IMG/VR virus record: IMGVR_UViG_3300023174_000038
Coordinates: 248,001-312,000 of that record
Origin: a virus
Strand: one strand, 5' to 3'
DNA length: 64,000 bases
Shown here: positions 1 to 64,000 of the stretch, one piece after another
Layout: each line of letters opens with the position of its first letter
How positions within the stretch are numbered: position 1 is the first letter of the stretch
The notes under the pieces: generated by a model
What the model saw: the letters and a program-made list of their open reading frames with translations, nothing else
The model's database searches: none
Told to the model about the DNA's origin: nothing
Position numbers and translations under genes: made by a program

Positions 1-878
1 GGCATAGTGTCAACTACGTGCCGAATATGTTCAAGTATGGCTATGCGTTTACGCAGTTGAGCATTCCAATGTCCTTCACGGAAATCACTTAATGGAATAA
101 TATCAAAAATATTAAACACACTATCATCTGCTTGCACATCAGTCTTACGGCGTGCTTGTCGCATCAGTTCTTGGAATGTATTACCAATTACTTCTCCATC
201 TAATACAAATCCGTTAATCAATGCGTTCTGATGTCCTCTAGCAATCTTAATAAAGTTGTCGCTAATCTGTTTTTCAATGTGACCAAAGTTATCAAACACT
301 TTACCATTACGGCTGTAGCAAACTGTAGTCACACCCTCACTTGCACCGGGTATTACAAACATCAATACACGAACACCATCTAACTTAGGCTCAAGGCGTT
401 TAGTACCTTTCATCTCAGGACGACCTTCACTATTAGTTGCTAGTTGACAACCAAAGATTGGAATTTCGTAATCAGTTTTCTTACAGATTTTGTTGATTGT
501 TTTTTCAGATATACCAGCACGTAAATCTCTACGAATAACAGGAGCACAGAATGTATTCCATTCTATGCTATCAAATCGTTCACTCATTTCATTGATAGCA
601 TCAAGTGCGGCATTGCCTGACAAATCACGGTGCGACAATAGTGTAAGCAATGTATTAAAATCACTCCAAGGATTTTCAGCATCAACAATACCTACAGTAT
701 CAGGAACTTTACGTACACCAAATGTCACATAAGGATTGTAACAAGCTTTTGTCAAACCCAAAAAAATCTGAGCATTAGTGCTACCTAGGACACTTGCCTC
801 AAGCGCCTGTAAAATGATATCTTCCTTGTGCAGGCGACTATCACTTTCATTTAACTTTGTTATCCACGATGCTGACAT
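1..878 (-). CDS. 30: ATP-dependent DNA ligase, T4 gp30-like (3' part cut by window edge)
   Basis: Seals nicks in DNA during phage replication and repair. The first 292 residues are visible. The adenylation motif KLDG, with the nucleophile lysine near residue 165, sits in EPKLDGVR. It is followed by SRNGK (motif III region), LDGEV and FNIFD, in the order of the nucleotidyltransferase domain. An all-helical N-terminal domain of about 150 residues precedes it, as in T4 ligase. I chose the ATG at 878. The C-terminal OB-fold lies outside the window. The family is secure; closeness to T4 gp30 is judged from domain order only. Confidence 0.9.
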   Translation of the reverse strand, partial: MSASWITKLNESDSRLHKEDIILQALEASVLGSTNAQIFLGLTKACYNPYVTFGVRKVPDTVGIVDAENPWSDFNTLLTLLSHRDLSGNAALDAINEMSERFDSIEWNTFCAPVIRRDLRAGISEKTINKICKKTDYEIPIFGCQLATNSEGRPEMKGTKRLEPKLDGVRVLMFVIPGASEGVTTVCYSRNGKVFDNFGHIEKQISDNFIKIARGHQNALINGFVLDGEVIGNTFQELMRQARRKTDVQADDSVFNIFDIIPLSDFREGHWNAQLRKRIAILEHIRHVVDTM

Positions 879-887
879 TTAAAATCC

Positions 888-1070
888 TTATTTTACCTTA
901 CGTTTATTACATTCTTCATATGCCTGATCAGGAACTTGTTCATATGTATCTAGTTTGGAACATTGATACTCTAGTACAATATAATCAGGGTCATCAGTAC
1001 TTTCTCGCACTAACCACAATATTCCTATAATTACTAATATTGTGATAACTGTTGATTTGATGGTATCCAT
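888..1070 (-). CDS. small single-pass membrane protein
   Basis: Sixty residues starting MDTIKSTV. One hydrophobic helix at about residues 5-22 (VITILVIIGILWLV) is followed by an acidic/polar tail with two cysteines. The ATG at 1070 is preceded by AAGGGG, so I prefer it to an in-frame start 11 codons upstream. Function unknown. It lies just upstream of the ligase in the same direction. Confidence 0.6.
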   Translation of the reverse strand: MDTIKSTVITILVIIGILWLVRESTDDPDYIVLEYQCSKLDTYEQVPDQAYEECNKRKVK

Positions 1071-1096
1071 GATATTACCCCTTACGGGGTATTTAG

Positions 1097-1525
1097 CTAC
1101 CAACTACTATTATAAAATACTTTCAATCCTAGGAACACTTCTGCCTTAGCGTTGTTTACAAACTCAAGGTCTTGTTCATAGTAATAATTATCTGCAGGAT
1201 TACCAAAGAAGAAACCTTCTGTACTAGGAAGTTTGCCGTGACGAATAGCACGTTCAAGATTATCTAAATCATCCCAAGTAAGTTCTAACTCAATGCCATT
1301 GAATTTTTGATCTTTACTTTGCAGACCAGGTTCTTTTTTACTATGCCAAAGTTGTTCCATCCAACCATGCAAGTTAGGATGTTTACGCCAATAAGCAATC
1401 TCATATGGCTTAGTAACTGTCTTACTCACAAACTCACTTGTAGTTGCATCAAACTCTGCGGTTTCATAGAAGTCATTATATTGACCTTTTTTGTTAGCAA
1501 CATAAGCATACATATCTAATCCCAT
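1097..1525 (-). CDS. conserved phage hypothetical protein (MGLDMYAY family)
   Basis: A 142-residue soluble protein beginning MGLDMYAYVANK, an opening I recall from uncharacterised phage proteins. It is rich in Trp and Tyr (YWRKHPNLHGWMEQLW) with an acidic middle (ELELTWDDLDNLE). Start at 1525 is set by the Shine-Dalgarno GGTGGAGG 5 nt upstream; a longer in-frame ATG at 1558 lacks one. No catalytic motif recognised. Confidence 0.7.
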   Translation of the reverse strand: MGLDMYAYVANKKGQYNDFYETAEFDATTSEFVSKTVTKPYEIAYWRKHPNLHGWMEQLWHSKKEPGLQSKDQKFNGIELELTWDDLDNLERAIRHGKLPSTEGFFFGNPADNYYYEQDLEFVNNAKAEVFLGLKVFYNSSW

Positions 1526-1554
1526 AATATCCTCCACCTTTTTACGTTTATATT

Positions 1555-1683
1555 TCACTTAGCTTGTTCAACAGTTACCTGTTTAACTTTTTCTACACCG
1601 TTGTCAGCAATTTTGGCAATGCCACTAAAGCCCACAGTTGAGACTACAATACCAAGAATAAACCCTACTAATAATTTTGTCAT
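1555..1683 (-). CDS. tiny membrane-anchored protein
   Basis: A 42-residue ORF, MTKLLVGFILGIVVSTVGFS followed by a charged helix ending VEQAK. It has one N-terminal transmembrane segment with small-residue packing (G-x3-G type) and a short amphipathic tail. It is packed tightly between the neighbouring genes (1685 and 1525). Similar 40-residue proteins occur in T4-like aquatic phages. Function unknown. Confidence 0.55.
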   Translation of the reverse strand: MTKLLVGFILGIVVSTVGFSGIAKIADNGVEKVKQVTVEQAK

Positions 1684-1684
1684 T

Positions 1685-1915
1685 TTAAATCTCCGGAAAT
1701 TGATATAGTTCCCACTCTTCGGCATACTCTGTTTCTAAAACAGTTGCCGCATCTGTATAGCCATGATTGACTAATGTTTGAATGCAATTTTTAATAATCA
1801 AATTAGCAAACATGTCAGGATCAAAATCGTATGTATACGTAGAACGATTGCCGTCCTCATCAGTTTCAACATAGCCCTTAGCCTGTTTAAAAAGTTTTTC
1901 AATATCTTTATTCAT
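1685..1915 (-). CDS. small hypothetical protein, FAxLIxxxC paralogue family
   Basis: Seventy-six residues. The core DPDMFANLIIKNCIQTL matches the core of the next gene (TEKFAELIVRECDRY) and of the gene at 8813-9028 (IGRFADIIVRDCIDI), so the three are paralogues. Two adjacent ATGs are possible (1918 or 1915); the second gives better spacing to GGAG. It overlaps the end of the preceding gene by a few bases, suggesting translational coupling. Function unknown. Confidence 0.65.
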   Translation of the reverse strand: MNKDIEKLFKQAKGYVETDEDGNRSTYTYDFDPDMFANLIIKNCIQTLVNHGYTDAATVLETEYAEEWELYQFPEI

Positions 1916-2135
1916 CATTCATCTCCACCATCCCAAAATGTATTAACAAATCTCTACCTAACAACGGACCATGTTCCCATGCACTACATGCATAACGATC
2001 ACACTCACGTACAATCAGTTCTGCAAACTTTTCAGTATCAAACCGATCTACCATATAACTATTAAAAGCATTAGTACCTCGTTGTTCACGCACGATACAT
2101 TGTGATTTTAATTCATTAATCAATTCTGTATTCAT
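1908..2135 (-). CDS. small hypothetical protein, FAxLIxxxC paralogue family
   Basis: Seventy-five residues with the signature FAELIVREC near the middle and a conserved C-terminal LLIHFG comparable to IKKHFG in the 8813 paralogue. The ATG overlaps the stop of the upstream gene (ATGA), which indicates coupled translation. Function unknown. Confidence 0.65.
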   Translation of the reverse strand: MNTELINELKSQCIVREQRGTNAFNSYMVDRFDTEKFAELIVRECDRYACSAWEHGPLLGRDLLIHFGMVEMNDE

Positions 2136-2869
2136 AATACCTTTACACGATTAAGTTGAGTAATGTTATCTCTATGAGCTTTAACAGTACCATAAATGTT
2201 CATTGTATCACCAATTGGAACCTGTTGCTTATAGCTAAAGAACACTGGCTGATCGTTTGTAGTAATCCCAGTTACAAAAAACACATTATAAATTTGTGAA
2301 TATGTACATTTGATAACTTCAATTTCAAGTTTTACCTTGTCACCTGCTTTACCGATGAAACCACCTGTAGCAAAATTAACACGTTGTTCTGCGGTTTGAC
2401 GTTCAACACCACGCTCATAACATGAGGGCAAACTAGCAATAACAGCAACATCATAGTTACCAGTAATAACTTCCCGATTAGCAATCAACATTGCGGTATT
2501 ATCAAACTCAGTTAGTTGTTTACCTTGCAAGATTTTAAAAGTTAATGCTTGATAAAAAGCACGAACCTTTTTACCTTGTTCACGATCCTCATCAGTAATC
2601 AAAAAAGTATCAGCCAGCAATTGTTCAACAATAATACGATTAGATAGTTTTGTTGTAGCAGGATCTGATTCGGACACTACACTTAACTTGACATAACTAC
2701 CGTTGATACGTTGAGCCGCACATGCCGCACTCCACACATCATCGGCGTTATAATTTACTGTAACCTTTTGTGTTCTAGTTTTAGCACGATACGGAGTAGA
2801 ATCATCAGCATGACCCATACGTTGAATTTGACGACTAGTCATATTTGATACGTTAGCAAATCCGTGCAT
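2132..2869 (-). CDS. conserved hypothetical protein
   Basis: A 245-residue soluble protein. The C-terminal third (VFFVTGITTNDQPVFFSYKQ, then GTVKAHRDNITQLNRVKVL) has the alternating pattern of a small beta-barrel and could be an OB-like domain; this is inference. No catalytic motif is visible. It is the largest gene in a run of small minus-strand genes and is followed by coupled small ORFs. I do not recognise a function. Confidence 0.7.
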   Translation of the reverse strand: MHGFANVSNMTSRQIQRMGHADDSTPYRAKTRTQKVTVNYNADDVWSAACAAQRINGSYVKLSVVSESDPATTKLSNRIIVEQLLADTFLITDEDREQGKKVRAFYQALTFKILQGKQLTEFDNTAMLIANREVITGNYDVAVIASLPSCYERGVERQTAEQRVNFATGGFIGKAGDKVKLEIEVIKCTYSQIYNVFFVTGITTNDQPVFFSYKQQVPIGDTMNIYGTVKAHRDNITQLNRVKVL

Positions 2870-2879
2870 GTTCTTCTCC

Positions 2880-3146
2880 TTAAACTTCTGTTTCGTATTC
2901 GTAAAACTTAACTGACGGATCCAACTTTTTCAATTGTTTAGCGGCAGTCATCAATTCTTTGTAGCGACGGTTAACTTCTGCACGGGGCAATTCACCATCG
3001 CAAGTAAGGTTCTCAGGGCTAAGAGCCGAATCAATCATATCTGCGACACGCTGACGACCTTTGGCAGTTTGAATTTCATACTGCTCACCTTTGAAAAAAC
3101 TATTCCAGTGATTCTTTTGGTCAATGTATTTTTGCAATGCTGTCAT
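2880..3146 (-). CDS. small hypothetical protein
   Basis: Eighty-eight residues, highly charged, predicted mostly helical (EVNRRYKELMTAAKQLKKL). It is the first gene after the promoter at 3180-3208, with leader SD CGGAG. Early gene by promoter type. Function unknown. Confidence 0.65.
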   Translation of the reverse strand: MTALQKYIDQKNHWNSFFKGEQYEIQTAKGRQRVADMIDSALSPENLTCDGELPRAEVNRRYKELMTAAKQLKKLDPSVKFYEYETEV

Positions 3147-3179
3147 GTTTAACTCCGTTGTTTAACTGTTTAAGATTCT

Positions 3180-3208
3180 ATTATATACCCAAAGCCATTT
3201 ATTGTCAA
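3180..3208 (-). promoter_or_regulatory. sigma70-type early promoter
   Basis: On the minus strand: TTGACA (3208-3203), 17-nt spacer, TATAAT (3185-3180). The TTGACA contains the TGA stop of the gene at 3205-3426. The promoter plus leader closely repeats those at 3459-3487 and 3858-3886. Confidence 0.85.
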
Positions 3209-3426
3209 ATATAGAAATCTGACGTTAAGCCCAATTCTGTATAGACAATTTCACGGACTTCTGTATCCATTGCTTCACCAAATAATTCATAGTCGCAATC
3301 GGCCAAGTCACGCAAATTTTGCAGTACTATGGGCCAAGTGCTTTTATTCATTTTGTGGAATTCAATGATATCGGCAATTTGTTTGTTACCTTCTTCACTA
3401 AACATACCGTATGTTGCTATAGTCAT
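3205..3426 (-). CDS. small hypothetical protein
   Basis: Seventy-three residues, acidic (DLADCDYELFGEAMDTEVRE). It is driven by the promoter at 3459-3487, with leader SD AAAGGAC. Its stop codon forms part of the -35 box of the next promoter. Function unknown; the strong host-type promoter suggests early expression. Confidence 0.65.
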   Translation of the reverse strand: MTIATYGMFSEEGNKQIADIIEFHKMNKSTWPIVLQNLRDLADCDYELFGEAMDTEVREIVYTELGLTSDFYI

Positions 3427-3458
3427 TTTGTGTCCTTTATCTAACTGTCTAAGATTCT

Positions 3459-3487
3459 ATTATAAGCCCAAATCCATTTAATGTCAA
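3459..3487 (-). promoter_or_regulatory. sigma70-type early promoter
   Basis: On the minus strand: TTGACA (3487-3482), 17-nt spacer, TATAAT (3464-3459), followed by a leader nearly identical to that at 3826-3857. Confidence 0.85.
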
Positions 3488-3489
3488 AT

Positions 3490-3825
3490 TTAAGCGGCCA
3501 GTCTTTGTAGCGTTTTTGCAACATTATCTTGGACCAACTGTTCAAATCCAGCTTTAGTAACTGGGTAGCCCAACTGTTTTAGTTGTTTTTTGATATGGGG
3601 TTGAATAAAACCCTTAGAACCTACAATTTTAAGGGGAGCCTCACCCTTTTCTAAACGGCTGAAGTATTCTTCAACTGTAAAGTTTTTTGTAAGGAATGTA
3701 AGGAAACTTGCTTTAGAACTTTTAGCATACTTAAAACGGGCTACAAATTTTGTAGTACCGTCAACTGGATTTGTGTAGTCAACGTACTCTGTACCGTAGA
3801 AGTTGCCCTTGATGAATGTAGTCAT
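3490..3825 (-). CDS. small hypothetical protein
   Basis: A 111-residue basic protein starting MTTFIKGNFYGTEYVDY. A beta-rich N-terminal half (FVARFKYAKSSKASFLTFLT) leads to a lysine-rich helical C-terminus. It has its own promoter cassette upstream and SD AAAGGAC. Function unknown. Confidence 0.7.
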   Translation of the reverse strand: MTTFIKGNFYGTEYVDYTNPVDGTTKFVARFKYAKSSKASFLTFLTKNFTVEEYFSRLEKGEAPLKIVGSKGFIQPHIKKQLKQLGYPVTKAGFEQLVQDNVAKTLQRLAA

Positions 3826-3857
3826 TTCGTGTCCTTTATCTAACTGTCTAAGATTCT

Positions 3858-3886
3858 ATTGTATCAGAAGATCCATTTATTGTCAA
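3858..3886 (-). promoter_or_regulatory. sigma70-type early promoter
   Basis: On the minus strand: TTGACA (3886-3881), 17-nt spacer, TACAAT (3863-3858). Third member of the repeated promoter-leader cassette. It lies directly downstream of the terminator at 3899-3925. Confidence 0.85.
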
Positions 3887-3898
3887 ATTTTGGGTATA

Positions 3899-3925
3899 AA
3901 AAAGCCCCAAATTTTGGGGTATTTT
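3899..3925 (-). terminator. Rho-independent terminator
   Basis: Palindrome CCCCAAA/TTTGGGG (3905-3919). In the minus direction it is followed by CTTTTTT. It sits just after the stop of the glycosyltransferase-like gene at 3933. The plus strand also has a T-run, so it could work both ways. Confidence 0.85.
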
Positions 3926-3932
3926 TTGAATA

Positions 3933-4829
3933 CTAACGTACTATAGTTTTATCGGATGCATTACCACCACCAAATTTACTTTCCCATTCTGTTTCTGTTT
4001 GAACAGTATATCCTTTAGTTTTAAACCATTCAATTAATTTATCTTCCATTTCCCCTAACTTATCTACGTTATTTGGAATTTTTATAACATTGTCGGGTAA
4101 TAGAACTCTGGATTTAGCATGATGACCTACTATCTCATTAAAGTTTATATCCTTATGCCATATTTTATCTAAATATTCAAATCCAAATTTATTTGCTACT
4201 TGAAGAGGTGCAAATTTATATCCACATCGCATTAGTATTGGTCTAATAAGACCGGTAAGTTGTACATCTTCATTCCAATTATTTGTCCACTCTTGTTTCT
4301 TTTTAGCTTTGCCAAGAGATAATGGATTAGGTACGGTATGAGCAATACCATGCACGTTACATGCTTCTAAAAATCTTTTAGTTCTAAATGAAAATCCACC
4401 GTTCTGAATGACAAAGGTGTTTGGTTTATCAAGCCAATGAAATTGTAAAAACAGATGTTCAATAGTATCTACTGCATTATTAAATTGCAATCCACAATGA
4501 GTAGGAGGACCAATGTAATCGTATTGATAAAATTCTTCTGTAAATTTATTGCCGTTTAATACCCAACTATCGTCTTGTACAATTAAACAATAATCTGTTT
4601 TAATAAATGCATAGAGTGAATGCATCATAAAAATACTATGTTGTTTATAATTTAAATAGTAAATTCGTTGCCATTCAATCTCAGATGGTAGATTGTCTGG
4701 TTTAGTAATAGATAATAATAGTCCCCTACTGCCAGGCAATTCTTGTATACTTTTTAGAATAGAAGGTACCGCACTAGAACCATCATTGTGTCCGTATACG
4801 GCTACAACTGTTAATTGGTCATGTAACAT
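3933..4829 (-). CDS. glycosyltransferase-like protein, DUF5672 type
   Basis: A 298-residue protein with the layout of DUF5672 GT-A-like enzymes. It has an N-terminal strand VVAVYGHN, then CLIVQDDSWVL (DxD-like metal site), YDYIGPP, NGGFSFRTKRFLEAC, NEDVQLTG and APLQVANKFGFE. It probably transfers a sugar; the acceptor (DNA base, host LPS or virion) cannot be told from the sequence. A terminator follows it. It is one of several glycosyltransferase-like genes in the window. Confidence 0.75.
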   Translation of the reverse strand: MLHDQLTVVAVYGHNDGSSAVPSILKSIQELPGSRGLLLSITKPDNLPSEIEWQRIYYLNYKQHSIFMMHSLYAFIKTDYCLIVQDDSWVLNGNKFTEEFYQYDYIGPPTHCGLQFNNAVDTIEHLFLQFHWLDKPNTFVIQNGGFSFRTKRFLEACNVHGIAHTVPNPLSLGKAKKKQEWTNNWNEDVQLTGLIRPILMRCGYKFAPLQVANKFGFEYLDKIWHKDINFNEIVGHHAKSRVLLPDNVIKIPNNVDKLGEMEDKLIEWFKTKGYTVQTETEWESKFGGGNASDKTIVR

Positions 4830-4842
4830 TTTAAATGTTATA

Positions 4843-5112
4843 TTATTTTTTATTAGTGCTTTGGTTTACAAAACCATACATTTTCTCAGCAGTTTCAAGG
4901 ATCTTATCTAGACCGGGAAACTCAGGCATAGTAACAGTAGAAACAAGTTGACCTGTTTTCTCATCACGTTTGGCGCTTAGTTCCCAACCCTGAAATTTCA
5001 TTTGATATTCTTGTTGTACAACATCTTTGGCTAGTGCTAAGATATCTGAACGTATTTCATATCCGTTTTTATTGAATTTAACTTCTGGTGCTTTTGGTGT
5101 GTAGTCTGACAT
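4843..5112 (-). CDS. conserved T4-like hypothetical protein
   Basis: Eighty-nine residues, MSDYTPKAPEVKFNKNGYEI at the N-terminus and FPGLDKILETAEKMYGFV near the C-terminus. The central WELSAKRDEKTGQ is polar. It resembles small conserved proteins of T4-like aquatic phages; no function known to me. Confidence 0.7.
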   Translation of the reverse strand: MSDYTPKAPEVKFNKNGYEIRSDILALAKDVVQQEYQMKFQGWELSAKRDEKTGQLVSTVTMPEFPGLDKILETAEKMYGFVNQSTNKK

Positions 5113-5136
5113 TTTATTTCCTTACTGTGTAAATGT

Positions 5137-5232
5137 TCAGATAGTATATATAACTTTTTTAGGTTGTTCAAATCTTTCGGGAAAATTTAGTCGTTCCCAT
5201 TCTTCATCTGATACCGGCCACCAATTAGTCAT
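5137..5232 (-). CDS. micro-ORF, 31 residues
   Basis: MTNWWPVSDEEWERLNFPER then a short basic tail. It starts at an ATGA overlapping the stop of the previous micro-ORF. The Trp/Glu-rich composition and the chain of ATGA overlaps support translation. Function unknown. Confidence 0.5.
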   Translation of the reverse strand: MTNWWPVSDEEWERLNFPERFEQPKKVIYTI

Positions 5233-5327
5233 ATCCAACCTTTGAATTCACTATCAATGATTGGATGTACTTCCCAACCTTCTTTAGCCCATCTATATAG
5301 CATAATTAGGTCGTTAATCAAATTCAT
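5229..5327 (-). CDS. micro-ORF, 32 residues
   Basis: Begins MNLINDLIMLYRWAKEGWEV and ends FKGWI. Start and stop overlap the neighbouring micro-ORFs by ATGA at both ends. Helical and Trp-containing; function unknown. Confidence 0.5.
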   Translation of the reverse strand: MNLINDLIMLYRWAKEGWEVHPIIDSEFKGWI

Positions 5328-5407
5328 TTTACTTTGCCTGCTTTATATATTTTAAAGTCTTGGACTGTTTGTATTATTGATAATAAAAGTTGTTTAATTT
5401 TGTTCAT
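5324..5407 (-). CDS. micro-ORF, 27 residues
   Basis: MNKIKQLLLSIIQTVQDFKI plus a basic end. Its ATG overlaps the TGA of the 64-residue membrane gene upstream and its TGA overlaps the next ATG. A short amphipathic helix; function unknown. Confidence 0.45.
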   Translation of the reverse strand: MNKIKQLLLSIIQTVQDFKIYKAGKVK

Positions 5408-5598
5408 AGATACCTCTGTTGTGATTTTCTTTCAAATTCATTAGTAAAACGGTCAATGTCACCGATATCCTTAGGATTTTTACTATTGATATATTGCTCC
5501 AATTGACTACCGTATGATTGATTAGATAGCAATCCCAATAAAGGAATTGCTATGCCAATCACAGTCATTGTAATGATTGTGATTAATACTGATATCAT
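5404..5598 (-). CDS. small membrane protein
   Basis: Sixty-four residues. The N-terminal transmembrane helix (ITIITMTVIGIAIPLLGLL) is followed by a polar tail. It is the head of a chain of four genes coupled by ATGA overlaps (5137-5598). Function unknown; size and shape would fit a membrane or lysis accessory, but nothing specific supports that. Confidence 0.6.
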   Translation of the reverse strand: MISVLITIITMTVIGIAIPLLGLLSNQSYGSQLEQYINSKNPKDIGDIDRFTNEFERKSQQRYL

Positions 5599-5599
5599 A

Positions 5600-5869
5600 T
5601 TACTTAGATTTCTTTGTGTTAAAAGCAGGGACCATTGTTTTATATTGGTCAGCTAATTGTGAATAGAATTCTTTGCTTGTGAAGATCATACCTAAAGCCA
5701 TCATTGATTGCATTCCTGAATCAGCGGCTTGTTTAGTGTATTTTGATTGTGCATCAACAAATGTAATCATTGCTGTTTTGATGCCTTCGTGTTGAACTGT
5801 TTGTTCTACGAATTTCTTTTTGAAGTCTGAAACGCCGTCAATAAAGGCGTAAGTTGCTGTGTTAAACAT
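5600..5869 (-). CDS. small helical hypothetical protein
   Basis: Eighty-nine residues starting MFNTATYAFIDGVSDFKKKF, all-helical and rich in Met, Gln and Ala. The start at 5869 is supported by SD AGGAGAT 5 nt upstream. An in-frame ATG at 5929 lies 3 nt after a late-promoter octamer, so a leaderless form 20 residues longer is possible. Function unknown; the layout is loosely phasin-like, which I do not claim. Confidence 0.6.
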   Translation of the reverse strand: MFNTATYAFIDGVSDFKKKFVEQTVQHEGIKTAMITFVDAQSKYTKQAADSGMQSMMALGMIFTSKEFYSQLADQYKTMVPAFNTKKSK

Positions 5870-5932
5870 TTTATATCTCCTATGTGTGTGTTTAAAAGTT
5901 AGGTTTTTATGAAGAACCCGTAACTTCATATA

Positions 5933-5940
5933 TATTTATG
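5933..5940 (-). promoter_or_regulatory. late-promoter-like octamer CATAAATA
   Basis: CATAAATA on the minus strand (5940-5933), followed by TATATG. It is upstream of the gene at 5600-5869 and matches the T4 gp55-type late -10 element TATAAATA in 7 of 8 positions. Confidence 0.5.
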
Positions 5941-6124
5941 CCGGCTCATAGATTTCTCTATATTTTGACATAGCTAATTCTCTAGCCAGAAACAATCTTA
6001 AGTTGACATAATCAGTTAAATCCTCATTGTCATGTAAAGATGTTTCAATCTTTAATATAATACGACGGGAATTAACTAATATGTCCTCATCATCAACTAG
6101 AACCAGATTAGGGTCAATTCCCAA
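5936..6124 (-). CDS. hypothetical protein, start uncertain
   Basis: The reading frame shows a plausible soluble protein (GIDPNLVLVDDEDILVNSRR, then LTDYVNLRLFLARELAMSKY). The open frame runs upstream into the Lys/Ala-rich gene at 6153 in another frame. A TTG at 6124 would give 62 residues outside that overlap; no clear SD is visible. Moderate confidence that it is coding, low confidence in the start. Confidence 0.45.
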   Translation of the reverse strand: MGIDPNLVLVDDEDILVNSRRIILKIETSLHDNEDLTDYVNLRLFLARELAMSKYREIYEPA

Positions 6125-6152
6125 AGTTCTAATTGATGTGAGTCTATATGGA

Positions 6153-6413
6153 TTACTTCTTAGGAGCTTCGGCTTTTTTATCTTCAGCTTTTGCTGGGGC
6201 TGGGCTAGCAGGCTTGGCATCACTTTTAGTGTCTGCCTTGGGAGCATCCTTTTTCTTAGCTAATTTCATTTCAGCTTTTGGTGCTTCTGCTTTAGCAGGT
6301 GCAGCCGGCGCTACTACTGCTGGAGTAGATGTTACTGGAGCTTTTGCTGGTTCAGCGGCAAAAGCTGTTGCTACTGATAGTGTTGTAATTAGGGCGATTG
6401 CTAATGTTTTCAT
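6153..6413 (-). CDS. Sec-exported Lys/Ala/Pro-rich protein
   Basis: Eighty-six residues. A clear signal peptide (MKTLAIALITTLSVATAFA, cleavage after AFA) is followed by a disordered region of almost only Ala, Pro, Lys, Glu and Asp (repeats such as APAKAEAPKAE). SD AAGGAAAC precedes the ATG. The mature part is like low-complexity bacterial envelope or histone-like tails. An exported unstructured polycation is unusual in a phage genome and may have come from the host. Function unknown. Confidence 0.7.
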   Translation of the reverse strand: MKTLAIALITTLSVATAFAAEPAKAPVTSTPAVVAPAAPAKAEAPKAEMKLAKKKDAPKADTKSDAKPASPAPAKAEDKKAEAPKK

Positions 6414-6490
6414 TTTAAGTTTCCTTTAAGTTAATGAAGTAGATTTTCTAGTCTACATATATATAACGCATTAGCCTACTGTTTCGTTGA

Positions 6491-6498
6491 CATAAATA
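6491..6498 (+). promoter_or_regulatory. late-promoter-like octamer CATAAATA
   Basis: CATAAATA on the plus strand ends 4 nt before the ATG at 6503. That places the expected transcription start at the start codon, with no SD in between. Confidence 0.6.
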
Positions 6499-6502
6499 CA
6501 TT

Positions 6503-6985
6503 ATGTTATATATATCTTATCAAGGAATCTACGACGGGCAAAACTATGAATATGCTAACACACCTGATCAAATAGGAAAATCCTTTAATAACGGTTTTGC
6601 TTGTATGGTAGATGTTTGGAGAATAGATAATACACTATGTGTAGGTCCAGAAGCTGCACCTATTCCTGTAACTAACAAATATCTACAGGGTAACCGTTTT
6701 TGGATTAAATGCGGGAATCAGGAAACATATGATTGGTTTCTCACACAATCATTAAGACAATATCCAAACTATTTCTATCAACCTGTATATAATGAGAATG
6801 TAACTACTAGTAGCAATAGGTTATGGACACCTGGAACAGTGGCAGTAAATGATACTAGTATTGTTGTATTACCCGAAATAGCTGATAGAGGATTGTTTAG
6901 TACTGTACATTTAAGATGCTACGGAGTATGTAGCACCTTTCTAACCTTCATTAAACGTATGCGTAATGAGGGTGAGTGGTATTAA
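6503..6985 (+). CDS. GDPD/PLC-like domain protein with degenerate active site
   Basis: A 160-residue protein whose frame follows a small glycerophosphodiester-phosphodiesterase-like family: YISYQGIYDG / YANTPDQI / MVDVWRIDNTLCVG / WTPG / SIVVLPE. As I recall that family, it carries HRGN and GHDEP at the first and third positions; here they read YQGI and GPEAA, so the catalytic His residues are missing. It probably keeps the fold but not the hydrolysis. A late octamer lies immediately upstream, so it may be a late, leaderless gene. Family assignment is moderate. Confidence 0.55.
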   Translation: MLYISYQGIYDGQNYEYANTPDQIGKSFNNGFACMVDVWRIDNTLCVGPEAAPIPVTNKYLQGNRFWIKCGNQETYDWFLTQSLRQYPNYFYQPVYNENVTTSSNRLWTPGTVAVNDTSIVVLPEIADRGLFSTVHLRCYGVCSTFLTFIKRMRNEGEWY

Positions 6986-7149
6986 CCACCACGTCCACTT
7001 CTACGTACAACTGTTGCACCACCCGATCCTTTTGTAGGTTTAGGACCTTGTGATTTTGGGGCTTTAGCCAATCCAGGATGCTTACTATCTTTTTTAGCGG
7101 CGTTAGCTAAATTGATAAATGGATTTTTACTTTTCTTTTCTTCAGTCAT
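6982..7149 (-). CDS. small basic hypothetical protein
   Basis: Fifty-five residues, MTEEKKSKNPFINLANAAKK then a Gly/Pro/Lys-rich end finishing VVRRSGRGG. The ATG overlaps the stop of the upstream gene (ATGA). Its 3' end overlaps the convergent plus-strand gene by 4 nt. Probably disordered; RGG-like tail. Function unknown. Confidence 0.55.
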   Translation of the reverse strand: MTEEKKSKNPFINLANAAKKDSKHPGLAKAPKSQGPKPTKGSGGATVVRRSGRGG

Positions 7150-7553
7150 TTTTTTACCTTTATGCTATCTAAATATTCATTTACATTTCCATATAAACTA
7201 ATCATCATGGCAATTTTGCTATCATAAAAACGTATATAGGGAAAACTTTTCTTTCCATCTTTATTTACCCCCATAAAGTAGGGGCATTTGATTTTTTTAT
7301 TAAGCTCTAATAGATAGGCATGATATTGAACTTCAGGTTGTAGTTTCAATTCGTACTGGTAAAATTCTATTTCTGCTGTTCTGAATGCTAGGTCACCTAC
7401 ATCAGTTAGTCGTAGACCGTCTTGGCGCCCAGTCATCCACCATTTAAATAGTAGATTATCTACTGAGATGTTTTTTTCTTGGAGTAATGAATTAGGAAGT
7501 TGAGCCAATACAACTTCTGTTATAGTTTCTTTAAGTGTCTTACGCTTACTCAT
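7146..7553 (-). CDS. hypothetical protein
   Basis: A 135-residue protein, starting MSKRKTLKETIT. Internal features: WWMTGRQDGLRLTDVG and IRFYDSKIAMMISLYG. The ATG at 7553 lies inside the end of the upstream gene (GATGAGTAA), which argues for coupling and against a TTG four codons earlier. Function unknown. Confidence 0.65.
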   Translation of the reverse strand: MSKRKTLKETITEVVLAQLPNSLLQEKNISVDNLLFKWWMTGRQDGLRLTDVGDLAFRTAEIEFYQYELKLQPEVQYHAYLLELNKKIKCPYFMGVNKDGKKSFPYIRFYDSKIAMMISLYGNVNEYLDSIKVKK

Positions 7554-7839
7554 CTGGGTAGACAACTCTACCGGAGTTCATAAACACCACTGTGAATTTA
7601 TCTGTTTTAAATTGTAAATTCAATTTACGACATAAATTACGTGCATGTCCTGGATTACTAAAACTAGTCTTTTTGTACTTAGGTGTTGCTTCGTTATCTA
7701 AGTAATGTTGGCTTTTTAAATTAATAGGTTGACCGTCATAAAATACAGCCCATATACCTGCGGCTTCTACTATTTGGTCACATTTGTATGTTACTTTGTC
7801 TACTAGTTCAAGTAATACTTTAGGTTGTGTTCTACTCAT
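7546..7839 (-). CDS. hypothetical protein
   Basis: Ninety-seven residues with IWAVFYDGQPINLKS and SNPGHARNLCRKLN. The neighbouring gene at 8039-8500 has the related pattern WFVLQQGIEKIAVF, so the two may share a small fold. Coupled to both neighbours by overlap. Function unknown. Confidence 0.65.
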   Translation of the reverse strand: MSRTQPKVLLELVDKVTYKCDQIVEAAGIWAVFYDGQPINLKSQHYLDNEATPKYKKTSFSNPGHARNLCRKLNLQFKTDKFTVVFMNSGRVVYPDE

Positions 7840-8039
7840 TAAAATCTACCACCATTCATTTCTACTTGAAATACTGGTTCTACAGTCGTTGTATTTTGTA
7901 ACAATTCGTAGTTATCTGCAAGTAGCTTAGTTAACTCATCTCGCAATCCGCGGGCATCACTTATGGGAATAACCACATCTCTTCCCTGTTTAGTTTCTAT
8001 TAGGGATACTTTGTCCACAAATCGCTTAATATGTATCAT
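7839..8039 (-). CDS. conserved T4-like hypothetical protein
   Basis: Sixty-six residues: ISDARGLRDELTKLLADNYE in the middle and VEMNGGRF at the end. It shares one base with each neighbour (TAATG type), so it is in one operon with 8039-8500. Similar small proteins are common in T4-like aquatic phages; function unknown. Confidence 0.7.
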   Translation of the reverse strand: MIHIKRFVDKVSLIETKQGRDVVIPISDARGLRDELTKLLADNYELLQNTTTVEPVFQVEMNGGRF

Positions 8040-8500
8040 TAGTTATTTATCATGCTTTTTGCTTCATCTTCTGTTTTGTACGGACCTTGATACGGATAAC
8101 GTTGAATAAAGATGTATTTAGGGCAAAAAACTGCTATTTTTTCAATTCCCTGTTGCAATACAAACCATCCTGCGGCATGATAACATTTACTTTTAGTACC
8201 TGTTGTAAACAAATGTAATTTACGTTTAATATCTAACATACTATTAAAAACTTTACCTGTTGTAGGATATACCTTAAAGGGCAAGTCATGTTTAGTTTTA
8301 TCTGCTTTTTGTACAGTTTCAAACTCAATATTTGTTTTACGTTTGATAGCTGTAGTGTTTTTATAATGGCTTTTATTACCATTCAACTTGACTTCAAATC
8401 CAGATCCGTCAGCTAATACATTACCGACTTTTTCTTTACCATCTGTAACAATCCAGAATTGATTTTTAACTACGGGTTTAGCAATTAGTGTTTTTGTCAT
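8039..8500 (-). CDS. conserved hypothetical protein
   Basis: A 153-residue basic protein: MTKTLIAKPVVKNQFWIVTD, then KVYPTTGKVFNSMLDIKRKL and a C-terminal YPYQGPYKTEDEA. It is the first gene after the promoter at 8519-8548, with SD GAGGAAT. It heads an operon of at least five overlapping genes running to 6982. Function unknown. Confidence 0.7.
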   Translation of the reverse strand: MTKTLIAKPVVKNQFWIVTDGKEKVGNVLADGSGFEVKLNGNKSHYKNTTAIKRKTNIEFETVQKADKTKHDLPFKVYPTTGKVFNSMLDIKRKLHLFTTGTKSKCYHAAGWFVLQQGIEKIAVFCPKYIFIQRYPYQGPYKTEDEAKSMINN

Positions 8501-8518
8501 TTTTTATTCCTCTGTGTA

Positions 8519-8548
8519 AGTATAACATCATTTAAATGTATTTGTCAA
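8519..8548 (-). promoter_or_regulatory. sigma70-type early promoter
   Basis: TTGACA (8548-8543), 18-nt spacer, TATACT (8524-8519), then an 18-nt leader with GAGGAAT before the ATG at 8500. Confidence 0.75.
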
Positions 8549-8816
8549 CCTTTGTACCTAAACTATATAGATATTGGTACTCTTGGTATTCCCTAGTAAG
8601 TTTTAATGATTCATAGCGGTTTACTTCTTGGATATGTTCCTGGAATATTCTATCCTGAGATAACCGTCTGTCTAATTGTAATTTTAATATTTTATCCTTT
8701 TCCCGATCAGAATCCCGTTTGATATCGTTTTTCTTTGTTGTTTCAACGATATCCTTTAGCATATTATACCGTAAGGTATAATTAAGTAACGGAGTGGGAG
8801 CGGCTATCTTGTTCAC
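8532..8816 (-). CDS. coiled-coil hypothetical protein
   Basis: Ninety-four residues, strongly charged and helical (KKNDIKRDSDREKDKILKLQ), probably coiled coil. The GTG start overlaps the TGA of the upstream gene (GTGA). Function unknown. Confidence 0.6.
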   Translation of the reverse strand: MNKIAAPTPLLNYTLRYNMLKDIVETTKKNDIKRDSDREKDKILKLQLDRRLSQDRIFQEHIQEVNRYESLKLTREYQEYQYLYSLGTKVDKYI

Positions 8817-9028
8817 TCTATGCCAAAATGCTTCTTAATTGCAAGTTTTACTTGCATTATGCTACCTTGATGTTGCGCTAAATCAAAAGTAGTATGTACA
8901 TGTGGGCTAACTACATTACCTGTTATGTCAATGCAGTCACGTACTATTATATCAGCAAATCTACCTATGTCAAATGTACCATCAGTAATGCATCTCTCTG
9001 CTATCTCTTTAATTTTTTCATTATCCAT
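8813..9028 (-). CDS. small hypothetical protein, FAxLIxxxC paralogue family
   Basis: Seventy-one residues with IGRFADIIVRDCIDI and C-terminal VKLAIKKHFGIE. It is paralogous to the genes at 1685 and 1908, though 6 kb away. Function unknown. Confidence 0.65.
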   Translation of the reverse strand: MDNEKIKEIAERCITDGTFDIGRFADIIVRDCIDITGNVVSPHVHTTFDLAQHQGSIMQVKLAIKKHFGIE

Positions 9029-9040
9029 TTTAATCCTTTA

Positions 9041-9280
9041 TTAAGTAAAGGGTCTTATATCCTTGTGTTTAACAATTATAACCCTATGTATTACATCTTT
9101 ATATTTAATAGGCAAATCCAAGTGTATAGTAATTCTTGGACCTTCAAGTTCATTAATTAGTGTATCATTGCCTACTGTGCCCACAAACGGAATCTTATTC
9201 CATTTACCGATAACACGGTCACCGATACTGTATTTACCCGAGTATCGGTTTGCTTTGAAATATTCTGCTAAACTTGGCAT
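9041..9280 (-). CDS. conserved T4-like hypothetical protein
   Basis: Seventy-nine residues: MPSLAEYFKANRYSGKYSIG, RVIGKWNKIPFVGTVGNDT and ITIHLDLPIKYKDVIH. Short beta-strands around GDRVxGxW suggest a small beta-barrel like SH3. Conserved-looking in T4-like phages. Function unknown. Confidence 0.7.
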   Translation of the reverse strand: MPSLAEYFKANRYSGKYSIGDRVIGKWNKIPFVGTVGNDTLINELEGPRITIHLDLPIKYKDVIHRVIIVKHKDIRPFT

Positions 9281-9477
9281 TATAACATAAACTGCTTTAG
9301 CAAATCACATGCTAAAGACAAGTCCTCTACGATAGGTTCATCAAGCATTTTTCTATATTCTATGATAATTTCCATAGCATAAGCTTGATCCTCATCATTC
9401 AATGTGTTCCACCATTCAAATAATTCATGAGGATTCTTATTTAAAATATATTGAAGGTTTTTGTAATCTCGTGTCAT
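9280..9477 (-). CDS. small acidic hypothetical protein
   Basis: Sixty-five residues: HELFEWWNTLNDEDQAYAME. Helical and acidic. It starts 2 nt after the stop of RNase H, so it is in the same operon; SD GGAG lies within the RNase H end. Function unknown. Confidence 0.65.
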   Translation of the reverse strand: MTRDYKNLQYILNKNPHELFEWWNTLNDEDQAYAMEIIIEYRKMLDEPIVEDLSLACDLLKQFML

Positions 9478-9478
9478 T

Positions 9479-10480
9479 TCATTCTCCTAATTTTCCCTTA
9501 TAAGGATTGTTTAACCATTTTGCATATGTATCTGCTTGTTCACTAATCTTAGTCAACTCATATTTGCCACAAAATTTCATAAAGTGAATTCCCACTTGAG
9601 GAGTAACAGTTGTACGAACACCCTGACAAATGTTTGTATCTACTGATTGTTTAACTTCATCCGGCTGACAAGTCAAATCAATCAATATACGATTACGTTC
9701 ATAGTCATCACGTACACGATGTTCTACTCCATTGTGATCGGACCAGCGTTGCAACATCATGTTGTTCCACAAATATCCTTTTTTGTTACGGTCAGCATAA
9801 GCTTCCATTAAACCTACTTTGTTTTTACTACCTTTACTACGCACCCCGGGAAAAGCAGAAAATACATTGTCAGTTGCGTCTCCTCGCATGGTCTTCTCAA
9901 ATAAAATATATTGGGGGTCACCTAACAGTTTGGGTTCCCCTGTTTTTTTATCTTTAACAATACGACCTTTGTCATCAAAATAACCTTCAACCGTAATCAA
10001 TTGATTAGTGATACCATTATATTGTTTCACATTTTCTGTAATGAGTTGGATGTAATCGCTATCGCTTGAAATAATAAAATGTTCATCTTCTGGATGCAAG
10101 TGAATAAAACGTGCAATCAAATCATCAGCTTCTGCTTTAGGATCACGCAGTACACTTACGTTAGTTTTTTCACGCAAGAAAATTGTGAACTTTTCATACG
10201 TTTCCCAAAAAAGTTCGTTTTCTTCTTTCTCTGCTTGTGTTTGTGATTGTGCATCTACTACACGATTCTTTTTATAGGGCTCGTAATAGTCCTTACGCCA
10301 ACTTCTGCCTTCTAAGCAAAACACAACGTGGTCAATGCCAAATTTACGAACGATTTGATTACATGATGCTAATGTAAGATGTAGTGCCATGCCCACTTTC
10401 TCCCACGGATCACTATTACGTGAAGCAACGTGACGGGCACGGAAGAATGTATTTGCTGTATCGATTAATGCGTATTTCAT
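9479..10480 (-). CDS. rnh: RNase H / 5'-3' flap exonuclease, T4 Rnh-like
   Basis: A 333-residue FEN1-superfamily nuclease. It removes RNA primers and 5' flaps during lagging-strand synthesis. Metal-binding acidic residues are visible at D7 (ALIDTAN), E117-D119-D120 (EADDLI), D140/D142 (SSDSDYI) and D201/D204 (RGDATDN, start of the helix-hairpin-helix). T4 RNase H is about 305 residues. The ATG lies exactly 6 nt after the TATAAT of its promoter and has no SD, so its early mRNA is probably leaderless. Confidence 0.9.
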   Translation of the reverse strand: MKYALIDTANTFFRARHVASRNSDPWEKVGMALHLTLASCNQIVRKFGIDHVVFCLEGRSWRKDYYEPYKKNRVVDAQSQTQAEKEENELFWETYEKFTIFLREKTNVSVLRDPKAEADDLIARFIHLHPEDEHFIISSDSDYIQLITENVKQYNGITNQLITVEGYFDDKGRIVKDKKTGEPKLLGDPQYILFEKTMRGDATDNVFSAFPGVRSKGSKNKVGLMEAYADRNKKGYLWNNMMLQRWSDHNGVEHRVRDDYERNRILIDLTCQPDEVKQSVDTNICQGVRTTVTPQVGIHFMKFCGKYELTKISEQADTYAKWLNNPYKGKLGE

Positions 10481-10486
10481 GTTTGT

Positions 10487-10515
10487 ATTATATACTACTA
10501 TTTAAATTATTTCAA
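10487..10515 (-). promoter_or_regulatory. sigma70-type promoter giving a probable leaderless mRNA
   Basis: TTGAAA (10515-10510), 17-nt spacer, TATAAT (10492-10487), then 6 nt and the rnh ATG. The expected +1 is the A of the ATG. Confidence 0.75.
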
Positions 10516-11298
10516 TTGAATTTGGGCAGTTGTCAATCGGGCAAAAACGTCATCACCAAATGTCCAATTCTCAGGCATACTTGTTTGCATATCCAATTCA
10601 TTGTCAAGCAATTCAGCTTCCTCATTAGTAATCAATACAATAGCCAAATTGTTTTTAATCATTTGTGCTACTTCGGTTACGCTACGTTTTTCCATAGTCA
10701 TTGTAACCGCTTGATTATAAATTAAAATACAAGGAACAATATGTTCACGGTAAGTATTCTCTTTAGTGCGTTTTACTGATTCACCAATTGTAATTAAATG
10801 GTCAATACTATCACCCTCAAGCAATGCCCTAGTGTTCTCTAGACCAAATCCATCTTCACTGTCAATAAAGTATTTGAAACGTTTGGCAATCTTTTCAAAG
10901 ATATTACGTTCGGATACTTCACGTGGAATTGGTTTGATAGCTTGACCACGAACCTTACGTACAATAGTTTGTATAGCTTCAATAGTACCAACAATGACCC
11001 AAAAGTTTTCAAGTATATCACCATCAAAAGGGATATTAATAAAGTCTTTTGCATCTTTGCGTGATTCGGAACGTTTACCTGTTTTTTCAGTAAATCCTTG
11101 ACCAAGAATTTGTTTACGCATTTCGGCAACATCTTCTGGACGTGCAAGCCAACCCACGGTATAGTGGTTCTTTTTGATTTCACACTTTACACCGTTGTTA
11201 GTATAAAGTACACAGTTGTTTTGTTCCTCGTAAACACGATCGGTATACCCACGTTCCTCACATGAGTTTTTGAACAGTTTGAATGATATAGCTGCCAT
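10507..11298 (-). CDS. hypothetical protein
   Basis: A 263-residue soluble protein with its own strong promoter. Visible segments: VGWLARPEDVAEMRKQIL, FWVIVGTIEAIQTIVRKVRG and LAIVLITNEEAELLDNEL. No motif I recognise. It sits just upstream of rnh, so a replication-related or early takeover role is possible; this is inference. Confidence 0.7.
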   Translation of the reverse strand: MAAISFKLFKNSCEERGYTDRVYEEQNNCVLYTNNGVKCEIKKNHYTVGWLARPEDVAEMRKQILGQGFTEKTGKRSESRKDAKDFINIPFDGDILENFWVIVGTIEAIQTIVRKVRGQAIKPIPREVSERNIFEKIAKRFKYFIDSEDGFGLENTRALLEGDSIDHLITIGESVKRTKENTYREHIVPCILIYNQAVTMTMEKRSVTEVAQMIKNNLAIVLITNEEAELLDNELDMQTSMPENWTFGDDVFARLTTAQIQLK

Positions 11299-11328
11299 AA
11301 AGTAGTCCGTAGTGCGATTTAATAGTTA

Positions 11329-11357
11329 ATTATAGCACCTTTTCCATTACTTGTCAA
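11329..11357 (-). promoter_or_regulatory. sigma70-type early promoter
   Basis: Perfect TTGACA (11357-11352), 17-nt spacer, perfect TATAAT (11334-11329). About 30 nt of leader before the ATG at 11298. Confidence 0.85.
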
Positions 11358-11376
11358 CTATGGGAGTGTTGTATTT

Positions 11377-11979
11377 TTACAACAAATTATCTGAGTAATA
11401 AGAAAATAACGTTGAGAAATGCTTTATATCTACATTACAATTAACATAAGAATAATTCCTAGTAGGATCTTTGTAGTTGAGTAAGGGTAAACAATGTTTT
11501 TGTTTTTTATGTTGATTTGCCAATTCCCCTTCAACCCATTCAGTCATGTCTCGGTCTTTACGAATAAAACTACTTACTGTGGGTGCCCTACTATCAATAT
11601 TCCAAACACCTACACCCAAATATTTCTTATCATTCAAATAGCTAGGTAAATTACCATTTTTAATTTCAGTCATTGTGTTGAAATAAAAATCTGCGCCATG
11701 GGAGCTTTTTGACTTTTCATAACCCCATCCATCAAACCAAGCAAGCTGTCTACCTAAACGTTCGCCCACAGCTTTTTCAGTATCCTCACCGGGTTCTGGA
11801 CAACTTTGACCAATCTTTAAGAATTCATATTCAATAAAACTTTTTCTATACATAACAGCATAAACATACATTTTACTGATTTGATTATCACGTAAAATTT
11901 GATATATCTTAGTGTGATGATCTATAGATCCCAAATCAAAATAAAAATCTGGATTATTTAACGAAATATTATTAAACAT
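11377..11979 (-). CDS. hypothetical protein, possible GIY-YIG-like fold
   Basis: A 200-residue protein. The stretch MYVYAVMYRKSFIEYEFLKI, then GQS...GERLGRQLAWFDGW, loosely follows the GIY-YIG pattern (YxY...KIG...R). A late glutamate is not obvious. It could be a small nuclease or an unrelated alpha/beta protein. It shares one base with the gene upstream (TAATG). Confidence 0.5.
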   Translation of the reverse strand: MFNNISLNNPDFYFDLGSIDHHTKIYQILRDNQISKMYVYAVMYRKSFIEYEFLKIGQSCPEPGEDTEKAVGERLGRQLAWFDGWGYEKSKSSHGADFYFNTMTEIKNGNLPSYLNDKKYLGVGVWNIDSRAPTVSSFIRKDRDMTEWVEGELANQHKKQKHCLPLLNYKDPTRNYSYVNCNVDIKHFSTLFSYYSDNLL

Positions 11980-12395
11980 TAACTTACCTCTGTTCTACCG
12001 TTACCTAAATCTTTTGTACGAATAACTCTTGCGTCACGGTTGTCAGGATCAGCAACCTGTTGTTCATACATCTCTAATGCTACATTCCGACATACTGTCT
12101 GAAACCACCGATCAACTATGATTACATCAGTATCATCTTCACGTTGCCTATATCCTGCTTTGATAAGATTCAATACAAACTTGTCATTGAAATCTAAATC
12201 AAATGCACCATCATTGATATTCTCAGGATTGATTTCTACTTTAGTAATAGCAATGTAGGGTTCACCTGCTGCCGTTGCTTTTTCTTTTTCTGTAAGCTCA
12301 GGTACCTGAGGCTTCTGTTGTTTAGGTTTAGGCTCTTTCTTAACAACAGGTTCAACCTCTTGCTTTTTAAATAAGTTTTTTAATTTTTCAAACAT
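11979..12395 (-). CDS. conserved T4-like hypothetical protein
   Basis: A 138-residue protein. A basic, disordered N-terminus (MFEKLKNLFKKQEVEP, KPKQQKP) leads to a conserved-looking core: AGEPYIAITKVEINPENIND, FDLDFNDKFVLNLIKAGYRQ and DRWFQTVCRNVALEMYEQQ. Proteins of this form are common in T4-like aquatic phages, without known function. Its start overlaps the 3' end of the UV endonuclease gene by 16 nt. Confidence 0.75.
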   Translation of the reverse strand: MFEKLKNLFKKQEVEPVVKKEPKPKQQKPQVPELTEKEKATAAGEPYIAITKVEINPENINDGAFDLDFNDKFVLNLIKAGYRQREDDTDVIIVDRWFQTVCRNVALEMYEQQVADPDNRDARVIRTKDLGNGRTEVS

Positions 12396-13405
12396 TTGTA
12401 TCTTTCATATAATTTAAAGCTGGCAAGATTTTTTGCCTTTGATTCACACATCATATCAAAATTATCAATAAATGTCAATGCCCAATCATTAACAGCATCG
12501 TTCCAATAATAATCGCTGTGTGCCCGAAGTTTCTGTTTACTATGTCCTGCTTCTATCAACGCACCATGAGAGGGTAACTGTGATCCGGGATGTCCGACAA
12601 GTACATCCTCACGGCTGACGGAGTAATGTAGAGTAGGACGAACACCGCGCCAACTATCAATAACCTTTTTAACCAGATCATCATTGGGGGAAATATATTC
12701 TCCCTCACGTATCCAGTTATGGTGTATATCAATAACTGTAGGGACGAGGTCAGATAACGATAAGCAGTCAGTAAGTCCATGTGTGTATTCCTCATTTTCT
12801 AGTGTTAGTGTGTTTCGTGCCTCAGGGCTTAATCTATTATAAACATCTCTGATACCTTGAGGACCTTTTCTACCAGAGATATGTACATTTACTTTGAAGT
12901 CTTGAAATGATTTGCCATAGCCCATCCAACGAACCATGTCAGTATGATATTCAAATTCTTCTATACTCTTATTTACTACCTCGTCACGGTCACTCGCTAA
13001 AACTACAAACTGATCGGGGTGAAATGATAGCCGAACATCATTTGCTCTAGCTGTTTCACCAATGGGTGCCATCCAACGTTCTAAGCTATTCTGTACATCG
13101 GTACTATGCCAAAATTCTTTGTAGCCATCCATAGTATAAAAACTAAACATATCACTAGTCAAGCGCACCATACGCAATTCGGGTTCCAATGTGGCAACAC
13201 GCTTAACCAATGCATGTGTATTCATAATGTTACGTTTAGCAACATCCATAATCTTTTCTTCTACTACACTACGATTATTACGCTTTGCCCACGCTTGTGT
13301 AGTGCCACCTGTGTTAAAGCCTTCTGCTGAAACAATCTCACCTTTATGATTGATTTCTGCCCATTTACAAGCAAAGCCGATGCGTTTGATAGATTGATTT
13401 GTCAA
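12380..13405 (-). CDS. uvdE: UV-damage endonuclease, UvdE/UVDE family
   Basis: TIM-barrel endonuclease that nicks DNA 5' of UV photoproducts. Motifs: RIGFACKW at the N-terminus, MVRLTSDMF, LSFHPDQFVVL (metal ligand His), VNVHISGRKG, LTLENEEY, VIDIHHNW and LPSHGALIEAGHS. These are the family's metal and lysine positions. An upstream in-frame ATG at 13447 lies inside the promoter, so I use the TTG at 13405 (341 residues). Light-damage repair fits a phage of sunlit waters. Confidence 0.85.
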   Translation of the reverse strand: MTNQSIKRIGFACKWAEINHKGEIVSAEGFNTGGTTQAWAKRNNRSVVEEKIMDVAKRNIMNTHALVKRVATLEPELRMVRLTSDMFSFYTMDGYKEFWHSTDVQNSLERWMAPIGETARANDVRLSFHPDQFVVLASDRDEVVNKSIEEFEYHTDMVRWMGYGKSFQDFKVNVHISGRKGPQGIRDVYNRLSPEARNTLTLENEEYTHGLTDCLSLSDLVPTVIDIHHNWIREGEYISPNDDLVKKVIDSWRGVRPTLHYSVSREDVLVGHPGSQLPSHGALIEAGHSKQKLRAHSDYYWNDAVNDWALTFIDNFDMMCESKAKNLASFKLYERYKCLKN

Positions 13406-13421
13406 AGTAATAGTCCAAAGT

Positions 13422-13429
13422 GATAAATA
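13422..13429 (+). promoter_or_regulatory. late-promoter-like octamer GATAAATA
   Basis: GATAAATA on the plus strand, 55 nt upstream of the ATG at 13485. A plausible late promoter for the plus-strand cargo genes; it lies within the uvdE leader on the opposite strand. Confidence 0.45.
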
Positions 13430-13437
13430 ATAGATGT

Positions 13438-13466
13438 AGTGTAGCATACCTACGCAATAAAGTCAA
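13438..13466 (-). promoter_or_regulatory. sigma70-type early promoter of uvdE
   Basis: TTGACT (13466-13461), 17-nt spacer, TACACT (13443-13438) on the minus strand. Confidence 0.7.
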
Positions 13467-13484
13467 CTATTTACGGACAACTGA

Positions 13485-14810
13485 ATGAGATTTACCGAGA
13501 TTATAACTGAAAGCACTGATCTTATACCCTTTGCAGATGGGCATTTGGTTGCCAGTAACCATTTTATAAAAGATAGAAGTATCAAAAGAAATATATCTAT
13601 GGATAATATTTTACAGGTATTACATAAATTGGAAAAAACAAGAAAAGAAGAATTATTTAAAATGCCTTTTGTTAATTTTGTTGTAAAGGCCCCTCATCTT
13701 GGTATAGGTTTATCTAAACAAAAAGATTGGCATGGTGACATAGTATATGTAATTACTACCGCTCACGAAACTTTAAGAGTAGGTGATCTAGAAGATGTAT
13801 TTTATTTAGAAGAAGAAACTGGCACCAGACTCAAGGACCTAGCAAAAATTGCTACAAATATGCCGGATGCTGATTTTTGGTTAATACGTAAAGGTAGTGA
13901 TAAAACTGTTGGAAAACCTGTTAAAGAATTTGATCCTTCACGTATTGGTATTAAAGTTGTAAGAACTGATGTGCTTGACCCAAACTATCTTTATTATGTA
14001 ATGATGCATTTACACAATCAAGGACAATTTGCACGTATAGCAAATGGTACTACTAATTTAGTTAATATTACTGTAAATGATATTGCTAATATTCCATTAG
14101 GTCAACAAGGTATGACCGAAGCAGGTAGTCCGGCACAACAGGCTGCTATTGCTATTAATATGAAAAAACATCATAAAAAACCTAAATCAGAAAGCTTAAA
14201 TGAATTTGTATCTGATGATGGTGATGAAGAAGAATCACTACGCAAATATGCTAAGTTGTGGTATAACGGTGATGATACTACACAACAACAAGTTGAAAAA
14301 ATCTTAGCACGTATGGGTTGGGAAATTGGTGAGATAGAATCAGAAGAAGGCGGTGCATTTGTTGTACAGTCCGGTGATATGAATGGTGATAGTTACATTG
14401 GTTTCACTGTTAATGATTTAACTGAGAGTACGGAAAGGTATACAAAAATGAAAATAGAAGAACTAATTACTGAAGGCGAGAATTGGTCAAAGCACAATAA
14501 TCCAAGAGCAGGTGGTATGAGTAAAAAGTCTGTAAAGAGTTACCGCCGCAGTCATCCTGGTAGTAAGATTCAAACAGCAGTAACAACTAAACCAAGCAAA
14601 CTTAAAAAGGGTAGTAAGGCAGCAAAGCGCCGTGCTAGCTTCTGCGCTAGAATGCGTGGGATGAAGAAACATCGTACAGGTGCTAAAACAGCAAATGATC
14701 CAAACAGTAATATCAATAAAAGTTTACGTAGATGGCATTGTGAAAGCATTGAACAAATGCAAGAGTTAGTAATGTTAGCTGAACAAAAAATTAGGGATCT
14801 TAAGAAATGA
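13485..14810 (+). CDS. probable head-cargo polyprotein with capsid-targeting-like N-terminus and DUF6321-like domain
   Basis: A 441-residue mosaic. The N-terminus MRFTEIITES resembles the T4 capsid-targeting peptide ending in a prohead-protease site (I-T-E/S). Further (I/L/M)-x-E sites separate blocks: GMTEAGS near 206, SLNEFVS, DLTES and ELITEG near 325. The block before ELITEG (LRKYAKLWYNGDDTTQQQVE) is a small acidic domain. The C-terminal block (HPGSKIQTAVTTKPSKLKKG ... FCARMRGMKKH ... RRWHC) looks like DUF6321, a basic likely nucleic-acid-binding domain. Next gene starts by ATGA overlap. Packaging and cleavage are inferred. Confidence 0.7.
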   Translation: MRFTEIITESTDLIPFADGHLVASNHFIKDRSIKRNISMDNILQVLHKLEKTRKEELFKMPFVNFVVKAPHLGIGLSKQKDWHGDIVYVITTAHETLRVGDLEDVFYLEEETGTRLKDLAKIATNMPDADFWLIRKGSDKTVGKPVKEFDPSRIGIKVVRTDVLDPNYLYYVMMHLHNQGQFARIANGTTNLVNITVNDIANIPLGQQGMTEAGSPAQQAAIAINMKKHHKKPKSESLNEFVSDDGDEEESLRKYAKLWYNGDDTTQQQVEKILARMGWEIGEIESEEGGAFVVQSGDMNGDSYIGFTVNDLTESTERYTKMKIEELITEGENWSKHNNPRAGGMSKKSVKSYRRSHPGSKIQTAVTTKPSKLKKGSKAAKRRASFCARMRGMKKHRTGAKTANDPNSNINKSLRRWHCESIEQMQELVMLAEQKIRDLKK

Positions 14811-16180
14811 ATTTTGTAGAACTATTTGAGGGTACAACACCCAAATTACCGGGTGCTGTAGGTGGCATCAAAGTTATGAGTATGGATCAATTCCTTGCTC
14901 AATCGGGTGATGAACCGGAAGAAAAAATAGATGAAATGTCTTCCGAAGAATTAGATAAAATGTCCCCTGAACAATTAGCACAGTTTACACATAAGGCTAG
15001 AACTGATAAAGCTAAGGTAGATCCCAAAACAATTGATCAGGCTTATGGTAAAAGTATGGATATAATGTTTCCGGATCGTAAAAAATCAGAACATAATAAA
15101 CAACAAGGTGTGGCGGAAGCAACCAAACTTCCAGCACAAACACGTGAACTAAAGGGTCAAGAACTAGATGATTACTTAGATAGAATTCGTAATCGTGAAA
15201 AGGGTAAAACAGACAAATATAAACTACCTTACATCCATCGGTCAAGTGTAGTAAAATACTACAATGAAGAAGGTAAACGCTACGATACAGACCAAATCAA
15301 AACAGCATTAGGCGTTCGTCCAAAGAAACTTCTTAAACAAAATGAGAAGATGAAACATAGTAATGGTGAACTAGAACAATTCTATAACATTGGTTTTGCC
15401 GCATTAGTTGGTATCGCACTAGACGAAGGAACTAACGAACTAATTGTAGTTAATACATGTCCGGGTGCTGGATCATGTAAAGTAGATTGTTTTGCTATGA
15501 AGGGAGGCAAAGTACAATTTGAAGGTCCTTGGTTAAGCGACGGAAGAATTCTTACATTCTTATTGAATGATCCAGATGGTTTCTTTAATCAATTAAGTGC
15601 AGAAATCACAAAAGAAGAAAAACAAGCACAAAAAGGTGGTTACAATTTAACTATTCGTTGGCATGATGCTGGTGATTTCTTTAGCCCAGAATATATGGAT
15701 CTAGCATTTAAGTTGGCGGCTGCCCATCCTGATGTTAAATTCTACGCTTATACAAAGATAGCCGATGCGGCATTAGGCCAAAAGCCAAGTAACTTTATTG
15801 TTAACTGGAGTGAAGGTGCAAGCACTAGCCAAGAGAAACAAGTTAAAGCACAGGATGCTAATTTAGATAAAACTAAAAATAGTCGTATTGTTCCAAGTAA
15901 GTTATTCTATGACTTGTTAAAGAAAGATAAGGATGGTAAGTTAGATAAAACTGCCGACGGTGCATGGCAACCACGTGATGCAGCCGCATTGGAAGAATTG
16001 AAAGATAGATTAGCGGCCGCATATAATCTAAAACGTGATAGTATCATTGATTACAATGAGATGATGGCCACCCCACAAAAGAATAACATTAAGAAATGGA
16101 ATGTTATTATTGCTCCGGGTGAGGGCGATATCAGTGCTAATAGACAAGATGTATTATCAACATTATTATTGAAACACTAA
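14807..16180 (+). CDS. GP88-like domain protein with capsid-targeting-like N-terminus
   Basis: A 457-residue protein. N-terminus MNFVELFEGT carries an L-F-E/G site; QQGVAEATKLP near residue 105 carries V-A-E/A. The C-terminal 330 residues match the phage gene-product-88 domain: VNTCPGAGSCKVDCFAMKGG (three clustered cysteines), IRWHDAGDFFSPEYMDL and DVKFYAYTKI. Function of GP88 is unknown; the cysteine cluster may bind metal. It overlaps the previous cargo-like gene by 4 nt. Packaging is inferred. Confidence 0.75.
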   Translation: MNFVELFEGTTPKLPGAVGGIKVMSMDQFLAQSGDEPEEKIDEMSSEELDKMSPEQLAQFTHKARTDKAKVDPKTIDQAYGKSMDIMFPDRKKSEHNKQQGVAEATKLPAQTRELKGQELDDYLDRIRNREKGKTDKYKLPYIHRSSVVKYYNEEGKRYDTDQIKTALGVRPKKLLKQNEKMKHSNGELEQFYNIGFAALVGIALDEGTNELIVVNTCPGAGSCKVDCFAMKGGKVQFEGPWLSDGRILTFLLNDPDGFFNQLSAEITKEEKQAQKGGYNLTIRWHDAGDFFSPEYMDLAFKLAAAHPDVKFYAYTKIADAALGQKPSNFIVNWSEGASTSQEKQVKAQDANLDKTKNSRIVPSKLFYDLLKKDKDGKLDKTADGAWQPRDAAALEELKDRLAAAYNLKRDSIIDYNEMMATPQKNNIKKWNVIIAPGEGDISANRQDVLSTLLLKH

Positions 16181-16201
16181 CTGGTGTGATTAAATATAGT
16201 A

Positions 16202-16942
16202 ATGACAAAACATTGCTTTATTGTGACCAGTGCGGTCAACACAAAATGGGGTATGTATGATAATGAAACTAGGTTCAAACAAACTATTGCTACCTTAGAC
16301 AGCATACATAAATATGCCCCAAATAGTAAAATTATAATTATGGAATGCGCTGCCATTCCATTAACTGAATGGCAAACTCATGTATTGGGTGAGAAATCAA
16401 ATTTGATTGTAGATTGGACTAGTCATCACATGGTTCAACATATTAATGACCAATCAAAAGATGAAAGTATATTAAAAAACTTCACAGAAATCAATTGTTT
16501 CCCTGGAACTATTGAACATTGTTTAGCAACCGATATACTAGATGATGTGGATCGTGTACATAAAATATCAGGTAGATATACATTAAACGAACATTTTAAT
16601 TTAAAACTATACGAAAACAATCAAAAAATTGTTGTTGGTCCAAGACGACCTAGCAGATTACCATTCATATCAGCTTCAGTAGAATATGAATATCCATGTA
16701 GACTGTGGAGTTGGCCTAAGTCTATGTCTAATGATATTGCAACGATGTTCAATGAAATGTTACCATTTCTTGTTAATCATAGAAAAAGAAAATATATAAG
16801 TGAGACCGGAGAAGAACTACAAGCATATATGGATCTTGAACATTTACTATATCATTTCCTTGATCCAAATAAGATTGAATCTGTACCTAAATTGGGTCTT
16901 GATGGAAATCTGTCTTGGACAGGTGAACAAATCAATGATTGA
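16202..16942 (+). CDS. glycosyltransferase-like protein
   Basis: A 246-residue protein. It opens with HCFIVTSAVNTKWG and has SKIIIMECAAI, TDILDDVDRVHKISGRYTLN and a late DLEHLLYHFL. The KISGRY block is typical of a group of viral and bacterial glycosyltransferase-like proteins. No clear DxD motif, so activity is uncertain. It is convergent with the epimerase gene (11-nt overlap). Confidence 0.55.
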   Translation: MTKHCFIVTSAVNTKWGMYDNETRFKQTIATLDSIHKYAPNSKIIIMECAAIPLTEWQTHVLGEKSNLIVDWTSHHMVQHINDQSKDESILKNFTEINCFPGTIEHCLATDILDDVDRVHKISGRYTLNEHFNLKLYENNQKIVVGPRRPSRLPFISASVEYEYPCRLWSWPKSMSNDIATMFNEMLPFLVNHRKRKYISETGEELQAYMDLEHLLYHFLDPNKIESVPKLGLDGNLSWTGEQIND

Positions 16943-17771
16943 TTTTTAACAATTGATCCATAGTATACAAATTACGCATATAGGGTGATACATTAGCTAG
17001 TACTGAACTAGGTAAATCACCCTTTCTTCTTGGACCATATTTTACTTCAAAACTACATTCATTTACTTTTTGAAATAAATCAACAATCTCTTGTACAGTA
17101 TAACCTACTCCGTGACCTAAACATTCAACACTATTGCTAGGCTTTTCAATAGCTTGTATTAATGCATCACATATTTCATTGACATGTACATAATCACGTA
17201 TACATGTACCATCAATAACTGATACATCATAGTCATTACCGTAGATAGTGAACTCACCCGTGTCACGTGCTTTCATTAGATTGTACATTAACCCATCGGG
17301 GTTAGTGGGAGCCACGACGGTACTTCCAATAACATTATAAAATCTAAAGATTGTATATGATGTTGGACGATGGGTAGTACAATATTCTCTAACAACATCT
17401 TCGGCAGCACGTTTACTAATTCCATAAGCACTGGAACAATCTTGTGCGGCACCGGTACTTGCAAAGATAAAGTTTTTAGTCTTTATCTTGTTAATGACAT
17501 TCATTGTACCATTCAAATTGGTAATATAATATTTGATCGGTATCTGTTCACTCTCACCTACACGAACTAATCCCGCTAAATGTATTACTGTATCATATTC
17601 AATATCGCCCGGGATAGCAAATTGTCTATTGATATCACAACGATAAAATTCATTTAAGGGTGCTTGTGGTTCCTCAATATCTAGTCCATGAACTTCATAA
17701 TCATTTTCAAGCATCTTACATAGATGACTACCTATGTATCCCGAGCAACCTGTAATTAAAATCTTTTTCAT
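16932..17771 (-). CDS. NAD-dependent sugar epimerase/dehydratase, GalE-like
   Basis: A 279-residue SDR-extended enzyme. Rossmann motif GCSGYIGSH at residues 8-16; catalytic Y116-x3-K120 in SAYGISK, preceded by the serine of STGAA. It contains the GalE-type DGTCIRDYVHV motif, which favours UDP-glucose 4-epimerase. T4-like phages usually lack it. Together with adjacent glycosyltransferases it points to making or remodelling a sugar nucleotide for phage glycosylation. Confidence 0.85.
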   Translation of the reverse strand: MKKILITGCSGYIGSHLCKMLENDYEVHGLDIEEPQAPLNEFYRCDINRQFAIPGDIEYDTVIHLAGLVRVGESEQIPIKYYITNLNGTMNVINKIKTKNFIFASTGAAQDCSSAYGISKRAAEDVVREYCTTHRPTSYTIFRFYNVIGSTVVAPTNPDGLMYNLMKARDTGEFTIYGNDYDVSVIDGTCIRDYVHVNEICDALIQAIEKPSNSVECLGHGVGYTVQEIVDLFQKVNECSFEVKYGPRRKGDLPSSVLANVSPYMRNLYTMDQLLKINH

Positions 17772-19105
17772 TAAAAACTAAACAGGCTTAATCCTGTTTC
17801 CTCTTCTATTGGTTCAAAACTAGGGTCTTTTGTTAAATATGTATCCTCATCAGTATAGATAACACGGAACTTATGCTTGTTAGTTAATACACTACGTACA
17901 TCATCAATACAAATAATACTACGGTTTAAATCACTAATGAAGTCAACATGTTTAATTGTAGTTTCATTACATATCTTTGCAGTGTTTGTGTTAGATTGTT
18001 TAGGCTTAAAGTTTCTAAAACATTCCATCCATTTATGAAATACATTAGCTTCTTGTTCCTGTGCGTGTTGTAATGCTCCCAAGTTATACCATCTTTCTGC
18101 TTTTTCAAAAATATCATATAACTCTTTTGCTTTACTTGCCATGCCTTTTTTAGTACAAGTATAGAAAAAGCTTTTATTGAAGTTATTAGTCCATCGCTGA
18201 TTCTCTAATACTAATGTAGGCATTTGAATATGTTGTTCATAAAAAGCCATACCATAACTCTCTACTGTGCTAGGATTAAAAGCAATTCTAGCACTTGTAA
18301 TAAAGTCAACTTTCTCTTGACCAATAATACTTACTTTGATTTCGTATGGTACACCAATCTTCTTTAATCTATCTTCAAACTTTTTAGCACCATTAGCACT
18401 AGTCATTACTTTAGCAGGTAATTTTGTTTGTTCAATCAAGTCTAAGAATAGTTCAGGATTCTTACCTTCTTCCCAGCGACCAACAAACAATACACCTTCA
18501 CGTGGTTTATGATGTTCTTCTAATAAACCTTTTTCTGTAATAGGGATAGGTAAGTGATATGAAGATTCATTTAAATGTAGTTGATTGAATTTACTCTGTG
18601 TGCCCACATCAATATTTGTTAAGCTTAATTGGTGACGCATTGCTACATTAGTGTTGAACAAGAAGGGATTCTTAGTGTCTGTAAATATCTGGCTTTCTAA
18701 GTGAGTATATGCAATGATTTGAATCACATCTTCAAGTCCCATAGTACTAGCTACCTGTACAGTTTCATATGTGTTACATATTAATGCATCATATAAATTA
18801 TGTTCTAATGCTTCCACAATAGCTGTACGGAAGTTAGCCATACGTTCATAACAAAAGGTATCTCCATACATAAAGATATTGCTATGGTCAGTATACTTCA
18901 ATGATTCTAATGGAGCTATGATATTTGCAGGAATAGATTTAACAAACTCTGTATCCTGTGGTTCTTTATCTGTAATGATATCAACTTTGATATTATGTTG
19001 GTCCATTAGTTCACAGAAGCTTTTAGCAAATTGTCCTATTCCCCCATGTGGAATGAGAGTTTGATAGCTTACCAAAAAACCAATTCGTTTATCGTATGTT
19101 TTCAT
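17771..19105 (-). CDS. glycosyltransferase, GT-B fold (GT4-like)
   Basis: A 444-residue protein. N-terminal glycine-rich loop PHGGIGQFAKSF; the nucleotide-sugar domain has GVLFVGRWEEGKNPELFLDL, VSIIGQEKVDFI, ARIAFNPSTVESYGMAFYEQ (E-x7-E like) near residue 290. A C-terminal extension of about 80 residues is not part of the family core. It shares one base with the epimerase (TAATG). Acceptor unknown. Confidence 0.8.
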   Translation of the reverse strand: MKTYDKRIGFLVSYQTLIPHGGIGQFAKSFCELMDQHNIKVDIITDKEPQDTEFVKSIPANIIAPLESLKYTDHSNIFMYGDTFCYERMANFRTAIVEALEHNLYDALICNTYETVQVASTMGLEDVIQIIAYTHLESQIFTDTKNPFLFNTNVAMRHQLSLTNIDVGTQSKFNQLHLNESSYHLPIPITEKGLLEEHHKPREGVLFVGRWEEGKNPELFLDLIEQTKLPAKVMTSANGAKKFEDRLKKIGVPYEIKVSIIGQEKVDFITSARIAFNPSTVESYGMAFYEQHIQMPTLVLENQRWTNNFNKSFFYTCTKKGMASKAKELYDIFEKAERWYNLGALQHAQEQEANVFHKWMECFRNFKPKQSNTNTAKICNETTIKHVDFISDLNRSIICIDDVRSVLTNKHKFRVIYTDEDTYLTKDPSFEPIEEETGLSLFSF

Positions 19106-19275
19106 TTATCTTCTACAATAGGCACATCTTGCCATTCATTCCATTTTTTTACAGATACATATCTACCATCATCAGTCTTAGTACTGTAATCAGTTACTTC
19201 AAGTTGTGTTCTATATTGTAACACTTGTTCAGGTCCGTCCCAGCCGTTTCGGACAAGATATCTTAATTCAAACAT
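19102..19275 (-). CDS. small hypothetical protein
   Basis: Fifty-seven residues: MFELRYLVRNGWDGPEQVLQ, then QTDYS-like polar part and VKKWNEWQDVPIVEDK. The stop overlaps the ATG of the glycosyltransferase (ATGA). The W-x2-W pattern is typical of small conserved phage proteins. Function unknown. Confidence 0.6.
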   Translation of the reverse strand: MFELRYLVRNGWDGPEQVLQYRTQLEVTDYSTKTDDGRYVSVKKWNEWQDVPIVEDK

Positions 19276-19279
19276 ATAT

Positions 19280-19498
19280 TTACCTCGTTAGTTTCCATAT
19301 AATATGGGTATTCTTATCGTGCCATCTATGTTCAAAGACAGGATCACCGGGACCAGTAATGATTCTAGTTAATCGGTATCCATACTTTAACCAAATACGA
19401 TTACCGGATATATCACATCTCTGCGGTAACCAAGCAAACTTGTATTCGGTGCCGATCATTCTTTCATAGAAATGATTGTATGGCTGTGTTTGTGGCAT
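19280..19498 (-). CDS. conserved T4-like hypothetical protein
   Basis: Seventy-two residues: YNHFYERMIGTEYKFAWLPQ, RCDISGNRIWLKYGYRLT and GPGDPVFEHRWHD. This pattern is common among T4-like aquatic phages. The ATG at 19498 overlaps the stop of queE (TAATG), so I prefer it over a start 4 codons upstream. Function unknown. Confidence 0.75.
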   Translation of the reverse strand: MPQTQPYNHFYERMIGTEYKFAWLPQRCDISGNRIWLKYGYRLTRIITGPGDPVFEHRWHDKNTHIIWKLTR

Positions 19499-20346
19499 TA
19501 AGTTCCCCATTCGTTTTTGAAAAGATCACATTGAAGTCTGGCACTATATCTCCACCCTCTTTCCATAGCAAGGTTGGCAACTGTTTTAGTATTAAGTTGA
19601 TATTTGTCATTTGTTCCGCCCACAGGCATTAAATATACAGGACCTCTGAATCCAGCAATACGATATTCTTTAACTGCCTTTTCTGCCTCTAGTACATCAT
19701 CTTCTGTTGCTACTACAAACTTAAGATACACAAAGCCTATACTTTCATATTGACGAATGATACTAGGACAGATTGCTTCACTCCACTTCTCACCGCTGAT
19801 ACTTAATTTAGGACTGACACTAAATGTTAGAGCATTCTTTTCTCTGTTAATCTTCCATTGCTGTAGATAGATTGATAGGTCTTGACTAAGTTCTTGCGTA
19901 CCGTTAGTTTCAAATGTAATCTCTTTCAAACTTTTCATTTTTTCGTTTGAAAGTAATTCAGGATAAGACCTTTGCCAACCAAGTAGAGGCTCCCCACCAG
20001 TGATAACAAGGTGTTCGTCCATCCAGCGATTGTGAGGAAGCATAGCCATAATGTCGTCAACAATATCATCGGTGGGGCGAACAGGACTAAGATGCTTAAA
20101 CCTAGGATCCCATGAAGCATAGCTATCACACCCTGTACTGACCAGCGGTAATTTTTTATAATCATCATAATAGTGAACCCTTGACGCAATATCTTCTACT
20201 TCTTTACTAGTTTGACCTTTAGGCATGCCGAAGCCTGCACATGTAAAGTTACAACCAAATGTTCTTAGGAAAATACTTGGTACACCGATATATCGGCCCT
20301 CTCCTTGTATACTATAGAATAGTTCTGAAATTTTTATGTTACTCAT
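19498..20346 (-). CDS. queE: 7-carboxy-7-deazaguanine synthase (QueE), radical SAM
   Basis: A 282-residue radical-SAM enzyme converting CPH4 to 7-carboxy-7-deazaguanine. It opens ISELFYSIQGEGRYIG, the QueE signature. Iron-sulphur ligands are C32 and C36 (GCNFTC) and probably C73 (STGCDSYASW), a spread arrangement instead of the compact CxxxCxxC, as seen in phage-type QueE. GGEP at 117-120 binds SAM. In operon order it follows queD and psiE-like, with folE further upstream, so the phage makes its own 7-deazaguanine precursor. Confidence 0.9.
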   Translation of the reverse strand: MSNIKISELFYSIQGEGRYIGVPSIFLRTFGCNFTCAGFGMPKGQTSKEVEDIASRVHYYDDYKKLPLVSTGCDSYASWDPRFKHLSPVRPTDDIVDDIMAMLPHNRWMDEHLVITGGEPLLGWQRSYPELLSNEKMKSLKEITFETNGTQELSQDLSIYLQQWKINREKNALTFSVSPKLSISGEKWSEAICPSIIRQYESIGFVYLKFVVATEDDVLEAEKAVKEYRIAGFRGPVYLMPVGGTNDKYQLNTKTVANLAMERGWRYSARLQCDLFKNEWGT

Positions 20347-20350
20347 ATTT

Positions 20351-20542
20351 TTACCAATTATGTATTGTGTTTGCTATAATGAAAAAACATGTTATCACAT
20401 GTAGCACCACCCAGAAAGTTTTTAGGAACAATGCGATTCTTGCTTCACCCAATGTAAGAATAGGTACATCAGGACGATCATCATCAGTATTACCCATTAG
20501 ATGACCGGTTGCTCTTGCCCAGATTTTTTCTAAACTATTCAT
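20351..20542 (-). CDS. small membrane protein
   Basis: Sixty-three residues: polar N-terminus (MNSLEKIWARATGHLMG, DDDRPDVP) and one transmembrane helix (LKTFWVVLHVITCFFIIA). It shares one base with the PsiE-like gene upstream, so the two membrane proteins are co-translated. Function unknown. Confidence 0.65.
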   Translation of the reverse strand: MNSLEKIWARATGHLMGNTDDDRPDVPILTLGEARIALFLKTFWVVLHVITCFFIIANTIHNW

Positions 20543-20958
20543 TAAGCTACCTCGTCTTTATTGTTGCTAGGATATTTTGCACTAGTATATCTAATAACTA
20601 ATACGCTTATTGTTACAATAAATGTAGAAACAGCAACCGCTAACATTTCAACAATATTAATTGGCTGATGACTCATTATATCTACCATATGCCGTGTCAG
20701 TGCTGTTATTGCAATGTATAACAAGAACCTGACAGGCATATGATTGGTCTTGAAATAAATGCCTACCATTGCACCCATTTCTAAATAGATAAACATCAAC
20801 AACAAGTCACCAACAGTTGCGTGATGTTTCTGAAACAGTTCAACAAAAGTACATCCGGCTGCCCATACTGTTGCGGCACCGATACCAAACAATGCTAAAC
20901 GATGAAATATATCTACTAAGGTATGTCCTACCTTATCTACCATTTCTGTTTTTAACAT
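20542..20958 (-). CDS. psiE: PsiE-family membrane protein
   Basis: A 138-residue protein with four transmembrane segments. The central LLLMFIYLEMGAMVGIYFKT and MPVRFLLYIAITALTRHMVD match the phosphate-starvation-inducible E family. The molecular role of PsiE is unknown. A phosphate-starvation link is suggested by PhoH at 54 kb, but no Pho box was recognised. It overlaps queD by one base, so it is expressed with the deazaguanine genes. Confidence 0.8.
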   Translation of the reverse strand: MLKTEMVDKVGHTLVDIFHRLALFGIGAATVWAAGCTFVELFQKHHATVGDLLLMFIYLEMGAMVGIYFKTNHMPVRFLLYIAITALTRHMVDIMSHQPINIVEMLAVAVSTFIVTISVLVIRYTSAKYPSNNKDEVA

Positions 20959-21440
20959 TATTCAAACTCCCTATCTTCTCTATGACCACCTCTACCTGCC
21001 ATATTACTATCAGTCTCACGTACCTCTACCCTACAACACCATACACGCTTTGCTTCTTCACTACCACAATTAGGTAAAAAGATTGTGTTAATGTATTCGT
21101 ATAAGAAGTCAGATATTCCCTCACAACCAGTACGCTCTACTTCTGTAATCTTAGCTAGTTTCAAACGACCTAGTTCTAATAGATGTTCACGCATAGGGTC
21201 ATCCTGTGCGACTAATAATGTATGGTCAAACCATTCTTCTAGTTTATCTTTAAGTGGTCGTAATCCCCCAAAGTCAGTTACCCAGTTACGTGCATCTAGT
21301 GTATCAGCTTCAAATTCAAAGTGAAAACTCATAGCATAGCCATGAATTAGATTACAATGACTGTCGGCACGCCATTGACGATATGCGACAGGACCTATTT
21401 GTCTGTATGTTTTTGTTGAAAAGAATTTTTTGTTTGCCAT
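20958..21440 (-). CDS. queD: 6-carboxytetrahydropterin synthase (QueD)
   Basis: A 160-residue T-fold enzyme making CPH4 from dihydroneopterin triphosphate. The Zn-binding segment reads SHCNLIHGYAMSF (H28, H33); the usual second His of HGH is Tyr here. Then VTDFGGLRPLKDKLEEWFDH carries the DF and DH positions, and VEVRET is near the C-terminus. First gene after the promoter at 21459-21487 (SD TAGGAG). The HGH to HGY change could alter zinc geometry. Confidence 0.85.
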   Translation of the reverse strand: MANKKFFSTKTYRQIGPVAYRQWRADSHCNLIHGYAMSFHFEFEADTLDARNWVTDFGGLRPLKDKLEEWFDHTLLVAQDDPMREHLLELGRLKLAKITEVERTGCEGISDFLYEYINTIFLPNCGSEEAKRVWCCRVEVRETDSNMAGRGGHREDREFE

Positions 21441-21458
21441 TGTGTTCTCCTATGTTGT

Positions 21459-21487
21459 ATTATAGCATAGGCAGCAGAATTTGTAAA
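21459..21487 (-). promoter_or_regulatory. sigma70-type promoter of queD
   Basis: TTTACA (21487-21482), 17-nt spacer, TATAAT (21464-21459), 18-nt leader with TAGGAG. Confidence 0.8.
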
Positions 21488-21516
21488 GCGGGAATGATGC
21501 CAAAAGGCCGCTGTTC

Positions 21517-21990
21517 TTATTTATTAAGAGTGTTAATGATTTGGGCATCAGCTACCCGTTTACGTAAACTTGAACTACTAAAACTGTGGTCACGACCATT
21601 GAACACAATTTCAATACCTCGTTCCCCACCTTCATATCTTCCAGTAAACTCTTTATCAGCATATTCAACACCCAAAATGCGAACATCTAGGGGTAGAATC
21701 AGTAATAGGTCAATAAGGTCCTGTTCAGTTTGATATACAACAACTTCATCTACATAACGGCAAGCCGCAAGCTGAATCTGTCGCTCTACAATACTTTGAA
21801 TAGGTTTGTTCTTAGTATCAGGACGATCAATGGTTGGATCTGTTTGTAATCCACAAATCAAGTAATCACAGTGGTTCTTTGCCTCACTTAACATAGCAAC
21901 ATGTCCTGCATGTAGCAAATCAAATGTACTAAAGGTAATACCAATCTTTTTACCTTGTGCTTTTAATTCTTTGATATGATTGAAAATCAT
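21517..21990 (-). CDS. cytidylyltransferase-like nucleotidyltransferase
   Basis: A 157-residue protein of the HxGH nucleotidyltransferase superfamily. FSTFDLLHAGHVAMLSEAK carries the HAGH motif and SSSSLRKRVA is the second (ISTT-R-like) site. Typical substrates are CTP or ATP with glycerol-phosphate, sugar-phosphate or pantetheine-phosphate; I cannot choose. The ATG at 21990 overlaps the stop of the upstream gene (ATGA), so the GTG six codons earlier is less likely. It lies among the sugar genes. Confidence 0.8.
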   Translation of the reverse strand: MIFNHIKELKAQGKKIGITFSTFDLLHAGHVAMLSEAKNHCDYLICGLQTDPTIDRPDTKNKPIQSIVERQIQLAACRYVDEVVVYQTEQDLIDLLLILPLDVRILGVEYADKEFTGRYEGGERGIEIVFNGRDHSFSSSSLRKRVADAQIINTLNK

Positions 21991-22223
21991 TTTGAAAGAG
22001 TTCTCCACATTTTAACTTGGTCATGCTCTTTTAAGAATTCATCCTCACCCACAAATGTAGGACTATCTGCCATAATCTCATCTAACAACCACTTGATACG
22101 ATGTAAATCTTTTTTGATTTCAAACTGATTGAAACCATCATTGTAATTGCTATGTAATTCTACACCACTCATATAGATTTGATGATGTACACTGTTGTAA
22201 TCCATTTGTTTACGCAAGCCCAT
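21987..22223 (-). CDS. small conserved hypothetical protein
   Basis: Seventy-eight residues: YNSVHHQIYMSGVELHSNYN, FEIKKDLHRIKWLLDEIM. It is coupled to folE by a one-base overlap and to the nucleotidyltransferase by ATGA. Its place inside the folE operon is suggestive, but no function is known. Confidence 0.7.
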   Translation of the reverse strand: MGLRKQMDYNSVHHQIYMSGVELHSNYNDGFNQFEIKKDLHRIKWLLDEIMADSPTFVGEDEFLKEHDQVKMWRTLSK

Positions 22224-22909
22224 TATTTACATCCCTTGTTAGCAATCTGTAAGAACTCTTGTCGTGCCGCTGGATCTGTTTTAAATCCACCACCTAAACG
22301 ACAAGTAACTGTACTAGAGCCTGTATCTTCTACACCACGTGACTTAACGCAATAGTGTTGTGCATCAATCATAACTGCAACATCTTCTGTATCAAGGATG
22401 AACTGTAAGGTGTGAAATATTTGTTCAGTTAATCTTTCCTGTATTTGCGGACGTTTACTGAAATATTCTACGATACGGTTGATCTTACTAAGACCTAAAA
22501 CTTTTTGTTTAGGGACATAAGCTACAGTAGCCAATCCATCAATCACTACACCGTGATGTTCGCAGTTAGATTGAACATTAACATTACGCTCTACAACCAT
22601 TTCGTTGTATTGCATCTTGTTGTCAACTGTTGTGCATTTCGGAAAGTTTTCATCTTTAAGACCGAAATATATTTCATTAATATACATCTTAGCCATTCTA
22701 TTTGGGGTCTCACGAAGGCTATCATCATTTAAATCTACACCCACTGTTTTCCAAATAGTAGTAAATGCATCCTCTAAAATGTCAATTTTCTTTTTATTTT
22801 CTACTGCAAGAGCAGATTCGTTGATGGGAGTTTCTACTCCTACTTTAGTAAGATACTCTCTTACTTTTTTACCCAATATTGGGTCACATTTGGTTTTGTC
22901 AAAACTCAT
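22223..22909 (-). CDS. folE: GTP cyclohydrolase I (FolE)
   Basis: A 228-residue enzyme converting GTP to dihydroneopterin triphosphate, the first step to 7-deazaguanines. Zinc ligands C116 and H119 (NCEHHG) and C187 (QHYCVKSRGV). The core GLSKINRIVEYFSKRPQIQE is the family signature. A 40-residue N-terminal extension (CDPILGKKVREYL) precedes it. It is the first gene of an operon ending with the nucleotidyltransferase; a homing endonuclease gene stands just upstream. Confidence 0.92.
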   Translation of the reverse strand: MSFDKTKCDPILGKKVREYLTKVGVETPINESALAVENKKKIDILEDAFTTIWKTVGVDLNDDSLRETPNRMAKMYINEIYFGLKDENFPKCTTVDNKMQYNEMVVERNVNVQSNCEHHGVVIDGLATVAYVPKQKVLGLSKINRIVEYFSKRPQIQERLTEQIFHTLQFILDTEDVAVMIDAQHYCVKSRGVEDTGSSTVTCRLGGGFKTDPAARQEFLQIANKGCK

Positions 22910-22924
22910 ATTGATTCTCCTTAC

Positions 22925-23767
22925 TCAAATTTGTTTATGATTTAAAAATGTAGGTTTAGTTAAATTCCAAACTAAACCATACTGATACTTCTTATCAGGA
23001 TTAATGGAAATGTCATTATCATTTCTATACTTTCCTTTTAACTCTCCTTCAAAAATTATTCTCTTTCCTGAAGGTTTGTATAATCTTCCGTAGCTTATAG
23101 TGTACTCTAATTTTATTAGTTCTTCAATTTTATCGGGTGAAAGAAATTTCTCTTCACCGTTTACTATACACCATTTCTTACCCTTAACTGCGGACTTACC
23201 ATACATACCATTAACTTCTCCATGTCTGGCCATTTGAGTCTTTGATCCAACTCTAAATTTTATTTCGCTAGTATTGATAATATTAGCAATACTAAAAATT
23301 TGGTGGTACAATGGCAATTGATGATACTTTATAATAGAATGCTCACCTAATATGATATTATATATAGTTATAGTATCTTTTCTAGGATTATTGAATGTTT
23401 TCTTTTTGTGTGATGCCACTGCCCTAGACGATGACCAATTGCTAGTTCGTATATTAGTTAAGCCGTATTTTTGCTTCAACTCCAATATCAATTTTAACTC
23501 TATGCATAGAGCCTCATCTTCTGTAAGACCTTCACTGATTTTTACAATCTTAGGGTTCAATCCTAAACTTTGTATTAACCTAATAGTGTTTAACTTATGA
23601 CTATTTTTATGTTTTCTAGTCGGTCTAGCATCTTTTAAGTGGTCAAAAAGTCTACTACCAATGCCCTTACCTATATAAAAAGGCTTCGCTGAAAAAGAAA
23701 AAACACTTGAATTATAACTTCCCTCTTCCATGGGATTTAAATATGCGTATACATAATACTGTGACAT
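22925..23767 (-). CDS. GIY-YIG-like homing endonuclease
   Basis: A 280-residue free-standing mobile endonuclease. N-terminal catalytic module: YYVYAYLNPM (GIY-like), KPFYIGKGIGSRLFDHL (YIG and catalytic Arg), and a helix with EALCIELKLI. The C-terminal part carries short DNA-binding repeats (GKSAVKGKKWCIVNGEEKFL, then LSPDKIEELIKLEYTISYGR) like NUMOD elements. It is preceded by a late octamer and a hairpin (23803-23838) and stands between folE and the H1-like gene, a typical neutral insertion site. Confidence 0.75.
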   Translation of the reverse strand: MSQYYVYAYLNPMEEGSYNSSVFSFSAKPFYIGKGIGSRLFDHLKDARPTRKHKNSHKLNTIRLIQSLGLNPKIVKISEGLTEDEALCIELKLILELKQKYGLTNIRTSNWSSSRAVASHKKKTFNNPRKDTITIYNIILGEHSIIKYHQLPLYHQIFSIANIINTSEIKFRVGSKTQMARHGEVNGMYGKSAVKGKKWCIVNGEEKFLSPDKIEELIKLEYTISYGRLYKPSGKRIIFEGELKGKYRNDNDISINPDKKYQYGLVWNLTKPTFLNHKQI

Positions 23768-23802
23768 ATAAGCTTCCTAACTCCTTATATTAAAATTTTA
23801 GA

Positions 23803-23825
23803 GACAGAATCTATCTTATTCTGTC
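23803..23825 (-). promoter_or_regulatory. hairpin in homing endonuclease leader
   Basis: An 8-bp perfect inverted repeat GACAGAAT/ATTCTGTC with a 7-nt loop, between the late octamer and the endonuclease SD (AAGGAG). It may end read-through from upstream or hold back translation from early transcripts. Confidence 0.5.
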
Positions 23826-23830
23826 ACATG

Positions 23831-23838
23831 TATTTATG
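23831..23838 (-). promoter_or_regulatory. late-promoter-like octamer CATAAATA
   Basis: CATAAATAC on the minus strand, 63 nt before the endonuclease ATG, directly after the stop of the H1-like gene. Confidence 0.55.
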
Positions 23839-23843
23839 CCTGT

Positions 23844-24041
23844 TTACTTAGCTTTTGCTTTTTCTTCGGCACGTGCGGCTTTTTCTGCTGTAATTTCATT
23901 ACGGCGTGCTTTAACCGCTTTAGCTAACTCTGCTAACGCTTTACGGGCACGTGTACCTGCGGCTGCATTGCCTTTGTTAAATTTATCATTTTCAGCATTG
24001 TATGCTGCCAAACTTGTTTCAATATCGTTTTGTGCGCTCAT
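23844..24041 (-). CDS. histone H1/Hc1-like small basic protein
   Basis: Sixty-five residues, Ala/Lys-rich. The core NKGNAAAGTRARKALAELAK is the hallmark of bacterial Hc1/H1-like proteins; the tail is EKAARAEEKAKAK. It probably binds or condenses DNA, as bacterial H1-like proteins do. SD AAAGGAAA supports the ATG at 24041. In a phage it might act on host nucleoid or on packaged DNA. Confidence 0.75.
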   Translation of the reverse strand: MSAQNDIETSLAAYNAENDKFNKGNAAAGTRARKALAELAKAVKARRNEITAEKAARAEEKAKAK

Positions 24042-24058
24042 TTTGTTTCCTTTAAATG

Positions 24059-25237
24059 TTATGAGTATTTTGTTTCTCTTGTGTATTTACGATAATCGGT
24101 AGTCATACGTAAATATTGTTCTCCGTTGCCTTCCATGATATCACAGATACGGTCAATTGTCCCATCATTGTACTTACTAATACGACCTTGATAGTTATGC
24201 GGTGCCATCAACAAATTTTGCAATTTAGACATAGCATCATCAATACTCCAAGGAATATATAGTCGGGTATTGTCATTTGCAAACGTTTCTGGAAAACTAC
24301 GATATGCTGGATATAATACATTACAACCCAACGTATCTGCTTCACTAACTGTATTACTTACCCAGTCTTGTAAAGCACAATTAAACAGTACTCTAGTATC
24401 ATTTAATAATTGATAGTAATCATTCTTTTCCAAATCTTCATAGATAACTAGTTTACCTTGACTTTGCAGTTTTCTAGTACGTTCCATATAACTTTCGTTA
24501 TTGCTTTTTAGTTTACTACCACTGAATACGCAGAACTCTACTTTAGTATTAGACCTAGAATGAAATGCTTCAATCAAATCCATATAGAAGTCAGGTTGTT
24601 TCTCTTGATCCCAACGTGCTGAAAATGCTACACGCATCTTACGTTGGTTGAAGGGTTTTAACGGTCCTGCAATACGTTCACGTACTTCATCTTTACCAAA
24701 TGCTAATCCTGAAATATTATAGATAGGAGCCTTCCAACCCGCAATCTTCATATGCATTACCATTTCTTCATTAGTAGCTAGTACACCGTCAACGAATGAA
24801 TCAACCATCTTTTCATAGTGACCCATAAATTCACTCATGCCCCATACATGTACGAAATCATCCGGATCAATTGACTGAGCAAGACAACGGACAAATATAC
24901 GAGGACGCAGATTAGCAGGAACTTGCTTAAGTATATAAGGAAGGCTTTCAATGCCCGGCTGAAACATATCTTCAAAATAGATAATATCTTCATCACTACA
25001 CTCACCTTGTTTCATCATCTTTACTAGATTCATTAATTGACTCATACCGTAGTATGTACGTCCATGTGCATCTAATACTTGTCCTGTTACAATAGCTTGG
25101 TCATTACTTAATGTATCACCGGGAACGATAACATAGTTAATGCCTCTACGTTTAAAGACACGTTCATTCCACTCTTGTAACTGTAGTGTATACCTGGCCT
25201 TGTACGGCTCAAGTCCCATGTAGTACAGCTTTCTCAT
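24059..25237 (-). CDS. glycosyltransferase, GT-B fold
   Basis: A 392-residue protein. Segments: VDGVLATNEEMVMHMKIAGW, MRVAFSARWDQEKQPDFYMD (nucleotide-sugar domain start), KVEFCVFSGSKL and RVLFNCALQDWVSNTVSEAD, the C-terminal E-x-type sugar-nucleotide site. The start at 25237 overlaps the stop of the gene before it (ATGA). Second GT-B enzyme in the window; acceptor unknown. Confidence 0.8.
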   Translation of the reverse strand: MRKLYYMGLEPYKARYTLQLQEWNERVFKRRGINYVIVPGDTLSNDQAIVTGQVLDAHGRTYYGMSQLMNLVKMMKQGECSDEDIIYFEDMFQPGIESLPYILKQVPANLRPRIFVRCLAQSIDPDDFVHVWGMSEFMGHYEKMVDSFVDGVLATNEEMVMHMKIAGWKAPIYNISGLAFGKDEVRERIAGPLKPFNQRKMRVAFSARWDQEKQPDFYMDLIEAFHSRSNTKVEFCVFSGSKLKSNNESYMERTRKLQSQGKLVIYEDLEKNDYYQLLNDTRVLFNCALQDWVSNTVSEADTLGCNVLYPAYRSFPETFANDNTRLYIPWSIDDAMSKLQNLLMAPHNYQGRISKYNDGTIDRICDIMEGNGEQYLRMTTDYRKYTRETKYS

Positions 25238-25434
25238 GGACGTGCGTCTTCCTGCCACTGATCCTTAGCCCACTTGCCAGTTACTGCTTTAGTAAATTGA
25301 CGATATGCAAAGCTACGCATATCATATAGGGTTGATTCATCAAACTTGTATCCATAATCTTGACAGAACATTAGATAGTTTTCTAGGTCCTCAAAGATTT
25401 GTTGAACACGTGGGTTAGATTGTTGTTTTGCCAT
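25234..25434 (-). CDS. small conserved hypothetical protein
   Basis: Sixty-six residues: FEDLENYLMFCQDYGYKFDE, MRSFAYRQFTKAVTGKWAKD. Coupled to the glycosyltransferase by ATGA overlap. Helical; function unknown. Confidence 0.65.
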   Translation of the reverse strand: MAKQQSNPRVQQIFEDLENYLMFCQDYGYKFDESTLYDMRSFAYRQFTKAVTGKWAKDQWQEDARP

Positions 25435-25445
25435 TATATATTCCT

Positions 25446-25901
25446 TTAAATAGCTAGTTGTTGATAAGGTTTGTTTGTGTTATAGACAATAGTAGCACCA
25501 TTCTCATTATCTTCTGATACTTGAATAGCGATATTACGATCTGGATACCGAGTTGCAATGACTTCATAGAGGTCATCACTAATCATTTCACAACTTTTGT
25601 AATCCAATTGAAGAATGCCTTGAGAATATTGATTCTCTAACCATCTTTTAAATTGGATAAACTCAATATCACGGTCGTTGTGAAATACTTCAATAGACAC
25701 TTCAAAATGAAAGATGTGTCTATGTGGAGTAGCTAAAAAGCTAACATCATACTCATCACCTGTAGCAAGTGCTGGGTCTGTTGCAGCCGCTGGGTATTTA
25801 TGAATACCTTCTTTTTGAAAACGTACAAAGATTGTACGTAATGCATTATCTTTAATGCGAGAACGTTTCTCTGCCATTGCTTGTTCATGTTGTTCTATCA
25901 T
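25446..25901 (-). CDS. conserved hypothetical protein, possible T-fold
   Basis: A 151-residue protein. The core TPHRHIFHFEVSIEVFHNDR, DIEFIQFKRWLEN, DYKSCEMISDDLYEVI and IQVSEDNENGATIVY has an alternating strand-helix-strand order like QueD/6-PTPS T-fold proteins. The three-His zinc motif of QueD is not complete (one HRH). Whether it joins the deazaguanine pathway is open. ATGA overlap with the gene upstream. Confidence 0.6.
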   Translation of the reverse strand: MIEQHEQAMAEKRSRIKDNALRTIFVRFQKEGIHKYPAAATDPALATGDEYDVSFLATPHRHIFHFEVSIEVFHNDRDIEFIQFKRWLENQYSQGILQLDYKSCEMISDDLYEVIATRYPDRNIAIQVSEDNENGATIVYNTNKPYQQLAI

Positions 25902-26125
25902 TTAAAATCCCTGTTTAATGTTGCCCATGTTAACCACTTATGAAATGTATTATACACTAATTCTGCTTCTTTGTCATCTTGAGGTACCCGTTTACCACGT
26001 ATATAAAACCCATCTTTTGAAATACGTAACATTTCATCTGAACCACCAGTAAAGGTGATAGTAGAGTCCTGATTATCGGCAGTCATCGTTGACTTAACTG
26101 TAAGTGATGGAGTAATGTTAATCAT
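25898..26125 (-). CDS. small conserved hypothetical protein
   Basis: Seventy-five residues. STITFTGGSDEMLRISKDGF, IRGKRVPQDDKEAE, VYNTFHKWLTWATL. The MLRI-DGF-V-G pattern is found in many phage proteins of unknown role. Coupled to its downstream neighbour. Confidence 0.65.
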   Translation of the reverse strand: MINITPSLTVKSTMTADNQDSTITFTGGSDEMLRISKDGFYIRGKRVPQDDKEAELVYNTFHKWLTWATLNRDFK

Positions 26126-26129
26126 TATA

Positions 26130-26687
26130 TTATTTCCAATAAGGGCCCCAAGCCCAATTAATTAATGACCATCTGGTCCCTGATGTTAACAAACTAACTG
26201 CATGTGTATAAAAACTAGGAAATGATATTAGCGTACCTTTTTTATTAGGCATAGTTTTACCTAAAATACTAAATATCCCGCCCTTGTAATCAGTATCATT
26301 ACTAAGTTGTACTATTGTAGTAAATTTTCTATCCATAGTTTGTCCACGAGATGCTCCAAAATTGTCAGGATGTTCATTAAAAAAGTCAGATGTTTTGTAA
26401 CGTTTTAAAACGTAAGGCTCAATAAAAGTAATATCAAATCCATGAAATTTTACAATTTCTTCCCAATCTTTTTCAAAAACGTCTTTAACTTTATGTTGTT
26501 TATCTAATACACAATCTTCATATTTTAAACGGTTAACATTTGGACTATACTTAGGCACACCGGGTTTAACATGACTGGTGCCATACTCAATTAACTCATC
26601 ACACATATTATTAGATAAAAAATCTTCTTTAATAAGTATTTTATCTAACAAATTCCAAGATATTTCAGGTTTAACTATAATATCCAT
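26130..26687 (-). CDS. 2-oxoglutarate/Fe(II) oxygenase
   Basis: A 185-residue prolyl-hydroxylase-like dioxygenase. The facial triad is visible: H-x-D in FFNEHPDNF, the distal His in SFPSFYTHAV and the 2OG-binding Arg in GTRWSLINW. The strand RKFTTIVQLS is the typical jelly-roll core. Such enzymes are frequent in aquatic T4-like phages; substrate unknown. It shares one base with the dpdA-like gene, so a role in tailoring the modified base is conceivable but unproven. Confidence 0.8.
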   Translation of the reverse strand: MDIIVKPEISWNLLDKILIKEDFLSNNMCDELIEYGTSHVKPGVPKYSPNVNRLKYEDCVLDKQHKVKDVFEKDWEEIVKFHGFDITFIEPYVLKRYKTSDFFNEHPDNFGASRGQTMDRKFTTIVQLSNDTDYKGGIFSILGKTMPNKKGTLISFPSFYTHAVSLLTSGTRWSLINWAWGPYWK

Positions 26688-28297
26688 TACCTATTATCCC
26701 CTAGGGCTTCATTCATAGCATCATCGCTATCCTCTATTACTTCTTCAAACTCTTCCTCAACTTTTGGTTGATCTATTACGTCAAAAAATTTGTCAAAGTT
26801 AGTCATTGCATTAGCAGTTTTCTTACCACTAATGCCCTGACTACCCGATTGAAACTGCATCCAGTATCTACTATGATAATCAATCAAATTGATAGCTTCC
26901 TGTTTAGTTTTTTTACTAAAGATTTCATCAATTAACTCACTAAAAAACTTACTACCTTCAAACTTGTGAATTAACATTTTAGGTACAGTGCCATTTTCAT
27001 ATTGACGATTAGCTTCTTGTACTGCATTCATATGCATCCAAACATTATGACTTTGAAGCAAGGTATAACTTAATGTATCCCAACTAGTTTTAGTTTCTTT
27101 ACCATGCTGTCCCAAAAAACCTTGACCACGATAACAAAGATCCTTAAGCACTAGTTTATCAGTTACTGGACTATCTGTAAAGACTTTATGGATGCCTTCA
27201 GCTAATACAGCATCACGAAATTTACGGGTATCATTAGCATAACTTTTCTTTTCAGCAGTCTTTTCCATACTGTATGACCATTTCTTATTATGCTCAATGT
27301 TAGTATTGAAATAAGCTAGACCTTTAGCCGCACTATAGAATGGGCTTGCACAGTCAAAGGTAATCATTAGTTTAGGGTTGTGATATTTGCGTATAGCTTT
27401 CTGAATATCAGTAAACAATACAGCATATTCTAAAATACTTGTACCCAAACAATGAATTAAATCATGTTTACCTTCTACTAATAAACCATCATGGATAATA
27501 TCAATCATACGTGTCAACATCAAATGAGGATCAATCTTATTTTGACCACCAAACGCCCAACCATTAAAGTGATTGTCTGGATATATATTTGGGTCACAAT
27601 ATTTCTTCATCTCATTATACCAATCTTCTGATTGTGTATGATTACGACCCTGCAATACATTTAAGAACTTACATTCGCCTGTGCGATTATTAATAAAGTA
27701 TTCGTTATTAATATGGGTAGCTTTAACTGCATCTGCAATGTATTGAATTCCATGAACACTTACTCCTGATCCAGGAATAACATTACCCTTTTCGTCTTTC
27801 TCAAGAGTTTTTGGATCTTTAAGATGATAGGTTGTTAGTGATTGTGAAGGAATATCTAAACACATACCATAATTCATATATGTATCCATCCAGTTTAATA
27901 CTGCTTTACGCTTAACCATAGCTTTAGGGCAATTAGGATCTTTCCAATCAGCAGGCCATTGACCTTTTAAAATCTGAAATCCACCAGAGTCACCCAACAT
28001 AAACGTATCAGCTTCACGTTCTCTAATAATACTTTCACTAGGATCGTCTTTAGTAGTATCTAAGTTAGCATGACCAGCACTATACAAACCCCACTTATAA
28101 TAATAGAGTCCCTCTTTACTGTTTAAGAAGTTTAGTTTCTCTACATCACCATTGAATTGAGCAGGGATTCGTGCTTGGTCAAAGTACTCTTCACCTTTAC
28201 GTTGCTTACCTAAACCAGAGATATAAAAACTACTGACTGCGGGTAAGAACAATGCCCAATCGGGATTTTGTTTTACTGATAGATTATCTTGTTCCAT
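26687..28297 (-). CDS. dpdA: DpdA-like 7-deazaguanine DNA transglycosylase (TGT superfamily)
   Basis: A 536-residue TIM-barrel homologue of tRNA-guanine transglycosylase. The substrate-site motifs are in order: GDSGGFQI (D103), LDIPSQ (D148), LQGR (Q216), WAFGGQ and the nucleophile-type FDCASP (D315). The TGT zinc cluster CxCxxC-H is absent, as expected for a DNA-acting DpdA. It would exchange guanine in phage DNA for a 7-deazaguanine made by FolE-QueD-QueE, which protects DNA from restriction. No QueC gene lies in the window, so the inserted base is uncertain. Confidence 0.85.
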   Translation of the reverse strand: MEQDNLSVKQNPDWALFLPAVSSFYISGLGKQRKGEEYFDQARIPAQFNGDVEKLNFLNSKEGLYYYKWGLYSAGHANLDTTKDDPSESIIREREADTFMLGDSGGFQILKGQWPADWKDPNCPKAMVKRKAVLNWMDTYMNYGMCLDIPSQSLTTYHLKDPKTLEKDEKGNVIPGSGVSVHGIQYIADAVKATHINNEYFINNRTGECKFLNVLQGRNHTQSEDWYNEMKKYCDPNIYPDNHFNGWAFGGQNKIDPHLMLTRMIDIIHDGLLVEGKHDLIHCLGTSILEYAVLFTDIQKAIRKYHNPKLMITFDCASPFYSAAKGLAYFNTNIEHNKKWSYSMEKTAEKKSYANDTRKFRDAVLAEGIHKVFTDSPVTDKLVLKDLCYRGQGFLGQHGKETKTSWDTLSYTLLQSHNVWMHMNAVQEANRQYENGTVPKMLIHKFEGSKFFSELIDEIFSKKTKQEAINLIDYHSRYWMQFQSGSQGISGKKTANAMTNFDKFFDVIDQPKVEEEFEEVIEDSDDAMNEALGDNR

Positions 28298-28665
28298 TAA
28301 GCTACTTCTGATTTAATTAATGTTTGAACAACCTTGATTTGTTCTTCTTTGTCTTTGATTTGATTAATAAGGTCTTTGATAACTGGATTAGTTTGTGCTA
28401 ATCGTTCTATATAAAGTTCCTCGTCACGTTTCCTACGTGCCCATTCTAACAAACTAACTGCCTCATCACTTAAGTTTAGAGTAGCGTGATGTGCTGAAAG
28501 AATAATCCAAGTACTACCATCATATACTTCTATATTCTGACTATTAGGGTTATATCTCATATTACCCACACCAGGACTATTGCTATAGTTAGCTATATAA
28601 GTGGATCCAGGATTACCACCAGATACAGTTAAGAATGGACTATTAGAGTGTATGCTCTTAATCAT
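28297..28665 (-). CDS. conserved T4-like hypothetical protein, possible virion component
   Basis: A 122-residue protein. The N-terminal part STYIANYSNSPGVGNMRYNP, IEVYDGSTWIIL is the short tip-like motif of phage fibre proteins; the C-terminal half is helical and coiled (LLEWARRKRDEEL). It overlaps the clamp gene by 4 nt. Function unknown. Confidence 0.65.
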   Translation of the reverse strand: MIKSIHSNSPFLTVSGGNPGSTYIANYSNSPGVGNMRYNPNSQNIEVYDGSTWIILSAHHATLNLSDEAVSLLEWARRKRDEELYIERLAQTNPVIKDLINQIKDKEEQIKVVQTLIKSEVA

Positions 28666-29393
28666 TTTGCTTGTGCTGGGAGTAAGTAACGATATACTGC
28701 TAAACCACTGTCAACAACAATCTCTGTTGCACCAGCATCACTAATACGAATAATCTTATCGCCGGGTAGATCCATAATGCTTAAGAATTCTTTAACAGGC
28801 CACATCCATGCTTTATTCAATGAACCAGTAACACCTGGATAGAACACAAAATTACCACTGTGTGTTGAAGGGTCACCAAAGTAAACCATTAAGTTACCAT
28901 TTTCTGTTTTAGTAGTAAAGTTCTTTTCTTCACTATTAGCACTTGCTTGACGCTTCAATCGTTGAATGCCTGCGATAGAGGGTTCAAACTCTACATTCCA
29001 TGTAGTACCTTTGAACATTACATTCTTAACTTTCTCATCAGCAATAGCTTTACTCATTAAACGATAGTCGTTAACGAAATCACCTGCTTTTGTTTCAAAG
29101 TGAATGTATTCTGGTACATCAACACCATCTTTGTTAACACGTGTAACATTGATTTTAGCATGTTCATCATAGTCATCAAAGCCTAGAATTGTTTTTAGTT
29201 TACCTAAATTAGGCATACCGAACACACCGATGAATTCTACGTTAGGATGCTTAAGCACACCACTAACAATAACACTCTTATCTTCTGCCACTGCGTTAAC
29301 AGTAGTTTCTTTGTCAGTTCCACTGACTTTAATCAAATCAATACAGCCTAAGCCATGTGTGTGTTGAATTAAATCTTGTAAATTATCTTTCAT
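28662..29393 (-). CDS. 45: DNA polymerase sliding clamp, T4 gp45-like
   Basis: A 243-residue trimeric clamp protein that tethers the polymerase and, in T4, activates late transcription. It has the clamp pattern: MPNLGKLKTILGFDDY, GVLKHPNVEFIGVFG and the repeat of similar strands in the second half. No catalytic residues. It is upstream of the cooperating polymerase gene's operon but with its own promoter (29435-29463, SD AAAGGAA). Late promoters elsewhere in the window agree with a clamp-dependent late program. Confidence 0.85.
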   Translation of the reverse strand: MKDNLQDLIQHTHGLGCIDLIKVSGTDKETTVNAVAEDKSVIVSGVLKHPNVEFIGVFGMPNLGKLKTILGFDDYDEHAKINVTRVNKDGVDVPEYIHFETKAGDFVNDYRLMSKAIADEKVKNVMFKGTTWNVEFEPSIAGIQRLKRQASANSEEKNFTTKTENGNLMVYFGDPSTHSGNFVFYPGVTGSLNKAWMWPVKEFLSIMDLPGDKIIRISDAGATEIVVDSGLAVYRYLLPAQAK

Positions 29394-29434
29394 GTTTTTC
29401 CTTTGTTTTAACTATTTAGGTAGTTGTGATACGT

Positions 29435-29463
29435 ATTATAACGGAATATATTACGAAATGCAA
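29435..29463 (-). promoter_or_regulatory. sigma70-type promoter of the clamp gene
   Basis: TTGCAT (29463-29458), 17-nt spacer, TATAAT (29440-29435), then a 41-nt leader with AAAGGAA. Confidence 0.75.
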
Positions 29464-29470
29464 CACCAAT

Positions 29471-32188
29471 TTAACCGAAACTGAATAAATCATCAAACGT
29501 ACTGTTGGTATCTGTATTGCTACGAATATCCCAACCAAGTACACCCAATAAGTTATCAATCTTCTCATCTACTAACGTCTGTTCCATAGCTGAATCATCA
29601 AATGGTAACTCAGTAAACCATTTGGGTAAACGTAATTCATCTACGGGATATGCCACACTTGTAAACCCTAATGGATTGGGTTTGAGTTTACATACAACAA
29701 CCTTCATACCATCAATAATCTTTTGACTATAATTATCGCTGTTTACTCTACGCAAGTAATTGTAATTAAGTGCCGCTCTTACGTGACCGGGCATATTAGC
29801 TCTGCCTGTACTACTCTTTGCTTCTAAGTCACCATACATTGTAAGTTTGTTGACACCTTTAGGCGATCCTTTAGTCCAACTATCCTGTGCAGATAAGATA
29901 CGTTTGAAATCTTTTACTGCTTCAATAACTTCCTCACGACCTTTACCCTGTTGAAGAACCATCTGTAATACATTCATTAAGAATTCTTGTACATACTTAG
30001 GTGTATCAGCACGTTTTAAATCAAGACCCATAGCTTTGATATCACCCAATTGTCCGTCTTTATCTTTGCGTTTACCTTCTTTGTCAAAGATGTTAATAGC
30101 ATAACGCTTCTTAACAATAAAGATAGCACGGTCACCAATCAGTTCACGACCAGCTTTAATGATTTCACCATTCTTACGTGGTGCATGAAATGCTTTCTCC
30201 ATGAACGCGGGGAAACTATCATTTGCTTGGTCAGCAATACCGTCATATAAACCAATACAAGTTTCTTTATTCCACTCTAATGCACCAGATTCAATCTGTG
30301 GCTTTAGTGTTGGATATGCCGTAAAGTAACAACTATCTGTATCACCATACACAATAGCATTGCCTTCATGTGAATAAATACCTTCAACTGTTTCATTGAT
30401 AGTACTCATCATATGTTTAACAATCTGTCTACCGGATAGTGTTACTGATTGACCGATACGTTTATCATAGAAACGACAATGTTCATTCAACAAGGCACCA
30501 TAAGCACTATTCAATAAAATCTTACGAACAAGTTGTCGCTTATCGTAATAATCAAACATATCAGTACCATATGCTTCTTTAGCTTGTTTTTGAATTGCTT
30601 TACGTTCTGTATACCAGCGTGTGAGTAGACCAGGTACGACACCTTCTTTTTCATAGGTAAAGATTGTACCGTTAGCACTTAACATCCAAGGCTTATGACT
30701 ATCAAATATCATCTTCCAGATTTCAGCCGCTGACATCTCTACACTACGACCATCTTCAAAATCAACTGTAAGAATTGTACCACGTTCTTGGTTCATGATT
30801 GCAGTATATTCTAATGCACCAAATAGATTCTCCCAGAGAATAGATCCTGTTACAGCATCATCACCTTCTTTGTGACGTTTCTTTTCACTAGCTAATCGTA
30901 ATCCCTTATCGTGCATATATTGGTCTGTGATTGTTTGTCTGACCTGAGCAACGATGGTTTCTCCTGCCATGTTGAGGGCACGAATAACCGAGGGATAGAG
31001 TGAGTTAATGTCAACTGCTCCGACATATTCATGCATACCTCTTTTCGGCGTAGCAACAAAGGCACCTGCTGCCTGCTGGACATCTTCTTCATTTTCAACC
31101 TTTCGTTTTTTATCTGGTACTACTAAGCCACGTTCATGTGCTTCATTAAAAATTGCCATCTCAATCATTGCTACAGAACCCATTACTGTTGGAAGCAATA
31201 CTGTGTTCTCATGTGCAAGTTGATTAGCTAATTCTAAAAACTTAAGTTTGTTGTGAATCTTCACCAACAACATCGTATCTTGTCTGTTATATTCAATAAA
31301 CTTTTTAAAGTCTTTGTTATACAGTTGGTCAAGAGTACCTTCATATTGTGTTTTGTTTTCACCTACTTCCATCTCACCGATACTGTCAAGCTTATAACTA
31401 TGGCGTGATTCATAGTTATACTTTTTGTACAACTGTAGATAGTCTAAGTGAATACGACCTACTAAGTCATAAGTTGTTTCGCTTTTACCAAAGCGTTCAT
31501 ATTCTCTAGCTTTAGGCAGTTGACCCATCAAGCAAAACTTGCGTGTGTCATCCTTACTCATTACTCTAGTAACACGATTGACCATGTAGGGAATATCATA
31601 TCCCTCTGAGTTCCATCCAGTTAATACATCAGCATCTTCAATGAGTTGAAAGAAAACATCAAACATTTCCTTCTCTGATTTGAATAGCATTGTATTATCA
31701 AATTCATTAGTGATTTCTTGGGCTGTTTCACTGCTCATATGTTTCGGAGCAATCACTAATGTAATACATTGGTCTAGCCAATCTAAGTAACAACTGATAG
31801 CTGTAACTGGATTGAATGGATCACTAGTAGGACTGAAACCCTTTTCAGGATCAAAGTCTACTTCAATGTCAAAGAAGCAAGTATGAAGTTTGGGCGCATC
31901 AATGCCAAGATAGTTTTCACTTAGGCAACGAAAGACTACTGGTACATCACTTTCAAACAATTTCTTATTTGAGTGGATGCGTTTTTCTTTTTCAAACTCT
32001 TGTCGTTTGCGAGTACTGAAACGACTGACTGGATCGCCATAGATACTACGATGTTTACCCTTACTATCAGGATAATACAATACGTAGTTAGTAGGGTATT
32101 CTTTGTATTGACGCTTGCCGTCTTTGTTTCTCTCTACAACGTAGATACGATCCTCATCCCTGCTATGAATAGCGTCAATATAACTCAA
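29471..32188 (-). CDS. 43: family B DNA polymerase, T4 gp43-like
   Basis: A 905-residue replicative polymerase. Exonuclease motifs: D107/E109 (FFDIEVD), GWNSEGYDIP near 191 and EYNRQDTMLL near 299. Polymerase motifs: DINSLYPS (393-400), KILLNSAYG (556-564) and GDTDSCY (615-621). The length equals that of T4 gp43 (898). The extreme C-terminus (DDLFSFG) fits a clamp-binding peptide. It overlaps dsbA by 4 nt and shares its promoter. Confidence 0.95.
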   Translation of the reverse strand: MSYIDAIHSRDEDRIYVVERNKDGKRQYKEYPTNYVLYYPDSKGKHRSIYGDPVSRFSTRKRQEFEKEKRIHSNKKLFESDVPVVFRCLSENYLGIDAPKLHTCFFDIEVDFDPEKGFSPTSDPFNPVTAISCYLDWLDQCITLVIAPKHMSSETAQEITNEFDNTMLFKSEKEMFDVFFQLIEDADVLTGWNSEGYDIPYMVNRVTRVMSKDDTRKFCLMGQLPKAREYERFGKSETTYDLVGRIHLDYLQLYKKYNYESRHSYKLDSIGEMEVGENKTQYEGTLDQLYNKDFKKFIEYNRQDTMLLVKIHNKLKFLELANQLAHENTVLLPTVMGSVAMIEMAIFNEAHERGLVVPDKKRKVENEEDVQQAAGAFVATPKRGMHEYVGAVDINSLYPSVIRALNMAGETIVAQVRQTITDQYMHDKGLRLASEKKRHKEGDDAVTGSILWENLFGALEYTAIMNQERGTILTVDFEDGRSVEMSAAEIWKMIFDSHKPWMLSANGTIFTYEKEGVVPGLLTRWYTERKAIQKQAKEAYGTDMFDYYDKRQLVRKILLNSAYGALLNEHCRFYDKRIGQSVTLSGRQIVKHMMSTINETVEGIYSHEGNAIVYGDTDSCYFTAYPTLKPQIESGALEWNKETCIGLYDGIADQANDSFPAFMEKAFHAPRKNGEIIKAGRELIGDRAIFIVKKRYAINIFDKEGKRKDKDGQLGDIKAMGLDLKRADTPKYVQEFLMNVLQMVLQQGKGREEVIEAVKDFKRILSAQDSWTKGSPKGVNKLTMYGDLEAKSSTGRANMPGHVRAALNYNYLRRVNSDNYSQKIIDGMKVVVCKLKPNPLGFTSVAYPVDELRLPKWFTELPFDDSAMEQTLVDEKIDNLLGVLGWDIRSNTDTNSTFDDLFSFG

Positions 32189-32451
32189 AGTGTTTTGCCC
32201 ACAGTTTCCAAGATTGTATTAAGTTCATCGTGGTCTTTGTTAGTCTGACCCAATGAAGCTTTGTGTGCAATTTTAATTGCTTTCTTTAGTGTAGAAGCCT
32301 TGATTTCAAGTTCTTCTGCAACTGCCTTGATAGTGTCGCTCAATCCACCATTCAATGTATCAATTTCATGTAGTACATGCATACCTTCATTAATTAATTG
32401 TGTTAGTTTAATTTTTGCCTCACCATTAAACGTTCTGTTATAATCTGACAT
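32185..32451 (-). CDS. dsbA: double-stranded DNA-binding protein, T4 DsbA-like
   Basis: Eighty-eight residues, close in length to T4 DsbA (89). All-helical with the frame NGEAKIKLTQLINEGMHVLH, EIDTLNGGLSDTIKAVAEEL and KASTLKKAIKIAHKA. T4 DsbA binds dsDNA near late promoters. It is the first gene after the promoter at 32475-32503 (SD AAGGAG) and is coupled to gene 43. Confidence 0.85.
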   Translation of the reverse strand: MSDYNRTFNGEAKIKLTQLINEGMHVLHEIDTLNGGLSDTIKAVAEELEIKASTLKKAIKIAHKASLGQTNKDHDELNTILETVGKTL

Positions 32452-32474
32452 AGTTTCTCCTTAAATAATTAGTT

Positions 32475-32503
32475 AGTATACTTGTTTTGTGTAACAAAGT
32501 CAA
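32475..32503 (-). promoter_or_regulatory. sigma70-type promoter of dsbA and polymerase
   Basis: TTGACT (32503-32498), 17-nt spacer, TATACT (32480-32475) on the minus strand. Confidence 0.75.
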
Positions 32504-32526
32504 ATATTTTGTGTAAAAAGTGGTTA

Positions 32527-32534
32527 GATAAATA
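32527..32534 (+). promoter_or_regulatory. late-promoter-like octamer GATAAATA
   Basis: GATAAATAC on the plus strand, 5 nt before the ATG at 32540; the expected +1 coincides with the A of the start codon. Confidence 0.6.
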
Positions 32535-32539
32535 CCCAT

Positions 32540-33181
32540 ATGAAACCCAAAGTTATATTGTATTTGGATCATCCTAGATGTTCCGTACAATCTTGCCACG
32601 GTATTATAAGGGCGCTTAGCCCAAAGTATGAAGTTGACATATTCCAGCAATATGAGATAAAAGAATCTAATTTTAAAAAATACGACATAATTGCCTTTCC
32701 CGGTGGAATTGGAGATAGTGATACATTTGATACTACTATCAGACCTAAAATGGATGTGATTAAAAATCAAATCAGCAAGGGAAAAAGATATCTTGGAATA
32801 TGTATGGGTGCTTTTTGGGCAGGTCATCATTATTTTGATATCCTCGATGATATTAAATGTGAGCAATACATTAAACAACCCGATAGCGATGTTCGTAGAC
32901 CATTTAGTACTACCGCACCTGTACTTTGGGAAGGCAAAAAATATAACATGTTTTTCTATGATGGTTGTTCATTAGTAGGAGACAATAGTAAATTTGAAAC
33001 TATTGCTACATATGTAAATAGTGATCCAATGGCTATAATACAAAACAATATAGGATTAATAGGTTGTCATCCTGAAAGTGATGAATATTGGTATGATAAA
33101 CCTTATTTAAAGAAATATTGGCATAACTTTGTACATCATCAATTGTTATTAGATTTTGTAGATAAGTTAATCAAACATTGA
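32540..33181 (+). CDS. class I glutamine-amidotransferase-like protein (BPL_N type)
   Basis: A 213-residue protein. AFPGGIGDSDTFDT and GICMGAFWAGHHYF give a nucleophile-elbow Cys near residue 88; GLIGCHPESDEYWY carries the His-x-Glu partner. This is the pattern of the biotin-protein-ligase N-terminal (BPL_N) group. Substrate unknown. It has no SD and follows a late octamer. Its 3' end overlaps the opposing TilS-like gene by 43 nt. Confidence 0.75.
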   Translation: MKPKVILYLDHPRCSVQSCHGIIRALSPKYEVDIFQQYEIKESNFKKYDIIAFPGGIGDSDTFDTTIRPKMDVIKNQISKGKRYLGICMGAFWAGHHYFDILDDIKCEQYIKQPDSDVRRPFSTTAPVLWEGKKYNMFFYDGCSLVGDNSKFETIATYVNSDPMAIIQNNIGLIGCHPESDEYWYDKPYLKKYWHNFVHHQLLLDFVDKLIKH

Positions 33182-33768
33182 TTTTTACCTTCTACAATCT
33201 TTTTTACCAATTTAGGTAAACCCGGATTGACATGTAATGCATGTGGCATTAGTTCATTGCGAATATAATTTCGGGTATATCTGGAATTTTTATTTGATTC
33301 ATCTTCAATCCAGGGTACATTATGGCTTTCGCACCAATAGATAAATTCTTGTTTGCGTGTAGTTAGAAATGGTCTGATTACATTGTTGCGAGTTAACGGG
33401 ATAACTTTGGGCGTGCCGTGTAAGCTTGACCAAATATATGTTTCAACACAATCATCTAAATGATGACAGGTGACGACTGGTCCAAGCCCACTTAAAAAGT
33501 CATAGCGTTCTCTACGCCAGTATTCTTCTTGACTTTCTTTACTACCCTTTTGACTTCGTGGTGATCCATATAGCATTGGGATATTATTATCATTGCAATA
33601 TCTAGAAACAAACTCACTGGCTTTTTCACCGTTTTGTGTTCTATGATTAAAATGGGCGATAGTGATATCGTGTTTACGACTTAAAAAGTCAACTACTGCC
33701 ATGCTATCTACACCACCACTACATGCGATTGTGATACTTTTGGGTAAGGGTACTGTTAACTTAATCAT
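33139..33768 (-). CDS. tilS: TilS-like PP-loop ATPase (tRNA-Ile lysidine synthetase-like)
   Basis: A 209-residue N-type ATP pyrophosphatase. The PP-loop SGGVDSM is at 17-23, followed by AHFNHRTQNG, EEYWRRERYDFL, TCHHLDDCVETYIW, IRPFLTTRK and YTRNYIRNELMP; these are TilS core motifs. TilS turns the CAU anticodon cytidine of tRNA-Ile2 into lysidine. The C-terminal domains of full TilS (about 430 residues) are absent. It is not QueC: the QueC cysteine cluster is missing. Leaderless start 6 nt after TATAAT. Confidence 0.8.
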   Translation of the reverse strand: MIKLTVPLPKSITIACSGGVDSMAVVDFLSRKHDITIAHFNHRTQNGEKASEFVSRYCNDNNIPMLYGSPRSQKGSKESQEEYWRRERYDFLSGLGPVVTCHHLDDCVETYIWSSLHGTPKVIPLTRNNVIRPFLTTRKQEFIYWCESHNVPWIEDESNKNSRYTRNYIRNELMPHALHVNPGLPKLVKKIVEGKNQCLINLSTKSNNN

Positions 33769-33774
33769 TTATCT

Positions 33775-33803
33775 ATTATAACATAGAATGATTTATTTTG
33801 CAA
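33775..33803 (-). promoter_or_regulatory. sigma70-type promoter giving a probable leaderless mRNA
   Basis: TTGCAA (33803-33798), 17-nt spacer, TATAAT (33780-33775), then 6 nt and the tilS ATG without SD. Confidence 0.7.
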
Positions 33804-33805
33804 TA

Positions 33806-34036
33806 TTATTGGATACCTGAGGTTGATGCGACTACACGTGTACCTATACTTAATGGACCTCTTGCAGTTGCCGTTGCAGTATCAGTAGCAAAGGTAATAC
33901 GTTGTACAGTAGATGTTTGACCGGGTGCGCTGGCCCCTCCTGCAAACCATCCTGCAGTATTACCTGAAGGCGGAGGTGCAACTGAAAATGTGATACCACC
34001 ACTAAATGTTATTCCAGCTGTAAACGTTCCTGTCAT
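33806..34036 (-). CDS. single-repeat relic or minor version of the kelch-like adhesin
   Basis: Seventy-six residues. The N-terminus (GITFSGGITFSVAPPPSGNT) and the C-terminus (ending SGIQ) equal those of the next gene, but only one repeat is left (GWFAGGA, then RITFATDTATATARGPLS). The six-repeat neighbour is 312 residues. Either internal repeats were lost by recombination, or it is a short tip protein. Probably late virion protein; function of the short form doubtful. Confidence 0.6.
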   Translation of the reverse strand: MTGTFTAGITFSGGITFSVAPPPSGNTAGWFAGGASAPGQTSTVQRITFATDTATATARGPLSIGTRVVASTSGIQ

Positions 34037-34062
34037 ATTGTTCTCTTTATTTGTTTTATTGT

Positions 34063-34960
34063 TTATTGTATTCCTGATGAACCGGCTGAGCTATACAATG
34101 CTGCACTTAAAGGACCACGTACACTTGCTGTTGCTGTATCTGTTGCATATGTAATTCTATCCACTAATGACGTTGCAGAAAATCCTCCTGCAAACCAACC
34201 ATAACTGTTATTACCAACTGAGGTAAAATATCCTCTACTAGAGCTAAGTGGGCCACGAATACTAGCGGTAGCAGTATCTGATGCATATGTAATACGTGAA
34301 ACGGTTGATATAACACTACTTCCACCTGCCCACCACCCATATGTGGTATTATCAGAAGATGCTGCCTGTGCATATGTACTTAGACCAAGTGGACCACGTA
34401 CACTTGCCGTTGCTGTATCTGTTGCATATGTAATACGATTGACTGTTGACACACCGCCTGGTATACCTCCGCCACCAAACCAACCATCAGTACTAATTCC
34501 GGCCGCCGCAAACCTAGAATTAGCCAAACTAAGTGGACCACGCACACTTGCTGTTGTTGTATCTGTTGCATATGTTACACGATCTACTAATGACGTTGGT
34601 GCACCCAAAGTGACCCCGCCACCAAACCAACCATCAGTAGTATTTCCGGCCGCAGCTAAATAAAATTTGGCTGCACTTAATGGGCCCCGAACACTTGCTG
34701 TTGCTGTATCAGTTGCATATGTTATTCTATTTACGGCTGATGAAGGTCCATTAACGTTGCCACCGACCCAACCATTAGTAGTATTGCCGGCACCTGCTGC
34801 GCTGCCTGTACCTGTACTTAATGGTCCGCGAATACTTGTTGTAGTAGTATCTGTGGTAAATGTAATACGATTGACAGTACTACGTACAGCAGGATTTCCT
34901 CCACTGACCCATCCTGCTGTTGCTTCAGATGGAGGTGCTGCCGTAAGCGTCCATCCTCCG
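34063..34960 (-). repeat. six tandem approx. 135-nt coding repeats
   Basis: The kelch-like gene contains six copies of a unit whose conserved part encodes RITYATDTATASVRGPLS-like strands. High similarity allows unequal recombination; the one-repeat gene at 33806 may be a product. Confidence 0.7.
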
Positions 34961-35001
34961 CCCGATATTGTTACACCGCCACCACTAAATGTTACTGACA
35001 T
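34063..35001 (-). CDS. kelch-like repeat adhesin/tail fibre protein
   Basis: A 312-residue protein with a short Gly/Ser N-terminal leader (VTISGGGWTLTAAPPS) and six repeats of about 45 residues. Each has GW(F/V)GG, then RITYATDTATASVRGPLS and an A-rich turn. Six copies fit a six-bladed beta-propeller, a receptor-binding architecture. Repeats are alike at DNA level too. Late octamer GATAAATA at 35020-35027 and SD AAAGGGAA support late virion expression. Confidence 0.7.
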   Translation of the reverse strand: MSVTFSGGGVTISGGGWTLTAAPPSEATAGWVSGGNPAVRSTVNRITFTTDTTTTSIRGPLSTGTGSAAGAGNTTNGWVGGNVNGPSSAVNRITYATDTATASVRGPLSAAKFYLAAAGNTTDGWFGGGVTLGAPTSLVDRVTYATDTTTASVRGPLSLANSRFAAAGISTDGWFGGGGIPGGVSTVNRITYATDTATASVRGPLGLSTYAQAASSDNTTYGWWAGGSSVISTVSRITYASDTATASIRGPLSSSRGYFTSVGNNSYGWFAGGFSATSLVDRITYATDTATASVRGPLSAALYSSAGSSGIQ

Positions 35002-35019
35002 TCTTTATTCCCTTTATTG

Positions 35020-35027
35020 TATTTATC
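35020..35027 (-). promoter_or_regulatory. late-promoter-like octamer GATAAATA
   Basis: GATAAATAC on the minus strand, 18 nt before the adhesin ATG at 35001, with an SD in between. Confidence 0.6.
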
Positions 35028-35029
35028 AA

Positions 35030-35054
35030 AAAAGGCCCTGTAGAGCCTCTTTTT
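35030..35054 (-). terminator. Rho-independent terminator
   Basis: Minus-strand stem AGGCTC/GGGCCT with TACA loop (35048-35033), followed by TTTTTT. It ends the gene at 35070-35741 and touches the late promoter of the next gene. Confidence 0.7.
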
Positions 35055-35069
35055 AGTGAATGTAGAATC

Positions 35070-35741
35070 TTACTTAGTTCTTTTTATTTTTTTCTTTGCT
35101 GGAAGTGTTTTCTGTTCTTCCGCTACCTTATCAAGTACCGTTGTTTCACCATTAGGTAATTCTAACATAATATCTTTTTGCTCTAATAACACTGTACCTT
35201 GTGGAACTAATCCAACCATCATCAATGATTGTAATGTTTGTGGGTTACTCATAGCATTTAACAATTTAGCTGGACTTGGTCTACCCATTGCAATAATTTC
35301 AGATTGTATCTCACGACCAACCGTTACTGTAAATTCATAGTTAGCATTAGCTTCAAACATTTCATCATCACTATATGGTGTGCCATCTGGATGTTTAAGT
35401 CTAGTTGGTTCTACTTCTGCATAGAGTTCAGCCAACAATTTTTCTAGTATTTTAATCTCTTTACGATTAAGTTCAAAAGCATGTTTTTGATCGTCCAAGT
35501 GTGATTCCAATTCAAGTATTTCTGCTTGTAGATTAAGTAGAATATGGGGTAATGCTGGAACTGTTTTTAGATGTTTAAGTTCTTCAAGTTTAGCCTGATA
35601 TTTTAATTCGGCACATTCTTCTAGTACTGCGGCACGTTTTCTTCCAACATAGAAGCCTTGAAGTGTTTTGATTTTTTCCCAGGGGGTACTACCGATAACC
35701 TGATAGCGGTAGTTAAATTCTGAATTTAGATTTGAAGCCAT
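35070..35741 (-). CDS. coiled-coil protein, possible fibre chaperone
   Basis: A 223-residue protein. The middle is a long charged coiled coil (LQAEILELESHLDDQKHAFE). Before it, FYVGRKRAAVLEECAELKYQ; the C-terminus is Lys-rich (PAKKKIKRTK). It stands between two adhesin genes and ends at a terminator, so an assembly or chaperone role in fibre formation is possible; this is inference. Confidence 0.6.
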   Translation of the reverse strand: MASNLNSEFNYRYQVIGSTPWEKIKTLQGFYVGRKRAAVLEECAELKYQAKLEELKHLKTVPALPHILLNLQAEILELESHLDDQKHAFELNRKEIKILEKLLAELYAEVEPTRLKHPDGTPYSDDEMFEANANYEFTVTVGREIQSEIIAMGRPSPAKLLNAMSNPQTLQSLMMVGLVPQGTVLLEQKDIMLELPNGETTVLDKVAEEQKTLPAKKKIKRTK

Positions 35742-35808
35742 TTTTTCTCTCTATAAGTTGTTTATAGAGATATTTAATAGCTTTTTTGTGTGAGTAAATT
35801 TTTTTAAT

Positions 35809-36018
35809 TTATTCTCTTGGATAATCTGGAAATGGTACCCAATTAGTTGTAGCTTCATCCCATAAGTATGGATAACCATCACTTGGAATACTAACTGGTG
35901 CAACATATGTAGTTGCTGCCTCATCCCATGTCCATGATGATGGATGTTCTGCATTGAATGCATTTTCTCTTGCTTGTGCAATTTCCTCTTGTGTTGGAGG
36001 TGTTGTGTTTTCTATCAT
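35809..36018 (-). CDS. small acidic phage protein with WDEA repeats
   Basis: Sixty-nine residues: TTPPTQEEIAQARENAFNAE, then two copies of a W-DEA-T-V unit (WTWDEAATTYV and YLWDEATTNWV). This architecture recurs next to fibre genes in phages; role unknown. SD AAGGAAAA precedes the ATG at 36018. Confidence 0.65.
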   Translation of the reverse strand: MIENTTPPTQEEIAQARENAFNAEHPSSWTWDEAATTYVAPVSIPSDGYPYLWDEATTNWVPFPDYPRE

Positions 36019-36039
36019 TTTGTTTTCCTTTTTAAAAAA

Positions 36040-36972
36040 TTAAGAACCGTAGGCTGCGGCTCCAAGTTCGCCTCTAGCAGTGCCCACCCCGGTAGTATCT
36101 GTAGCAACCACGCCTGTATTTGATACTAGATTAGTCATTGATACTCTTACTCCAACCTCACCGTATCCAAAGATAGCTTTATCAGTTCCATAACCTGCGG
36201 CTGCAAGATTCATTCTAGCAGTACCGACTCCGGTAGTATCAGTTGCGACAACACCGGTGTTTGATACTAGATTGGTAATTGAATAATAACCACCATCAAA
36301 TCCATAACCAAATATAGCTTTACCTGTACCGTAACCAGCGGCCGCCAAACTATTTCTAACAGTACCGACACCCGTGGTATCTGTTGCTACTACTCCTGTG
36401 TTTGACACTAGGTTGGTTACTGCTGTTCTAGCACTTCCATATCCATATCCAAAAATAGCTTGTCCACTACTGCCGTAGCCGGCAGCTGCCAATGCCTGTC
36501 TAGCTGTACCAACCCCTGTTGTATCTGTGGCTACTACGCCTGTGTTTGAAACTAAATTAGTCATTGAGAACACAATAGTATTATTTGTTCCATATCCAAA
36601 TAAGGCTTTATCAGTGCCATACCCTGCGGCCGCCAAACTAGTTCTAGCAGTGCCCACTCCAGTTGTGTCATTGGCAACCACGCCTGTATTACTTACTAAA
36701 TTGGTTATTGCCGTATTACCGGTAGAATACCCGTATCCAAAAATAGCTTTATCTGTACCGTAACCTGCGGCTGCAAGTTGATATCTAGCAGTGCCCACAC
36801 CAGTTGTATCTGTAGCAACTACACCCGCACTTGTTACTAGGTTGGTTATTGCTGTTACACCTACCCCACCAATGTATCCATATCCAAATATAGCTTTATT
36901 ACCGCCTGGAGGTGGTGTAATAGCCCATCCTCCGCCATTTAATGTTATTCCACCTGTAATTGTTATTGACAT
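36040..36972 (-). CDS. kelch-like repeat adhesin/tail fibre protein
   Basis: A 310-residue protein with a leader like that of the 34063 adhesin (ITGGITLNGGGWAITPPPGG). It has six repeats of about 48 residues, each KAIFGYGY ... TNLVSNTGVVATDTTGVGTA then LAAAGYG. Its repeat sequence differs completely from the 34063 gene while the leader is kept, which fits swappable receptor-binding propellers on a shared attachment stub. Receptor specificity unknown. Confidence 0.7.
   Translation of the reverse strand: MSITITGGITLNGGGWAITPPPGGNKAIFGYGYIGGVGVTAITNLVTSAGVVATDTTGVGTARYQLAAAGYGTDKAIFGYGYSTGNTAITNLVSNTGVVANDTTGVGTARTSLAAAGYGTDKALFGYGTNNTIVFSMTNLVSNTGVVATDTTGVGTARQALAAAGYGSSGQAIFGYGYGSARTAVTNLVSNTGVVATDTTGVGTVRNSLAAAGYGTGKAIFGYGFDGGYYSITNLVSNTGVVATDTTGVGTARMNLAAAGYGTDKAIFGYGEVGVRVSMTNLVSNTGVVATDTTGVGTARGELGAAAYGS
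36060..36900 (-). repeat. six tandem approx. 144-nt coding repeats
   Basis: Repeats encoding the TNLVSNTGVVATDTTGVGTA strand are nearly identical in protein and much alike in DNA; a substrate for repeat-number change. Confidence 0.7.
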
Positions 36973-36982
36973 TTTTTAACCT

Positions 36983-37936
36983 TTATTGAAAAATTTCTGG
37001 ATGTGCTTTGCCAAATATCTTAATATACTTGCCAGCCATTACATCCGCTTCAGCTTCTATTGGACTACCAGGATAACTATCACCCGGCTTAATCATATTT
37101 AATTCACCCTGACGTACATGTGTTAATTCATGGAACACAGTACGTAATATATCTACTAAATTTCTATTAGCACAATAAACCCATACTTCACCCGTCTCTG
37201 GATTATGTCTTCCAGTATGATGACCTTCTTGTGCTTCATCACTATCATAACTAAACTCTATCTTTGGAGTATTTTGTAAATTCAACTTCTTACTTGTCCA
37301 AGCAAGAAACTTCTGTACAATAGGATTACTATTCAAATCTTCTTGTTCAGCTTCTGTAATGTAGGGCTTTAATAACTCTGGATCATATCCTTTATGTCTA
37401 GCAGAATCTCGTAATCGTCTTAACCCTTTAGCTTCAATTTGTCTTATTCTATCTCTAGACAAGTCAAACCTATCACCAATCTGTTGTAATGTCATGTCAT
37501 ACCAAAATCTTAAAATTAATACTTTTCGTTGGTCATCGGTTAATCTGTCTAAGCCGTTTTGGATAATTTGTTTAATACTATCATCTGTTGCAGGCTCCTC
37601 ACCAGCTGGATCTTTATATGGTACTCGTTCTGCCCTATTATAAATATCGTTTGGATCATTTAATGTTGGCATTTTATTATGAGCTCCACGATATGTAGCA
37701 CCATCTGGGTTGTAATGTCGTCCTCCAACCTCATCTAGTTTATCTTTAATCCAATTGTCTGGAGTTTTATGATATTTTCTAACAAATAAATCATGCAATG
37801 CATCACCAGTAATACGGTGTTTCTTTGCTATGTTTTTCATTAGCTTATCAATGGTATTATAGTCGTGTTTCTCTAAGCTAGGAAGTTTCTTAGCTAGTTC
37901 AACTGCGGCTGATTCGTATAGTTCTATTGCTCTCAT
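36983..37936 (-). CDS. probable head-cargo protein: sigma-70 region 4 domain fused to zinc metallopeptidase
   Basis: A 317-residue protein. It starts MRAIELYESAA, a capsid-targeting-like peptide with an L-Y-E/S site. Residues 12-65 are a helical domain (HDYNTIDKLMKNIAKKHRIT). Residues 120-178 match sigma-70 region 4 (LTDDQRKVLILRFWYDMTLQ, RDRIRQIEAKGLRRLR). A second site, I-T-E/A at 193-196, precedes a metallopeptidase domain with HELTH at 269-273 and a Glu-rich helix (PIEAEADVMAG) that can give the third zinc ligand. An ATG 10 codons downstream of a GTG is chosen, because the late octamer lies between them. Confidence 0.75.
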   Translation of the reverse strand: MRAIELYESAAVELAKKLPSLEKHDYNTIDKLMKNIAKKHRITGDALHDLFVRKYHKTPDNWIKDKLDEVGGRHYNPDGATYRGAHNKMPTLNDPNDIYNRAERVPYKDPAGEEPATDDSIKQIIQNGLDRLTDDQRKVLILRFWYDMTLQQIGDRFDLSRDRIRQIEAKGLRRLRDSARHKGYDPELLKPYITEAEQEDLNSNPIVQKFLAWTSKKLNLQNTPKIEFSYDSDEAQEGHHTGRHNPETGEVWVYCANRNLVDILRTVFHELTHVRQGELNMIKPGDSYPGSPIEAEADVMAGKYIKIFGKAHPEIFQ

Positions 37937-37941
37937 ATTAG

Positions 37942-37949
37942 TATTTATG
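37942..37949 (-). promoter_or_regulatory. late-promoter-like octamer CATAAATA
   Basis: CATAAATAC on the minus strand, 5 nt before the ATG at 37936; leaderless geometry. Confidence 0.6.
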
Positions 37950-38039
37950 CTCACTTTTGATTTCACAGTAGCGAATTGTTACATCAGGCCAGCAGCCGGC
38001 CCACACTTGAAAACGCAAAGGTCCTAAGGTAGTGTGTTC
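37950..38039. other. structured intergenic region
   Basis: About 90 nt, more GC-rich than its surroundings, between the nuclease stop and the late promoter. It has CACACT/AGTGTG (38002-38007 with 38031-38036) and GGCC/GGCC (37987-37990 with 37998-38001) pairings. The 13-mer at 38020-38032 equals the GGTCCTAAGGTAG core of bacterial 23S rRNA (I-CeuI target region). No ORF fits. Confidence 0.4.
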
Positions 38040-38852
38040 TTAATCATTCGTCTTACATTTAGCACGTTTAGCATTGGTTAATGCTCCGTAATCTACTGGC
38101 CATTCTTTACCAGGCTGTAACTCTTTAGCGTTTGCAGGGAAATGGTACTTTACACCTGCATATTCTTGTATCTGTGCTAATGGAGCACGAAACTGTGTCA
38201 AATCATTACCCAAATTAACATATGGTTTCTTATGTGGGAACTGCCATCCAGCAACTTCATGTGTAACATTGTTAATAACAATCTTGTAGTAACCATGAGG
38301 AACAACTACACCATTACCAATCTTTTCATTACCTGTACCATAATATGCACCTACATAAATTGTGAATGGTTGTTTTAGTTGTACTGCCCATCCACGTATA
38401 CTTGTTTCTAATAGTTTCCATATGCCACGATTCAATGAACCATGTTGAGGATACATATTAGTCATTAAAAAACTTTCATATTCTACTTGTTGTGTCCAAG
38501 ATAGATCACCATCTGGTGCAGCATGACCTTTGTCATAACCCGTAGCTACATAATCATCAGGCTTTGCACCATCTTTAATACTAGCATCAGCAACAAAAGC
38601 GTTTGTTCTTGGGAAACAACCTAAAGCATTTTCTGGCTTAAGAGTGTATGCTACATATACTGGTATCTTTGCTGGCGAATCATATGCTACAAGATATGCT
38701 TCACGACATATTGGTTGTGATGGTCTTGCTGTTTGTGCAAATCCGTACGGACTATGTATTTGACATTGTTGTACTGGTAAGGGAGCACGTTGATCCCATG
38801 CAAATATATTTGTTGATATTAGTACTGTTGCTATTGCTATTATTTTTTTCAT
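38040..38852 (-). CDS. exported DNA/RNA non-specific endonuclease (NucA/NUC1 family)
   Basis: A 270-residue nuclease with a signal peptide (residues 1-18, cleavage after IFA). Catalytic motif D107-K-G-H110 (YDKGHAAPDGD), and the metal-binding LNRGIWKLLE (N141, E149) follow the beta-beta-alpha-metal fold. It degrades DNA and RNA without sequence preference. Export to the periplasm could recycle nucleotides, clear competing DNA or help superinfection exclusion. It is located inside the cargo-gene cluster. Confidence 0.85.
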   Translation of the reverse strand: MKKIIAIATVLISTNIFAWDQRAPLPVQQCQIHSPYGFAQTARPSQPICREAYLVAYDSPAKIPVYVAYTLKPENALGCFPRTNAFVADASIKDGAKPDDYVATGYDKGHAAPDGDLSWTQQVEYESFLMTNMYPQHGSLNRGIWKLLETSIRGWAVQLKQPFTIYVGAYYGTGNEKIGNGVVVPHGYYKIVINNVTHEVAGWQFPHKKPYVNLGNDLTQFRAPLAQIQEYAGVKYHFPANAKELQPGKEWPVDYGALTNAKRAKCKTND

Positions 38853-38862
38853 TCAATCCTCT

Positions 38863-39489
38863 TTATCCTACTACTGTACGATTCTTTACTTTACTAATTT
38901 CTACACTGAGTGGTGTATTAGTTGTTTTTGCTCTAAATATCTTATCAGTCTCACGTACACCTGGCTTAAGTTCAGATGCTACAATTAAGAATCTTGCTCT
39001 ATTCTTTCTCATGCCAATAAACTCACCTACTAATACTTGGTAATTAGGATAGTTAGGTGTTAAATCTATTTTAGGATTTTCTTGTTCATTGATGCTTTCT
39101 GACACACCTTGTGCAATTGCTTCACGTGCCTGACGTTCATTTTCTTGTTTGAATCGTTGCATGGCTTGACTATCATTTATTTGTCCACGATCCAGTGCTT
39201 GCCAAATTGGCAAATCAAATGTGAGATATTTTTTTTGTACTGCTTGAGCATAACTAACTTCATTGCCACGACCTTGCCAATCAGGTTTATGCCCCCAAAC
39301 AACAGATACAGATTGACCATTTGGGAAGTTGATACGCATACGCTCTCCATAAAATACATATGTACTACCTTGCCATGTAAAAGCAAGATCGCCATTAACT
39401 GTTTTACCCATAGACCAGCCATGCTTTTTTAACAGTGAATCAACTGCGGCTTGATTATCATTCTCAATAATAAACTCTGTTGCTCTCAT
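38863..39489 (-). CDS. probable head-cargo protein with capsid-targeting-like N-terminus
   Basis: A 208-residue protein starting MRATEFIIEND (I-I-E/N). First block ends at GVSESINEQENPKI, where two sites (V-S-E/S, I-N-E/Q) lie together near residue 135. The N-terminal block (KKHGWSMGKTVNGDLAFTWQ, YVFYGERMRINFP) is a small beta domain; the C-terminal block (YQVLVGEFIGMRKNRARFLI) is another. Neither has a recognised function. Overlaps dps by one base (TAATG). Confidence 0.65.
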   Translation of the reverse strand: MRATEFIIENDNQAAVDSLLKKHGWSMGKTVNGDLAFTWQGSTYVFYGERMRINFPNGQSVSVVWGHKPDWQGRGNEVSYAQAVQKKYLTFDLPIWQALDRGQINDSQAMQRFKQENERQAREAIAQGVSESINEQENPKIDLTPNYPNYQVLVGEFIGMRKNRARFLIVASELKPGVRETDKIFRAKTTNTPLSVEISKVKNRTVVG

Positions 39490-39929
39490 TACTCACGTTC
39501 TCTTTTTAATGTTGAACGGATAAACCATGCTTTCTTACCGTATAGGTCTTGCAGTTCAGCCATGTAGTTAGCAATACCCTGTTGACGTTCATTTGTTGCT
39601 TCATCAAACATAGCAACAACAAGTTGACCTAATGTTTCACAATCTTGTAGTAACTCAATAAACATGAGTTCAGCTCTTGGAACTTTAGTTTGGTCTTGAA
39701 TGATACTTAATTCAGCATAACGTGTTAGACTGCCAGGAGTATAGTGACCTAATATTCTGATATATTCAGCTACAGGATCAATAGTAGCATTTACATCTTC
39801 ATACAATGTATTAAAGAATTCGTGATATTGTGGGAAGTTACTTCCCTCCACATTCCAATGAAAGTTTTGTGATTTGATAGCAAAGCTTTGTGTACTAGCT
39901 AATAGTACTTTTAAATTATCTGATAACAT
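39489..39929 (-). CDS. dps: Dps/ferritin-like protein
   Basis: A 146-residue four-helix-bundle protein. The ferroxidase ligands of Dps are present: H24 (NFHWNVEG), H36 (YHEFF), D51 and E55 (IDPVAEYIRILG). Dps proteins bind DNA, store iron and protect from oxidative damage. In this phage it could protect DNA in the cell or be packaged; it lacks a capsid-targeting peptide. Operon-linked with cargo genes on both sides. Confidence 0.85.
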   Translation of the reverse strand: MLSDNLKVLLASTQSFAIKSQNFHWNVEGSNFPQYHEFFNTLYEDVNATIDPVAEYIRILGHYTPGSLTRYAELSIIQDQTKVPRAELMFIELLQDCETLGQLVVAMFDEATNERQQGIANYMAELQDLYGKKAWFIRSTLKRERE

Positions 39930-39938
39930 GATTACTCG

Positions 39939-42900
39939 TTAGTCTTTCTTTTTTGTATTAACATTGATGGCTTTACCACTACGGTCAGGATTAGGATCTT
40001 CTCTACGTTTACGTTGAGCGGCACTTGCACGACCCTTCTTACCTAGACTATGTGCTTTACTTTGTGGCAAGCATTTTGGTTTACCTTCTCCTGGTTCTCT
40101 AGCACATGGACCTTTAATCTTTCCTTTAGTATCCATGCGAACCCACTTTTCTTTATTAAACCAATCATGCAAACTTTCATCTGCCCTTTCAATACCTTCT
40201 AGTATAGAACTTTCATTCTTCTTCCCACCGTTACCCCAGTTACTTGCGCCTTTGTTGCGACACTTAACTAATGCACCACTGGCATAAGCACTTGGCCATA
40301 CTTTATAACGACTCTTTACTTTGTAGTAGCAAGCATCTTTCTTTTCGTTCATTAATTCTTCACTAACCATTTCGCCACCACAGTGTGGGCAACTTTCACT
40401 GTGTTGGTCTTCATTTGTTTTATTTTTAGCACAACTACCCGGAAAGCCTGCTTTAGTACCAGCAACTCTATGATAGCCGGACCAGCATTTCAATTCATCT
40501 AGTTGATCTTTTGAATGGTCACCGTGTGTTTCACACATACCGCAGTCTTCACAGACCATTTCCATTTCAATGCTTTCATTGTGCTTCTTCTTACCTGCAC
40601 AATGAGCCTTTTGACTAAAGCCTTTAGGATGACTACAGTTAATACTGCTCTTATATTTTTGACTCCAGCCTTCATCCATCTCTTGTTCATTAACGTAAAT
40701 TGCGGCAGTTGTTTTATTTAAACTTTGTGGATCTTTTACGCCGGCTGCTACTTTAATTGCTTTAACTTTTTGTCTATAGTCATCAGCATATTCGGCTAAT
40801 CTGTAGCCTAACATTTTACCAATTTCTTCAGGTGTAGCTGGTTTATCTTGCGGAGTATTTGCACCAAAAGTTGTGTCTAGTATCTTAGGCCATGCCATCC
40901 AGACCATATTTGATAACTCTTTATATGCTTTGCTTCTTAATTCTTTAATTTGAGCTTCAGCCTCATCTTCAGAAATACTAGGTGCGGGTGCAGGAATAGT
41001 TCCTTTGAATGCTTGAGCATTACCGGCACCGCCTAATCCTGCGGCAGCTAATGCGCCGGCGCCTGCTGCCTTACCCATGTTACCTAAAAACCCTCTACGG
41101 TTCATATCAGCTTCTTTCAAACCTGATTTTTTACGTATATACAATCTATCCTGTAATATTGAAATAGCATTGTCTAACTTTTTATTCAATGATTGATAGT
41201 TATCTTTTGCACCATACTTAACGTGCATACTAGTATCAGTATCATTCTGCATTGCAGGAGTTAACAAACCTTTACGTTCTAATCTATCAACTAACTTATC
41301 TAATAGTTCTTGCTTTTGTATAGCATTATCTAATTGTGCTAATCTAGCTTTTAATACAGAATGTTTTTCACCAGGTTGTGCAACTGGTGTTGGTTGAAAT
41401 TCTCTACGTAAACCTTGTTGTGCTTTTTGTACTGTGTTCTTTTCAAAATCTTGTCTCCAAGCTTCTATTTCAGCTTCACGCTGTTTCTCTATAGCTAATT
41501 TAGCTTGAATCAACGCATCCAATGATGTAGATTTTAATTGATCACCTAAGTTTTCATCAATTGATGCATAACGCTTATCATCTAAATCATCGTGGTAACT
41601 TCTTTGTGGTGGTTTTTTTAGCTCTATTGGTTTCTTAGATGAACCTCTATAACCACGTTCCCATGCCGCTGCACCTGCTGCCGCACTTTTACCATTTTTA
41701 ACAAAGTGATTAATGACTTCTTGTTTACTGTTAAATCTAGGTGATTCTATACCTTCATTTGTTGCCATTTCGCCATCATTACTATGACCATAATATTTGG
41801 CTACTTTTTGTAAATCAGCAGAATTTCTATCGTTAAGATAATCAGTTACTAAATCATGTATCTGATATCTTTGTTCTTGCGGGGCTGGTAATTCTATTTC
41901 ACCTTCACTTGCATCAGCAATATGTGCGGCGCCGGGACTGTCTAAGAACCATATCTCATCATCCTCATCCCATTCTAATCCCCATTTGTCTATTGTTGCA
42001 GTTAATACATAGTTGTTAGTAGTACCTACTACAAATTTGTTACCGCCTATATAACGTGAGCTATTTGGTTGACCGTAATCTTTTGGTCCTTTAGGGCCGC
42101 CAGTTTGTACAAATTCATTTATACCTTGACTGATACCAGATTTCTTTGTATCATTAGCAAATTGTTTTTTAGTTGCACGAACAATACCACTGAAACGTTT
42201 ATCACCACGCTTGTAATCGCCCTCTTTATCAGCTTTTCCTGCATCGGCAGCGGCCGCTGTTTTATATTGTGCTAGTTTCTCATTAGAGATTTCATCTAGT
42301 TGTGATTCAGGCATTAATCCGTGCTTTGTAATACGAGCATCTAATTCATCACGCTCTTTGGAATATTTTTGTATAAGTTCTTTATTACCTACTTGAATTG
42401 CTTGTCTAAGTTTTTCCTGAATGGCATCTGCTAAATCATAGTATTGATCCATTTTCATTCTAGTGGTATTATCTTCTTTTATTGTTTTACCTTGACCTAA
42501 TTGTTGTAAATCACTTGTTAATACATCTTGTGTAACACTACCCATACCTTTTGAAATCGTAATGCGAGAATGTTTACGATCCTTACTCATAGCAACTACT
42601 TTTGATGGTTGTCCAAAATACTTAACAGTATCACCTATCTGTATGTTCTTCATAGATACATTACCAACATTAACCGGTTTATCACCTGCAAAGTTACCTT
42701 GATCTCCCCATGGGTCATCTAAACTTTCATTTGTACCAGTAGCTAATCTATCATGGTCACTATCACGTTGGGCTTTTTCTGCCGCTGCCTTCATAGCACG
42801 ACCTTTAGCAAAATCTTTTTCTTGTCTTATTAAACCATATGGATCATACTCATCATCATCTGTTTGTGTATGTCTACCACGTTTAGGATATGATGGTGCA

Positions 42901-42983
42901 TCTGCCCCGTATTCTCTTGCTGGATCATTATGTCCGTAAAAAGGATTGGATTCGTTTATTATACCTTTTAGAATATTGCTCAT
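39939..42983 (-). CDS. giant mosaic head-cargo polyprotein
   Basis: A 1014-residue protein made of short modules separated by (I/L/V/M/T)-x-E sites: IINES near 10, TNESLDD, TIKED, INEFV, TNEGIE, SIDEN, LKEAD, SISED, YVNEQ, QLDEL, MNEKK, LEGIE. Between them lie a Lys/Ala-rich block, an acidic domain (WDEDDEIWFLDS), coiled coil, a twin-arginine-like segment (MNRRGFLGNMGKAAG, 627 onward), several Cys-rich knuckles (CEDCGMCETHGDH, SCPHCGGEM) and a basic C-terminus (GPCAREPGEGKPKCLPQSKA). Packaging and processing by a prohead protease are inferred. Confidence 0.7.
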   Translation of the reverse strand: MSNILKGIINESNPFYGHNDPAREYGADAPSYPKRGRHTQTDDDEYDPYGLIRQEKDFAKGRAMKAAAEKAQRDSDHDRLATGTNESLDDPWGDQGNFAGDKPVNVGNVSMKNIQIGDTVKYFGQPSKVVAMSKDRKHSRITISKGMGSVTQDVLTSDLQQLGQGKTIKEDNTTRMKMDQYYDLADAIQEKLRQAIQVGNKELIQKYSKERDELDARITKHGLMPESQLDEISNEKLAQYKTAAAADAGKADKEGDYKRGDKRFSGIVRATKKQFANDTKKSGISQGINEFVQTGGPKGPKDYGQPNSSRYIGGNKFVVGTTNNYVLTATIDKWGLEWDEDDEIWFLDSPGAAHIADASEGEIELPAPQEQRYQIHDLVTDYLNDRNSADLQKVAKYYGHSNDGEMATNEGIESPRFNSKQEVINHFVKNGKSAAAGAAAWERGYRGSSKKPIELKKPPQRSYHDDLDDKRYASIDENLGDQLKSTSLDALIQAKLAIEKQREAEIEAWRQDFEKNTVQKAQQGLRREFQPTPVAQPGEKHSVLKARLAQLDNAIQKQELLDKLVDRLERKGLLTPAMQNDTDTSMHVKYGAKDNYQSLNKKLDNAISILQDRLYIRKKSGLKEADMNRRGFLGNMGKAAGAGALAAAGLGGAGNAQAFKGTIPAPAPSISEDEAEAQIKELRSKAYKELSNMVWMAWPKILDTTFGANTPQDKPATPEEIGKMLGYRLAEYADDYRQKVKAIKVAAGVKDPQSLNKTTAAIYVNEQEMDEGWSQKYKSSINCSHPKGFSQKAHCAGKKKHNESIEMEMVCEDCGMCETHGDHSKDQLDELKCWSGYHRVAGTKAGFPGSCAKNKTNEDQHSESCPHCGGEMVSEELMNEKKDACYYKVKSRYKVWPSAYASGALVKCRNKGASNWGNGGKKNESSILEGIERADESLHDWFNKEKWVRMDTKGKIKGPCAREPGEGKPKCLPQSKAHSLGKKGRASAAQRKRREDPNPDRSGKAINVNTKKKD

Positions 42984-42984
42984 A

Positions 42985-43866
42985 TCACGCTTTCTTATTC
43001 TTGTTATCTAACATGCCACGCTTATTAGCTGTTGCCCAAGCAATGTTCTCCGCTTCTTTTTTACTGTGACCTAATTTCTTTTCACTTTGTGCTACATGCT
43101 TAACCATACGGTCTACTTTAGCACCTTCATCTATTGGTGCATGAACTGGACATTGGTCTTGACCATGTGTTCTACACACACATTTCAAATTAGGTTTGCC
43201 TTCTGCTACGCCCTGTTGACCATACGTATCAAGAATTTGTCTAACATAAAAATTATAAAAACCACGACGGCTATTGTATTCTCTATCTCCAAGTACAGTC
43301 TTTAGTGCTTTTACAGCATCAGTTACTTCTGGGCCACGCATTATTTTTAATGAGTCAGTAACTAGTGTATCACCTCTTTGTGAGCCTTCTGATACACCTT
43401 GAACTTGTTTACCTTCTAAGTATTCACGTATAGTGTTTAGATAATCATTGGCTTTAATAATCTTTTCTTGTACCCAACCATCAAGACCTTCTTCTTCACT
43501 AAGGTCTTTAATCATTGAATAAACTTGTTGAGCATTCTTTGCGGCACTGAATAGATCACTACGTGCCATCTCAACTTCGTGGTCTATACGACTTTGACCA
43601 TGTGGCACAAATCCATTTTTACGACTACGTCCTTGTCCCGGAACGACAATAACATCATCTTCTTGTAGTTCTGCTTCACTTATTTCAGCACTTTCATTAA
43701 TGCTGTTAGCATATGGAGCACTAGTCTTTTTACCCTTGAATAGTGTGCCTACTTTCTTGCCACCATATATGCTAGGATTTCCCCTAGATTGTGTGCCACC
43801 TAATGGTGAATTTACAGTAGCTATTGCACCTGCTGTTGTAGTTTCAGTGATTTGTTTGATTTTCAT
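42985..43866 (-). CDS. probable head-cargo polyprotein with capsid-targeting-like N-terminus
   Basis: A 293-residue protein starting MKIKQITETTTAG (I-T-E/T). More sites: SINESAEISEAELQED near 58-70, QGVSEGS and QGVAEGK, and PIDEGAK. Blocks: Gly/Ser start (GGTQSRGNPSIYGGKKVGTL), a helical middle (RSDLFSAAKNAQQVYSMIKD), a Cys/His block (CVCRTHGQDQCPVHAP) and a basic tail (HVAQSEKKLGHSKKEAENIA) of a known small phage module. Late octamer at 43889-43896. Function of the blocks unknown. Confidence 0.7.
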   Translation of the reverse strand: MKIKQITETTTAGAIATVNSPLGGTQSRGNPSIYGGKKVGTLFKGKKTSAPYANSINESAEISEAELQEDDVIVVPGQGRSRKNGFVPHGQSRIDHEVEMARSDLFSAAKNAQQVYSMIKDLSEEEGLDGWVQEKIIKANDYLNTIREYLEGKQVQGVSEGSQRGDTLVTDSLKIMRGPEVTDAVKALKTVLGDREYNSRRGFYNFYVRQILDTYGQQGVAEGKPNLKCVCRTHGQDQCPVHAPIDEGAKVDRMVKHVAQSEKKLGHSKKEAENIAWATANKRGMLDNKNKKA

Positions 43867-43888
43867 AAGGATTTCCGTACTAATAGTG

Positions 43889-43896
43889 TATTTATC
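43889..43896 (-). promoter_or_regulatory. late-promoter-like octamer GATAAATA
   Basis: GATAAATAC on the minus strand, 22 nt before the ATG at 43866; the leader contains GGAAATCC. Confidence 0.6.
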
Positions 43897-43920
43897 AAAA
43901 TACCATAATATGGAAACTTA

Positions 43921-44835
43921 TTAGATTTTGCCTGAGGGCTTTGCTGTTGGTGGGATACCTGCTCTACTAGTATTCCAATAGAATGCTTTTGCGTTCTTTT
44001 TGATACTGTCAGGCTTAACATCTACTGTTAATGCTGTACTAAAACGAGGGTCATTCTTCTGTTTTTTGCTTGGGATATAGCCCGAAGCTTCACCTACATA
44101 CATTTCATCTACATTAGCGTACATATTGTCTAAACTTAAATGTTTGCTATGTAATTTGTCTCTCAAGTCATATAGTTTTGTAATATAGCCCCTGCTACGT
44201 AATGCTTTATATGCTAAATTTTCAGGGCTAAACTCACCACCTTTATCTAATCCAGCTTGACGATATTGTTTAATCTTTTTTAATACTTTATTGACTTTAC
44301 TTATTTTATCAGATTGTAATACTGTATCAATAATGTCTAATAGTTTTATATATTTTGCTTTAGTAGCTGTTTGGTCAAAGTTAGCTCTACGTTTTGCAGG
44401 CATACGCAACCATTTATTATCTTTAACACTATACTCACCTAAGCTAGTGACAGGTTCTGCCGCATCTTGTATGTATAATTCTACCGGAATTCCATTGATA
44501 GTAATATCATGTGAATCATTGTATAAATCTTTTTTAGCCTTAAAGAATTCATGGTAAATGTCATCGTCAGGTAAATCCTTCATATTGACTAAGATATGTA
44601 AATCTAAATCACTATGGTCTGTATAACTATAGGCTGCATTACTTCCGGATATAGTAATATCACGTACATCCAAATCATGTATACCCATCTCTTGTAAGAA
44701 ATCTTGTGCTATGTGTTTTAGTTGTAGTTCAACTTCAGGTTGAAGATGTTGTCCACGGAATAACTTTGGATTGAGGTTATCGTGAAATGTCACAGCATCT
44801 GACATTTTGAATGAATGTAATTCTTTTAAGTCCAT
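43921..44835 (-). CDS. nucleotidyltransferase-fold protein with cargo-type C-terminal tail
   Basis: A 304-residue protein. The motif ISGSNAAYSYTDHSDLDLHI (GS-x-SD-D) is the minimal nucleotidyltransferase signature, with a third acidic position possible in PVELYIQ. It might modify an RNA or protein with a nucleotide. After YVGEASGYIPSKKQKNDPRF (V-G-E/A site near 250) there is a basic tail I recognise as recurring at the ends of phage cargo-like proteins. Leaderless geometry behind a late octamer. Confidence 0.7.
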   Translation of the reverse strand: MDLKELHSFKMSDAVTFHDNLNPKLFRGQHLQPEVELQLKHIAQDFLQEMGIHDLDVRDITISGSNAAYSYTDHSDLDLHILVNMKDLPDDDIYHEFFKAKKDLYNDSHDITINGIPVELYIQDAAEPVTSLGEYSVKDNKWLRMPAKRRANFDQTATKAKYIKLLDIIDTVLQSDKISKVNKVLKKIKQYRQAGLDKGGEFSPENLAYKALRSRGYITKLYDLRDKLHSKHLSLDNMYANVDEMYVGEASGYIPSKKQKNDPRFSTALTVDVKPDSIKKNAKAFYWNTSRAGIPPTAKPSGKI

Positions 44836-44839
44836 AGAG

Positions 44840-44847
44840 TATTTATC
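44840..44847 (-). promoter_or_regulatory. late-promoter-like octamer GATAAATA
   Basis: GATAAATAC on the minus strand, 4 nt before the ATG at 44835; no SD. Confidence 0.6.
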
Positions 44848-44857
44848 TAAAAACTAT

Positions 44858-44877
44858 AAAGCCCCTTTCGGGGCTTT
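44858..44877 (-). terminator. Rho-independent terminator
   Basis: Perfect stem AAAGCCCC/GGGGCTTT with a GAAA tetraloop in the minus direction, right after the glycosyltransferase stop, followed by ATAGTTTTT. Confidence 0.85.
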
Positions 44878-44878
44878 A

Positions 44879-45850
44879 TTATGCGGCAGTAATTTTCTTT
44901 ATTTCGTTACCATCTTTATCGATGAACTTCATTCCGAACTTTTCTTGCTGTTCTTGTAGGAACATAGGACCAACTGTTTTCATTAGATGTTCCTGATTTT
45001 CCATACAGAATACATAAGATCCTGAGTGACGTAATAGAATACGTTTGTCAACCCAAATCTTACCACCTAAATCACGCCAGTTCTCACAGAATGTCCAATC
45101 TTCACTATAATAACGATTCTGACGGACCGCTGTATCAAAGTAGGTTTTTAAGTGTTGGTCAAACTTAGGATCTAATCCAATGTCGTTTTTATATTGCTTA
45201 ACAGCAGGATGCGATTTGAGTTTTTCAAACACATGTTTCTTCATCAATAAGAAACCTGTACCTGCTTTAGATACTTCTTGGAATCCATCTGGTCCTTCTT
45301 CTGCACCTTCAAATCCATTAACAACCCATTTAATTGGCATTGTTTTCATTGGATATAATCCTGCACAAACATCTACGTTACGGTTCAATAGAACTAATAG
45401 ATGCCATGGTTCCCAACCAATGTCAGCATCAACAAAGAATAAATGTGTTGCGTCTGGCATATCTAGGAACTTAGCAGTCAATGTATTTCGTGCTCGGCTA
45501 ATAAGTGATTCATTAACCATTGTTTCTAATGTCCAATCAATACCAAGTTGACGAGCTGTATTAGCCCACTTGATAAATGACATGAATGTTGATTCTGTTA
45601 ACATACCACCATAGCAGGGCATAGCGATATGTACTTTAGTAGTTTTTAAAAAGTCTACATTAACTTGAACTTGTCCGGGACTCGGTGCTTGTTCTTTTGC
45701 AGCCTGTTCAGCGATTTCCTGTATTTTTTCTACGGGAACTGTTTTTTCTGACATGTCTACTTTAGGTGCTTTAGTAGCTTTAGTAGTTGTTTTTGTTGCG
45801 GCTTTTGCAGGTTTGTCTGCTGCCTTGTCGATTGTTTTCTTTGTTGCCAT
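44879..45850 (-). CDS. glycosyltransferase, GT-A-like
   Basis: A 323-residue protein. A Lys/Ala-rich N-terminal tail of about 60 residues (KAATKTTTKATKAPKVD) precedes the catalytic domain: VHIAMPCYGGMLTEST, NESLISRARNTLTAKFLD, THLFFVDADIGWEPWHLL (DxD) and AGTGFLLMKKHVF. It then has the SEDWTFCENWRDLGG segment with the late acidic residue. Third to fifth glycosyltransferase-like gene of the window. Ends at a strong terminator. Confidence 0.8.
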   Translation of the reverse strand: MATKKTIDKAADKPAKAATKTTTKATKAPKVDMSEKTVPVEKIQEIAEQAAKEQAPSPGQVQVNVDFLKTTKVHIAMPCYGGMLTESTFMSFIKWANTARQLGIDWTLETMVNESLISRARNTLTAKFLDMPDATHLFFVDADIGWEPWHLLVLLNRNVDVCAGLYPMKTMPIKWVVNGFEGAEEGPDGFQEVSKAGTGFLLMKKHVFEKLKSHPAVKQYKNDIGLDPKFDQHLKTYFDTAVRQNRYYSEDWTFCENWRDLGGKIWVDKRILLRHSGSYVFCMENQEHLMKTVGPMFLQEQQEKFGMKFIDKDGNEIKKITAA

Positions 45851-45901
45851 TTGATCCTCTTGTTAAGATACTATTATTTACATCAAAACAAGGGGGTCAA
45901 A

Positions 45902-47008
45902 TTATTTTTCCTCTAGATAATCCACACTTTCGGTAACCTTAACTGGATCTTCTTCTGCGTTTCTAAACTCAAAACGACTTTGTTGTAGATTGTACTTTTT
46001 AATAGCTAATTCTAAATATCTATCAATTAAATTGTACGGTACTTTACGATTAACTAACAGAGGTGTTCTTCTTGGACCATCTAAGTAATATACATCTACA
46101 TATTGTGGATGAAATACTTTAGCTGTTTTTTCTGCTTCTGCCAAACCTTGCTTTACTGTTTTATAAGCACTCTGTAGCACAAACATATATTCTTTATCTG
46201 TTATATCCGGTAGTATACCTTCAACTGCTGTATTGAAAAAGTCATCACCTGCTATCATATTCATAGCATGTATCATACCCAATTCATCAACATTTTTTTG
46301 TTTTGCTACTTGTATAGCAATTTCCAATAGTTTTCTTATTCTACGATTTCTATCATTCTCGCCACCACCATCACCCCTGTCGCTACTCGGCGGGACAAAT
46401 TCATTTAATGATCCTTCTGACAATTCATTACCCATACCCATATCTAACATCTTAACAACATTAGCGGCTAGTTTAGGATTCTTTTGTGTTGCAGGATATA
46501 AACTCATAACCATTGCTGTCTTACGCTTATCATTCAATGTAGGCCATGCATTACGTATCTCTGTGGCACTAGTGATACCAGGACCAAATTCTACTGTGGG
46601 TAAATAAGCCATGTAAGCATGTTTGCCAAATGGTTGTACATTTTCGCCTGTGTATGGTTGAAAGTATGCCGGACTACCGTCTTTCTTTGTACCACCTGGT
46701 TTAGGACTTTCATTACGATCCTTTTCACTACGAACAAAGATTACCACGTCTTGTTCTGGATTAAACTTATCAGTGATTTCTCTAGGTTGAAATGGACTTT
46801 TAACTTGTATAAAATGTCCAGGACTAACTCCTGCTACCTTAGCTAGTTTTTCTTTAATAGCAAAGGGGAAAGGTCTGGTCTTTGTATCATTGGTAGCGGC
46901 TACATATACATCAGCACCGGGAAATGCTTTAAGTGCGGCTTGGTACAACGATGCATGACCAGCATGAAAAGGATGAAAGCCTCCTGGCATTATAACAACT
47001 GTACTCAT
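45902..47008 (-). CDS. HxGH nucleotidyltransferase fused to cargo-type modules
   Basis: A 368-residue protein. Residues 1-165 are an HxGH nucleotidyltransferase (MPGGFHPFHAGHASLYQAAL; late TSATEIRNAW). Then come two prohead-protease-like sites in NELSEGSLNEFVPPSSDRGD, a helical module (RKLLEIAIQVAKQKNVDELG), a third site GLAEAEK and a C-terminal beta module (VYYLDGPRRTPLLVNRKVPY). Fused enzyme plus cargo-like modules is unusual. ATG at 47008 is 1 nt after the previous stop. Confidence 0.7.
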   Translation of the reverse strand: MSTVVIMPGGFHPFHAGHASLYQAALKAFPGADVYVAATNDTKTRPFPFAIKEKLAKVAGVSPGHFIQVKSPFQPREITDKFNPEQDVVIFVRSEKDRNESPKPGGTKKDGSPAYFQPYTGENVQPFGKHAYMAYLPTVEFGPGITSATEIRNAWPTLNDKRKTAMVMSLYPATQKNPKLAANVVKMLDMGMGNELSEGSLNEFVPPSSDRGDGGGENDRNRRIRKLLEIAIQVAKQKNVDELGMIHAMNMIAGDDFFNTAVEGILPDITDKEYMFVLQSAYKTVKQGLAEAEKTAKVFHPQYVDVYYLDGPRRTPLLVNRKVPYNLIDRYLELAIKKYNLQQSRFEFRNAEEDPVKVTESVDYLEEK

Positions 47009-47009
47009 A

Positions 47010-47396
47010 TCAGTATGATAATTTAACAAAATTAACTACACCACCATTAAAGTCTACAACCTTTGCTCTCATATATACAAAATTACCATCTATATTTGTA
47101 TAGACAGAAGCATTACTAGCAATTTGTGGTGCAGAGTTAGCTGCCGCATTTGCATTAGCTTCTAATTCATATACTTTGAACCAATCAGTGCTACTTGGTG
47201 TTGTGGCTAAACTAGCTTCAATTGTGATATTACCTGTACAGTTTGTTACATTGATATTAACAGTTTGCAGTGAACGTGGTGTTATGATATATGATGCACC
47301 GGGTTGGCTATCACCAGTTACAGTATAGGGTGAATTATTGCCTGGATTAATATAGGTAGTTTGCGGCAATAGAATAAGAGTAGTTGTTTGGCTCAT
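47010..47396 (-). CDS. probable virion protein, small beta domain
   Basis: A 128-residue protein rich in Thr, Asn and Ser: INPGNNSPYTVTGDSQPGAS, VNINVTNCTGNITIEASLAT. Beta-sandwich-like. It starts at TAATG overlapping the stop of the gene before it. Composition fits a tail or head decoration protein. Confidence 0.6.
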   Translation of the reverse strand: MSQTTTLILLPQTTYINPGNNSPYTVTGDSQPGASYIITPRSLQTVNINVTNCTGNITIEASLATTPSSTDWFKVYELEANANAAANSAPQIASNASVYTNIDGNFVYMRAKVVDFNGGVVNFVKLSY

Positions 47397-47560
47397 TATG
47401 CTTTTACAACCTCAACAACTACACTATCACCAATTAATTCTTGGGCAACTTGCTCTAAAGCCGCTTGGATATCAGGACTAGTGATACTAGTGCCGGAATC
47501 ATTATCTTTTACTATCTTACTAAAAGTGATTACGATTGATTCTGTTACAATCTTTGCCAT
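47396..47560 (-). CDS. small acidic hypothetical protein
   Basis: Fifty-four residues: MAKIVTESIVITFSKIVKDN, ALEQVAQELIGDSVVVEVV. SD GAGGAT lies upstream, and a late octamer at 47585-47592. Its stop overlaps the next ATG (TAATG). Probably a late virion or assembly protein. Confidence 0.6.
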   Translation of the reverse strand: MAKIVTESIVITFSKIVKDNDSGTSITSPDIQAALEQVAQELIGDSVVVEVVKA

Positions 47561-47584
47561 GGTAAATCCTCTATTTTATTAGAG

Positions 47585-47592
47585 TATTTATC
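47585..47592 (-). promoter_or_regulatory. late-promoter-like octamer GATAAATA
   Basis: GATAAATAC on the minus strand, 24 nt before the ATG at 47560. Confidence 0.6.
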
Positions 47593-47595
47593 ATT

Positions 47596-48321
47596 TTAAA
47601 TAGCTTCTGGGCGTTTTTCTAATTTGTAACGTTTTCCAAGAAATTCCCCGTGCATTAGTGCTAGATAGCTTAATAGGGTTTCGTCATCATAATCAATAAA
47701 GTGATTACTATTGGTATAACGATAGCGCCAACTCCATGAAGGAGCAGTATTATTGTATCCTTGTAACCAGTATTTTAATGACGGGCTAGGATGTAAGTCT
47801 TTGGAACGTTTCAATAAATCATCTAATTGCGTAACAAATGATTCTTGGATCATTTTAGATTTCAAATAAACCCTATACTTATGTTTAGGGTCATTAACAA
47901 ATGCTTTTATTCCTACAAAATTATTTGTTTGAGCTTCTGTATAATCATAAAAGATACCATTTTTAATACTTTCACTAGTCTTTAATAAGGCTAAATCATT
48001 GCTAAAGATTGCTATTCTATTACTCTCAATACGAACTAATCCGGTATTGTTTTCTTTAATCATATTACGAAAATCTATAAACTTCCCAAGAGCCTCTAGA
48101 TTTTCTGTAACTACCGGTCTATCTGCATCTTTTATCTTTTTCCAACCAGTTAAGATATTATATCGTTTCATCAACCCATCAAAGTTTTTTTCATACATAG
48201 CATATCTAACACCCTCTATAGAGAATCTTACACGATACTTGTATTTGCCATAGTAATCACTATCCCGATAATCGTAAAAATCAATACCCGGAGTATCAGT
48301 TGCTAATTTCAATAATCCCAT
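47596..48321 (-). CDS. hypothetical protein
   Basis: A 241-residue protein: DFYDYRDSDYYGKYKYRVRF, YRVYLKSKMIQESFVTQLDD and YWLQGYNNTAPSWSWRYRYT. Rich in Tyr and Lys; conserved-looking but unrecognised. Its start overlaps the ClpA-like 3' end by 26 nt, so it is probably translated with it. Confidence 0.65.
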   Translation of the reverse strand: MGLLKLATDTPGIDFYDYRDSDYYGKYKYRVRFSIEGVRYAMYEKNFDGLMKRYNILTGWKKIKDADRPVVTENLEALGKFIDFRNMIKENNTGLVRIESNRIAIFSNDLALLKTSESIKNGIFYDYTEAQTNNFVGIKAFVNDPKHKYRVYLKSKMIQESFVTQLDDLLKRSKDLHPSPSLKYWLQGYNNTAPSWSWRYRYTNSNHFIDYDDETLLSYLALMHGEFLGKRYKLEKRPEAI

Positions 48322-50572
48322 CGGATCCTACTTTCGCTATTGATTTCTGTACTACATTGAACTCAATTTTATCATCTACTAATACACAAGTTACTGTAGC
48401 ATTTTTAATACGTTCAAACAATACTTTCTTACTGAGAGGTACACGAATCAATTCATCAATCTTCCGAGCTAATGGACGAGCACCCATCTTCTTATCATAA
48501 CCCTGTTCAGCCAAATAATCAATTACTGGCTCAGTTAAATTCAAACTGACATTATACTTGTCAAGTAATGATTTCTTTAGTTCTTCTGTAAACTTAATTA
48601 CAATCTTCTTAATAGCCAATGTATCTAGTTTACCAAACTTACAAATCAAATCAACACGATTTCTAAATTCTGGTTTGAAGAACTCTTTAATTGCTTTATC
48701 ATCCTCACCTGTCTTTTCTTGGCTACCGAATCCGATATTGTTTTTCTCACTATCACTACTACCCAAGTTACTAGTCATAATGATGATAGTATTTTTACAG
48801 TTAACTTCTTTACCATTACTACCAGTGATACGACCTTCATCTAACATCTGTAAGAAGATATTAAAGATATCCGGATGAGCTTTCTCTACTTCATCAAAGA
48901 GTAAGATACTATGTGGGTTCTTGCTCAAATCATTGATTAATCGTCCACCACCTACTTGACTATCACCAAAGCCAACATAGCCAGGAGGAGGACCAATCAA
49001 ACTTGATACAGAATGTTTCTCACTATATTCTGACATATCATACTTAAGTAATGTCATGTCAAGGTTTTTACTTAGTAGTTTAGCTAATTCTGTTTTACCT
49101 GTACCAGTTGGGCCTAAGAAGATAAAGCTTGCTGTAGGTTTGTTCTCATTACCAATACCAGCAAATGACACATATACACGTTCTAATACTTGTTCAACTG
49201 TTTCATCTTGTCCATACAGTTTACCTTTAATGTTAACTTCAAGGCTACTAATACGGTCGTAGTTATCATCGTTTAGTTTATCAGCAGGTACACCAGTGAA
49301 TCGTTCAACTTGTTCGTGTATTAGTTCTTTGGTAATTAATGCACCTTTGTTCATTGCAACACGTTGTTTAGCACAAGCCGCATCTAGCAAATCAATAGAT
49401 TTGTCAGGGTTTTTACGGTCATGAATGTAACGTGCTGAACTATCAACTGCGGCAGTTATTGCTTCCTCAGTGATTTCTACTTCATGGAAATCATTCAACC
49501 GTGAGCTTAAACCTTTGAGGATACGAATTGTACTATCATGTGATGGTTCATCAATAGATACACGATAGAATCTACGCATCAATGCACGATCCTTCTCAAA
49601 ACTTTCGTAGTATTCTTCCCAAGTTGTACTAGCAATAACTTTAAGTGTACCTTTAGTGATAGCTGGTTTAATCATATTAGCAAAGTCAATACTTCCACTA
49701 GTAGATGAACCACTACCTTTCATGGTATGTGCTTCATCAATGAATAGTACTGATTTCTTTTTTGTGTTTAATGCATCCAGTACCTGTTTAACTTTTTCTT
49801 CAAAGTCACCACGATATTTACTTCCGGCAAGCAATGCACCTACTTCAAGTGAGTATAGTTCATGTCCGTGTAAGAATTCCGGTACTGTTTTATCAACTAG
49901 CATTTGTGCTAGACCTTCAGCGATAGCAGTTTTACCTACACCCGGATCACCTACCATCAATACATTTGATTTGAAACGTTTAGCAAGAACATTAATCATA
50001 TCATCAAGTTCTGTACTACGACCAATCAACGGTTCAAGTTTACCTTGTCGTGCAAGATCGGTTAAGTTAGTAGTATATTCTTCAAGGATTTCATCAGCTT
50101 GACTTTCTGATAGTTTAGCAGTGAACTCTTGACCCTTATATGTTTTTTGCCAATGTGCCACGAAATCATTTTTATTGATACCGTATTTTAATAAGAAATA
50201 ATGTGCATGACTATTGCCCTCACTAGCGATAGAGAGATATAAGTCAATAGTAGTTACTTGTCTACGACCAGTAAACAATACTTGTGTTACAGAACGATTC
50301 ATTACACGTTCCAAGCTATTTGTTTTGCGTGGTTGAACTTCTGTATCTGGATCTACTTTAGCTACAATAGCGTGTAAGCTATCAATATATGAAGTAACCT
50401 CTTGAATCATATTTGGGGTATCGCACCCAAAACTATCCAAACATTTTTTAAATGGTGTATGTGTTATAAGAGATAACAGTAAATGTTCAATTGTACAATA
50501 TTGATGTTTACGTTGTTTAGACAACTCAATAGCCTGTTCAATGATGGCTTCAATTTCGGGTGAATTATTCAC
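48296..50572 (-). CDS. ClpA-like AAA+ unfoldase
   Basis: A 758-residue double-AAA+ protein the size of E. coli ClpA. N-domain (1-145), then first AAA+ with GDPGVGKTA (208-216) and FIDEAH; second AAA+ with GPTGTGKTE (487-495), FDEVEKAH and SNLG. IGF at 613-615 sits where ClpA carries its ClpP-docking loop, so it could recruit host ClpP. The GTG start has SD AAAAGGAA; an out-of-frame ATG overlaps. A ClpB-type middle coiled coil is absent. Confidence 0.88.
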   Translation of the reverse strand: MNNSPEIEAIIEQAIELSKQRKHQYCTIEHLLLSLITHTPFKKCLDSFGCDTPNMIQEVTSYIDSLHAIVAKVDPDTEVQPRKTNSLERVMNRSVTQVLFTGRRQVTTIDLYLSIASEGNSHAHYFLLKYGINKNDFVAHWQKTYKGQEFTAKLSESQADEILEEYTTNLTDLARQGKLEPLIGRSTELDDMINVLAKRFKSNVLMVGDPGVGKTAIAEGLAQMLVDKTVPEFLHGHELYSLEVGALLAGSKYRGDFEEKVKQVLDALNTKKKSVLFIDEAHTMKGSGSSTSGSIDFANMIKPAITKGTLKVIASTTWEEYYESFEKDRALMRRFYRVSIDEPSHDSTIRILKGLSSRLNDFHEVEITEEAITAAVDSSARYIHDRKNPDKSIDLLDAACAKQRVAMNKGALITKELIHEQVERFTGVPADKLNDDNYDRISSLEVNIKGKLYGQDETVEQVLERVYVSFAGIGNENKPTASFIFLGPTGTGKTELAKLLSKNLDMTLLKYDMSEYSEKHSVSSLIGPPPGYVGFGDSQVGGGRLINDLSKNPHSILLFDEVEKAHPDIFNIFLQMLDEGRITGSNGKEVNCKNTIIIMTSNLGSSDSEKNNIGFGSQEKTGEDDKAIKEFFKPEFRNRVDLICKFGKLDTLAIKKIVIKFTEELKKSLLDKYNVSLNLTEPVIDYLAEQGYDKKMGARPLARKIDELIRVPLSKKVLFERIKNATVTCVLVDDKIEFNVVQKSIAKVGSDGIIEISN

Positions 50573-50596
50573 ATCCAGTTCCTTTTAAAATAATAT

Positions 50597-51394
50597 TTAC
50601 TGTGTTTTAGATTGCAAAATGCTATCAGTTATACGACTGTCTATATTATCAGGTATAAAGGGTTTTAGCAAGATGATTTGGTCGCCATATGCATTAGTAC
50701 CTTGTATAGGCATTCCATGTCCGGCTAATTTTAAATGCATAAATGGTTGTGTTTTTGATGGGACAGTTACCTCTAGTGATTTCCCATTAATGGTAGTAAA
50801 TTGAAATGTAGATCCTACAATCAAATCCAATACAGATATAGAATGATTAGTATGTAAGTCATTCATTCTTCTTTCATATTTTAAATGATTATGTACCCTA
50901 TATTCTACTATTAAGTCATGTGAATCAACTACCTTTTCATAACGTACTTGTCCACCATCAGGTATACCTTTTGGAATATTTACCCTTACCATATGTAATC
51001 CAGATGGTGTTTGTAGTTTTAATAGTTCTTCACCGCCATTATAAACTTGTTCTAAACTAATCCAATAGGTAGTCCTATATGTGTTTTGTTGTTGCGGGTG
51101 TTGTTGTCTAAACATTTGTCCAAACAGATCATCCATATTGAAACCATTCATATTGAAATGAAATCCACCACCCGGGAATCCTTGAAACGGATTACCTTGT
51201 GGCATTGGGTTATCATATTGTTGACGTTGTTGTGGGTCTGAAAGAATGCGATATGCTTCTTCAATCTTTTGAAATGTAGAAGTATCGCCGCCCTTATCAG
51301 GATGATGTTTACCTGCTAATTTTCTATATGCTTTTTTTATGTCGTCGGCATTAGCATTTTTACCAACGCCTAATGTTGAGTAATGGTCTGTCAT
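50597..51394 (-). CDS. dnaJ: DnaJ-type co-chaperone
   Basis: A 265-residue Hsp40. J-domain with HPD motif (KLAGKHHPDKGGDTSTFQKI), a Gly/Phe-rich linker (FQGFPGGGFHFNMNGFNMDD) and two C-terminal peptide-binding domains (LKLQTPSGLHMVRVNIPKGI, then LKLAGHGMPI). It lacks the zinc finger of class A, like CbpA. Leaderless geometry: ATG 7 nt after TATACT, no SD. With ClpA and GroES-like genes nearby it forms a chaperone group. Confidence 0.88.
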   Translation of the reverse strand: MTDHYSTLGVGKNANADDIKKAYRKLAGKHHPDKGGDTSTFQKIEEAYRILSDPQQRQQYDNPMPQGNPFQGFPGGGFHFNMNGFNMDDLFGQMFRQQHPQQQNTYRTTYWISLEQVYNGGEELLKLQTPSGLHMVRVNIPKGIPDGGQVRYEKVVDSHDLIVEYRVHNHLKYERRMNDLHTNHSISVLDLIVGSTFQFTTINGKSLEVTVPSKTQPFMHLKLAGHGMPIQGTNAYGDQIILLKPFIPDNIDSRITDSILQSKTQ

Positions 51395-51401
51395 AATATC
51401 A

Positions 51402-51430
51402 AGTATAACACAGTTAGTGTGTTAAGTCAA
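51402..51430 (-). promoter_or_regulatory. sigma70-type promoter giving a probable leaderless mRNA
   Basis: TTGACT (51430-51425), 17-nt spacer, TATACT (51407-51402), then 7 nt and the dnaJ ATG. A spacer repeat ACAC/GTGT lies between the boxes. Confidence 0.7.
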
Positions 51431-51436
51431 TATTTA

Positions 51437-52132
51437 TTATGATTTGCCTTCAATTTTTTCTTTTGTTCGGCAGTTTTCAAAGTGCCATCTACCCATAGTA
51501 TTTTTTCCACCAACTTTGTGGCAGTGAGGGCATTCAACTTGTTCTTTTGGTACTCCTTTAAATCGTAATGATGTTTGTTGTCGCAACTCATCCGTATGTT
51601 TTTTACCATAAAAAGGGTTAGTATTGCCTGGTCTACTTAGTTGTTTTCTGACCTCCGGCCTTTTAGCTGGATTGGACTCACCGTATTGCCAGTAGTTTTT
51701 TCTGCCTTTTAATTTAGTAGATACTTTTAACGCAATCTCCGGATCTCTCATAGGATTATTATTTCCTAATTTTTTAGGAGTATTTTTAGAAATTAACATA
51801 CGAACCTCAGGTCGTTTTGCAGGGTTATCCAATCCATATAATGGAGCAATAGAAATATTATCTGTTCTATTAATCCATTTTTCAGAATGTACTACTTTAA
51901 TTCTCTGTAGTACTCGCTGTTCCCATCGTCTAGCAGAAATAGAATTATTAAATATTTTTCGTACTTCAATAATTGAAGGCTCTCCGTACAATTGTACAAT
52001 GGTGCTAACATGCCTGCTTGAAGTTTTGTAACTAACCCACAAATCACCCGGGTGACATTTTTTAGCATAGCGGACTCCGTAATACCATCTATTAATTTTT
52101 GGCCAACCTAATAGATATGTATAAGGTATCAT
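51437..52132 (-). CDS. homing endonuclease with NUMOD-like repeats, chimeric C-terminus
   Basis: A 231-residue mobile endonuclease. N-terminal module MIPYTYLLGWPKINRWYYGV with RRWEQRVLQRI is GIY-YIG-like. The C-terminal half carries repeated DNA-binding motifs (NPAKRPEVR twice, then GNTNPFYGKKHTDE) and a possible zinc site (CPHCHK ... HFENC). The last residues, RTKEKIEGKS, nearly repeat the holin's last RTKEKLEGKQ. The ATG overlaps the holin stop as ATGA. An insertion at the holin 3' end is the simplest explanation. Confidence 0.78.
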   Translation of the reverse strand: MIPYTYLLGWPKINRWYYGVRYAKKCHPGDLWVSYKTSSRHVSTIVQLYGEPSIIEVRKIFNNSISARRWEQRVLQRIKVVHSEKWINRTDNISIAPLYGLDNPAKRPEVRMLISKNTPKKLGNNNPMRDPEIALKVSTKLKGRKNYWQYGESNPAKRPEVRKQLSRPGNTNPFYGKKHTDELRQQTSLRFKGVPKEQVECPHCHKVGGKNTMGRWHFENCRTKEKIEGKS

Positions 52133-52755
52133 TGTTTTCCTTCTAATTTTTCTTTTGTTCTTCCATAAGCTGCAACTCCTAATACAGCACCCATAGCAAT
52201 ATGATAAAGTCCGGCACCTTGTAATGTTAACGGTTGCCATTGATTAGTGACTTGACCCTTACTCATTGCTTGTAATAAACTCCATAATACGGGGAATATA
52301 ACAAAATCACATGTACATGTTATCATATAAACGAATGCCATTAATGGTCGCCATTTTTTATTAATAAAATCTGTGTTATCATTAGCTACTAATACATCTG
52401 CCCCGCTTGCGGCATTTGTTGGGGCTGCTCCTGTGAGGACGGGTTGATTACTGTTTGATTGGTTAATGTTTTGTGTGCTACCAAATCCAGACGTTGGCGC
52501 TCCAAATCCTGAACCACCACCAAAGCCCGTTGATGTTGACGTACCAAAACCACCGGGTGAGCCGAAGCCTCCTGCTGACGGTGAGCCAAATGTTGAAGAC
52601 CCGCCAAATGATATGTTGACTGCATTACTATCTCCAAATGAACTGCCTTGCGGAAATTGCTGTATTGTAGGATCAGCCGCTAACATTTCGTGATGGTCAT
52701 CATCTAATGTCATTGGTTGCTCAAATCCTGTTTTCTTAGGTAATATCGTTGCCAT
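52129..52755 (-). CDS. holin, three-TM type, with FG-rich N-terminal region
   Basis: A 208-residue protein. The C-terminal 80 residues match the holin family with three helices (KKWRPLMAFVYMITCTCDFV, IFPVLWSLLQAM, LYHIAMGAVLGVAAYGRT). Holins open the inner membrane for lysis; this class occurs in gene-transfer agents and phages. Residues 40-100 are unusual: GGSSTFGSPSAGGFGSPGG and more, rich in FG/GFG, unlike ordinary holins. Downstream in the same operon lies the chimeric endonuclease. Confidence 0.75.
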   Translation of the reverse strand: MATILPKKTGFEQPMTLDDDHHEMLAADPTIQQFPQGSSFGDSNAVNISFGGSSTFGSPSAGGFGSPGGFGTSTSTGFGGGSGFGAPTSGFGSTQNINQSNSNQPVLTGAAPTNAASGADVLVANDNTDFINKKWRPLMAFVYMITCTCDFVIFPVLWSLLQAMSKGQVTNQWQPLTLQGAGLYHIAMGAVLGVAAYGRTKEKLEGKQ

Positions 52756-53312
52756 TATAAACCTGCCATTGCTTTAAATGCTTTAATATCAGCATCTTGT
52801 TTGTCAGCATGAATTACTTTGACTTCTAGTCCAGCACGTTCACGCATTTCATTAATTTCTTCTTCTTCAACTTCTTCTACCTCACGATAATCATGTGGGC
52901 TAATAGTTATTACTTGTTTCAATATATCTTCTTCAGGAGCATGTTCTTCTTCATCAACAACTATTGTCCAATCTTTAACTGGTATTGCTGTTAATGTTTC
53001 TAAATCATCTAGTAATTCTATGATACGTTTAGGTACGCTACTCCTACGATTCATTTCAACGAACACTAAGTATTGTCCGGGCTTTACTTCACCTTCACTT
53101 ACTTGAGCATCTAATACAAAGTCATAACCACGTTCAAACCAATCAACTAAATCATTACCGGCTGCTTCACTTTTAATAGTAAAAGCTAGTGTTACAATTT
53201 CACTATCACTTCCCATATGTGCGGCATATTCATCTACAGTAACTGTAGGGATCATTTGACCTTCTAGGTCATGATAGTCTAAACCTTCATTTAATATAGT
53301 TTTATTAGTCAT
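52755..53312 (-). CDS. conserved hypothetical protein
   Basis: A 185-residue acidic protein: VTLAFTIKSEAAGNDLVDWF, ERGYDFVLDAQVSEGEVKPG, LVFVEMNRRSSVPKRIIELL. Charged C-terminus (EVEEVEEEEINEMRE). Conserved-looking among T4-like environmental phages; function unknown. Its stop overlaps the holin start by one base. Confidence 0.7.
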   Translation of the reverse strand: MTNKTILNEGLDYHDLEGQMIPTVTVDEYAAHMGSDSEIVTLAFTIKSEAAGNDLVDWFERGYDFVLDAQVSEGEVKPGQYLVFVEMNRRSSVPKRIIELLDDLETLTAIPVKDWTIVVDEEEHAPEEDILKQVITISPHDYREVEEVEEEEINEMRERAGLEVKVIHADKQDADIKAFKAMAGL

Positions 53313-53313
53313 A

Positions 53314-53922
53314 TTACATTGCCGGTAATGGAGGAGGCATTCCCATGCCAGGTGCTGCTGTACCAGTTTGATCCATCATATCGTCTTGTTGATCGTCCTC
53401 TTCACCGGTATCTTCTTTATCTAAATCGTCATCATAAGCATCATCTAACTCATTCAAGTCAATATTCTGACCTGCTAAATCAACTGATCCTTCACGTATA
53501 TCATCCATCAATTCTTTAGGCATTTCAATGTAAACTAGCCATACTTCACGCATAGCAGTCTTTGGATATCTTGTACCGGGAATATAATCATCTGGATTTT
53601 CAACCGCTACAGGTACTTTAATCTTAGTTTTTTTGAACTTGATTTTGCAACCAACGCCGGCCAAACGTTTAGCACCACGTGGATCAGGCATTAATTTATA
53701 TGGGTACATGAATATACATGCTACTGTATAGCGTCTAACGTCAGGACCTTGAACTAATTCGCCCAATTCCCAATTTTTAAATGCATATAAGTCGGCTTCA
53801 TCTAGGACTCGCTCGTAGTCTAGTAGAACAGCCATTGATCCGTCGCTGGTAAATATACCTTTTACGGTGTCAATTATGCTTACATAATCAACGTTGTCAA
53901 AAAATTCGTCTGCGGTTTTCAT
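53314..53922 (-). CDS. conserved hypothetical protein
   Basis: A 202-residue protein: MKTADEFFDNVDYVSIIDTV, LLDYERVLDEADLYAFKNWE, FMYPYKLMPDPRGAKRLAGV, WLVYIEMPKELMDDIREGSV, then an acidic and Pro/Met-rich tail. It looks like a conserved virion or head-assembly protein, but I cannot name it. Start at 53922 chosen by the late octamer 5 nt upstream (a 24-residue longer frame runs through it). Confidence 0.7.
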   Translation of the reverse strand: MKTADEFFDNVDYVSIIDTVKGIFTSDGSMAVLLDYERVLDEADLYAFKNWELGELVQGPDVRRYTVACIFMYPYKLMPDPRGAKRLAGVGCKIKFKKTKIKVPVAVENPDDYIPGTRYPKTAMREVWLVYIEMPKELMDDIREGSVDLAGQNIDLNELDDAYDDDLDKEDTGEEDDQQDDMMDQTGTAAPGMGMPPPLPAM

Positions 53923-53927
53923 ATATA

Positions 53928-53935
53928 TATTTATC
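53928..53935 (-). promoter_or_regulatory. late-promoter-like octamer GATAAATA
   Basis: GATAAATAT on the minus strand, 5 nt before the ATG at 53922; leaderless geometry. Confidence 0.6.
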
Positions 53936-53984
53936 TTTTGTAGTTTGAATACATCAAATAACGATATTTGATACCGTAGCCTAA

Positions 53985-53992
53985 TATTTATC
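53985..53992 (-). promoter_or_regulatory. late-promoter-like octamer GATAAATA
   Basis: A second GATAAATAT 57 nt upstream of the one at 53928-53935, in the same orientation. Confidence 0.45.
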
Positions 53993-54029
53993 ATTAATAG
54001 CTACACAATAAGTATGCTACTATGTCTCT

Positions 54030-54065
54030 ATGTATTGACCTTAAATAAACTTGAGTGTTATGAGA
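54030..54065 (+). promoter_or_regulatory. possible phoH promoter
   Basis: TTGACC, 17-nt spacer, TTATGA in the plus direction, then AAAGGAG and the TTG start at 54093. The -10 box is weak; no Pho-box-like direct repeat was recognised. Confidence 0.4.
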
Positions 54066-54092
54066 ACTCACGCTCTACAAAGGAGAATTAAC

Positions 54093-54875
54093 TTGAGCAA
54101 AAGAAAAACTAGCGCATTACGTACACAAGACACACGGTTTTCACACAATAAAAAACAAGATAATCAAACTTTTTATACACATGAATCAAAAACGATAGAT
54201 TTCTCACAAGCACAGAGGGAAATGCGGGTCAATAAAAAGCCCGTTCAACTTATCCCCAAGTCAGTTAACCAAGAAAATTACATCCTCGCACTACTGGACG
54301 AAGAGACAGATATTGTCGTAGTCACAGGTCCTGCGGGTACTGGTAAAACTTACTTAGCTATGCTTGCTGCCATAAAAGCTATGCGTAATGGTGAATGTGA
54401 TAGAATTATATTATCTAGGCCAGCAGTAGGTGTTGATGATGAAAAACACGGTTTCTTACCGGGAGATATCAATCAAAAGATGGAACCATGGACTAGGCCG
54501 TTATTAGACGTTCTGCGTGAATACTACACCACAAAGGAAATAGCCCACATGCTAGAAGAACAGATAGTGGAAATTGCACCTCTAGCATTCTGTCGAGGAA
54601 GAAATTTCAAACATAGTTGGGTAGTATTAGACGAGGCACAAAACGCAACCCCGGGTCAACTCAAAATGATTATGACCAGAATCGGCGTCGGTAGTAAGAT
54701 TGTAATTACTGGCGATATTGAACAAGCCGATCGTAAAACAGCCGACAACGGGCTATTAGATTTACAAAATAGGTTGAGGAAGGGGGTGATTCCGGGATTG
54801 CAATTATGTAAGTTTGAACTGAAAGATGTTCAACGACATAAAATAATTGAACATGTGCTTAACTTATATAGTTAA
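54093..54875 (+). CDS. phoH: PhoH-like ATPase
   Basis: A 260-residue P-loop NTPase. Walker A GPAGTGKT (79-86), Walker B VVLDEAQN (177-184), sensor VITGDIEQAD. PhoH proteins are ATPases of unknown precise role, frequent in aquatic phages. TTG start at 54093 selected by AAAGGAG 7 nt upstream; the longer TTG at 54051 has no SD. It is one of the few plus-strand genes and ends at a strong terminator. Confidence 0.9.
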   Translation: MSKRKTSALRTQDTRFSHNKKQDNQTFYTHESKTIDFSQAQREMRVNKKPVQLIPKSVNQENYILALLDEETDIVVVTGPAGTGKTYLAMLAAIKAMRNGECDRIILSRPAVGVDDEKHGFLPGDINQKMEPWTRPLLDVLREYYTTKEIAHMLEEQIVEIAPLAFCRGRNFKHSWVVLDEAQNATPGQLKMIMTRIGVGSKIVITGDIEQADRKTADNGLLDLQNRLRKGVIPGLQLCKFELKDVQRHKIIEHVLNLYS

Positions 54876-54876
54876 C

Positions 54877-54906
54877 AAAATGGGGCTTAGGCCCCATTTG
54901 TTTTTT
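54877..54906 (+). terminator. Rho-independent terminator of phoH
   Basis: Stem AAATGGGGC/GCCCCATTT with a TTAG loop, then GTTTTTT on the plus strand. The complementary strand may also end the gene at 54887. Confidence 0.85.
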
Positions 54907-55159
54907 CAGTAATAGTTGCTTCTTTTTCAAGTTGTGCAATAAGATTAGGATAAATTCGTACATAATAATCATGCATCCTATCCCACTCACGTTCTAATGA
55001 CTTACCTTCAATTACACATTTATCTACTTTTTTCTTAGCATAATCTAATATAACATTGCAGGTCTGTAAGTCGCTTGGCTTAACTTTTTTAGCAACAGTA
55101 ACTTGTTCATCAATTTGCCCGCCGGGCTTCCTCAGGAATTGGATTAGTAAATAACGCAT
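54887..55159 (-). CDS. small conserved hypothetical protein
   Basis: Ninety residues: MRYLLIQFLRKPGGQIDEQV, CNVILDYAKKKVDKCVIEGK, LEREWDRMHDYYVRIYPNLI. Conserved-looking in T4-like phages. Its 3' end lies inside the phoH terminator. Function unknown. Confidence 0.7.
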   Translation of the reverse strand: MRYLLIQFLRKPGGQIDEQVTVAKKVKPSDLQTCNVILDYAKKKVDKCVIEGKSLEREWDRMHDYYVRIYPNLIAQLEKEATITEKTNGA

Positions 55160-55172
55160 TTTAATCTTTCTG

Positions 55173-55180
55173 TATAAATA
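55173..55180 (+). promoter_or_regulatory. late promoter, exact TATAAATA
   Basis: The only exact T4 late octamer I found; it points to the homing endonuclease at 55251. It is followed by a 6-bp stem AGTAGT/ACTACT (55180-55185 with 55213-55218). Confidence 0.7.
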
Positions 55181-55250
55181 GTAGTGTAGCCCACGAGAAT
55201 CTGACCTCTCCGACTACTCTAATGCTCATATCTTGAAAGGAAGCACCAGC

Positions 55251-56084
55251 ATGACTATTTATTATTTAATGATTAAGACGCATAATATTACGGGTCTTAA
55301 ATATTTGTGTCAAACTAAACAAAAGAATCCTATTAATTACACAGGTTCCGGAGTTGATTGGAAAATACACTTAAAAGAGCACGGCATAGATATTAGGACT
55401 AGTATCATTAAAGCATCAACTGATAAACATATCATCAATGAGTTAGGAAGACATCTCAGTAATCTATGGAAAATAACTACTGCCATGAATGATTACGGGG
55501 ACAGAATATGGGCTAATAAAATACCTGAAACGGGCGGTGGTGCAGGAGTTACTAGTGATATAGCAAAACAAAGATACGTAGATCATCCTGAGTTGATTGA
55601 ACAATTCAAGAAAACAATGACATTGCCGCAAAGTGTTCAGAGAAGAAAAAAATCTAGGGCTGTTACAGTTTCACAACCTGAATTTAGAGAAAAATTCAAA
55701 TCAACAATGAAACTTGCCATGAATAGACCAGAAGTCAGATTGAATAATAGCATCAATCAGACGAAAGCTCAAAATAGACCCGACGTAAAACTGAATAAAA
55801 GTATTAAACAAAAGGAAGCTCAAAATAGACCCGAAGTTAAGATGCTCAAGAGTAAAAATGGCAAAATAGCACAGAATAGACCAGAGGTTAAAGATTCCAA
55901 ATCAGGTAAAAATAATTATAGATACGATCCAACAATTCGCACATTTATTCATTCTGACGGAACGATAGAAAAAATGCCAGCTAACGATTTCAGTCTAAAG
56001 TACAACTTAGATCGCGGGTGGCTATCCAATGTAATTCTTGGAAATAGAAAAACAATAAAAGGTTGGTCTGTTAAAGTGCAGTAA
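55251..56084 (+). CDS. homing endonuclease, GIY-YIG-like with repeats
   Basis: A 277-residue protein. N-terminal module (YYLMIKTHNITGLKYLCQTK, YTGSGVDWKIHLKEHG) resembles phage mobile endonucleases with a GIY-like start. The middle has short repeats with NRPEV (AQNRPDVKLNKSIKQ, AQNRPEVKMLKSKN), probably DNA-binding, then a helix-turn-helix-like end (NDFSLKYNLDRGWLSNVILG). The ATG at 55251 has SD AAAGGAAG; a TTG upstream is less likely. It is inserted opposite to the clamp-loader gene, whose 3' end it overlaps. Confidence 0.7.
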   Translation: MTIYYLMIKTHNITGLKYLCQTKQKNPINYTGSGVDWKIHLKEHGIDIRTSIIKASTDKHIINELGRHLSNLWKITTAMNDYGDRIWANKIPETGGGAGVTSDIAKQRYVDHPELIEQFKKTMTLPQSVQRRKKSRAVTVSQPEFREKFKSTMKLAMNRPEVRLNNSINQTKAQNRPDVKLNKSIKQKEAQNRPEVKMLKSKNGKIAQNRPEVKDSKSGKNNYRYDPTIRTFIHSDGTIEKMPANDFSLKYNLDRGWLSNVILGNRKTIKGWSVKVQ

Positions 56085-56997
56085 GTTCACAAAGAGTTGC
56101 CGCCAAACTTATTTCAGGGATACCTACCATACTTAAATTAGCTAAACCATTTCTAATAACAATAATACTAGCATCACGCTTTTCATTAGACTTACCCCAT
56201 AAATCTAAATTCTGATACATCCATGCATATGTATCTTCAATACGTGTAGGATACAATGCAATATATTGTAATAACTGTTGTCTGCCTTCAAGGATTTTAC
56301 CCGCTTTAAACAAAGTAGTTGCTTCTACTAATAACTCATCTTCACCGCTACTTTGAGTTTGTGCTGATAACAATGTTCCTGTACTACTGTTAACTTGTAA
56401 TTGATTTAAACATTTACGCAAGTCTGGATACGTAGCACGTACATAATTATCCAAATCATCTAAATCAAATACAATGTTTTCACTCACTAACACAGTTGCC
56501 GCTCTCGCAGTGAACTCTGTTTTATCTGTTTTTGTAATGTGAAACTCATGGCATCGTGACTTTAATGCAGGGATAATCCTATGTTGATAGTTACATGTTA
56601 GAATAAATCGTGCGGTCATATGATATGCTTCCATATCGTTACGCAATGCCGCTTGCCCAGCTGGTGTCAAATAATCTGCTTCATCTAGTAATACTACTTT
56701 GAAGTTACCGAAAGGCATTGTTTGTACAAAGTTAACAATCTTGTTACGTACAACATCTACACTATTCTCACGTGATGCATTGATTTCTAATACATCATAT
56801 TCACTTACATCAAGTTCATGGATCAATACTTTAGCAAGAGTTGTTTTACCTGTACCCGGATCACCTGATAGTAATAGATGAGGGATAGAGCCATCTTTAA
56901 CCCAACCATGTACTTGATTCTTTTGTCGTTCATCTACAAACACGTAGTCTGCTACTGTTGATGGCCTGTATGATTCTACCCAAAGTTTCTTATTCAT
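56071..56997 (-). CDS. 44: clamp loader large subunit, T4 gp44-like
   Basis: A 308-residue AAA+ RFC-type subunit that loads the gp45 clamp. Walker A GDPGTGKTT (45-53), Walker B LLDEAD (101-106), arginine finger SRC (145-147). N-terminal WVESYRPSTVADYVF is the RFC box. Overlaps the upstream small gene by 4 nt. No gp62-type partner was recognised in the window. Confidence 0.93.
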   Translation of the reverse strand: MNKKLWVESYRPSTVADYVFVDERQKNQVHGWVKDGSIPHLLLSGDPGTGKTTLAKVLIHELDVSEYDVLEINASRENSVDVVRNKIVNFVQTMPFGNFKVVLLDEADYLTPAGQAALRNDMEAYHMTARFILTCNYQHRIIPALKSRCHEFHITKTDKTEFTARAATVLVSENIVFDLDDLDNYVRATYPDLRKCLNQLQVNSSTGTLLSAQTQSSGEDELLVEATTLFKAGKILEGRQQLLQYIALYPTRIEDTYAWMYQNLDLWGKSNEKRDASIIVIRNGLANLSMVGIPEISLAATLCELTAL

Positions 56998-57287
56998 TTT
57001 CTTAACATTTCTAGTGTAATTATGTGAGCTATGCCCTGACCCATATCTTGGTCAGATGGGATGATATGTAAATTGTGATTGTGTCTATCTGTCTTGTCGT
57101 CATATGCTGAGTATTCTAGGACATATCCACCACTAGCCATATGAATAGTAAAACTCATACCTCTACTATCAAGGCTTGATCCTCTAACAAGAACGCCTCT
57201 TCTGGTATGTTGTTTTGATTCTACTAGACAATCATTATCTTGTGGATACAGAAAATCACGTAGTTTTTGTCTAAACCAATTTATCAT
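56994..57287 (-). CDS. small hypothetical protein
   Basis: Ninety-seven residues: MINWFRQKLRDFLYPQDNDC, SLDSRGMSFTIHMASGGYVL, DQDMGQGIAHIITLEMLRK. It sits between the GroES-like gene and the clamp loader, coupled to both by overlap, but is too short for gp62 (187 in T4). Function unknown. Confidence 0.7.
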   Translation of the reverse strand: MINWFRQKLRDFLYPQDNDCLVESKQHTRRGVLVRGSSLDSRGMSFTIHMASGGYVLEYSAYDDKTDRHNHNLHIIPSDQDMGQGIAHIITLEMLRK

Positions 57288-57664
57288 TAAAATACCTTAT
57301 CACCCATTGTTTCATCCTCCATCGGTTCATCCGATACTAATAGTATATCACCGGGATCAACTTTACGCAATGTTTGTTTACCCAAAGGTGTCTCAACTGT
57401 AATACCCCTTGTCCAACGCCCGTGACTGATAAGAATCCATTTACCAATTTCTAATTGCGGATCATCCTGTTCTGGACCCAAACCATAAATCTTTGCCCAA
57501 CGTGGACGAATGCCTGAACTTTTTTTATCATCATCTGGTATAATGATACCACCTTTACTGATACGTTCATCAAAATGCATCTCGGATACAATGATATGAT
57601 CCTTAAAGAATCTCATTGTATCTACTTTAGTAGGGCTAAATGCTGGTTTACTATATTGGTTCAT
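57287..57664 (-). CDS. GroES-like co-chaperonin (Cpn10)
   Basis: A 125-residue protein. VSEMHFDERISKGGIIIPDD holds the GroES mobile loop (GGIIIP), followed by RWAKIYGLGP, IGKWILISHGRW and VDPGDILLVSDE. T4 gp31 serves the same role in capsid protein folding; here the sequence is nearer to Cpn10. It overlaps neighbours on both sides. Inferred role: guide host GroEL towards phage capsid protein. Confidence 0.82.
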   Translation of the reverse strand: MNQYSKPAFSPTKVDTMRFFKDHIIVSEMHFDERISKGGIIIPDDDKKSSGIRPRWAKIYGLGPEQDDPQLEIGKWILISHGRWTRGITVETPLGKQTLRKVDPGDILLVSDEPMEDETMGDKVF

Positions 57665-58020
57665 TTCTTTTTAAGTTCCTGTAATTTAATTTGTTCAACT
57701 TCTAATTCATCTTCTAACGATTCTTCTAGTTCACGCTCAATTTCATTAAGTTCTGATAAATCAATCGCTGGTTTGGGAGGAGCAGGTGGTGCAGATGTTT
57801 TTGGTTTGTTACGTATTAGTTGTGCTGAACGATTACCTACAGTTTTATTGTATGAATCGTTTACTTTAGTTGTTGCAGTTTTTATAATACGACCTTGTGC
57901 ATCAATTGTGTCTCCACGTGCATTAACTTTCATATTACCCACTGCTCTAGTTTTTTCATTTTTAGCAGTTAGTGCTGCCATGTCAACGATTTTGCCCATT
58001 GCTGTTTTGTAATTAGCCAT
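57661..58020 (-). CDS. conserved T4-like hypothetical protein
   Basis: A 119-residue protein: MANYKTAMGKIVDMAALTAK, NEKTRAVGNMKVNARGDTID and an acidic coiled end (NEIERELEESLEDELEVEQI). Conserved in T4-like aquatic phages by appearance; may be a virion or assembly protein. Function unknown. Confidence 0.7.
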   Translation of the reverse strand: MANYKTAMGKIVDMAALTAKNEKTRAVGNMKVNARGDTIDAQGRIIKTATTKVNDSYNKTVGNRSAQLIRNKPKTSAPPAPPKPAIDLSELNEIERELEESLEDELEVEQIKLQELKKK

Positions 58021-58030
58021 TATGTTCTCC

Positions 58031-58537
58031 TTATTTTAAAAACTCATCTATAGACAAGTCATAGTACAAGCTATTTATACGGTGTATTCCTATTATAAAC
58101 AATACAAAACTAGCTACACTACTACCACGACCTACACCCCAAACAACATTATTCTTACGCATTGTGTCAACTAAGTATTTCAAATACTGCAATAGTACAA
58201 ACATATTACGTTCTTGAAATTTAATTAGTTCATCACCGGCACGTTGCAACTCTGCTTCATTTTTGCATTGATCTAATACCCATTTAGCAATATCAAACTC
58301 ATAATACTCTTTGGGCATATGCCATTTTGTTTGATTTAATCTATCAAACTCTTCCAAAGAAATAGTTGAAGTGGTGTATTGTTTTAGATTTGGGATATTC
58401 TCTAATGAGAGAAACCCATTAAATTCTATGGGACTATCTACTAATGCGTTAGAGATTGTACGTGTTGGGTCTTGTAAGAACAATTCACATAAATCGTTCT
58501 GATTGTAAATTAATTGACCATACTTATCTGTTTTCAT
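58031..58537 (-). CDS. DnaE/PolC-palm-like fragment protein
   Basis: A 168-residue protein. The C-terminal part VVWGVGRGSSVASFVLFIIG, then SLYYDLSIDEFLK, closely follows the start of the bacterial PolIII-alpha palm (GRGS-x-SLV-x-LGI-x-DPL). The polymerase catalytic aspartates further on are absent, so it is not a polymerase. It could be a decoy or a partner of another chain. Leaderless start 6 nt after TATAAT. Confidence 0.65.
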   Translation of the reverse strand: MKTDKYGQLIYNQNDLCELFLQDPTRTISNALVDSPIEFNGFLSLENIPNLKQYTTSTISLEEFDRLNQTKWHMPKEYYEFDIAKWVLDQCKNEAELQRAGDELIKFQERNMFVLLQYLKYLVDTMRKNNVVWGVGRGSSVASFVLFIIGIHRINSLYYDLSIDEFLK

Positions 58538-58543
58538 TTATGT

Positions 58544-58572
58544 ATTATAGCACAACTGTTACTAAAATACAA
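58544..58572 (-). promoter_or_regulatory. sigma70-type promoter giving a probable leaderless mRNA
   Basis: TTGTAT (58572-58567), 17-nt spacer, TATAAT (58549-58544), then 6 nt and the ATG at 58537 without SD. Confidence 0.65.
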
Positions 58573-58585
58573 TATGTTTGGATAA

Positions 58586-59188
58586 TTACTTTTCCTGTTC
58601 AGTTGTAAAAACAATTTCACAATTAGCTGTGTGTTCTTTTTCTTTCCAAACTAAATTATATTCTGCCCAATCTGTTGTGGGTGTTTTAAACAGTTTGACA
58701 ATCTTGTCTTTTCTTATTGATTTTTTGATAGGGTCGGATATAGAAGTTCCACTATCTGTCCACCATCCGGGAGACTCTAACGGACCACGTGGACTTTCAA
58801 TATCACATATGAATTTAACCTCATCACTTATACGTGAACCCAATGTCATATCAGTAATAATCAATCTACCCTCAGTAATGCTATTGAGTTTAGTTAATAA
58901 TAACAATGTTATAATTTGGTCATAAGGTTCTTCAGGAACAGTACATACCTTAAATCCACATGTGTTATATTTTTCAATAACTTTATGTTCAGTATCCTGA
59001 ACAAAAATACCATTTTCTAAACAATCACTTAGGAAGTATTTTATTCGTTCCATTGCTACATTTTGTTCTCGGATGGATTGAGTTTCTACTTCCATATACA
59101 ATGTTATTGTATATAGATTCATTAAAAATTCTTCCTTAAAATAAACGCCCGCTTGAAATGAAAATTCTCGTTCTATACGTGTGGTCAA
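58586..59188 (-). CDS. hypothetical protein
   Basis: A 200-residue protein if it begins at the TTG 59188, 2 nt after the previous stop. It can also begin at the ATG 59122 (178 residues), which has SD AAGGAAG; the second is better supported by ribosome binding, the first by an unbroken strand pattern (FSFQAGVYF, MNLYTITLYMEVE). Later GPLESPGWWTDSGTSISDP. Unrecognised. Confidence 0.6.
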   Translation of the reverse strand: MTTRIEREFSFQAGVYFKEEFLMNLYTITLYMEVETQSIREQNVAMERIKYFLSDCLENGIFVQDTEHKVIEKYNTCGFKVCTVPEEPYDQIITLLLLTKLNSITEGRLIITDMTLGSRISDEVKFICDIESPRGPLESPGWWTDSGTSISDPIKKSIRKDKIVKLFKTPTTDWAEYNLVWKEKEHTANCEIVFTTEQEK

Positions 59189-59190
59189 TT

Positions 59191-59424
59191 TTAGCTTTCT
59201 TTTTGAATATTAATTTGTGTCCGATCACCTTGCTTTTTAAGCAGTTCGTCCATTTTGCGGCCGTATTCAGCTTTATAGCTAGCTATAACCATATTTAGTT
59301 GATGAATCATAGCACTATTTTGCATACGATATGCAAAGTTAAGTTTTTTGGTCAAGTCTGATATAGAACCTTGAAGTTCTTCTAAGGTTTTATCAGATAG
59401 TGATGAAATGAACGGGTGTTCCAT
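59191..59424 (-). CDS. small conserved hypothetical protein
   Basis: Seventy-seven residues, two helices (SDKTLEELQGSISDLTKKLN and QNSAMIHQLNMVIASYKAEY). Common-looking in T4-like phages. Start 5 nt after a late-type octamer AATAAATA; no SD. It overlaps no neighbour. Function unknown. Confidence 0.7.
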   Translation of the reverse strand: MEHPFISSLSDKTLEELQGSISDLTKKLNFAYRMQNSAMIHQLNMVIASYKAEYGRKMDELLKKQGDRTQINIQKES

Positions 59425-59429
59425 TCAAA

Positions 59430-59437
59430 TATTTATT
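59430..59437 (-). promoter_or_regulatory. late-promoter-like octamer AATAAATA
   Basis: AATAAATAT on the minus strand, 5 nt before the ATG at 59424; overlaps the stop of the virion protein gene. Confidence 0.5.
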
Positions 59438-60701
59438 ACCAAGAAGTAAGTGCAATTCTTTTCCAAATGTCCGAACCCACATATGCAGTCGCTACACATG
59501 TACCGGATGCAGTTGTTAATGTTAATGCTGTACCCGCAACTCCATTTGTCCTAGATTGACTGATAGTGATATTACCACCTGTTCCGATTGCTTTAATGTA
59601 ATATACTGTATTTGCTGTTATTCCACCAAACGTAGTACCAGTAAACACAACGGGAGCATTATTAGCCAATGAAGTTGTATTATTTAAAGTAATATTACCT
59701 GTACTATTAGTAGCTGTTGCTGATTTATCATATGCTGTAGAGTTATAATCATCAGTACACACGTATAGATATGACACTGGGTTAGCATACATTGGAATTG
59801 TTGGGCTAGCATTTCCTGCTAAATTAACATTTGCTCCACCTAATGTTGATGATACTGTAAAATATGTATTAGCTGAAACATTACGTACATAATAAGTTGT
59901 ACCAACAGTAATATTAGCTTCCATAGTAACACCGGTGAATACAATTGGCATATCTGTATACAATTGTACTGTATTGGCAGTATTAAAATAATCTGCGGCA
60001 TTAGAACTAGTTATTGTTAGTTGATTTACCCCATTACTAGTTGCGATATCACCTACCATATCACCTTGATTACCGGTAGGTATAACGTCACGAGTTTTTA
60101 TTTGGGACGCTATTCTATTATTATTAAATGGCTCTACTGTAATTGTATTACCGCAATCAAGCGTACTAAATCTATAGTCTAATTGAGTCACCCCATATGG
60201 TACAGTAACTGTATTTGTGTTAGCTATATTAGCATAATTTTCTAAAGTAGTTACACCGTCAGTAACTTGACTAGGGAAAGATAATACTGCTAAATTGTTT
60301 GAGACAGCGAGTTGAAGTTGTACATTGCTTTGTGTACTAGTAGGTGCCCATCCTGTAAACTGAATAGTTGTGTTACCTGCGATAGTACCATATTGAACAT
60401 CACCCAATGATACATTTACTGATACAACACCTGATAAAGCATTACCCAAATTATAAGTACTAGCACGAAAACTACGTGTTAATGCATTACTAATAAGAGT
60501 ATTAGCCATATCGTTATTAACAGTAGAATTAGCTAGTGCAGACTTGACTACAACTTTATTTTGTAGGTCTGTTATTTCTGTGCCAGCTGTATTCAAGTTA
60601 GTTCTAATAGATGCAAAGTTATCTCTGAATCCTTGACTATTGTTGTTTATCCCCGGTACAGGGTAATTTACATTGATGCCGTTTGTGTTAATTGTACTCA
60701 T
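59436..60701 (-). CDS. virion protein, tail/neck-associated repeat protein
   Basis: A 421-residue protein starting MSTINTNGINVNYPVPGINN, NSQGFRDNFASIRTNLNTAG, an opening I recall from T4-like virion proteins. The rest is Thr/Asn-rich beta structure with repeats such as PIVFTGVTMEANITVGTTYY and APVVFTGTTFGGITANTVYY, the same strand pattern as in the 825-residue protein upstream. SD is weak; a CTAAATATA element precedes it. Confidence 0.75.
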   Translation of the reverse strand: MSTINTNGINVNYPVPGINNNSQGFRDNFASIRTNLNTAGTEITDLQNKVVVKSALANSTVNNDMANTLISNALTRSFRASTYNLGNALSGVVSVNVSLGDVQYGTIAGNTTIQFTGWAPTSTQSNVQLQLAVSNNLAVLSFPSQVTDGVTTLENYANIANTNTVTVPYGVTQLDYRFSTLDCGNTITVEPFNNNRIASQIKTRDVIPTGNQGDMVGDIATSNGVNQLTITSSNAADYFNTANTVQLYTDMPIVFTGVTMEANITVGTTYYVRNVSANTYFTVSSTLGGANVNLAGNASPTIPMYANPVSYLYVCTDDYNSTAYDKSATATNSTGNITLNNTTSLANNAPVVFTGTTFGGITANTVYYIKAIGTGGNITISQSRTNGVAGTALTLTTASGTCVATAYVGSDIWKRIALTSW

Positions 60702-60724
60702 ATTTTTGTTGTTCCGTTATATAT

Positions 60725-63202
60725 TTAGTATTGTGTTTTGTTTGGTAAAATTGTTTGTCTAGGGAACAATACATAGAAATCCTTGCTATCTAATGGATCG
60801 GGTACAGGTGTTGCACTCGGTAAGCCTGTCCAAGCAGGTGGATTTAATTTCTTATCATAATTATAAGTTTCGCTCTTATCTACACTAAATCTATCAATTC
60901 TAAAGTTAATTTCATTCAATGTATATGGCCAATTAGTATTAATATTATTTTTAATAATATCGGCAAATCCCGGTTTAGTGTAACATATTACCCAAGCTTG
61001 AGTATAACCTAATGTACCACCGTTAGCTTGTTGACTTGTCATCCATAATGGTAATAATCTACTATCAAATTCTTGACCTACAACTTGACCCACACGATTA
61101 CGCATATTAAATAGACTATTTGGATATAGTGTTCTTGCATATCCGGGTGTTAAACTAGTATAGTAATCCTGTCCCAATACATTTTCATAACTTGTAAATG
61201 TATCAGTAACACTTGTATACCATGGACCTAATTGTAAATCAATTGGGCGGGGCCAGTATATTTGTTGTTGTATACTTACTCCAGCTGGATTAACTAAGTT
61301 ATCAATAACTTCGCTATATACTACTTCATATATTATTTCACCTGCATTATTTTTTGCCACAGCAGTTTTTATTTCACCTAATGTTATATTTCTCCAATAG
61401 TGATTTTGTGTTACCGCTAGCAAATATTCATCAATCTCACTAGCATATATACCATATGCATGGTCATATATTATACTAGTTGCTTTACCAAAATATATAT
61501 CATTAGGTCTATAAACCATTGATTCCGGAATTAATGTTTCACTTGATAATAAAGTGTTTAATATAGTTCTATCATTTATACTAGGTGTTGCCTTAATATA
61601 TAATGTATCAGTTGGCTGGGTATATTCTTGTAATACTGTTACTGTAAAAGTTTTAGTAGATTGAACTACAGGATATATTAGTGAATAAGCTTGAATGGTA
61701 AATGTGAAAACAGTTTGAGCATTTTGTTCTAATAATGTGTCTGTAGGTTGATCCGCTACTCTACCGGTTATTTCTCCGTTATCTAGTAATATTAGATTAG
61801 GTGGAAGTGCTCCACTAGTTATTCTATATGATAAACTAGTATCAGCTTCTGCAAGGACATTTAAAGTACTTACTGTACTATTAAATATTGTTCCTAAATT
61901 ACTTGGTGTTATCCATATTATAGTATCAGTTACCTGATTACTTAAGTTATATCTAAAATTAAAATTAGTTGTACCTATACTAGGATTATTTGTTTTATAT
62001 ACATTTACCGCAAAATTAAAAGTGCTTAAACCAGTTGAATTTAATGTGGGTGTTCCTGTAATCCATCCTGTGTCAGGGTCACCGTCTAAATTAGAAGGTA
62101 AATCAACATATTCATATGTTAATGGATTACCATCAAAATCATAACCTATTATTTTAAATGTGAAATATTCACCACTACGTATTGTGCCAATAAAAGCATT
62201 AACAGTAGGGTTTACCGGTGGTAAAATATAATACCCATAATATGGATCACTATCTGTAATTATAAATGTTTTTGGTCTAGTATTAAGTATAGTAGGGATG
62301 CGTGAATTAGGCGTATATCCCGGTCCACCTTGACTTACTGGAGTATTTTGATTTACTACGGTAATAGTATATGTAGCGGTATCACCTCCTAAATTACTTG
62401 ATAATCTAAGAACAAATGAATAAGTACGTATTGTAGGTTGACCAACTGATATAGCCGGCAATGTAACAGTCATTGATCCGGTAGCAGATGTTAGTGGGAA
62501 TACTTCACCATTTTGAGTAGCGGCTATTGTAAATGTTGTAGTGCTATCAATAGTTTTAATGTAGTAAGTCTCACCTTCACTTATACCACCAAATGCAGTA
62601 GAGGTAAAAATTACAGGTCTTCCTATAGTGAATTGAATAGTAGTAGTACATGTTATTAAGTTAGTAGTACTATCTGTAATAGTTGCATTAGTTTGTACTT
62701 GATTTAAAGTAATATTAACAGTGGGCGGGTTAGCATAACCTCTAATTAAACCCTCAGCATTTATTTCTAAACCCGGTGGTAAAAGACCTTCTTGCAATTC
62801 TATTACCACAGCATTAGTATTATCTGGGTTTGAATATGTTATAGGTAACTCAATCCAAACACTATCTAATGTGTTTAAAATACTGCCGGCAGGTGTGGTG
62901 AATGCTGGAATGGCTACACCAGAAATAGTCATTGAAAATGTTCTATCACGCAAATTAGAATTATTATCAGTAGCTCTAATTGTAAAAGTACTAGTTGTAT
63001 CGGCAGTAACTAATGTAGGAGTCCCGCTTATTAATCCACTAGTACTAATAGATATTCCAGGTGGTAGTGTACCACTTAGTAGAGTATATGTTATTGTTGT
63101 AGCGGGAAATACAGCCGAAGCTGATAATTGATTTACCATTACAATAGTAGCAGGATATCTACCTATAGAACCAGCGGGTGTGTTCCAAATTGGTTGTGCC
63201 AT
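60725..63202 (-). CDS. virion protein with cadherin/Ig-like domains
   Basis: An 825-residue protein. It has serial Ig-like (He_PIG-type) domains with the signature GTLPPGISISTSGLISGTPT and variants (LLPPGLEINAEGLIRGYANP; ALPPNLILLDNGEITG). Contains the shared PVIFTSTAFGGISEGETYYI strand. The C-terminal 200 residues (YNYDKKLNPPAWTGLPSA) are a separate domain. Such proteins are tail or baseplate surface adhesins. Stop 1 nt from the endolysin region. Confidence 0.8.
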   Translation of the reverse strand: MAQPIWNTPAGSIGRYPATIVMVNQLSASAVFPATTITYTLLSGTLPPGISISTSGLISGTPTLVTADTTSTFTIRATDNNSNLRDRTFSMTISGVAIPAFTTPAGSILNTLDSVWIELPITYSNPDNTNAVVIELQEGLLPPGLEINAEGLIRGYANPPTVNITLNQVQTNATITDSTTNLITCTTTIQFTIGRPVIFTSTAFGGISEGETYYIKTIDSTTTFTIAATQNGEVFPLTSATGSMTVTLPAISVGQPTIRTYSFVLRLSSNLGGDTATYTITVVNQNTPVSQGGPGYTPNSRIPTILNTRPKTFIITDSDPYYGYYILPPVNPTVNAFIGTIRSGEYFTFKIIGYDFDGNPLTYEYVDLPSNLDGDPDTGWITGTPTLNSTGLSTFNFAVNVYKTNNPSIGTTNFNFRYNLSNQVTDTIIWITPSNLGTIFNSTVSTLNVLAEADTSLSYRITSGALPPNLILLDNGEITGRVADQPTDTLLEQNAQTVFTFTIQAYSLIYPVVQSTKTFTVTVLQEYTQPTDTLYIKATPSINDRTILNTLLSSETLIPESMVYRPNDIYFGKATSIIYDHAYGIYASEIDEYLLAVTQNHYWRNITLGEIKTAVAKNNAGEIIYEVVYSEVIDNLVNPAGVSIQQQIYWPRPIDLQLGPWYTSVTDTFTSYENVLGQDYYTSLTPGYARTLYPNSLFNMRNRVGQVVGQEFDSRLLPLWMTSQQANGGTLGYTQAWVICYTKPGFADIIKNNINTNWPYTLNEINFRIDRFSVDKSETYNYDKKLNPPAWTGLPSATPVPDPLDSKDFYVLFPRQTILPNKTQY

Positions 63203-63203
63203 G

Positions 63204-63824
63204 TTATGCGCCTAAATAGTCTAATGCTATATGATAGTGATGTTGTCTATCTTCTAAACCAATAGTACCACCATTAATACGTTTTGTTAATGTAATAAAA
63301 TCATCTTTATCACAGAACTGATTTAGTTTGTTATTATCCCAGAACCAACCAGCACTAGCAACAGCACCATTAGGTGTCTCTAAGTATCTAACTGTATCTT
63401 CAATACTCATGTCTAGTGCTTCAGCAAAACGTGTATAGTTATCACGACCAGTTAACTGAATCAATCCGCGACCTCTGAATCTAAATCCATCACCACTGTT
63501 CTCATCACCGTTTTTCATCCGATTAGCATAAACACGATTAGCAATCATTTCTGGCTTACGTTCATATTGTTTAGCAATATCTTCAGTTGGGAAATATTTT
63601 TTAAATGTACCCATTAATCCTTTTGCTGAATAGTTCAAATTTTCAATTACAGCATTAAAGCCACCACTTTCATGTGCTACTTGTGCTAAAAAGCCCGCAA
63701 CACGTTTTGGATTGTCAAACATTTCGTAGTATTCTGCTACAGTGTTTAGTGGCTCAACAAAACCCTCTAATGTAGAGCGTTTTGTTTTTGGACACATTGC
63801 TGTTAATAATTCTATTGTTACCAT
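63204..63824 (-). CDS. endolysin, GH19 chitinase/lysozyme-like
   Basis: A 206-residue peptidoglycan-cleaving enzyme. Catalytic Glu in FLAQVAHESGGFNAVIENLN, NYSAKGLMGTFKKYFP and the GH19 signature FRFRGRGLIQLTGRDNYTRF. GASAGWFWDNNKLNQFCDKD follows. No signal peptide, so it needs the holin (52129) to reach the cell wall. It stands among virion genes, so it could also be a virion-bound lysin. Confidence 0.88.
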   Translation of the reverse strand: MVTIELLTAMCPKTKRSTLEGFVEPLNTVAEYYEMFDNPKRVAGFLAQVAHESGGFNAVIENLNYSAKGLMGTFKKYFPTEDIAKQYERKPEMIANRVYANRMKNGDENSGDGFRFRGRGLIQLTGRDNYTRFAEALDMSIEDTVRYLETPNGAVASAGWFWDNNKLNQFCDKDDFITLTKRINGGTIGLEDRQHHYHIALDYLGA

Positions 63825-63833
63825 TTGTTTTCC

Positions 63834-64000
63834 TTATGCGTATGTTCCACCAACAGTGTACCATTGGGTTGCGGTTGGTGCAATAAATTGTATAGTTGCT
63901 CCGGTTGTTTGAGTAAACCCTACATTAATTGCAAGCGTATTAATAGCTGTACTAGCTGCCGGATAAACTAATAAGCTATTAGCACTTGTATTAGTAATAG
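63834..64000 (-). CDS. C-terminal end of a virion protein (cut by window edge)
   Basis: The last 55 codons of a frame ending at 63834: Thr/Ala-rich beta sequence ending IAPTATQWYTVGGTYA. This end is typical of short decoration or fibre proteins. The rest is outside the window. Confidence 0.65.
   Translation of the reverse strand, partial: ITNTSANSLLVYPAASTAINTLAINVGFTQTTGATIQFIAPTATQWYTVGGTYA

Follow-up and report, generated by a model that had tools for sequence, protein, structure and literature searches.

Several genes of a large T4-like phage begin with short peptides ending in (I/L/V)-x-E and carry similar motifs between their domains, which raises the question of what these peptides and motifs do. 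The stretch analysed (the window) covers 64,000 nucleotides, positions 248,001 to 312,000 of the record IMGVR_UViG_3300023174_000038, a genome of 348.7 kb. The reading that we favor, with a probability of about 70%, is that these genes encode polyproteins that are packaged in the head, cut by the gp21-type protease, injected, and reshuffled at joints serving both cleavage and recombination. We infer packaging, cleavage, injection and the functions of single modules from features of the sequence: tags, sites, exchange of modules at the sites, a fixed DNA word at linkers, recombination within that word, and the presence of gp21 and gp23.

N-terminal tags and the gp21-type protease

The N-terminal peptides named in the original prediction were all located and are all in frame. 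In all six flagged proteins the N terminus is a capsid-targeting peptide of the T4 kind, with (I/L/V/F)-x-E at its end. The genes and modules concerned are as follows, with tags read from the sequence and predicted cuts marked by a slash.

13485..14810, + strand: tagged polyprotein, 441 aa; tag MRFTEIITE/S (13485-13511); sites QGMTE/A (cut after 14120), SLNE/F (14204) and LITE/G (14474)
14505-14735, + strand: DUF6321 module, C-terminal in 13485..14810
14807..16180, + strand: tagged protein, 457 aa; tag MNFVELFE/G (14807-14830); sites KIDE/M (14935) and QGVAE/A (15118)
15329-15838, + strand: GP88 domain of 14807..16180
36983..37936, - strand: tagged three-part protein, start ATG 37936 within ORF 36983-37966; tag MRAIELYE/S (37913-37936); N-terminal module up to KLDE/V, cut at 37730
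37352-37729, - strand: sigma-70 region 4 module of the same protein, ending YITE/A
36986-37351, - strand: zincin-like metallopeptidase module (HELTH, read by eye)
38863..39489, - strand: tagged protein; tag MRATEFIIE/N (39463-39489); sites QGVSE/S (cut at 39097) and SINE/Q (39085)
39939..42983, - strand: polyprotein, 1014 aa; N terminus MSNILKGIINE/S (the originally noted IINES is residues 8-12); candidate boundary sites at residues 170, 231, 290, 477, 624, 771, 830, 880 and 929
40671..41111, - strand: Tat-like (twin-arginine) module LKE/ADMNRRGFLGNMGKAAG..., ending MDE/G, read by eye
39942..40670, - strand: four tandem small basic or Cys-rich modules, each behind [LMI]xE: GWSQKYK..., LKCWSGYHRV..., DACYYKVKSRYKVWPS... 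(DUF5872-like, E 0.0014, below cut-off) and, behind ILE/G, WFNKEKWVR...CLPQSKAHSLGKKGRASAAQRKRRE
42985..43866, - strand: tagged polyprotein; tag MKIKQITE/T (43843-43866); sites SINE/S, QGVSE/G (cut at 43387), QGVAE/G (43201) and PIDE/G (43126)
42988-43125, - strand: basic C-terminal module of 42985..43866, KVDRMVKH...WATANKRGML
43921..44835, - strand: nucleotidyltransferase-like protein
45902..47008, - strand: cytidylyltransferase-like protein without N-terminal tag; linkers NELSE/G (46415), SLNE/F (46400) and QGLAE/A (46136)

The consensus tag is M-[RK]-A-x-E-F-[IL]-x-E and spans 8-11 residues. It resembles the N termini of T4 ipII and ipIII (MKTYQEFIAE), alt (MELITELFDE) and gp24 (MAKINELLRE), and a similar pattern is found in about 15 of the 236 T4 ORFs, among them gp2, gp21, gp22, gp24, ipII, ipIII and alt. 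A degenerate tag pattern gives six matches in the 348.7-kb record versus none with a reversed control, two of the six lying inside other frames or genes. In relatives, the tag MRAxEFxxE precedes about 30 unrelated protein bodies, and the tag is found on 150 proteins from 32 unrelated body clusters. Unrelated clusters in which the majority is tagged number 27 with E as the residue; other residues in the same place give 0-5, but T gives 9. These counts were taken over clusters of 100-aa bodies. Single-linkage clustering of whole proteins was rejected, as it placed 328 proteins in one cluster; this collapse reflects shared modules, and the 100-aa bodies were therefore used.

The original prediction called for a genome-wide search for a gp21-type protease, and a homologue is encoded in the same record (PF03420, E 1.7e-28). 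Also present is gp23 (PF07068, E 5e-99), which contains LLAE/SS in the same region as the FLTE/AE site of T4. Large records bearing gp21 contain both the tags and the linker DNA words described below. In one large record without a gp21 match (L227/G006), neither tags nor linker DNA words were found, and the same modules occur as stand-alone genes lacking tag and linker. Tag-bearing fragments of 101-171 kb did not yield gp21, probably because they are incomplete.

The cluster proposed at 36983-47008 does hold tagged genes, but the same interval also contains untagged ones, namely a Sec-signal nuclease (38040), a Dps/ferritin (39489-39929), 44879, and 45902, which has linkers only.

Internal sites and module exchange

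The (I/L/V)-x-E sites claimed to lie between domains were found, in frame: GVSE/G and GVAE/G within 42985-43866; LSE/G, LNE/F and GLAE/A within 45902-47008; LNE/F and LITE/G within 13485-14810; GVSE/S in 38863-39489; and GVAE/A in 14807-16180. In the simple form of the test, their expected enrichment over background failed to appear. Within the flagged genes the bare (I/L/V)-x-E motif occurs 0.9-3.4 times per 100 aa, the range of the rest of the window, and it was therefore dropped as evidence. The evidence for the sites is positional and not a matter of the per-residue frequency of the bare motif.

More specific forms of the motif are strongly enriched. The linker pattern CARGGNNTNNCNGARG occurs five times in the window (0.02 expected), each time inside a flagged gene. 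Linker and tag sites are alike in their hydrophobic P3, Glu at P1 and small P1', the last common to junction and tag sites (over 60%). Val is the commonest P3 residue at linkers, compared with L/I in the T4 consensus as originally given. Not every match can be a site, since in the 1014-aa protein some [ILVM]xE motifs (residues 190, 681 and 731) fall within predicted helices. The P3 preference, the helix-embedded matches and the untagged 45902 were counted against the main reading.

Comparison of relatives shows gain or loss of whole modules at [ILVM]xE sites. At 51% of 389 indels, each of the two ends has the motif no more than 4 aa away; about 2% are expected and an xD control gives 1%. With zero tolerance, both ends are at sites in 60 of 430 (0.3% expected), a low count because the exact position of an alignment gap can shift by a few residues; hence the 4-aa tolerance and the control motifs. 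Many indels share descent, and in the independent set of 71 junction clusters 38 have sites (p about 7e-15). In 36983..37936 it is precisely the sigma module that is missing in relatives, while relatives of 14807..16180 have gained or lost modules of 65-233 aa in this region and those of 43921..44835 have many differing modules at VDE...GE/ASGYIPS, residues 244-249.

A Tat scan places 10 of 11 signals 2-4 residues past a predicted cut (p about 1.5e-11). Several lie deep within proteins, up to residue 917, and could therefore function only once cleaved. The Tat-like sequence of 40671..41111 directly follows a predicted cut; this module is missing from L014, and the scan found equivalent modules in relatives. 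AlphaFold models the 1014-aa protein as folded islands with disorder between them and separation at the sites, and 42985-43866 as helical domains with sites between them; the models of the Cys-rich modules are uninformative (pLDDT about 35).

The cargo modules span about 50-280 aa. They comprise small basic or Cys-rich, ADP-ribosyltransferase, NUDIX, GNAT, kinase and sigma-70 region 4 types, together with Tat-exported peptidase or GH19-type enzymes, and one tagged protein has an ART-PolyVal domain. Most modules match no Pfam family. A search for virion mass-spectrometry evidence by way of cyanophages led to T4-GC119, a gene sharing the small modules, which is listed only as hypothetical in PMC3037559, and homology of the S-SM1 virion cytidylyltransferase (T4-GC190) to 45902 was not established. 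The original picture of tagged, packaged, cut and injected proteins is in part supported, by the shared tags, gp21 and gp23, module exchange, Tat placement, folded islands and effector-like cargo; the bare-motif argument for it fell away, and part of the interval's genes lie outside the set.

A fixed DNA word at the linkers

The commonest linker, QGVAEG, is encoded by a nearly fixed DNA word, (AG)CAAGGTGTGGCGGAAGGC, with rare codons. This in-frame word at recombining linkers is a DNA-level side that the original prediction had not foreseen. The word is 17-20 bp long, with sharp edges and conserved silent positions. In independent contexts it uses GTG in 47 of 56 cases and GCG in 51 of 56, compared with 14% and 9% in the remainder of these proteins. 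It occurs in at least 120 viral stretches. A single frame holds as many as six linkers, and all 212 contexts of the word are in frame on the coding strand, inside open frames. Variants retain [VILM]xE plus a small P1'. In before/after alleles the crossover falls inside the word; some module exchange also takes place at sites lacking it. Since its spelling is so constant, modules should be exchangeable there in frame. A cellular origin was rejected, with only three matches in 257 Gb of cellular genomes. This genome has a single near-exact copy:

15104..15119, + strand: linker DNA word, CAAGGTGTGGCGGAAG

The recombination signal has therefore mostly decayed here or never formed.

In the mechanism that we propose, the N-terminal capsid-targeting sequence would, as in T4, direct the polyprotein to the interior of the prohead core, and the gp21-type protease would cut past [I/L/V/M]-x-E with a small residue next. 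Cleavage would remove the tag and split the chain at inter-domain linkers, and the freed modules, packed alongside the DNA, would enter the host as separate proteins. Acting as a direct repeat, the word could let modules enter and leave by recombination without loss of frame, so that each joint would be both a cleavage site and a recombination joint. That the silent-conserved word of ~20 bp is at once a recombination joint and an in-frame prohead-protease site, QGVAE/G, we regard as an even bet; modules could then be gained, lost or reordered in one step with frame and processing intact. No intragenic protease-coding boundary sequence of this kind was found in the literature searched.

Alternative readings and known systems

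The tags may be real capsid-targeting signals on proteins that are injected as intact multidomain chains, with QGVAEG-like linkers as flexible joints and no cuts between modules. Support for the tags is independent of the linkers, disordered linkers between folded islands fit equally, and polyvalent proteins are known multidomain injected phage proteins (PMC5512222). We nevertheless consider this unlikely, because linker sites match tag sites at P3, P1 and P1', the preference for xE over the D control at junctions is specific, and the deep internal Tat signals would be useless in an uncut chain. It is rather unlikely, too, that the DNA word exists mainly as a target for a site-specific recombinase, a homing endonuclease or another mobile element, its peptide product being incidental. 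The word's length, sharp bounds, silent-position conservation, wide viral occurrence and internal crossovers would suit such a target, but one coding-strand frame is kept throughout, variants preserve the protease-type residues, word-less sites exchange modules as well, and the word is nearly missing from cellular genomes.

Recent duplication and spread of related, ordinary cytoplasmic proteins as the source of the similar N termini and linkers, with neither packaging nor proteolysis, seems improbable. The ORFs do share module families, many of which single linkage merges, and sigma-70 region 4, NUDIX and nucleotidyltransferase modules could work as normally expressed cytoplasmic proteins. Against this, unrelated bodies carry the tag, the tags match T4 capsid-targeting sequences, Tat signals follow predicted cuts, and the record without gp21 has the same modules bare and stand-alone.

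Several known systems come close to what is proposed here. T4 packaging needs just the first 10 residues, with residues 8 and 10 directing processing (PMC9026906), and the injected anti-restriction proteins Ip1-3 share only their leader (PMC12373910). As in T4 IPI-III and Alt, a short tag ending in EF-I-x-E or E-L-F-x-E here precedes unrelated cargo in a genome with gp21 and gp23; unlike in T4, there are several modules per chain with repeated internal sites, V is common at P3, and linker DNA spelling is fixed. Inner-body proteins of phiKZ and SPN3US are cut by gp175 and gp245, respectively, after x-x-E, and one propeptide is cut several times (PMC9026906, PMC10052503). They are likewise giant-phage head cargo with x-x-E sites, cleavage being predicted in our case, but their motif is S/A/G-x-E or A-x-E and mostly propeptides are taken off single mature proteins; the available text of both papers describes no tandem cargo modules or shuffled linker. 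Polyvalent proteins (Iyer et al. 2017) are injected multidomain chains with effector domains, as the proteins here may be, but as far as their available description goes neither capsid-targeting tags nor gp21-type sites belong to their definition, and they have no constant linker word. PeSL cassettes (Arbiol 2010; Comeau 2014), promoter and stem-loop motifs that shuffle accessory genes in T4-type phages (cited in PMC4503421), similarly tie short repeated DNA to shuffling. Unlike the intergenic PeSL, the word lies within genes and, read in frame, specifies a site of the protease type.

As expected of polyproteins, one cleavage motif repeats at module boundaries, at predicted sites, and the modules stand alone in L227/G006. 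In modular phage evolution, 'boundary sequences' are an older idea, of which the word, if our reading is true, would be a concrete, testable instance; a repeated recombining word would stay harmless, as what it encodes is a cut site. These proteins would also be a case of phage cargo polyproteins processed by the prohead protease. The tags and sites would then serve as a sequence rule by which injected effectors, many of them without a match to any Pfam family, could be recognized throughout a large group of uncultured T4-like phages.

Head protease and capsid protein

The original prediction called for a gp21-type prohead protease elsewhere in the genome, and a homologue is present in C1 (the whole 348,701-bp record, with the window at 248001-312000), next to a gp23 homologue:

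C1:98606-99037, Peptidase_S77 (gp21) homologue, also matching the PHROG head maturation protease
C1:100477-101484, gp23 homologue, together with the gp21 homologue

By homology, the phage genome encodes the machinery needed, as predicted gp21 and gp23 proteins. The C1 gp23 is 35% identical to T4 gp23, and its nearest named relatives belong to jumbo phages, including Vibrio phage 2.275.O, PA5oct, Phosso and 121Q. Comparison with T4 gp23 places KKQLLAE/SSAG in the region corresponding to the T4 cut site FLTE/AEIGG; the same motif is therefore expected on the protease's main substrate. Directly after gp23, at the T4 segD position, lies an ORF that looks GIY-YIG-like by eye (L004:1625-2602, or C1:101625-102602).

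N-terminal tags and their neighbourhood

The tag is an N-terminal peptide of 8-11 residues ending in (I/L/V/F)-x-E, in the window MRATEFIIE, MRFTEIITE, MRAIELYE, MNFVELFE and MKIKQITE. As had been claimed, T4 head proteins begin with comparable peptides: MKTYQEFIAE in ipII and ipIII, MELITELFDE in alt and MAKINELLRE in gp24. According to PMC9026906, ten residues are enough for packaging in T4, with processing directed by residues 8 and 10.

All N-termini and internal sites named in the original prediction are present and in frame in the window sequence. The expected enrichment over background fails in its simple form, because unqualified (I/L/V)-x-E has no higher density in the flagged genes than across the remaining window. 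Both the tag and the linker (an internal predicted cut site, most commonly QGVAEG) are far above chance: the tag pattern has six matches in the whole 348,701-bp record versus none for the reversed control, and the linker form Q-G-hydrophobic-small-E-G/A occurs five times in the window versus 0.02 expected, always inside flagged genes.

Across about 310 related loci, MRAx[EDQ][FLI]..E starts 150 proteins from 32 clusters with unrelated bodies. With the final E, 27 clusters are majority-tagged, versus 0-4 with D, Q, K, S, A, G or R there. A scan of 11 whole records for MRAxEFxxE finds 37 matches, spread over 10 of them, and none when reversed. As a control, a similar pattern selects ~15 of 236 T4 ORFs, including gp2, gp21, gp22, gp24, ipII, ipIII and alt.

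The T4 DNA-end protector gp2 (NC_000866 76061-76885) starts MAIFQIINES, which is similar to the N terminus of the 1014-aa window protein (MSNILKGIINES). Two further short tagged genes (MRAIEFVTE, MRAKEFITE) adjoin a terminase-like gene at L328:8385-9154 (C1:16385-17154) (-); a tag pair spaced about 390 bp recurs in several relatives. In 42985-43866 (-), post-tag residues 9-18 (TTTAGAIATV) resemble the N terminus of the predicted mature C1 gp23 (SSAGTTTAGNIATL) and are possibly a capsid- or core-binding mimic.

The interval 36983-47008 had been read as one cluster. Tagged genes do lie there, but 38040, 39489-39929 and 44879 are untagged and 45902 has linkers only; these four fall outside the set.

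Other genes in and near the interval
38040-38852 (-), DNA/RNA non-specific endonuclease, perhaps periplasmic, carrying a Sec-type signal peptide; no tag; adjoins cargo genes
39489-39929 (-), Dps/ferritin-like protein; no tag; flanked by two cargo genes
44879, no tag
45902, linkers present, no tag
34063-35001 and 36040-36972 (-), repeat-rich proteins (SxTNLVSNTGVVATDTTGVGTAR...KAIFGYG), repeat number varying among relatives; tail-fibre or adhesin-like

Module boundaries and predicted cuts

Whole inserted modules distinguish window proteins from relatives that are up to 90% identical in the remaining sequence. Among 389 indels (each at least 20 aa, with clean flanks), 61-65% have a predicted gp21-type cut after [ILVM]xE no more than 4 aa from the junction, versus 14% background, and 51% have one at both ends. 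The controls [ILVM]xD, xK and xS are at or near background; for these and the reversed motif, both-end values are 0-6%. Grouping into independent junctions leaves 38 of 71 site-associated (p about 7e-15), and a small P1' residue, right after the cut, is preferred at junction and tag sites alike. The sigma-70 region 4 module at 37352-37729, missing in relatives, is exactly the KLDE-to-YITE segment. In AlphaFold models the predicted cut sites separate folded islands: helical domains of the 293-aa protein are interrupted at 160, 222 and 247, and islands of the 1014-aa protein (39939-42983, (-)) start or end near 170, 290, 477, 624 and 771. Alignments and models together indicate that the linkers are module boundaries.

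Tat-like signals (RRxFL plus a hydrophobic stretch) were also searched in the protein set. Ten of 11 distinct signals begin 2-4 residues past a predicted cut, compared with a background of 6.6% (p about 1.5e-11), and several lie deep within chains (residues 109-917). Signals at such depth would be useless in uncut chains, and the placement would be an orthogonal sign of cleavage at the predicted sites. M48 peptidase and GH19 domains occur on two tagged proteins that have Tat-like signals.

The linker word and the cargo

QGVAEG is mostly spelled CAAGGTGTGGCGGAAGGC. GTG appears in 47 and GCG in 51 of 56 independent word contexts, versus 14% and 9% in the remainder of those proteins, counts unaffected by enrichment for exact-word loci. 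Positions from about -2 to +17 are highly conserved, with an immediate fall to background beyond; in the set behind this profile, some loci had been retrieved through the exact word, which partly enriches it, and the search pattern fixed several positions. The reading frame is identical in 212/212 distinct contexts. The word occurs in at least 120 viral stretches in the viral scan and has three matches in 257 Gb of cellular genomes. The genome that holds the window has just one near-exact copy, at 15104. The rare GCG codon is mostly retained in the point variants QDVAE, QGMAE and QGLAE, as expected if the word decays. In before/after allele pairs of viral stretches (L264/L263, L215/L219, L135/L130, L010/L006), one linker's left flank is joined to the other's right flank, with the crossover within GTGTGGCGGA(A/G).

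Inter-linker modules form 95 families, 75 seen once, with a median of 103 aa and pI >8 in 59%. Domains on tagged or linked proteins comprise ART-PolyVal, zeta-toxin-like kinase, NUDIX, M48, GH19 and DUF6321, with weak or near-cut-off matches to NT5C, GNAT and DUF5872-like. A gp21 is found in 7 of 8 related records >240 kb. The exception is G006 (316 kb), which has no gp21 match, tag or word; in its stretch L227 relatives of the small basic modules are stand-alone single genes. No gp21 match came from the smaller fragments (101-171 kb), which are probably incomplete.

By analogy, the window cargo set would work like the T4 internal proteins, with putative packaging, cleavage and injection; it matches their leader, cargo diversity and machinery. 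A literature search within open full texts, covering papers on T4, phiKZ/SPN3US and polyvalent proteins, papers that cite PeSL and a 2026 jumbo-phage source, found no description of the tandem, shuffled, linker-coded arrangement.

Follow-up and report, generated by a model that had tools for sequence, protein, structure and literature searches.

Tailed phages package single internal proteins and inject them. In phage T4, internal proteins carry propeptides that serve as capsid-targeting sequences, and the gp21 protease cleaves after the Glu of L/I-x-E sites (PMC9026906). Virion proteins have also been listed for cyanophages. Mass spectrometry of purified S-CREM2 virions detected gp160 (seven unique peptides), gp137 (four), the cytidylyltransferase gp154 (three), and gp156 (six) (PMC10665884 Table 3), though the authors state that such proteins could be carried over from the lysate (PMC10665884). 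A cytidylyltransferase is also present in S-SM1 virions (PMC3037559). In S-SCSM1, ORF29 is annotated as a virion protein, and the paper for that record reports 45 virion proteins by mass spectrometry.

We analyzed a 64,000-nucleotide window, spanning positions 248001-312000 of the 348,701-base record of a virus (a 348.7-kb, T4-like phage). It contains an intact ORF of 1014 codons on the minus strand (39939..42983, ATG at 42983); the plus strand across these positions carries many stops. The whole ORF has full-length or near full-length relatives at loci L014-L025, L030, L035, and L037. Judging from sequence, there is a probability of roughly 70% that it encodes a capsid-targeted polyprotein, which the prohead protease would cut into modules that are packaged and injected.

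The earlier note described this protein as a mosaic of 1014 residues and more than ten tandem modules, in which Cys-rich, acidic, coiled, and basic modules alternate between N/D/S-E-S/G/A/D border peptides. This description is borne out. The motif [NDS]E[SGAD] occurs 13 times in the protein compared to 4.4 times in shuffled sequences (P 0.0005, approximately three-fold), and NE followed by S, G, A, D, F, K, or Q occurs 10 times compared to 1.9; border motifs with K, R, or Q replacing the Glu are not enriched in the protein. When cut at its main sites, the protein falls into about 14 modules that differ clearly in charge and Cys content, plus a piece of 11 residues from the N-terminus; this count is our own reading and depends on the sites truly used. 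Helical modules, corresponding to the coiled ones of the note, span residues 171-231 and 478-624. Cys pairs or triplets are present in each of the short modules 772-803, 804-830, 831-858, 859-880, 881-936, and 937-1014.

The modules can be followed along the minus strand from the N-terminus. Residues 1-11, MSNILKGIINE (42951..42983), resemble a capsid-targeting propeptide, end in I-N-E, and recur in homologues as such or as variants. Module 12-86 (42726..42950) ends in TNE with a breakpoint at 86. It is followed by module 87-170 (42474..42725), a small, weakly KOW/SH3-like beta barrel that ends in TIKE with a breakpoint near 166-170. The helical hairpin 171-231 (42291..42473; pLDDT 63-88) ends in LDE and recurs in L045 behind a different helical module. 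Module 232-290 (about 230-290; 42114..42290), ending in GINE, is found behind capsid tags elsewhere: it directly follows the tags MKPSDFLTE, MKTTDFLTE, and MSNILKGLQLNE, is C-terminal in L062, and is internal in others. The acidic module 291-410 (net -12; 41754..42113), ending in ATNE with breakpoints at 290 and 410, is flanked by unrelated sequence in L071. Module 411-477 (41553..41753), ending in SIDE, is replaced in L019, L020, and L024, and the helical module 478-624 (41112..41552), ending in LKE, occurs in L075 without its neighbors. Module 625-771 (40671..41111), ending in MDE, begins with the Tat-like signal peptide ADMNRRGFLGNMGKAAGAGALAAAGLGGAGNAQA (residues 625-658; 41010..41111), in which RR stands four residues after the P1 Glu.

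Shorter modules make up the remainder of the chain. The GWSQKYK module 772-803 (GWSQKYKSSINCSHPKGFSQKAHCAGKKKHNE; 40575..40670) is basic (net +6). Module 804-830 (40494..40574) is acidic (net -8) and ends in LDE, module 831-858 (CWxGYH...; 40410..40493) ends in TNE, and the acidic CPHCGG module 859-880 (net -6; 40344..40409), which in relatives often lies directly behind GVAE, ends in MNE. Module 881-936 (KDACYYKVKSRYKVWPSAYASGALVKCR; 40176..40343), ending in ADE, matches phrog_727, phrog_3477, and phrog_38880 at different positions and is also present in virion proteins of S-SCSM1 and S-CREM2. The C-terminal DUF5872-like module 937-1014 (39942..40175) is strongly basic (net +13) and starts the single-module genes L078 and L079.

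Structure prediction gives no continuous fold. The AlphaFold2 model of the full-length protein has a pLDDT of 46.9 and a pTM of 0.25, with folded islands at residues 112-162, 170-221, 479-620, 672-746, and 945-990; most joints are modelled with low confidence. Because the underlying alignment is shallow (15 rows), low confidence in the other modules is no evidence of disorder. All PDB matches of the full-length model have E > 0.2; the only notable likeness is that of residues 112-162 (pLDDT 57-67) to KOW/SH3 domains, with the match to the NusG C-terminal domain 2mi6 (TM(target) 0.66) not significant at E 0.58. Modelled separately, the C-terminal module reaches a pLDDT of 60, too weak for a fold search. 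Known likenesses in the protein are limited to weak ones (DUF5872 and the KOW/SH3-like barrel).

Relatives were found at 67 loci in one scan of viral contigs. When every ORF was searched with 14 seed modules, modules proved to be deleted, inserted, and reordered across phages. For example, the GWSQKYK module precedes the C-terminal block in some homologues and follows it in others, and module 937-1014 precedes 881-936 in cyanophages and in L013 and L035, the reverse of the order seen here. Phage Bellamy has a single-module gene of 51 residues (MKSFKQFQE-SWSNKYK...), in which a capsid-like tag is joined to a GWSQKYK-type module. The profile phrog_727 matches the 1014-residue protein at 3.4e-34, relatives are widespread among cyanophages (369 phage records), and PHROGs profiles match the same pieces at different profile positions; full-length colinear homology to the phrog_727/3477 family is absent, the matches being partial and in a different order. 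A comparison across phages, proposed in the earlier note as a way to see whether modules occur singly or shuffled, thus finds some single and many shuffled, deleted, or inserted. Since homologues are shuffled and some modules stand singly, they are not always colinear, and with a pTM of 0.25 the protein does not form one continuous predicted fold. Few known domains are present in these chains (TonB/TolA C-terminus, GNAT, GP88, DUF6321, sigma-70 region), with weak matches to ASCH, ParB, and NT5C. A bacterial origin or host link was rejected, because searching bacterial and archaeal genomes at the protein level returned no relative and the joint DNA described below turns up there just 26 times, in unrelated ORFs.

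These observations bear on whether the protein is a neck, tail, or head-surface structural protein with accreted domains, which would neither be cut nor deliver effectors. Its cyanophage relatives often lie between tail-completion genes (gp15/gp16) and terminase (gp17) and have been called structural. However, there is neither colinear conservation nor a continuous fold, and capsid-type tags and Tat-like signals also argue against such a role, which we regard as very improbable. A tail fiber or ordinary structural protein was rejected on account of the missing colinearity and the missing continuous fold.

The joints between modules resemble protease sites. We defined breakpoints as the ends of all-against-all BLAST matches among 38 non-redundant homologues and the query. 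In total, 184 of 814 breakpoints lie within five residues of [LIVT][AND]E (null 77 +/- 7); the corresponding K, R, S, A, N, T, G, and Q motifs are not enriched in this set, and [LIV]xD is slightly enriched (1.26 times). For the 322 well-resolved breakpoints (identity of at least 70%), 206 lie within five residues of the T4-like motif [LIVTMA]xE (null 88.6 +/- 8.6) and 123 within the same distance of [LIVT][ADNS]E (null 35.3 +/- 5.6), with D, K, Q, R, S, and G controls at 0.7-1.1 times null. As the homologues are related and breakpoints are not independent, the z values (13.7 and 15.5) overstate certainty, a fault shared by the controls. A chance origin of the Glu sites was rejected on the basis of the control residues. 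In contrast to the L/I of T4, P3 is T, M, H, or A at several internal sites of the 1014-residue protein, which weighs against the polyprotein reading.

Individual modules show the same pattern. Glu stands directly before the residue preceding the conserved Trp of the GWSQKYK module in 17 of its 18 distinct upstream contexts (MDE-G, LDE-K, VDE-G, VAE-G, LKE-G, LLAE-A, FQE-S, and others); the sole exception is a free-standing gene. Likewise, module 831-858 has 32 distinct upstream contexts, one of them the tag-like N-terminus MKTFNQFQAE, and nearly all of these keep the P1 Glu. A single ORF whose independent modules are bounded by protease-type sites, a feature of viral polyproteins, is therefore present.

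Signal peptides act at an N-terminus. Scanning every polyprotein-type ORF for RRx[FILMV][LIFMV] together with a hydrophobic stretch recovered 17 distinct Tat-like sites. Sixteen are in phage ORFs, at chain residues 28 to 917, and in all 16 the RR stands 2-5 residues behind an xxE site; the seventeenth, in a bacterial ORF, has no such site. The TIGR01409 model scores above its cut-off in three related modules tested and below it (13.9 bits compared to 16.7) in the module of the 1014-residue protein itself. In L013, a TolA/TonB C-terminal domain directly follows the Tat-like signal (TIGR01352 34.8 bits, cut-off 27.1; TonB_2 1.1e-17). Given that signal peptides need an N-terminus, internal Tat-like signals behind xxE sites are difficult to account for without cleavage of the chain. 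Products that begin with such a signal may be exported to the periplasm of the host.

The signals weigh on the alternative that the protein is an uncut multi-domain internal head protein, from which only the tag is removed and in which joints are seams or hinges containing Glu by chance. Likeness of the tag to known propeptides, virion presence of relatives, and shuffling are equally expected in that case, and cleavage of the full-length chain is a prediction. Nevertheless, the P1 Glu and a hydrophobic or Thr P3 are kept while neighbors vary, D, Q, and K are not similarly enriched, and Tat-like signals 2-5 residues behind deep joints could not work in an uncut chain. We consider this alternative unlikely.

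The polyprotein reading requires a suitable protease. The same genome encodes a gp21-type prohead protease (PF03420 1.7e-28; phrog_207 3.6e-61), and this gene, a scaffold-like gene matching phrog_10922, an acidic core-like gene, and a gp23-type capsid gene adjoin one another. In the gp23-type protein, LLE, ILE, and LLAE sites lie in a propeptide-like stretch at the N-terminus, ahead of SSAG..., and the mature arm appears to start at SSAG, behind LLAE. Hence, both the enzyme and the type of site required for cleavage are present. The claim of the earlier note that the modules are meant to be cut apart gains strong sequence support from the shuffling of modules, the breakpoints at xxE, the retained P1 Glu, the internal Tat-like signals, and this protease. 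Its description of the modules as mini-effectors stands only as a plausible one, since most modules are without known function.

The N-terminus of the protein is also of the expected kind. MSNILKGIINE follows the T4 rule of a short N-terminal propeptide ending in L/I-x-E. Homologues carry its variants MSNILKGILNE, MSKILKGLLNE, and MSSILKGLQLNE, or unrelated tags that end in hydrophobic-x-E (MKPSDFLTE, MKTYQFITE, MRANEFLIE, MLVQDLFE, MKISTLFE), and capsid-type tags are elsewhere attached directly to single modules. A loose tag pattern fits 89 of 180 complete polyprotein-type ORFs with mechanically set start codons, and tag-like starts occur in six neighbors within the window (13485, 14807, 36983, 38863, 42985, 52755). 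Pfam and PHROGs scans gave no match of the protein to the IPI, IPII, IPIII, or Alt families, and there is no homology match to the known core proteins gp22, gp67, and gp68.

Core proteins such as T4 gp67, gp68, and gp22 are themselves cut at many L/I-x-E sites (PMC9026906). The 1014-residue protein, which is charged and partly helical, might on these grounds be a scaffold or core-type protein that is chopped and leaves the head, its pieces having no later role. This seems quite improbable: gp22-like and acidic core-like genes already lie beside gp21, the protein has conserved Cys motifs, its relatives include TonB/TolA, GNAT-like, ASCH-like, GP88, and Tat parts, and relatives occur in mature virions. 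A scaffold protein proper was rejected, as the genome has a separate scaffold gene.

For presence in mature heads, the pertinent data are published virion mass spectrometry of relatives with the same modules. The translation of S-CREM2 gp160 contains DUF5872-like, CWxGYEKKG, and KDACYHKVK modules, the C-terminal module of gp137 (NRKDKTDG...) is by eye of the DUF6321 type, and gp154 starts with MKNFSSFLTE-A. S-SCSM1 ORF29 contains the same modules, preceded by VSE-G, MTE-G, FNE-D, and VSE-G. It starts with MAKTCKPGYYW; as these cyanophage virion relatives do not have the N-terminal tag of the 1014-residue protein, packaging may use other routes.

Several neighbors in the window carry tags, joints, or a likeness to virion proteins. 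On the minus strand, upstream of the ORF, are a second modular protein (42985..43866) with the tag MKIKQITE and joints SINE, QGVSE, QGVAE, and PIDE; a putative nucleotidyltransferase (43921..44835), homologous to S-CREM2 virion protein gp156 (36%, 7.5e-46); and an NMNAT-like cytidylyltransferase with a modular tail and joints (45902..47029), of a family recurrent in cyanophage virions. The same strand encodes a protein with the tag MRATEFIIE and a QGVSE joint (38863..39489) and a sigma-70 region 4 protein with the tag MRAIELYE (36983..37966; Sigma70_r4 8.4e-19). The plus strand encodes a modular protein with the tag MRFTEIITE and, following ITE, a DUF6321 module (13485..14810) and a GP88 domain protein with the tag MNFVELFE and a KQQGVAE joint (14807..16180). 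The block of cytidylyltransferase, nucleotidyltransferase, and two modular proteins resembles one whose products have been found in virions.

Many joints in relatives read QGVAE and are conserved as DNA. Among 207 distinct QGVAE joints, drawn mostly from a scan allowing all codons and excluding the exact-18-mer scan, 145 are encoded by CAAGGTGTGGCGGAA; codon usage of the same ORFs predicts approximately 0.7%. Conservation extends over approximately 19 nt, with flanks at background. The exact 18-mer has at least 120 matches in the viral collection, compared to 14 stretches for one synonymous control, and 26 occurrences in 257 Gb of bacterial and archaeal genomes, all in unrelated ORFs. Spacing between same-strand joints up to 3 kb apart is a multiple of three in 141 of 146 cases. 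When such chains are cut at GV[AST]E, the 311 resulting inner modules fall into 175 families, and most multi-member families have nearly as many different neighbors as members. The 1014-residue protein itself has no QGVAE joint; its neighbors at 42985-43866 and 14807-16180 each have one. A ribosome-binding site was considered and dropped, as no start codon regularly lies at a suitable distance downstream in the joints inspected.

As QGVAE is kept even at synonymous DNA positions, it may also be a recombination seam, and spread by recombination through this joint would be the simplest reading of the sequences. We tentatively extend this to T4-like jumbo phages in general: their exchangeable cassettes may be bordered by joints of approximately 18-19 nt (CAAGGTGTGGCGGAAGGC) that serve as both in-frame prohead-protease site and recombination seam, with cut products, some Tat/Sec-like, injected and sorted to cytoplasm or periplasm. 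The earlier note does not mention the joint conserved as DNA, the N-terminal tag of capsid-targeting type, the prohead protease, the Tat-like signals, or the virion proteomics of relatives.

For the protein described here, we infer cutting, packaging in this phage, ejection, effector action, and export. Like the propeptides on T4 internal proteins, MSNILKGIINE would target the entire chain to the prohead core. Next, the gp21-type protease would cleave the chain after the Glu of the tag and of the joints TNE, IKE, LDE, INE, IDE, LKE, MDE, HNE, MNE, and ADE. About 14 small proteins would stay in the head and leave with the DNA into the next cell. One of them would start with the Tat-like signal peptide and might be exported to the host periplasm; the others, among which are small modules with Cys and basic ones, would work on DNA or in the cytoplasm. 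Modules would be freely exchangeable because all joints are the same kind of cut site, which is seen as shuffling between phages. If the products are packaged and cut, injected cargo is their probable role by analogy with T4 internal proteins.

If this reading is correct, a single gene supplies at least a dozen small, exchangeable proteins that the head protease cuts apart, which would be a new way of carrying host-takeover or anti-defense cargo. A large group of cyanophage 'hypothetical structural proteins' would be accounted for, and the Tat-like signals would be the first hint, in the literature searched, that cargo of a phage head is sent to the periplasm of the host. The xxE joints, tags, and QGVAE DNA joint provide a handle for mining hundreds of unknown cargo modules, and the reading is open to testing in cultured cyanophages.

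Such phage polyproteins, Tat-like signals behind joints, and a DNA-level joint are not described in the literature searched, which lay outside subscription journals and preprints. The protein is like T4 IPI, IPII, IPIII, and Alt in its propeptide ending in L/I-x-E and in the gp21 protease of the phage, with packaging and ejection predicted here. However, T4 internal proteins yield one product per gene (Alt also loses a C-terminal piece), whereas here about 14 modules, separated by cut-like sites and shuffled among phages, share one chain. The cyanophage phrog_727/phrog_3477 proteins (T4-GC 119; S-SCSM1 ORF29, S-CREM2 gp160) share modules 881-936 and 937-1014 and the Cys modules, and likewise have variable module order, Glu before modules, and virion presence by mass spectrometry; they differ in having fewer modules (200-665 aa) and mostly no T4-like tag, and the literature searched does not describe them as polyproteins. 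In phiKZ and SPN3US, the prohead protease cuts several internal head ejection proteins behind Glu, some propeptides multiply, but the propeptides are removed to leave one mature protein; no string of unrelated modules is described for them in the literature searched. RNA-virus polyproteins also combine one ORF, many products, and a virus-encoded protease, as the sequence design suggests here. In contrast to them, this is a DNA phage with an unrelated serine head protease, variable module content, and predicted cutting.

Polyproteins of several other viral loci contain internal Tat-like signals behind their joints, the predicted cut sites that end in glutamate. These signals are followed by differing unknown domains in the polyproteins of loci L087-L100, L144, L151, L183, L188, L295, L322, and L343, a list of candidates for possible phage cargo addressed to the periplasm. 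In four other loci (L040:2-1033, L047:2730-6392, L045:4779-8300, L058:2947-4434), modules begin with GWKDVVAGGAMTLGALGANAHT or GWREKLGAAALAGSMALGAAGAHA directly after the joint glutamate; by eye, these starts look like Sec-type signal peptides.

The window also encodes a secreted-type DNA/RNA non-specific endonuclease (38040-38852, minus strand; 1.1e-36) with a signal peptide-like start, near a Dps-like gene (39489-39929). The Sigma-70 region 4 protein (36983-37966, minus strand) has a capsid-tag-like start, MRAIELYE-S, downstream of a GTG and is possibly a transcription factor carried in the virion. Two minus-strand proteins built of repeats of ~45-50 residues, RITYATDTATASVRGPLS (34063-35001) and NLVSNTGVVATDTTGVGTAR (36040-36972), are likely receptor-binding or fibre-like; the latter protein has no match in Pfam.

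Genes for Radical SAM, 6-pyruvoyl tetrahydropterin synthase, and GTP cyclohydrolase I proteins (19498-22909, minus strand) suggest DNA modification of the 7-deazaguanine type in this phage. A 536-residue protein (26687-28297) without a Pfam match shares the motif GDSGGFQ with tRNA-guanine transglycosylases. Genes resembling homing endonucleases of the GIY-YIG or NUMOD3 type occur at 22925-23767, 51437-52240, 55233-56084, and L003:2649-3626; one of the four, assigned by eye and without a Pfam match, immediately follows the gene for gp23, the major capsid protein.

Among cyanophage relatives, the S-CREM2 virion protein gp160 (L353:14343-15236) and an S-B68 protein (L086:2767-3390) have an N-terminus (MAAGATGFTGAAAPEGPVAGYDPLMG) similar to the mature N-arm (GADGFTGAAAPGGPNAGFDPVMIG) of the major capsid protein that the respective phage encodes, and residues 17-70 of gp160 match the major head protein in PHROGs (4.8e-10). 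This capsid-arm-like N-terminus is possibly an alternative head-targeting route.

Follow-up and report, generated by a model that had tools for sequence, protein, structure and literature searches.

Tat-type signals behind prohead-protease-like sites in multi-module proteins of giant T4-like phages: export tags that may be armed by capsid maturation

Why should a signal for the twin-arginine (Tat) export pathway lie deep inside a phage protein? The question is raised by a 1014-residue protein encoded in the window, the stretch of 64,000 nucleotides analysed here, which belongs to a virus record of 348,701 bases (IMG/VR). The segment MNRRGFLGNMGKAAGAGALAAAGLGGAGNAQA, residues 627-658 (nucleotides 41105 to 41010), is preceded by IRKKSGLKE/AD, where the slash marks the putative cut. 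It begins two residues past LKE/A, a prohead-protease motif of the T4 gp21 type. The original prediction had placed a Tat-like segment directly after this site, and its coordinates proved exact. The features are collected in Table 1.

The protein contains 19 [VILMF]xE motifs. Despite its many modules, the only domains recognised are DUF5872, below cut-off, and PHROGs of unknown function; the C-terminal modules match PHROGs 727, 3477, 23735 and 12753. The whole protein matched 369 phage records, mostly of cyanophages, and all 20 of the matches listed lie C-terminal of the Tat segment. In Synechococcus phage DSL-LC02 the matching gene separates the large terminase gene from a group of neck, tail-sheath-stabilisation and small terminase genes. 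The module that concerns us comprises the Tat signal and a passenger of about 100 amino acids, mostly helical in a poor model. A second conserved motif, ISE/D, is found in the passenger of the window family, 14 residues beyond the signal.

Table 1. Positions in the window of the Tat-bearing gene, its parts and related leader-bearing genes (a slash marks a putative cut; L numbers are loci of homologues)
Feature	Position	Strand	Remarks
Multi-module protein, putative packaged head protein, 1014 aa	39939..42983	-	N-terminal leader MSNILKGIINE/S
Putative prohead-protease site L-K-E/A, residues 622-624	41112..41120	-	L/I-X-E specificity of T4 gp21 (available part of PMC9026906)
Tat-type signal, residues 625-658	41010..41111	-	AD-MNRRGFL, uncharged h-region, NAQA
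Whole mobile module, residues 625-771	40671..41111	-	ends QEMDE/GWSQ; in L002/L012 homologues, missing from L014
Second leader-bearing gene	14807..16180	+	homologue L062 has a Tat-lipoprotein-like module inserted
Gene with leader MRATEFIIE/	38863..39489	-	ends TVVG-stop; homologues L001-L005/L134 continue VVDE/DLSRRGFLG and a GH19 domain
Leader-bearing protein MKIKQITE/T	42985..43866	-	further xxE sites; neighbour of the 1014-aa gene

Is the segment a Tat signal? Taken by itself, the window copy is a sub-threshold match. When the whole protein was searched, the sole Tat profile match was to TIGR02811 (NCBIfam, formate-dehydrogenase-region Tat target) at residues 623-658 (E = 0.0028), at 17.9 bits not reaching the cut-off of 48.45. 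Against TIGR01409 (TAT_signal), with a cut-off of 16.7 bits, the window copy scored 14.0 bits when started at the methionine, the alignment covering profile positions 2-29 of 29, and 11.4 bits when started at the P1′ alanine; the copy alone gave E = 0.05 to 0.34. This NCBI-curated cut-off is exceeded by 15 of the 18 distinct cassettes described below, the remainder being the window's, that of L006/L012 (15.6) and that of L134 (16.6). Pfam PF10518 (TAT_signal) was above cut-off in 4 of 9 cassettes tried. Thus the Tat-type identity proposed in the original prediction holds for most of the relatives, but the profile check on the window copy itself, started where the cut would leave it, remains below the cut-off. 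Since the same arrangement recurs in 18 distinct cassettes, the window copy is more than a chance likeness.

The other features of a Tat signal are found in the cassettes. The h-regions have uncharged runs of 14-27 residues and are of low hydrophobicity, with 14-residue KD means of 1.19-1.81. An A-x-A-type motif, loosely defined, is present in 16 of 17 cassettes; in its place L062 has a lipobox-like VAGC. In both proteins that were modelled the Tat segment is predicted to lie outside any compact domain, so that the burial considered in the original prediction did not occur. The pLDDT is 25-31 over the window's own segment, in a regional model that is poor as a whole (mean 43.9), and below 50 over nearly all of residues 1-27 of the L020-family module. 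The passenger of the latter is modelled as beta-rich with pLDDT of 68-83, and its fold gave no PDB match at E ≤ 0.001.

How widespread is the arrangement? Related loci and pattern scans yielded [V/I/L]xE/(AD)[M/L][N/S/T]RRGFL... in 18 distinct cassettes (17 listed, and L132) within 35 virus records (26, a further 8 and the window's); a DNA pattern search found one copy in the window's genome. The surroundings of the 18 cassettes differ or have been reshuffled, and the Met or Leu follows the protease-like site by 0-2 residues. The codons of the P3-P1 residues vary among the cassettes, and P3 is valine at 13 of the 18 sites. V/I/L at P3 and E at P1 are present in every listed cassette by selection, and the first pattern list demanded E-A-D-M, so that list cannot itself argue for the placement of the signal.

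Placement can be judged from a scan that was blind to the upstream sequence (ATG-AAY-CGT-R-G-F only), in which 96 of 97 stretches were examined, two lacking RR were dropped and 74 were distinct. Where the open frame extended 100 residues or more ahead of the RRGF signal, [VIL]xE stood 0-2 residues upstream in 10 of 15 distinct cases. Near the frame start, with fewer than 100 open residues upstream, this was so in one of 58, and the background at random positions in the same frames is 5.7%. The scan as run gave 11/16 deep against 1/58 shallow signals (Fisher p = 1.2e-8), with one cassette counted twice. The five deep signals that are not behind xxE are L049, L054, L127, L086 and L107, of which the last two resemble normal gene starts preceded by open frame. 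The other three, on marine contigs, are multi-module phage proteins of a different sort, with GGR[IV]G motifs, and have an MNRRGFL Tat-like segment in their interior (at residues 567, 390 and 326, respectively). Relatives of the L049 segment are encoded at nine loci, and these three may represent a separate lineage of buried Tat signals.

E-A-D-M-x-R-R-G-F occurs twice in 84,980 bacterial and archaeal genomes, both occurrences being chance upstream extensions of normal Tat genes. Relaxing the motif to RRxF behind DEADM gave 19 stretches, all within loci that RRGF had already given. In a search of cultured phages one L020-like query of 114 aa had no match in 50,697 phage records, and one narrow pattern for hidden Sec signals after VAEA gave eight stretches, none of them signal-like.

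The protease that might cut at these sites is encoded by the same virus. The window's genome has a T4-type prohead protease, Peptidase_S77 (PF03420, 97.1 bits), and near it a gp23 capsid protein (329 bits) whose N-terminus reads LLAE/SSAG just ahead of the conserved region that is presumed to be the mature protein. The capsid proteins of two relatives have LKE and LAE at the equivalent place, and thus LxE immediately precedes the presumed mature start in the three capsid sequences read, from four loci looked at. S77 is present in 3 of 18 other records, these being three of the four longer than 190 kb; the rest are shorter pieces. The T4 protease gp21 cleaves behind L/I-X-E, and the capsid-targeting sequence of the T4 internal protein IPIII is a 10-residue leader (both from the available part of PMC9026906). 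A leader of 8-11 residues ending in [VILF]xE is found in 12 of the 17 cassette ORFs whose start was read, those of L019, L025, L029, L038 and L044 being the exceptions, while the start of the L020 ORF lies outside the count. The motif alone is weak, as some of the 61 ORFs of the window that have no tie to heads also satisfy a looser leader rule. Phage-encoded TatA/B was not found in the seven phage records searched.

The Tat modules are present or absent as whole units between homologues, with breakpoints that are mostly xxE sites. L013 and L014 are without the whole window module, reading EVDE/GWSQK where the window has QEMDE/GWSQK. The second leader-bearing gene of the window reads KQQGVAE/ATKLPAQ, whereas its L062 homologue reads KQQNVNE/AGMNRRGFLKG...GLNE/ATKLPAQ, with the module placed exactly between NVNE/ and /ATKLPAQ. 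When inserts of 25 residues or more were compared pairwise, a glutamate stood no more than three residues from each end in 17 of 19 cases (14% by chance; the pairs are not independent), and strictly exact E-to-E boundaries are found in 5 of 13 (1% by chance).

The passengers are of some 11 kinds, as counted by eye. One family occurs in three contexts (L020, L022 and L029), and a chitinase-like GH19 endolysin domain (PF00182; PHROG 181, lysis) in another three (L063, L134 and L132). Since peptidoglycan hydrolases work beyond the inner membrane, a Tat signal ahead of GH19 makes sense. The minimal form is L132:10461-11156 (-), a protein of just 231 residues comprising MLIKEVTE/DLSRRGFLGALGAAGAAAVAPGMAQA and GH19. 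Its leader is the eight residues ending in VTE and its Tat signal is above the curated cut-off; this signal might act even uncut. At the other extreme, the L109 passenger is only about 50 low-complexity residues.

Some further features of these loci may be recorded. The 536-residue frame of L063 has, upstream of the Tat signal and GH19, a weak RNA 2′-phosphotransferase-like match (PF01885, 18.5 bits, below cut-off). In the window a nuclease (phrog_14168; 38040-38852, -) with an ordinary Sec-like N-terminus adjoins the leader-bearing genes. The protein at 36983-37966 (-) has an LxE-type leader, a sigma-factor-like domain (phrog_351) and a C-terminal part with HELTH that by eye looks like a metallopeptidase. 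Two Gly/Thr-rich proteins without any xxE site (36040-36972, with GYGTDKAIFGYG-type repeats, and 34063-35001, both -) are perhaps tail-fibre-like.

From the arrangement, its recurrence, the exchange of modules and the protease gene we infer cutting, packaging, injection and export, and a purpose for them. The polyprotein would be made late, and its short N-terminal leader would direct it into the prohead, where the S77 protease would cut it after [V/L/I]xE. Cutting at LKE/A would create a fragment starting ADMNRRGFL..., in which the Tat signal is now near the N-terminus of a folded passenger. In the uncut protein more than 600 residues precede the signal; it would be poorly used, and the producing cell would therefore not export the protein. 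Once the fragment has entered the next host along with the DNA, TatABC of that host would export the passenger, and signal peptidase would cut at NAQA. Where the passenger is GH19, a muralytic enzyme would be moved from the cytosol to the periplasm. For packaging, cutting, injection and next-host export taken jointly, a latent Tat signal unlocked by capsid maturation is in our judgement slightly better than an even prospect, and the interpretation given in the original prediction is supported as far as sequence can take it. Some observations count against this reading. P3 is mostly valine, while T4 gp21 is described as cutting L/I-X-E; a cut at ISE/D would free the window signal from its cargo; and the methionine is kept in 16 of the 18 cassettes, which is more than cleavage alone needs. 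The score of the window copy below the Tat cut-off, the short low-complexity passenger of L109, the small number of strictly exact E-to-E boundaries, the few other records with S77, the lack of TatA/B in the seven phage records and a Shine-Dalgarno comparison that fails to set the cassette ATGs apart from real starts weigh in the same direction.

That conserved methionine is also the basis of the main rival, according to which translation starts internally at the ATG of M[N/S/T]RRGFL to give a free, ordinary Tat pre-protein, with xxE/A a mere module border. There is a precedent in the second, internal start of T4 gene 21 (available part of PMC9026906). Shine-Dalgarno comparison in both settings failed to separate the cassette ATGs from real starts (p = 0.48 for the anti-SD energies), and they are slightly better than internal methionines (p = 0.035), yet the cassette median energy of -0.6 is nearer to that of internal methionines (-0.4) than to that of starts (-2.65). 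The two exceptions, L134 and L132, have a TTA leucine codon at this position, where translation cannot start. Moreover an internal start does not explain why A-D and xxE, ahead of the methionine, are conserved as residues while their codons vary. Because A-D is conserved with varying codons, the unit seems to start at P1′ and not at the methionine. An internal start would yield the same product, and both could operate, but as the explanation of the cassettes we consider it unlikely.

The remaining explanations fare less well. The signal might be active in the uncut precursor, or serve as a membrane or TatBC anchor, for example keeping proheads or injected proteins attached to the inner membrane. 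In T4 the prohead is membrane-associated during maturation and then detaches (available part of PMC9026906), and the near absence of a passenger in L109 would suit an anchor. However, the constant spacing of 0-2 residues behind a protease-like site would be unexplained, as would the A-x-A-type signal-peptidase motifs of most cassettes and the lipobox-like motif of L062, and we regard this explanation as quite improbable. That the cassettes are functionless relics, a bacterial or phage Tat N-terminus captured as a coding module, could account through recent copying for their near-identity in DNA (GAAGCTGATATGAACCGTAGAGGATTC-like) across contexts. Yet variation affects N/S/T, K/G, the h-region and the codons but has spared RR, F, L, the uncharged stretch and A-x-A, and GH19 passengers recur; we think a relic very improbable. 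That a Gly/Ala-rich linker resembles a Tat signal by chance could be entertained from the E values of the window copy alone, but it is at odds with the recurrence, the profile scores and the placement statistics, and with the scarcity of EADMxRRGF in bacterial and archaeal genomes, where both examples precede ordinary Tat genes. We regard it as disfavoured and hardly credible.

How does a signal unlocked by maturation compare with known systems? In the bipartite transit peptides of the thylakoid lumen, removal of the first targeting peptide exposes a Tat signal; here, by contrast, the two compartments would be a virus head and then the periplasm of a different cell. The cassettes resemble bacterial Tat substrates (RRxFLK) in having M[N/S/T]RRGFL(K/G), a weakly hydrophobic h-region and A-x-A or a lipobox, but the signal is internal to a long protein, where it follows a protease-like site, and is not at the translation start. 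Endolysins are usually exported by way of a holin or a SAR anchor. The GH19 passengers are like phage GH19 endolysins, except that a [V/L]xE site and a Tat signal stand ahead of the domain in place of these. The closeness to the T4 internal head proteins (IPI-III and Alt) lies in the leader ending hydrophobic-x-Glu, the S77 protease in the genome, gp23, and presumed packaging and ejection. The proteins described here differ in being multi-module with many sites, and in that the cut would expose an export signal; the available part of PMC9026906 describes no Tat signal on the T4 proteins. Like the polyvalent proteins of phages and conjugative elements, which are thought to enter the host with the DNA (available part of PMC5512222), they are large and made up of several modules, but these are split by prohead-type sites and some start with Tat signals. 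The terms 'signal peptide' and 'periplasm' are absent from the available part of that study (Iyer et al. 2017).

We found no description of a Tat signal behind a prohead-protease site in the open-licence literature searched, which is not proof that it is unpublished, and the arrangement is unmentioned in the available parts of PMC9026906, PMC9503650, PMC5512222 and PMC7824862. The wider proposal is of a delayed-export kit, in which enzymes and other polyprotein cargo would be stored in the head, Tat signals would be armed by maturation and modules for periplasmic effectors, among them muralytic enzymes, would be swapped at protease sites. The Tat pathway of the producing cell would pass the cargo over, and that of the next cell would send it to the periplasm as soon as it is injected. 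This is tentative, and we put it just short of even. Our analysis indicates that giant T4-like phages may carry an export tag that stays inactive until the protein is cleaved within the particle, and that might serve in the next infected cell. If this is true, a single cleavage would both mature the head and arm a tag meant for the next host, and two textbook systems, capsid-maturation proteolysis and Tat export, would together act as a time switch. Some of the numerous sites in giant-phage proteins that resemble prohead-protease targets would then have an explanation, there would be reason to think that injected phage proteins can be forwarded to the periplasm, and endolysins would have a testable, holin-free route of export.
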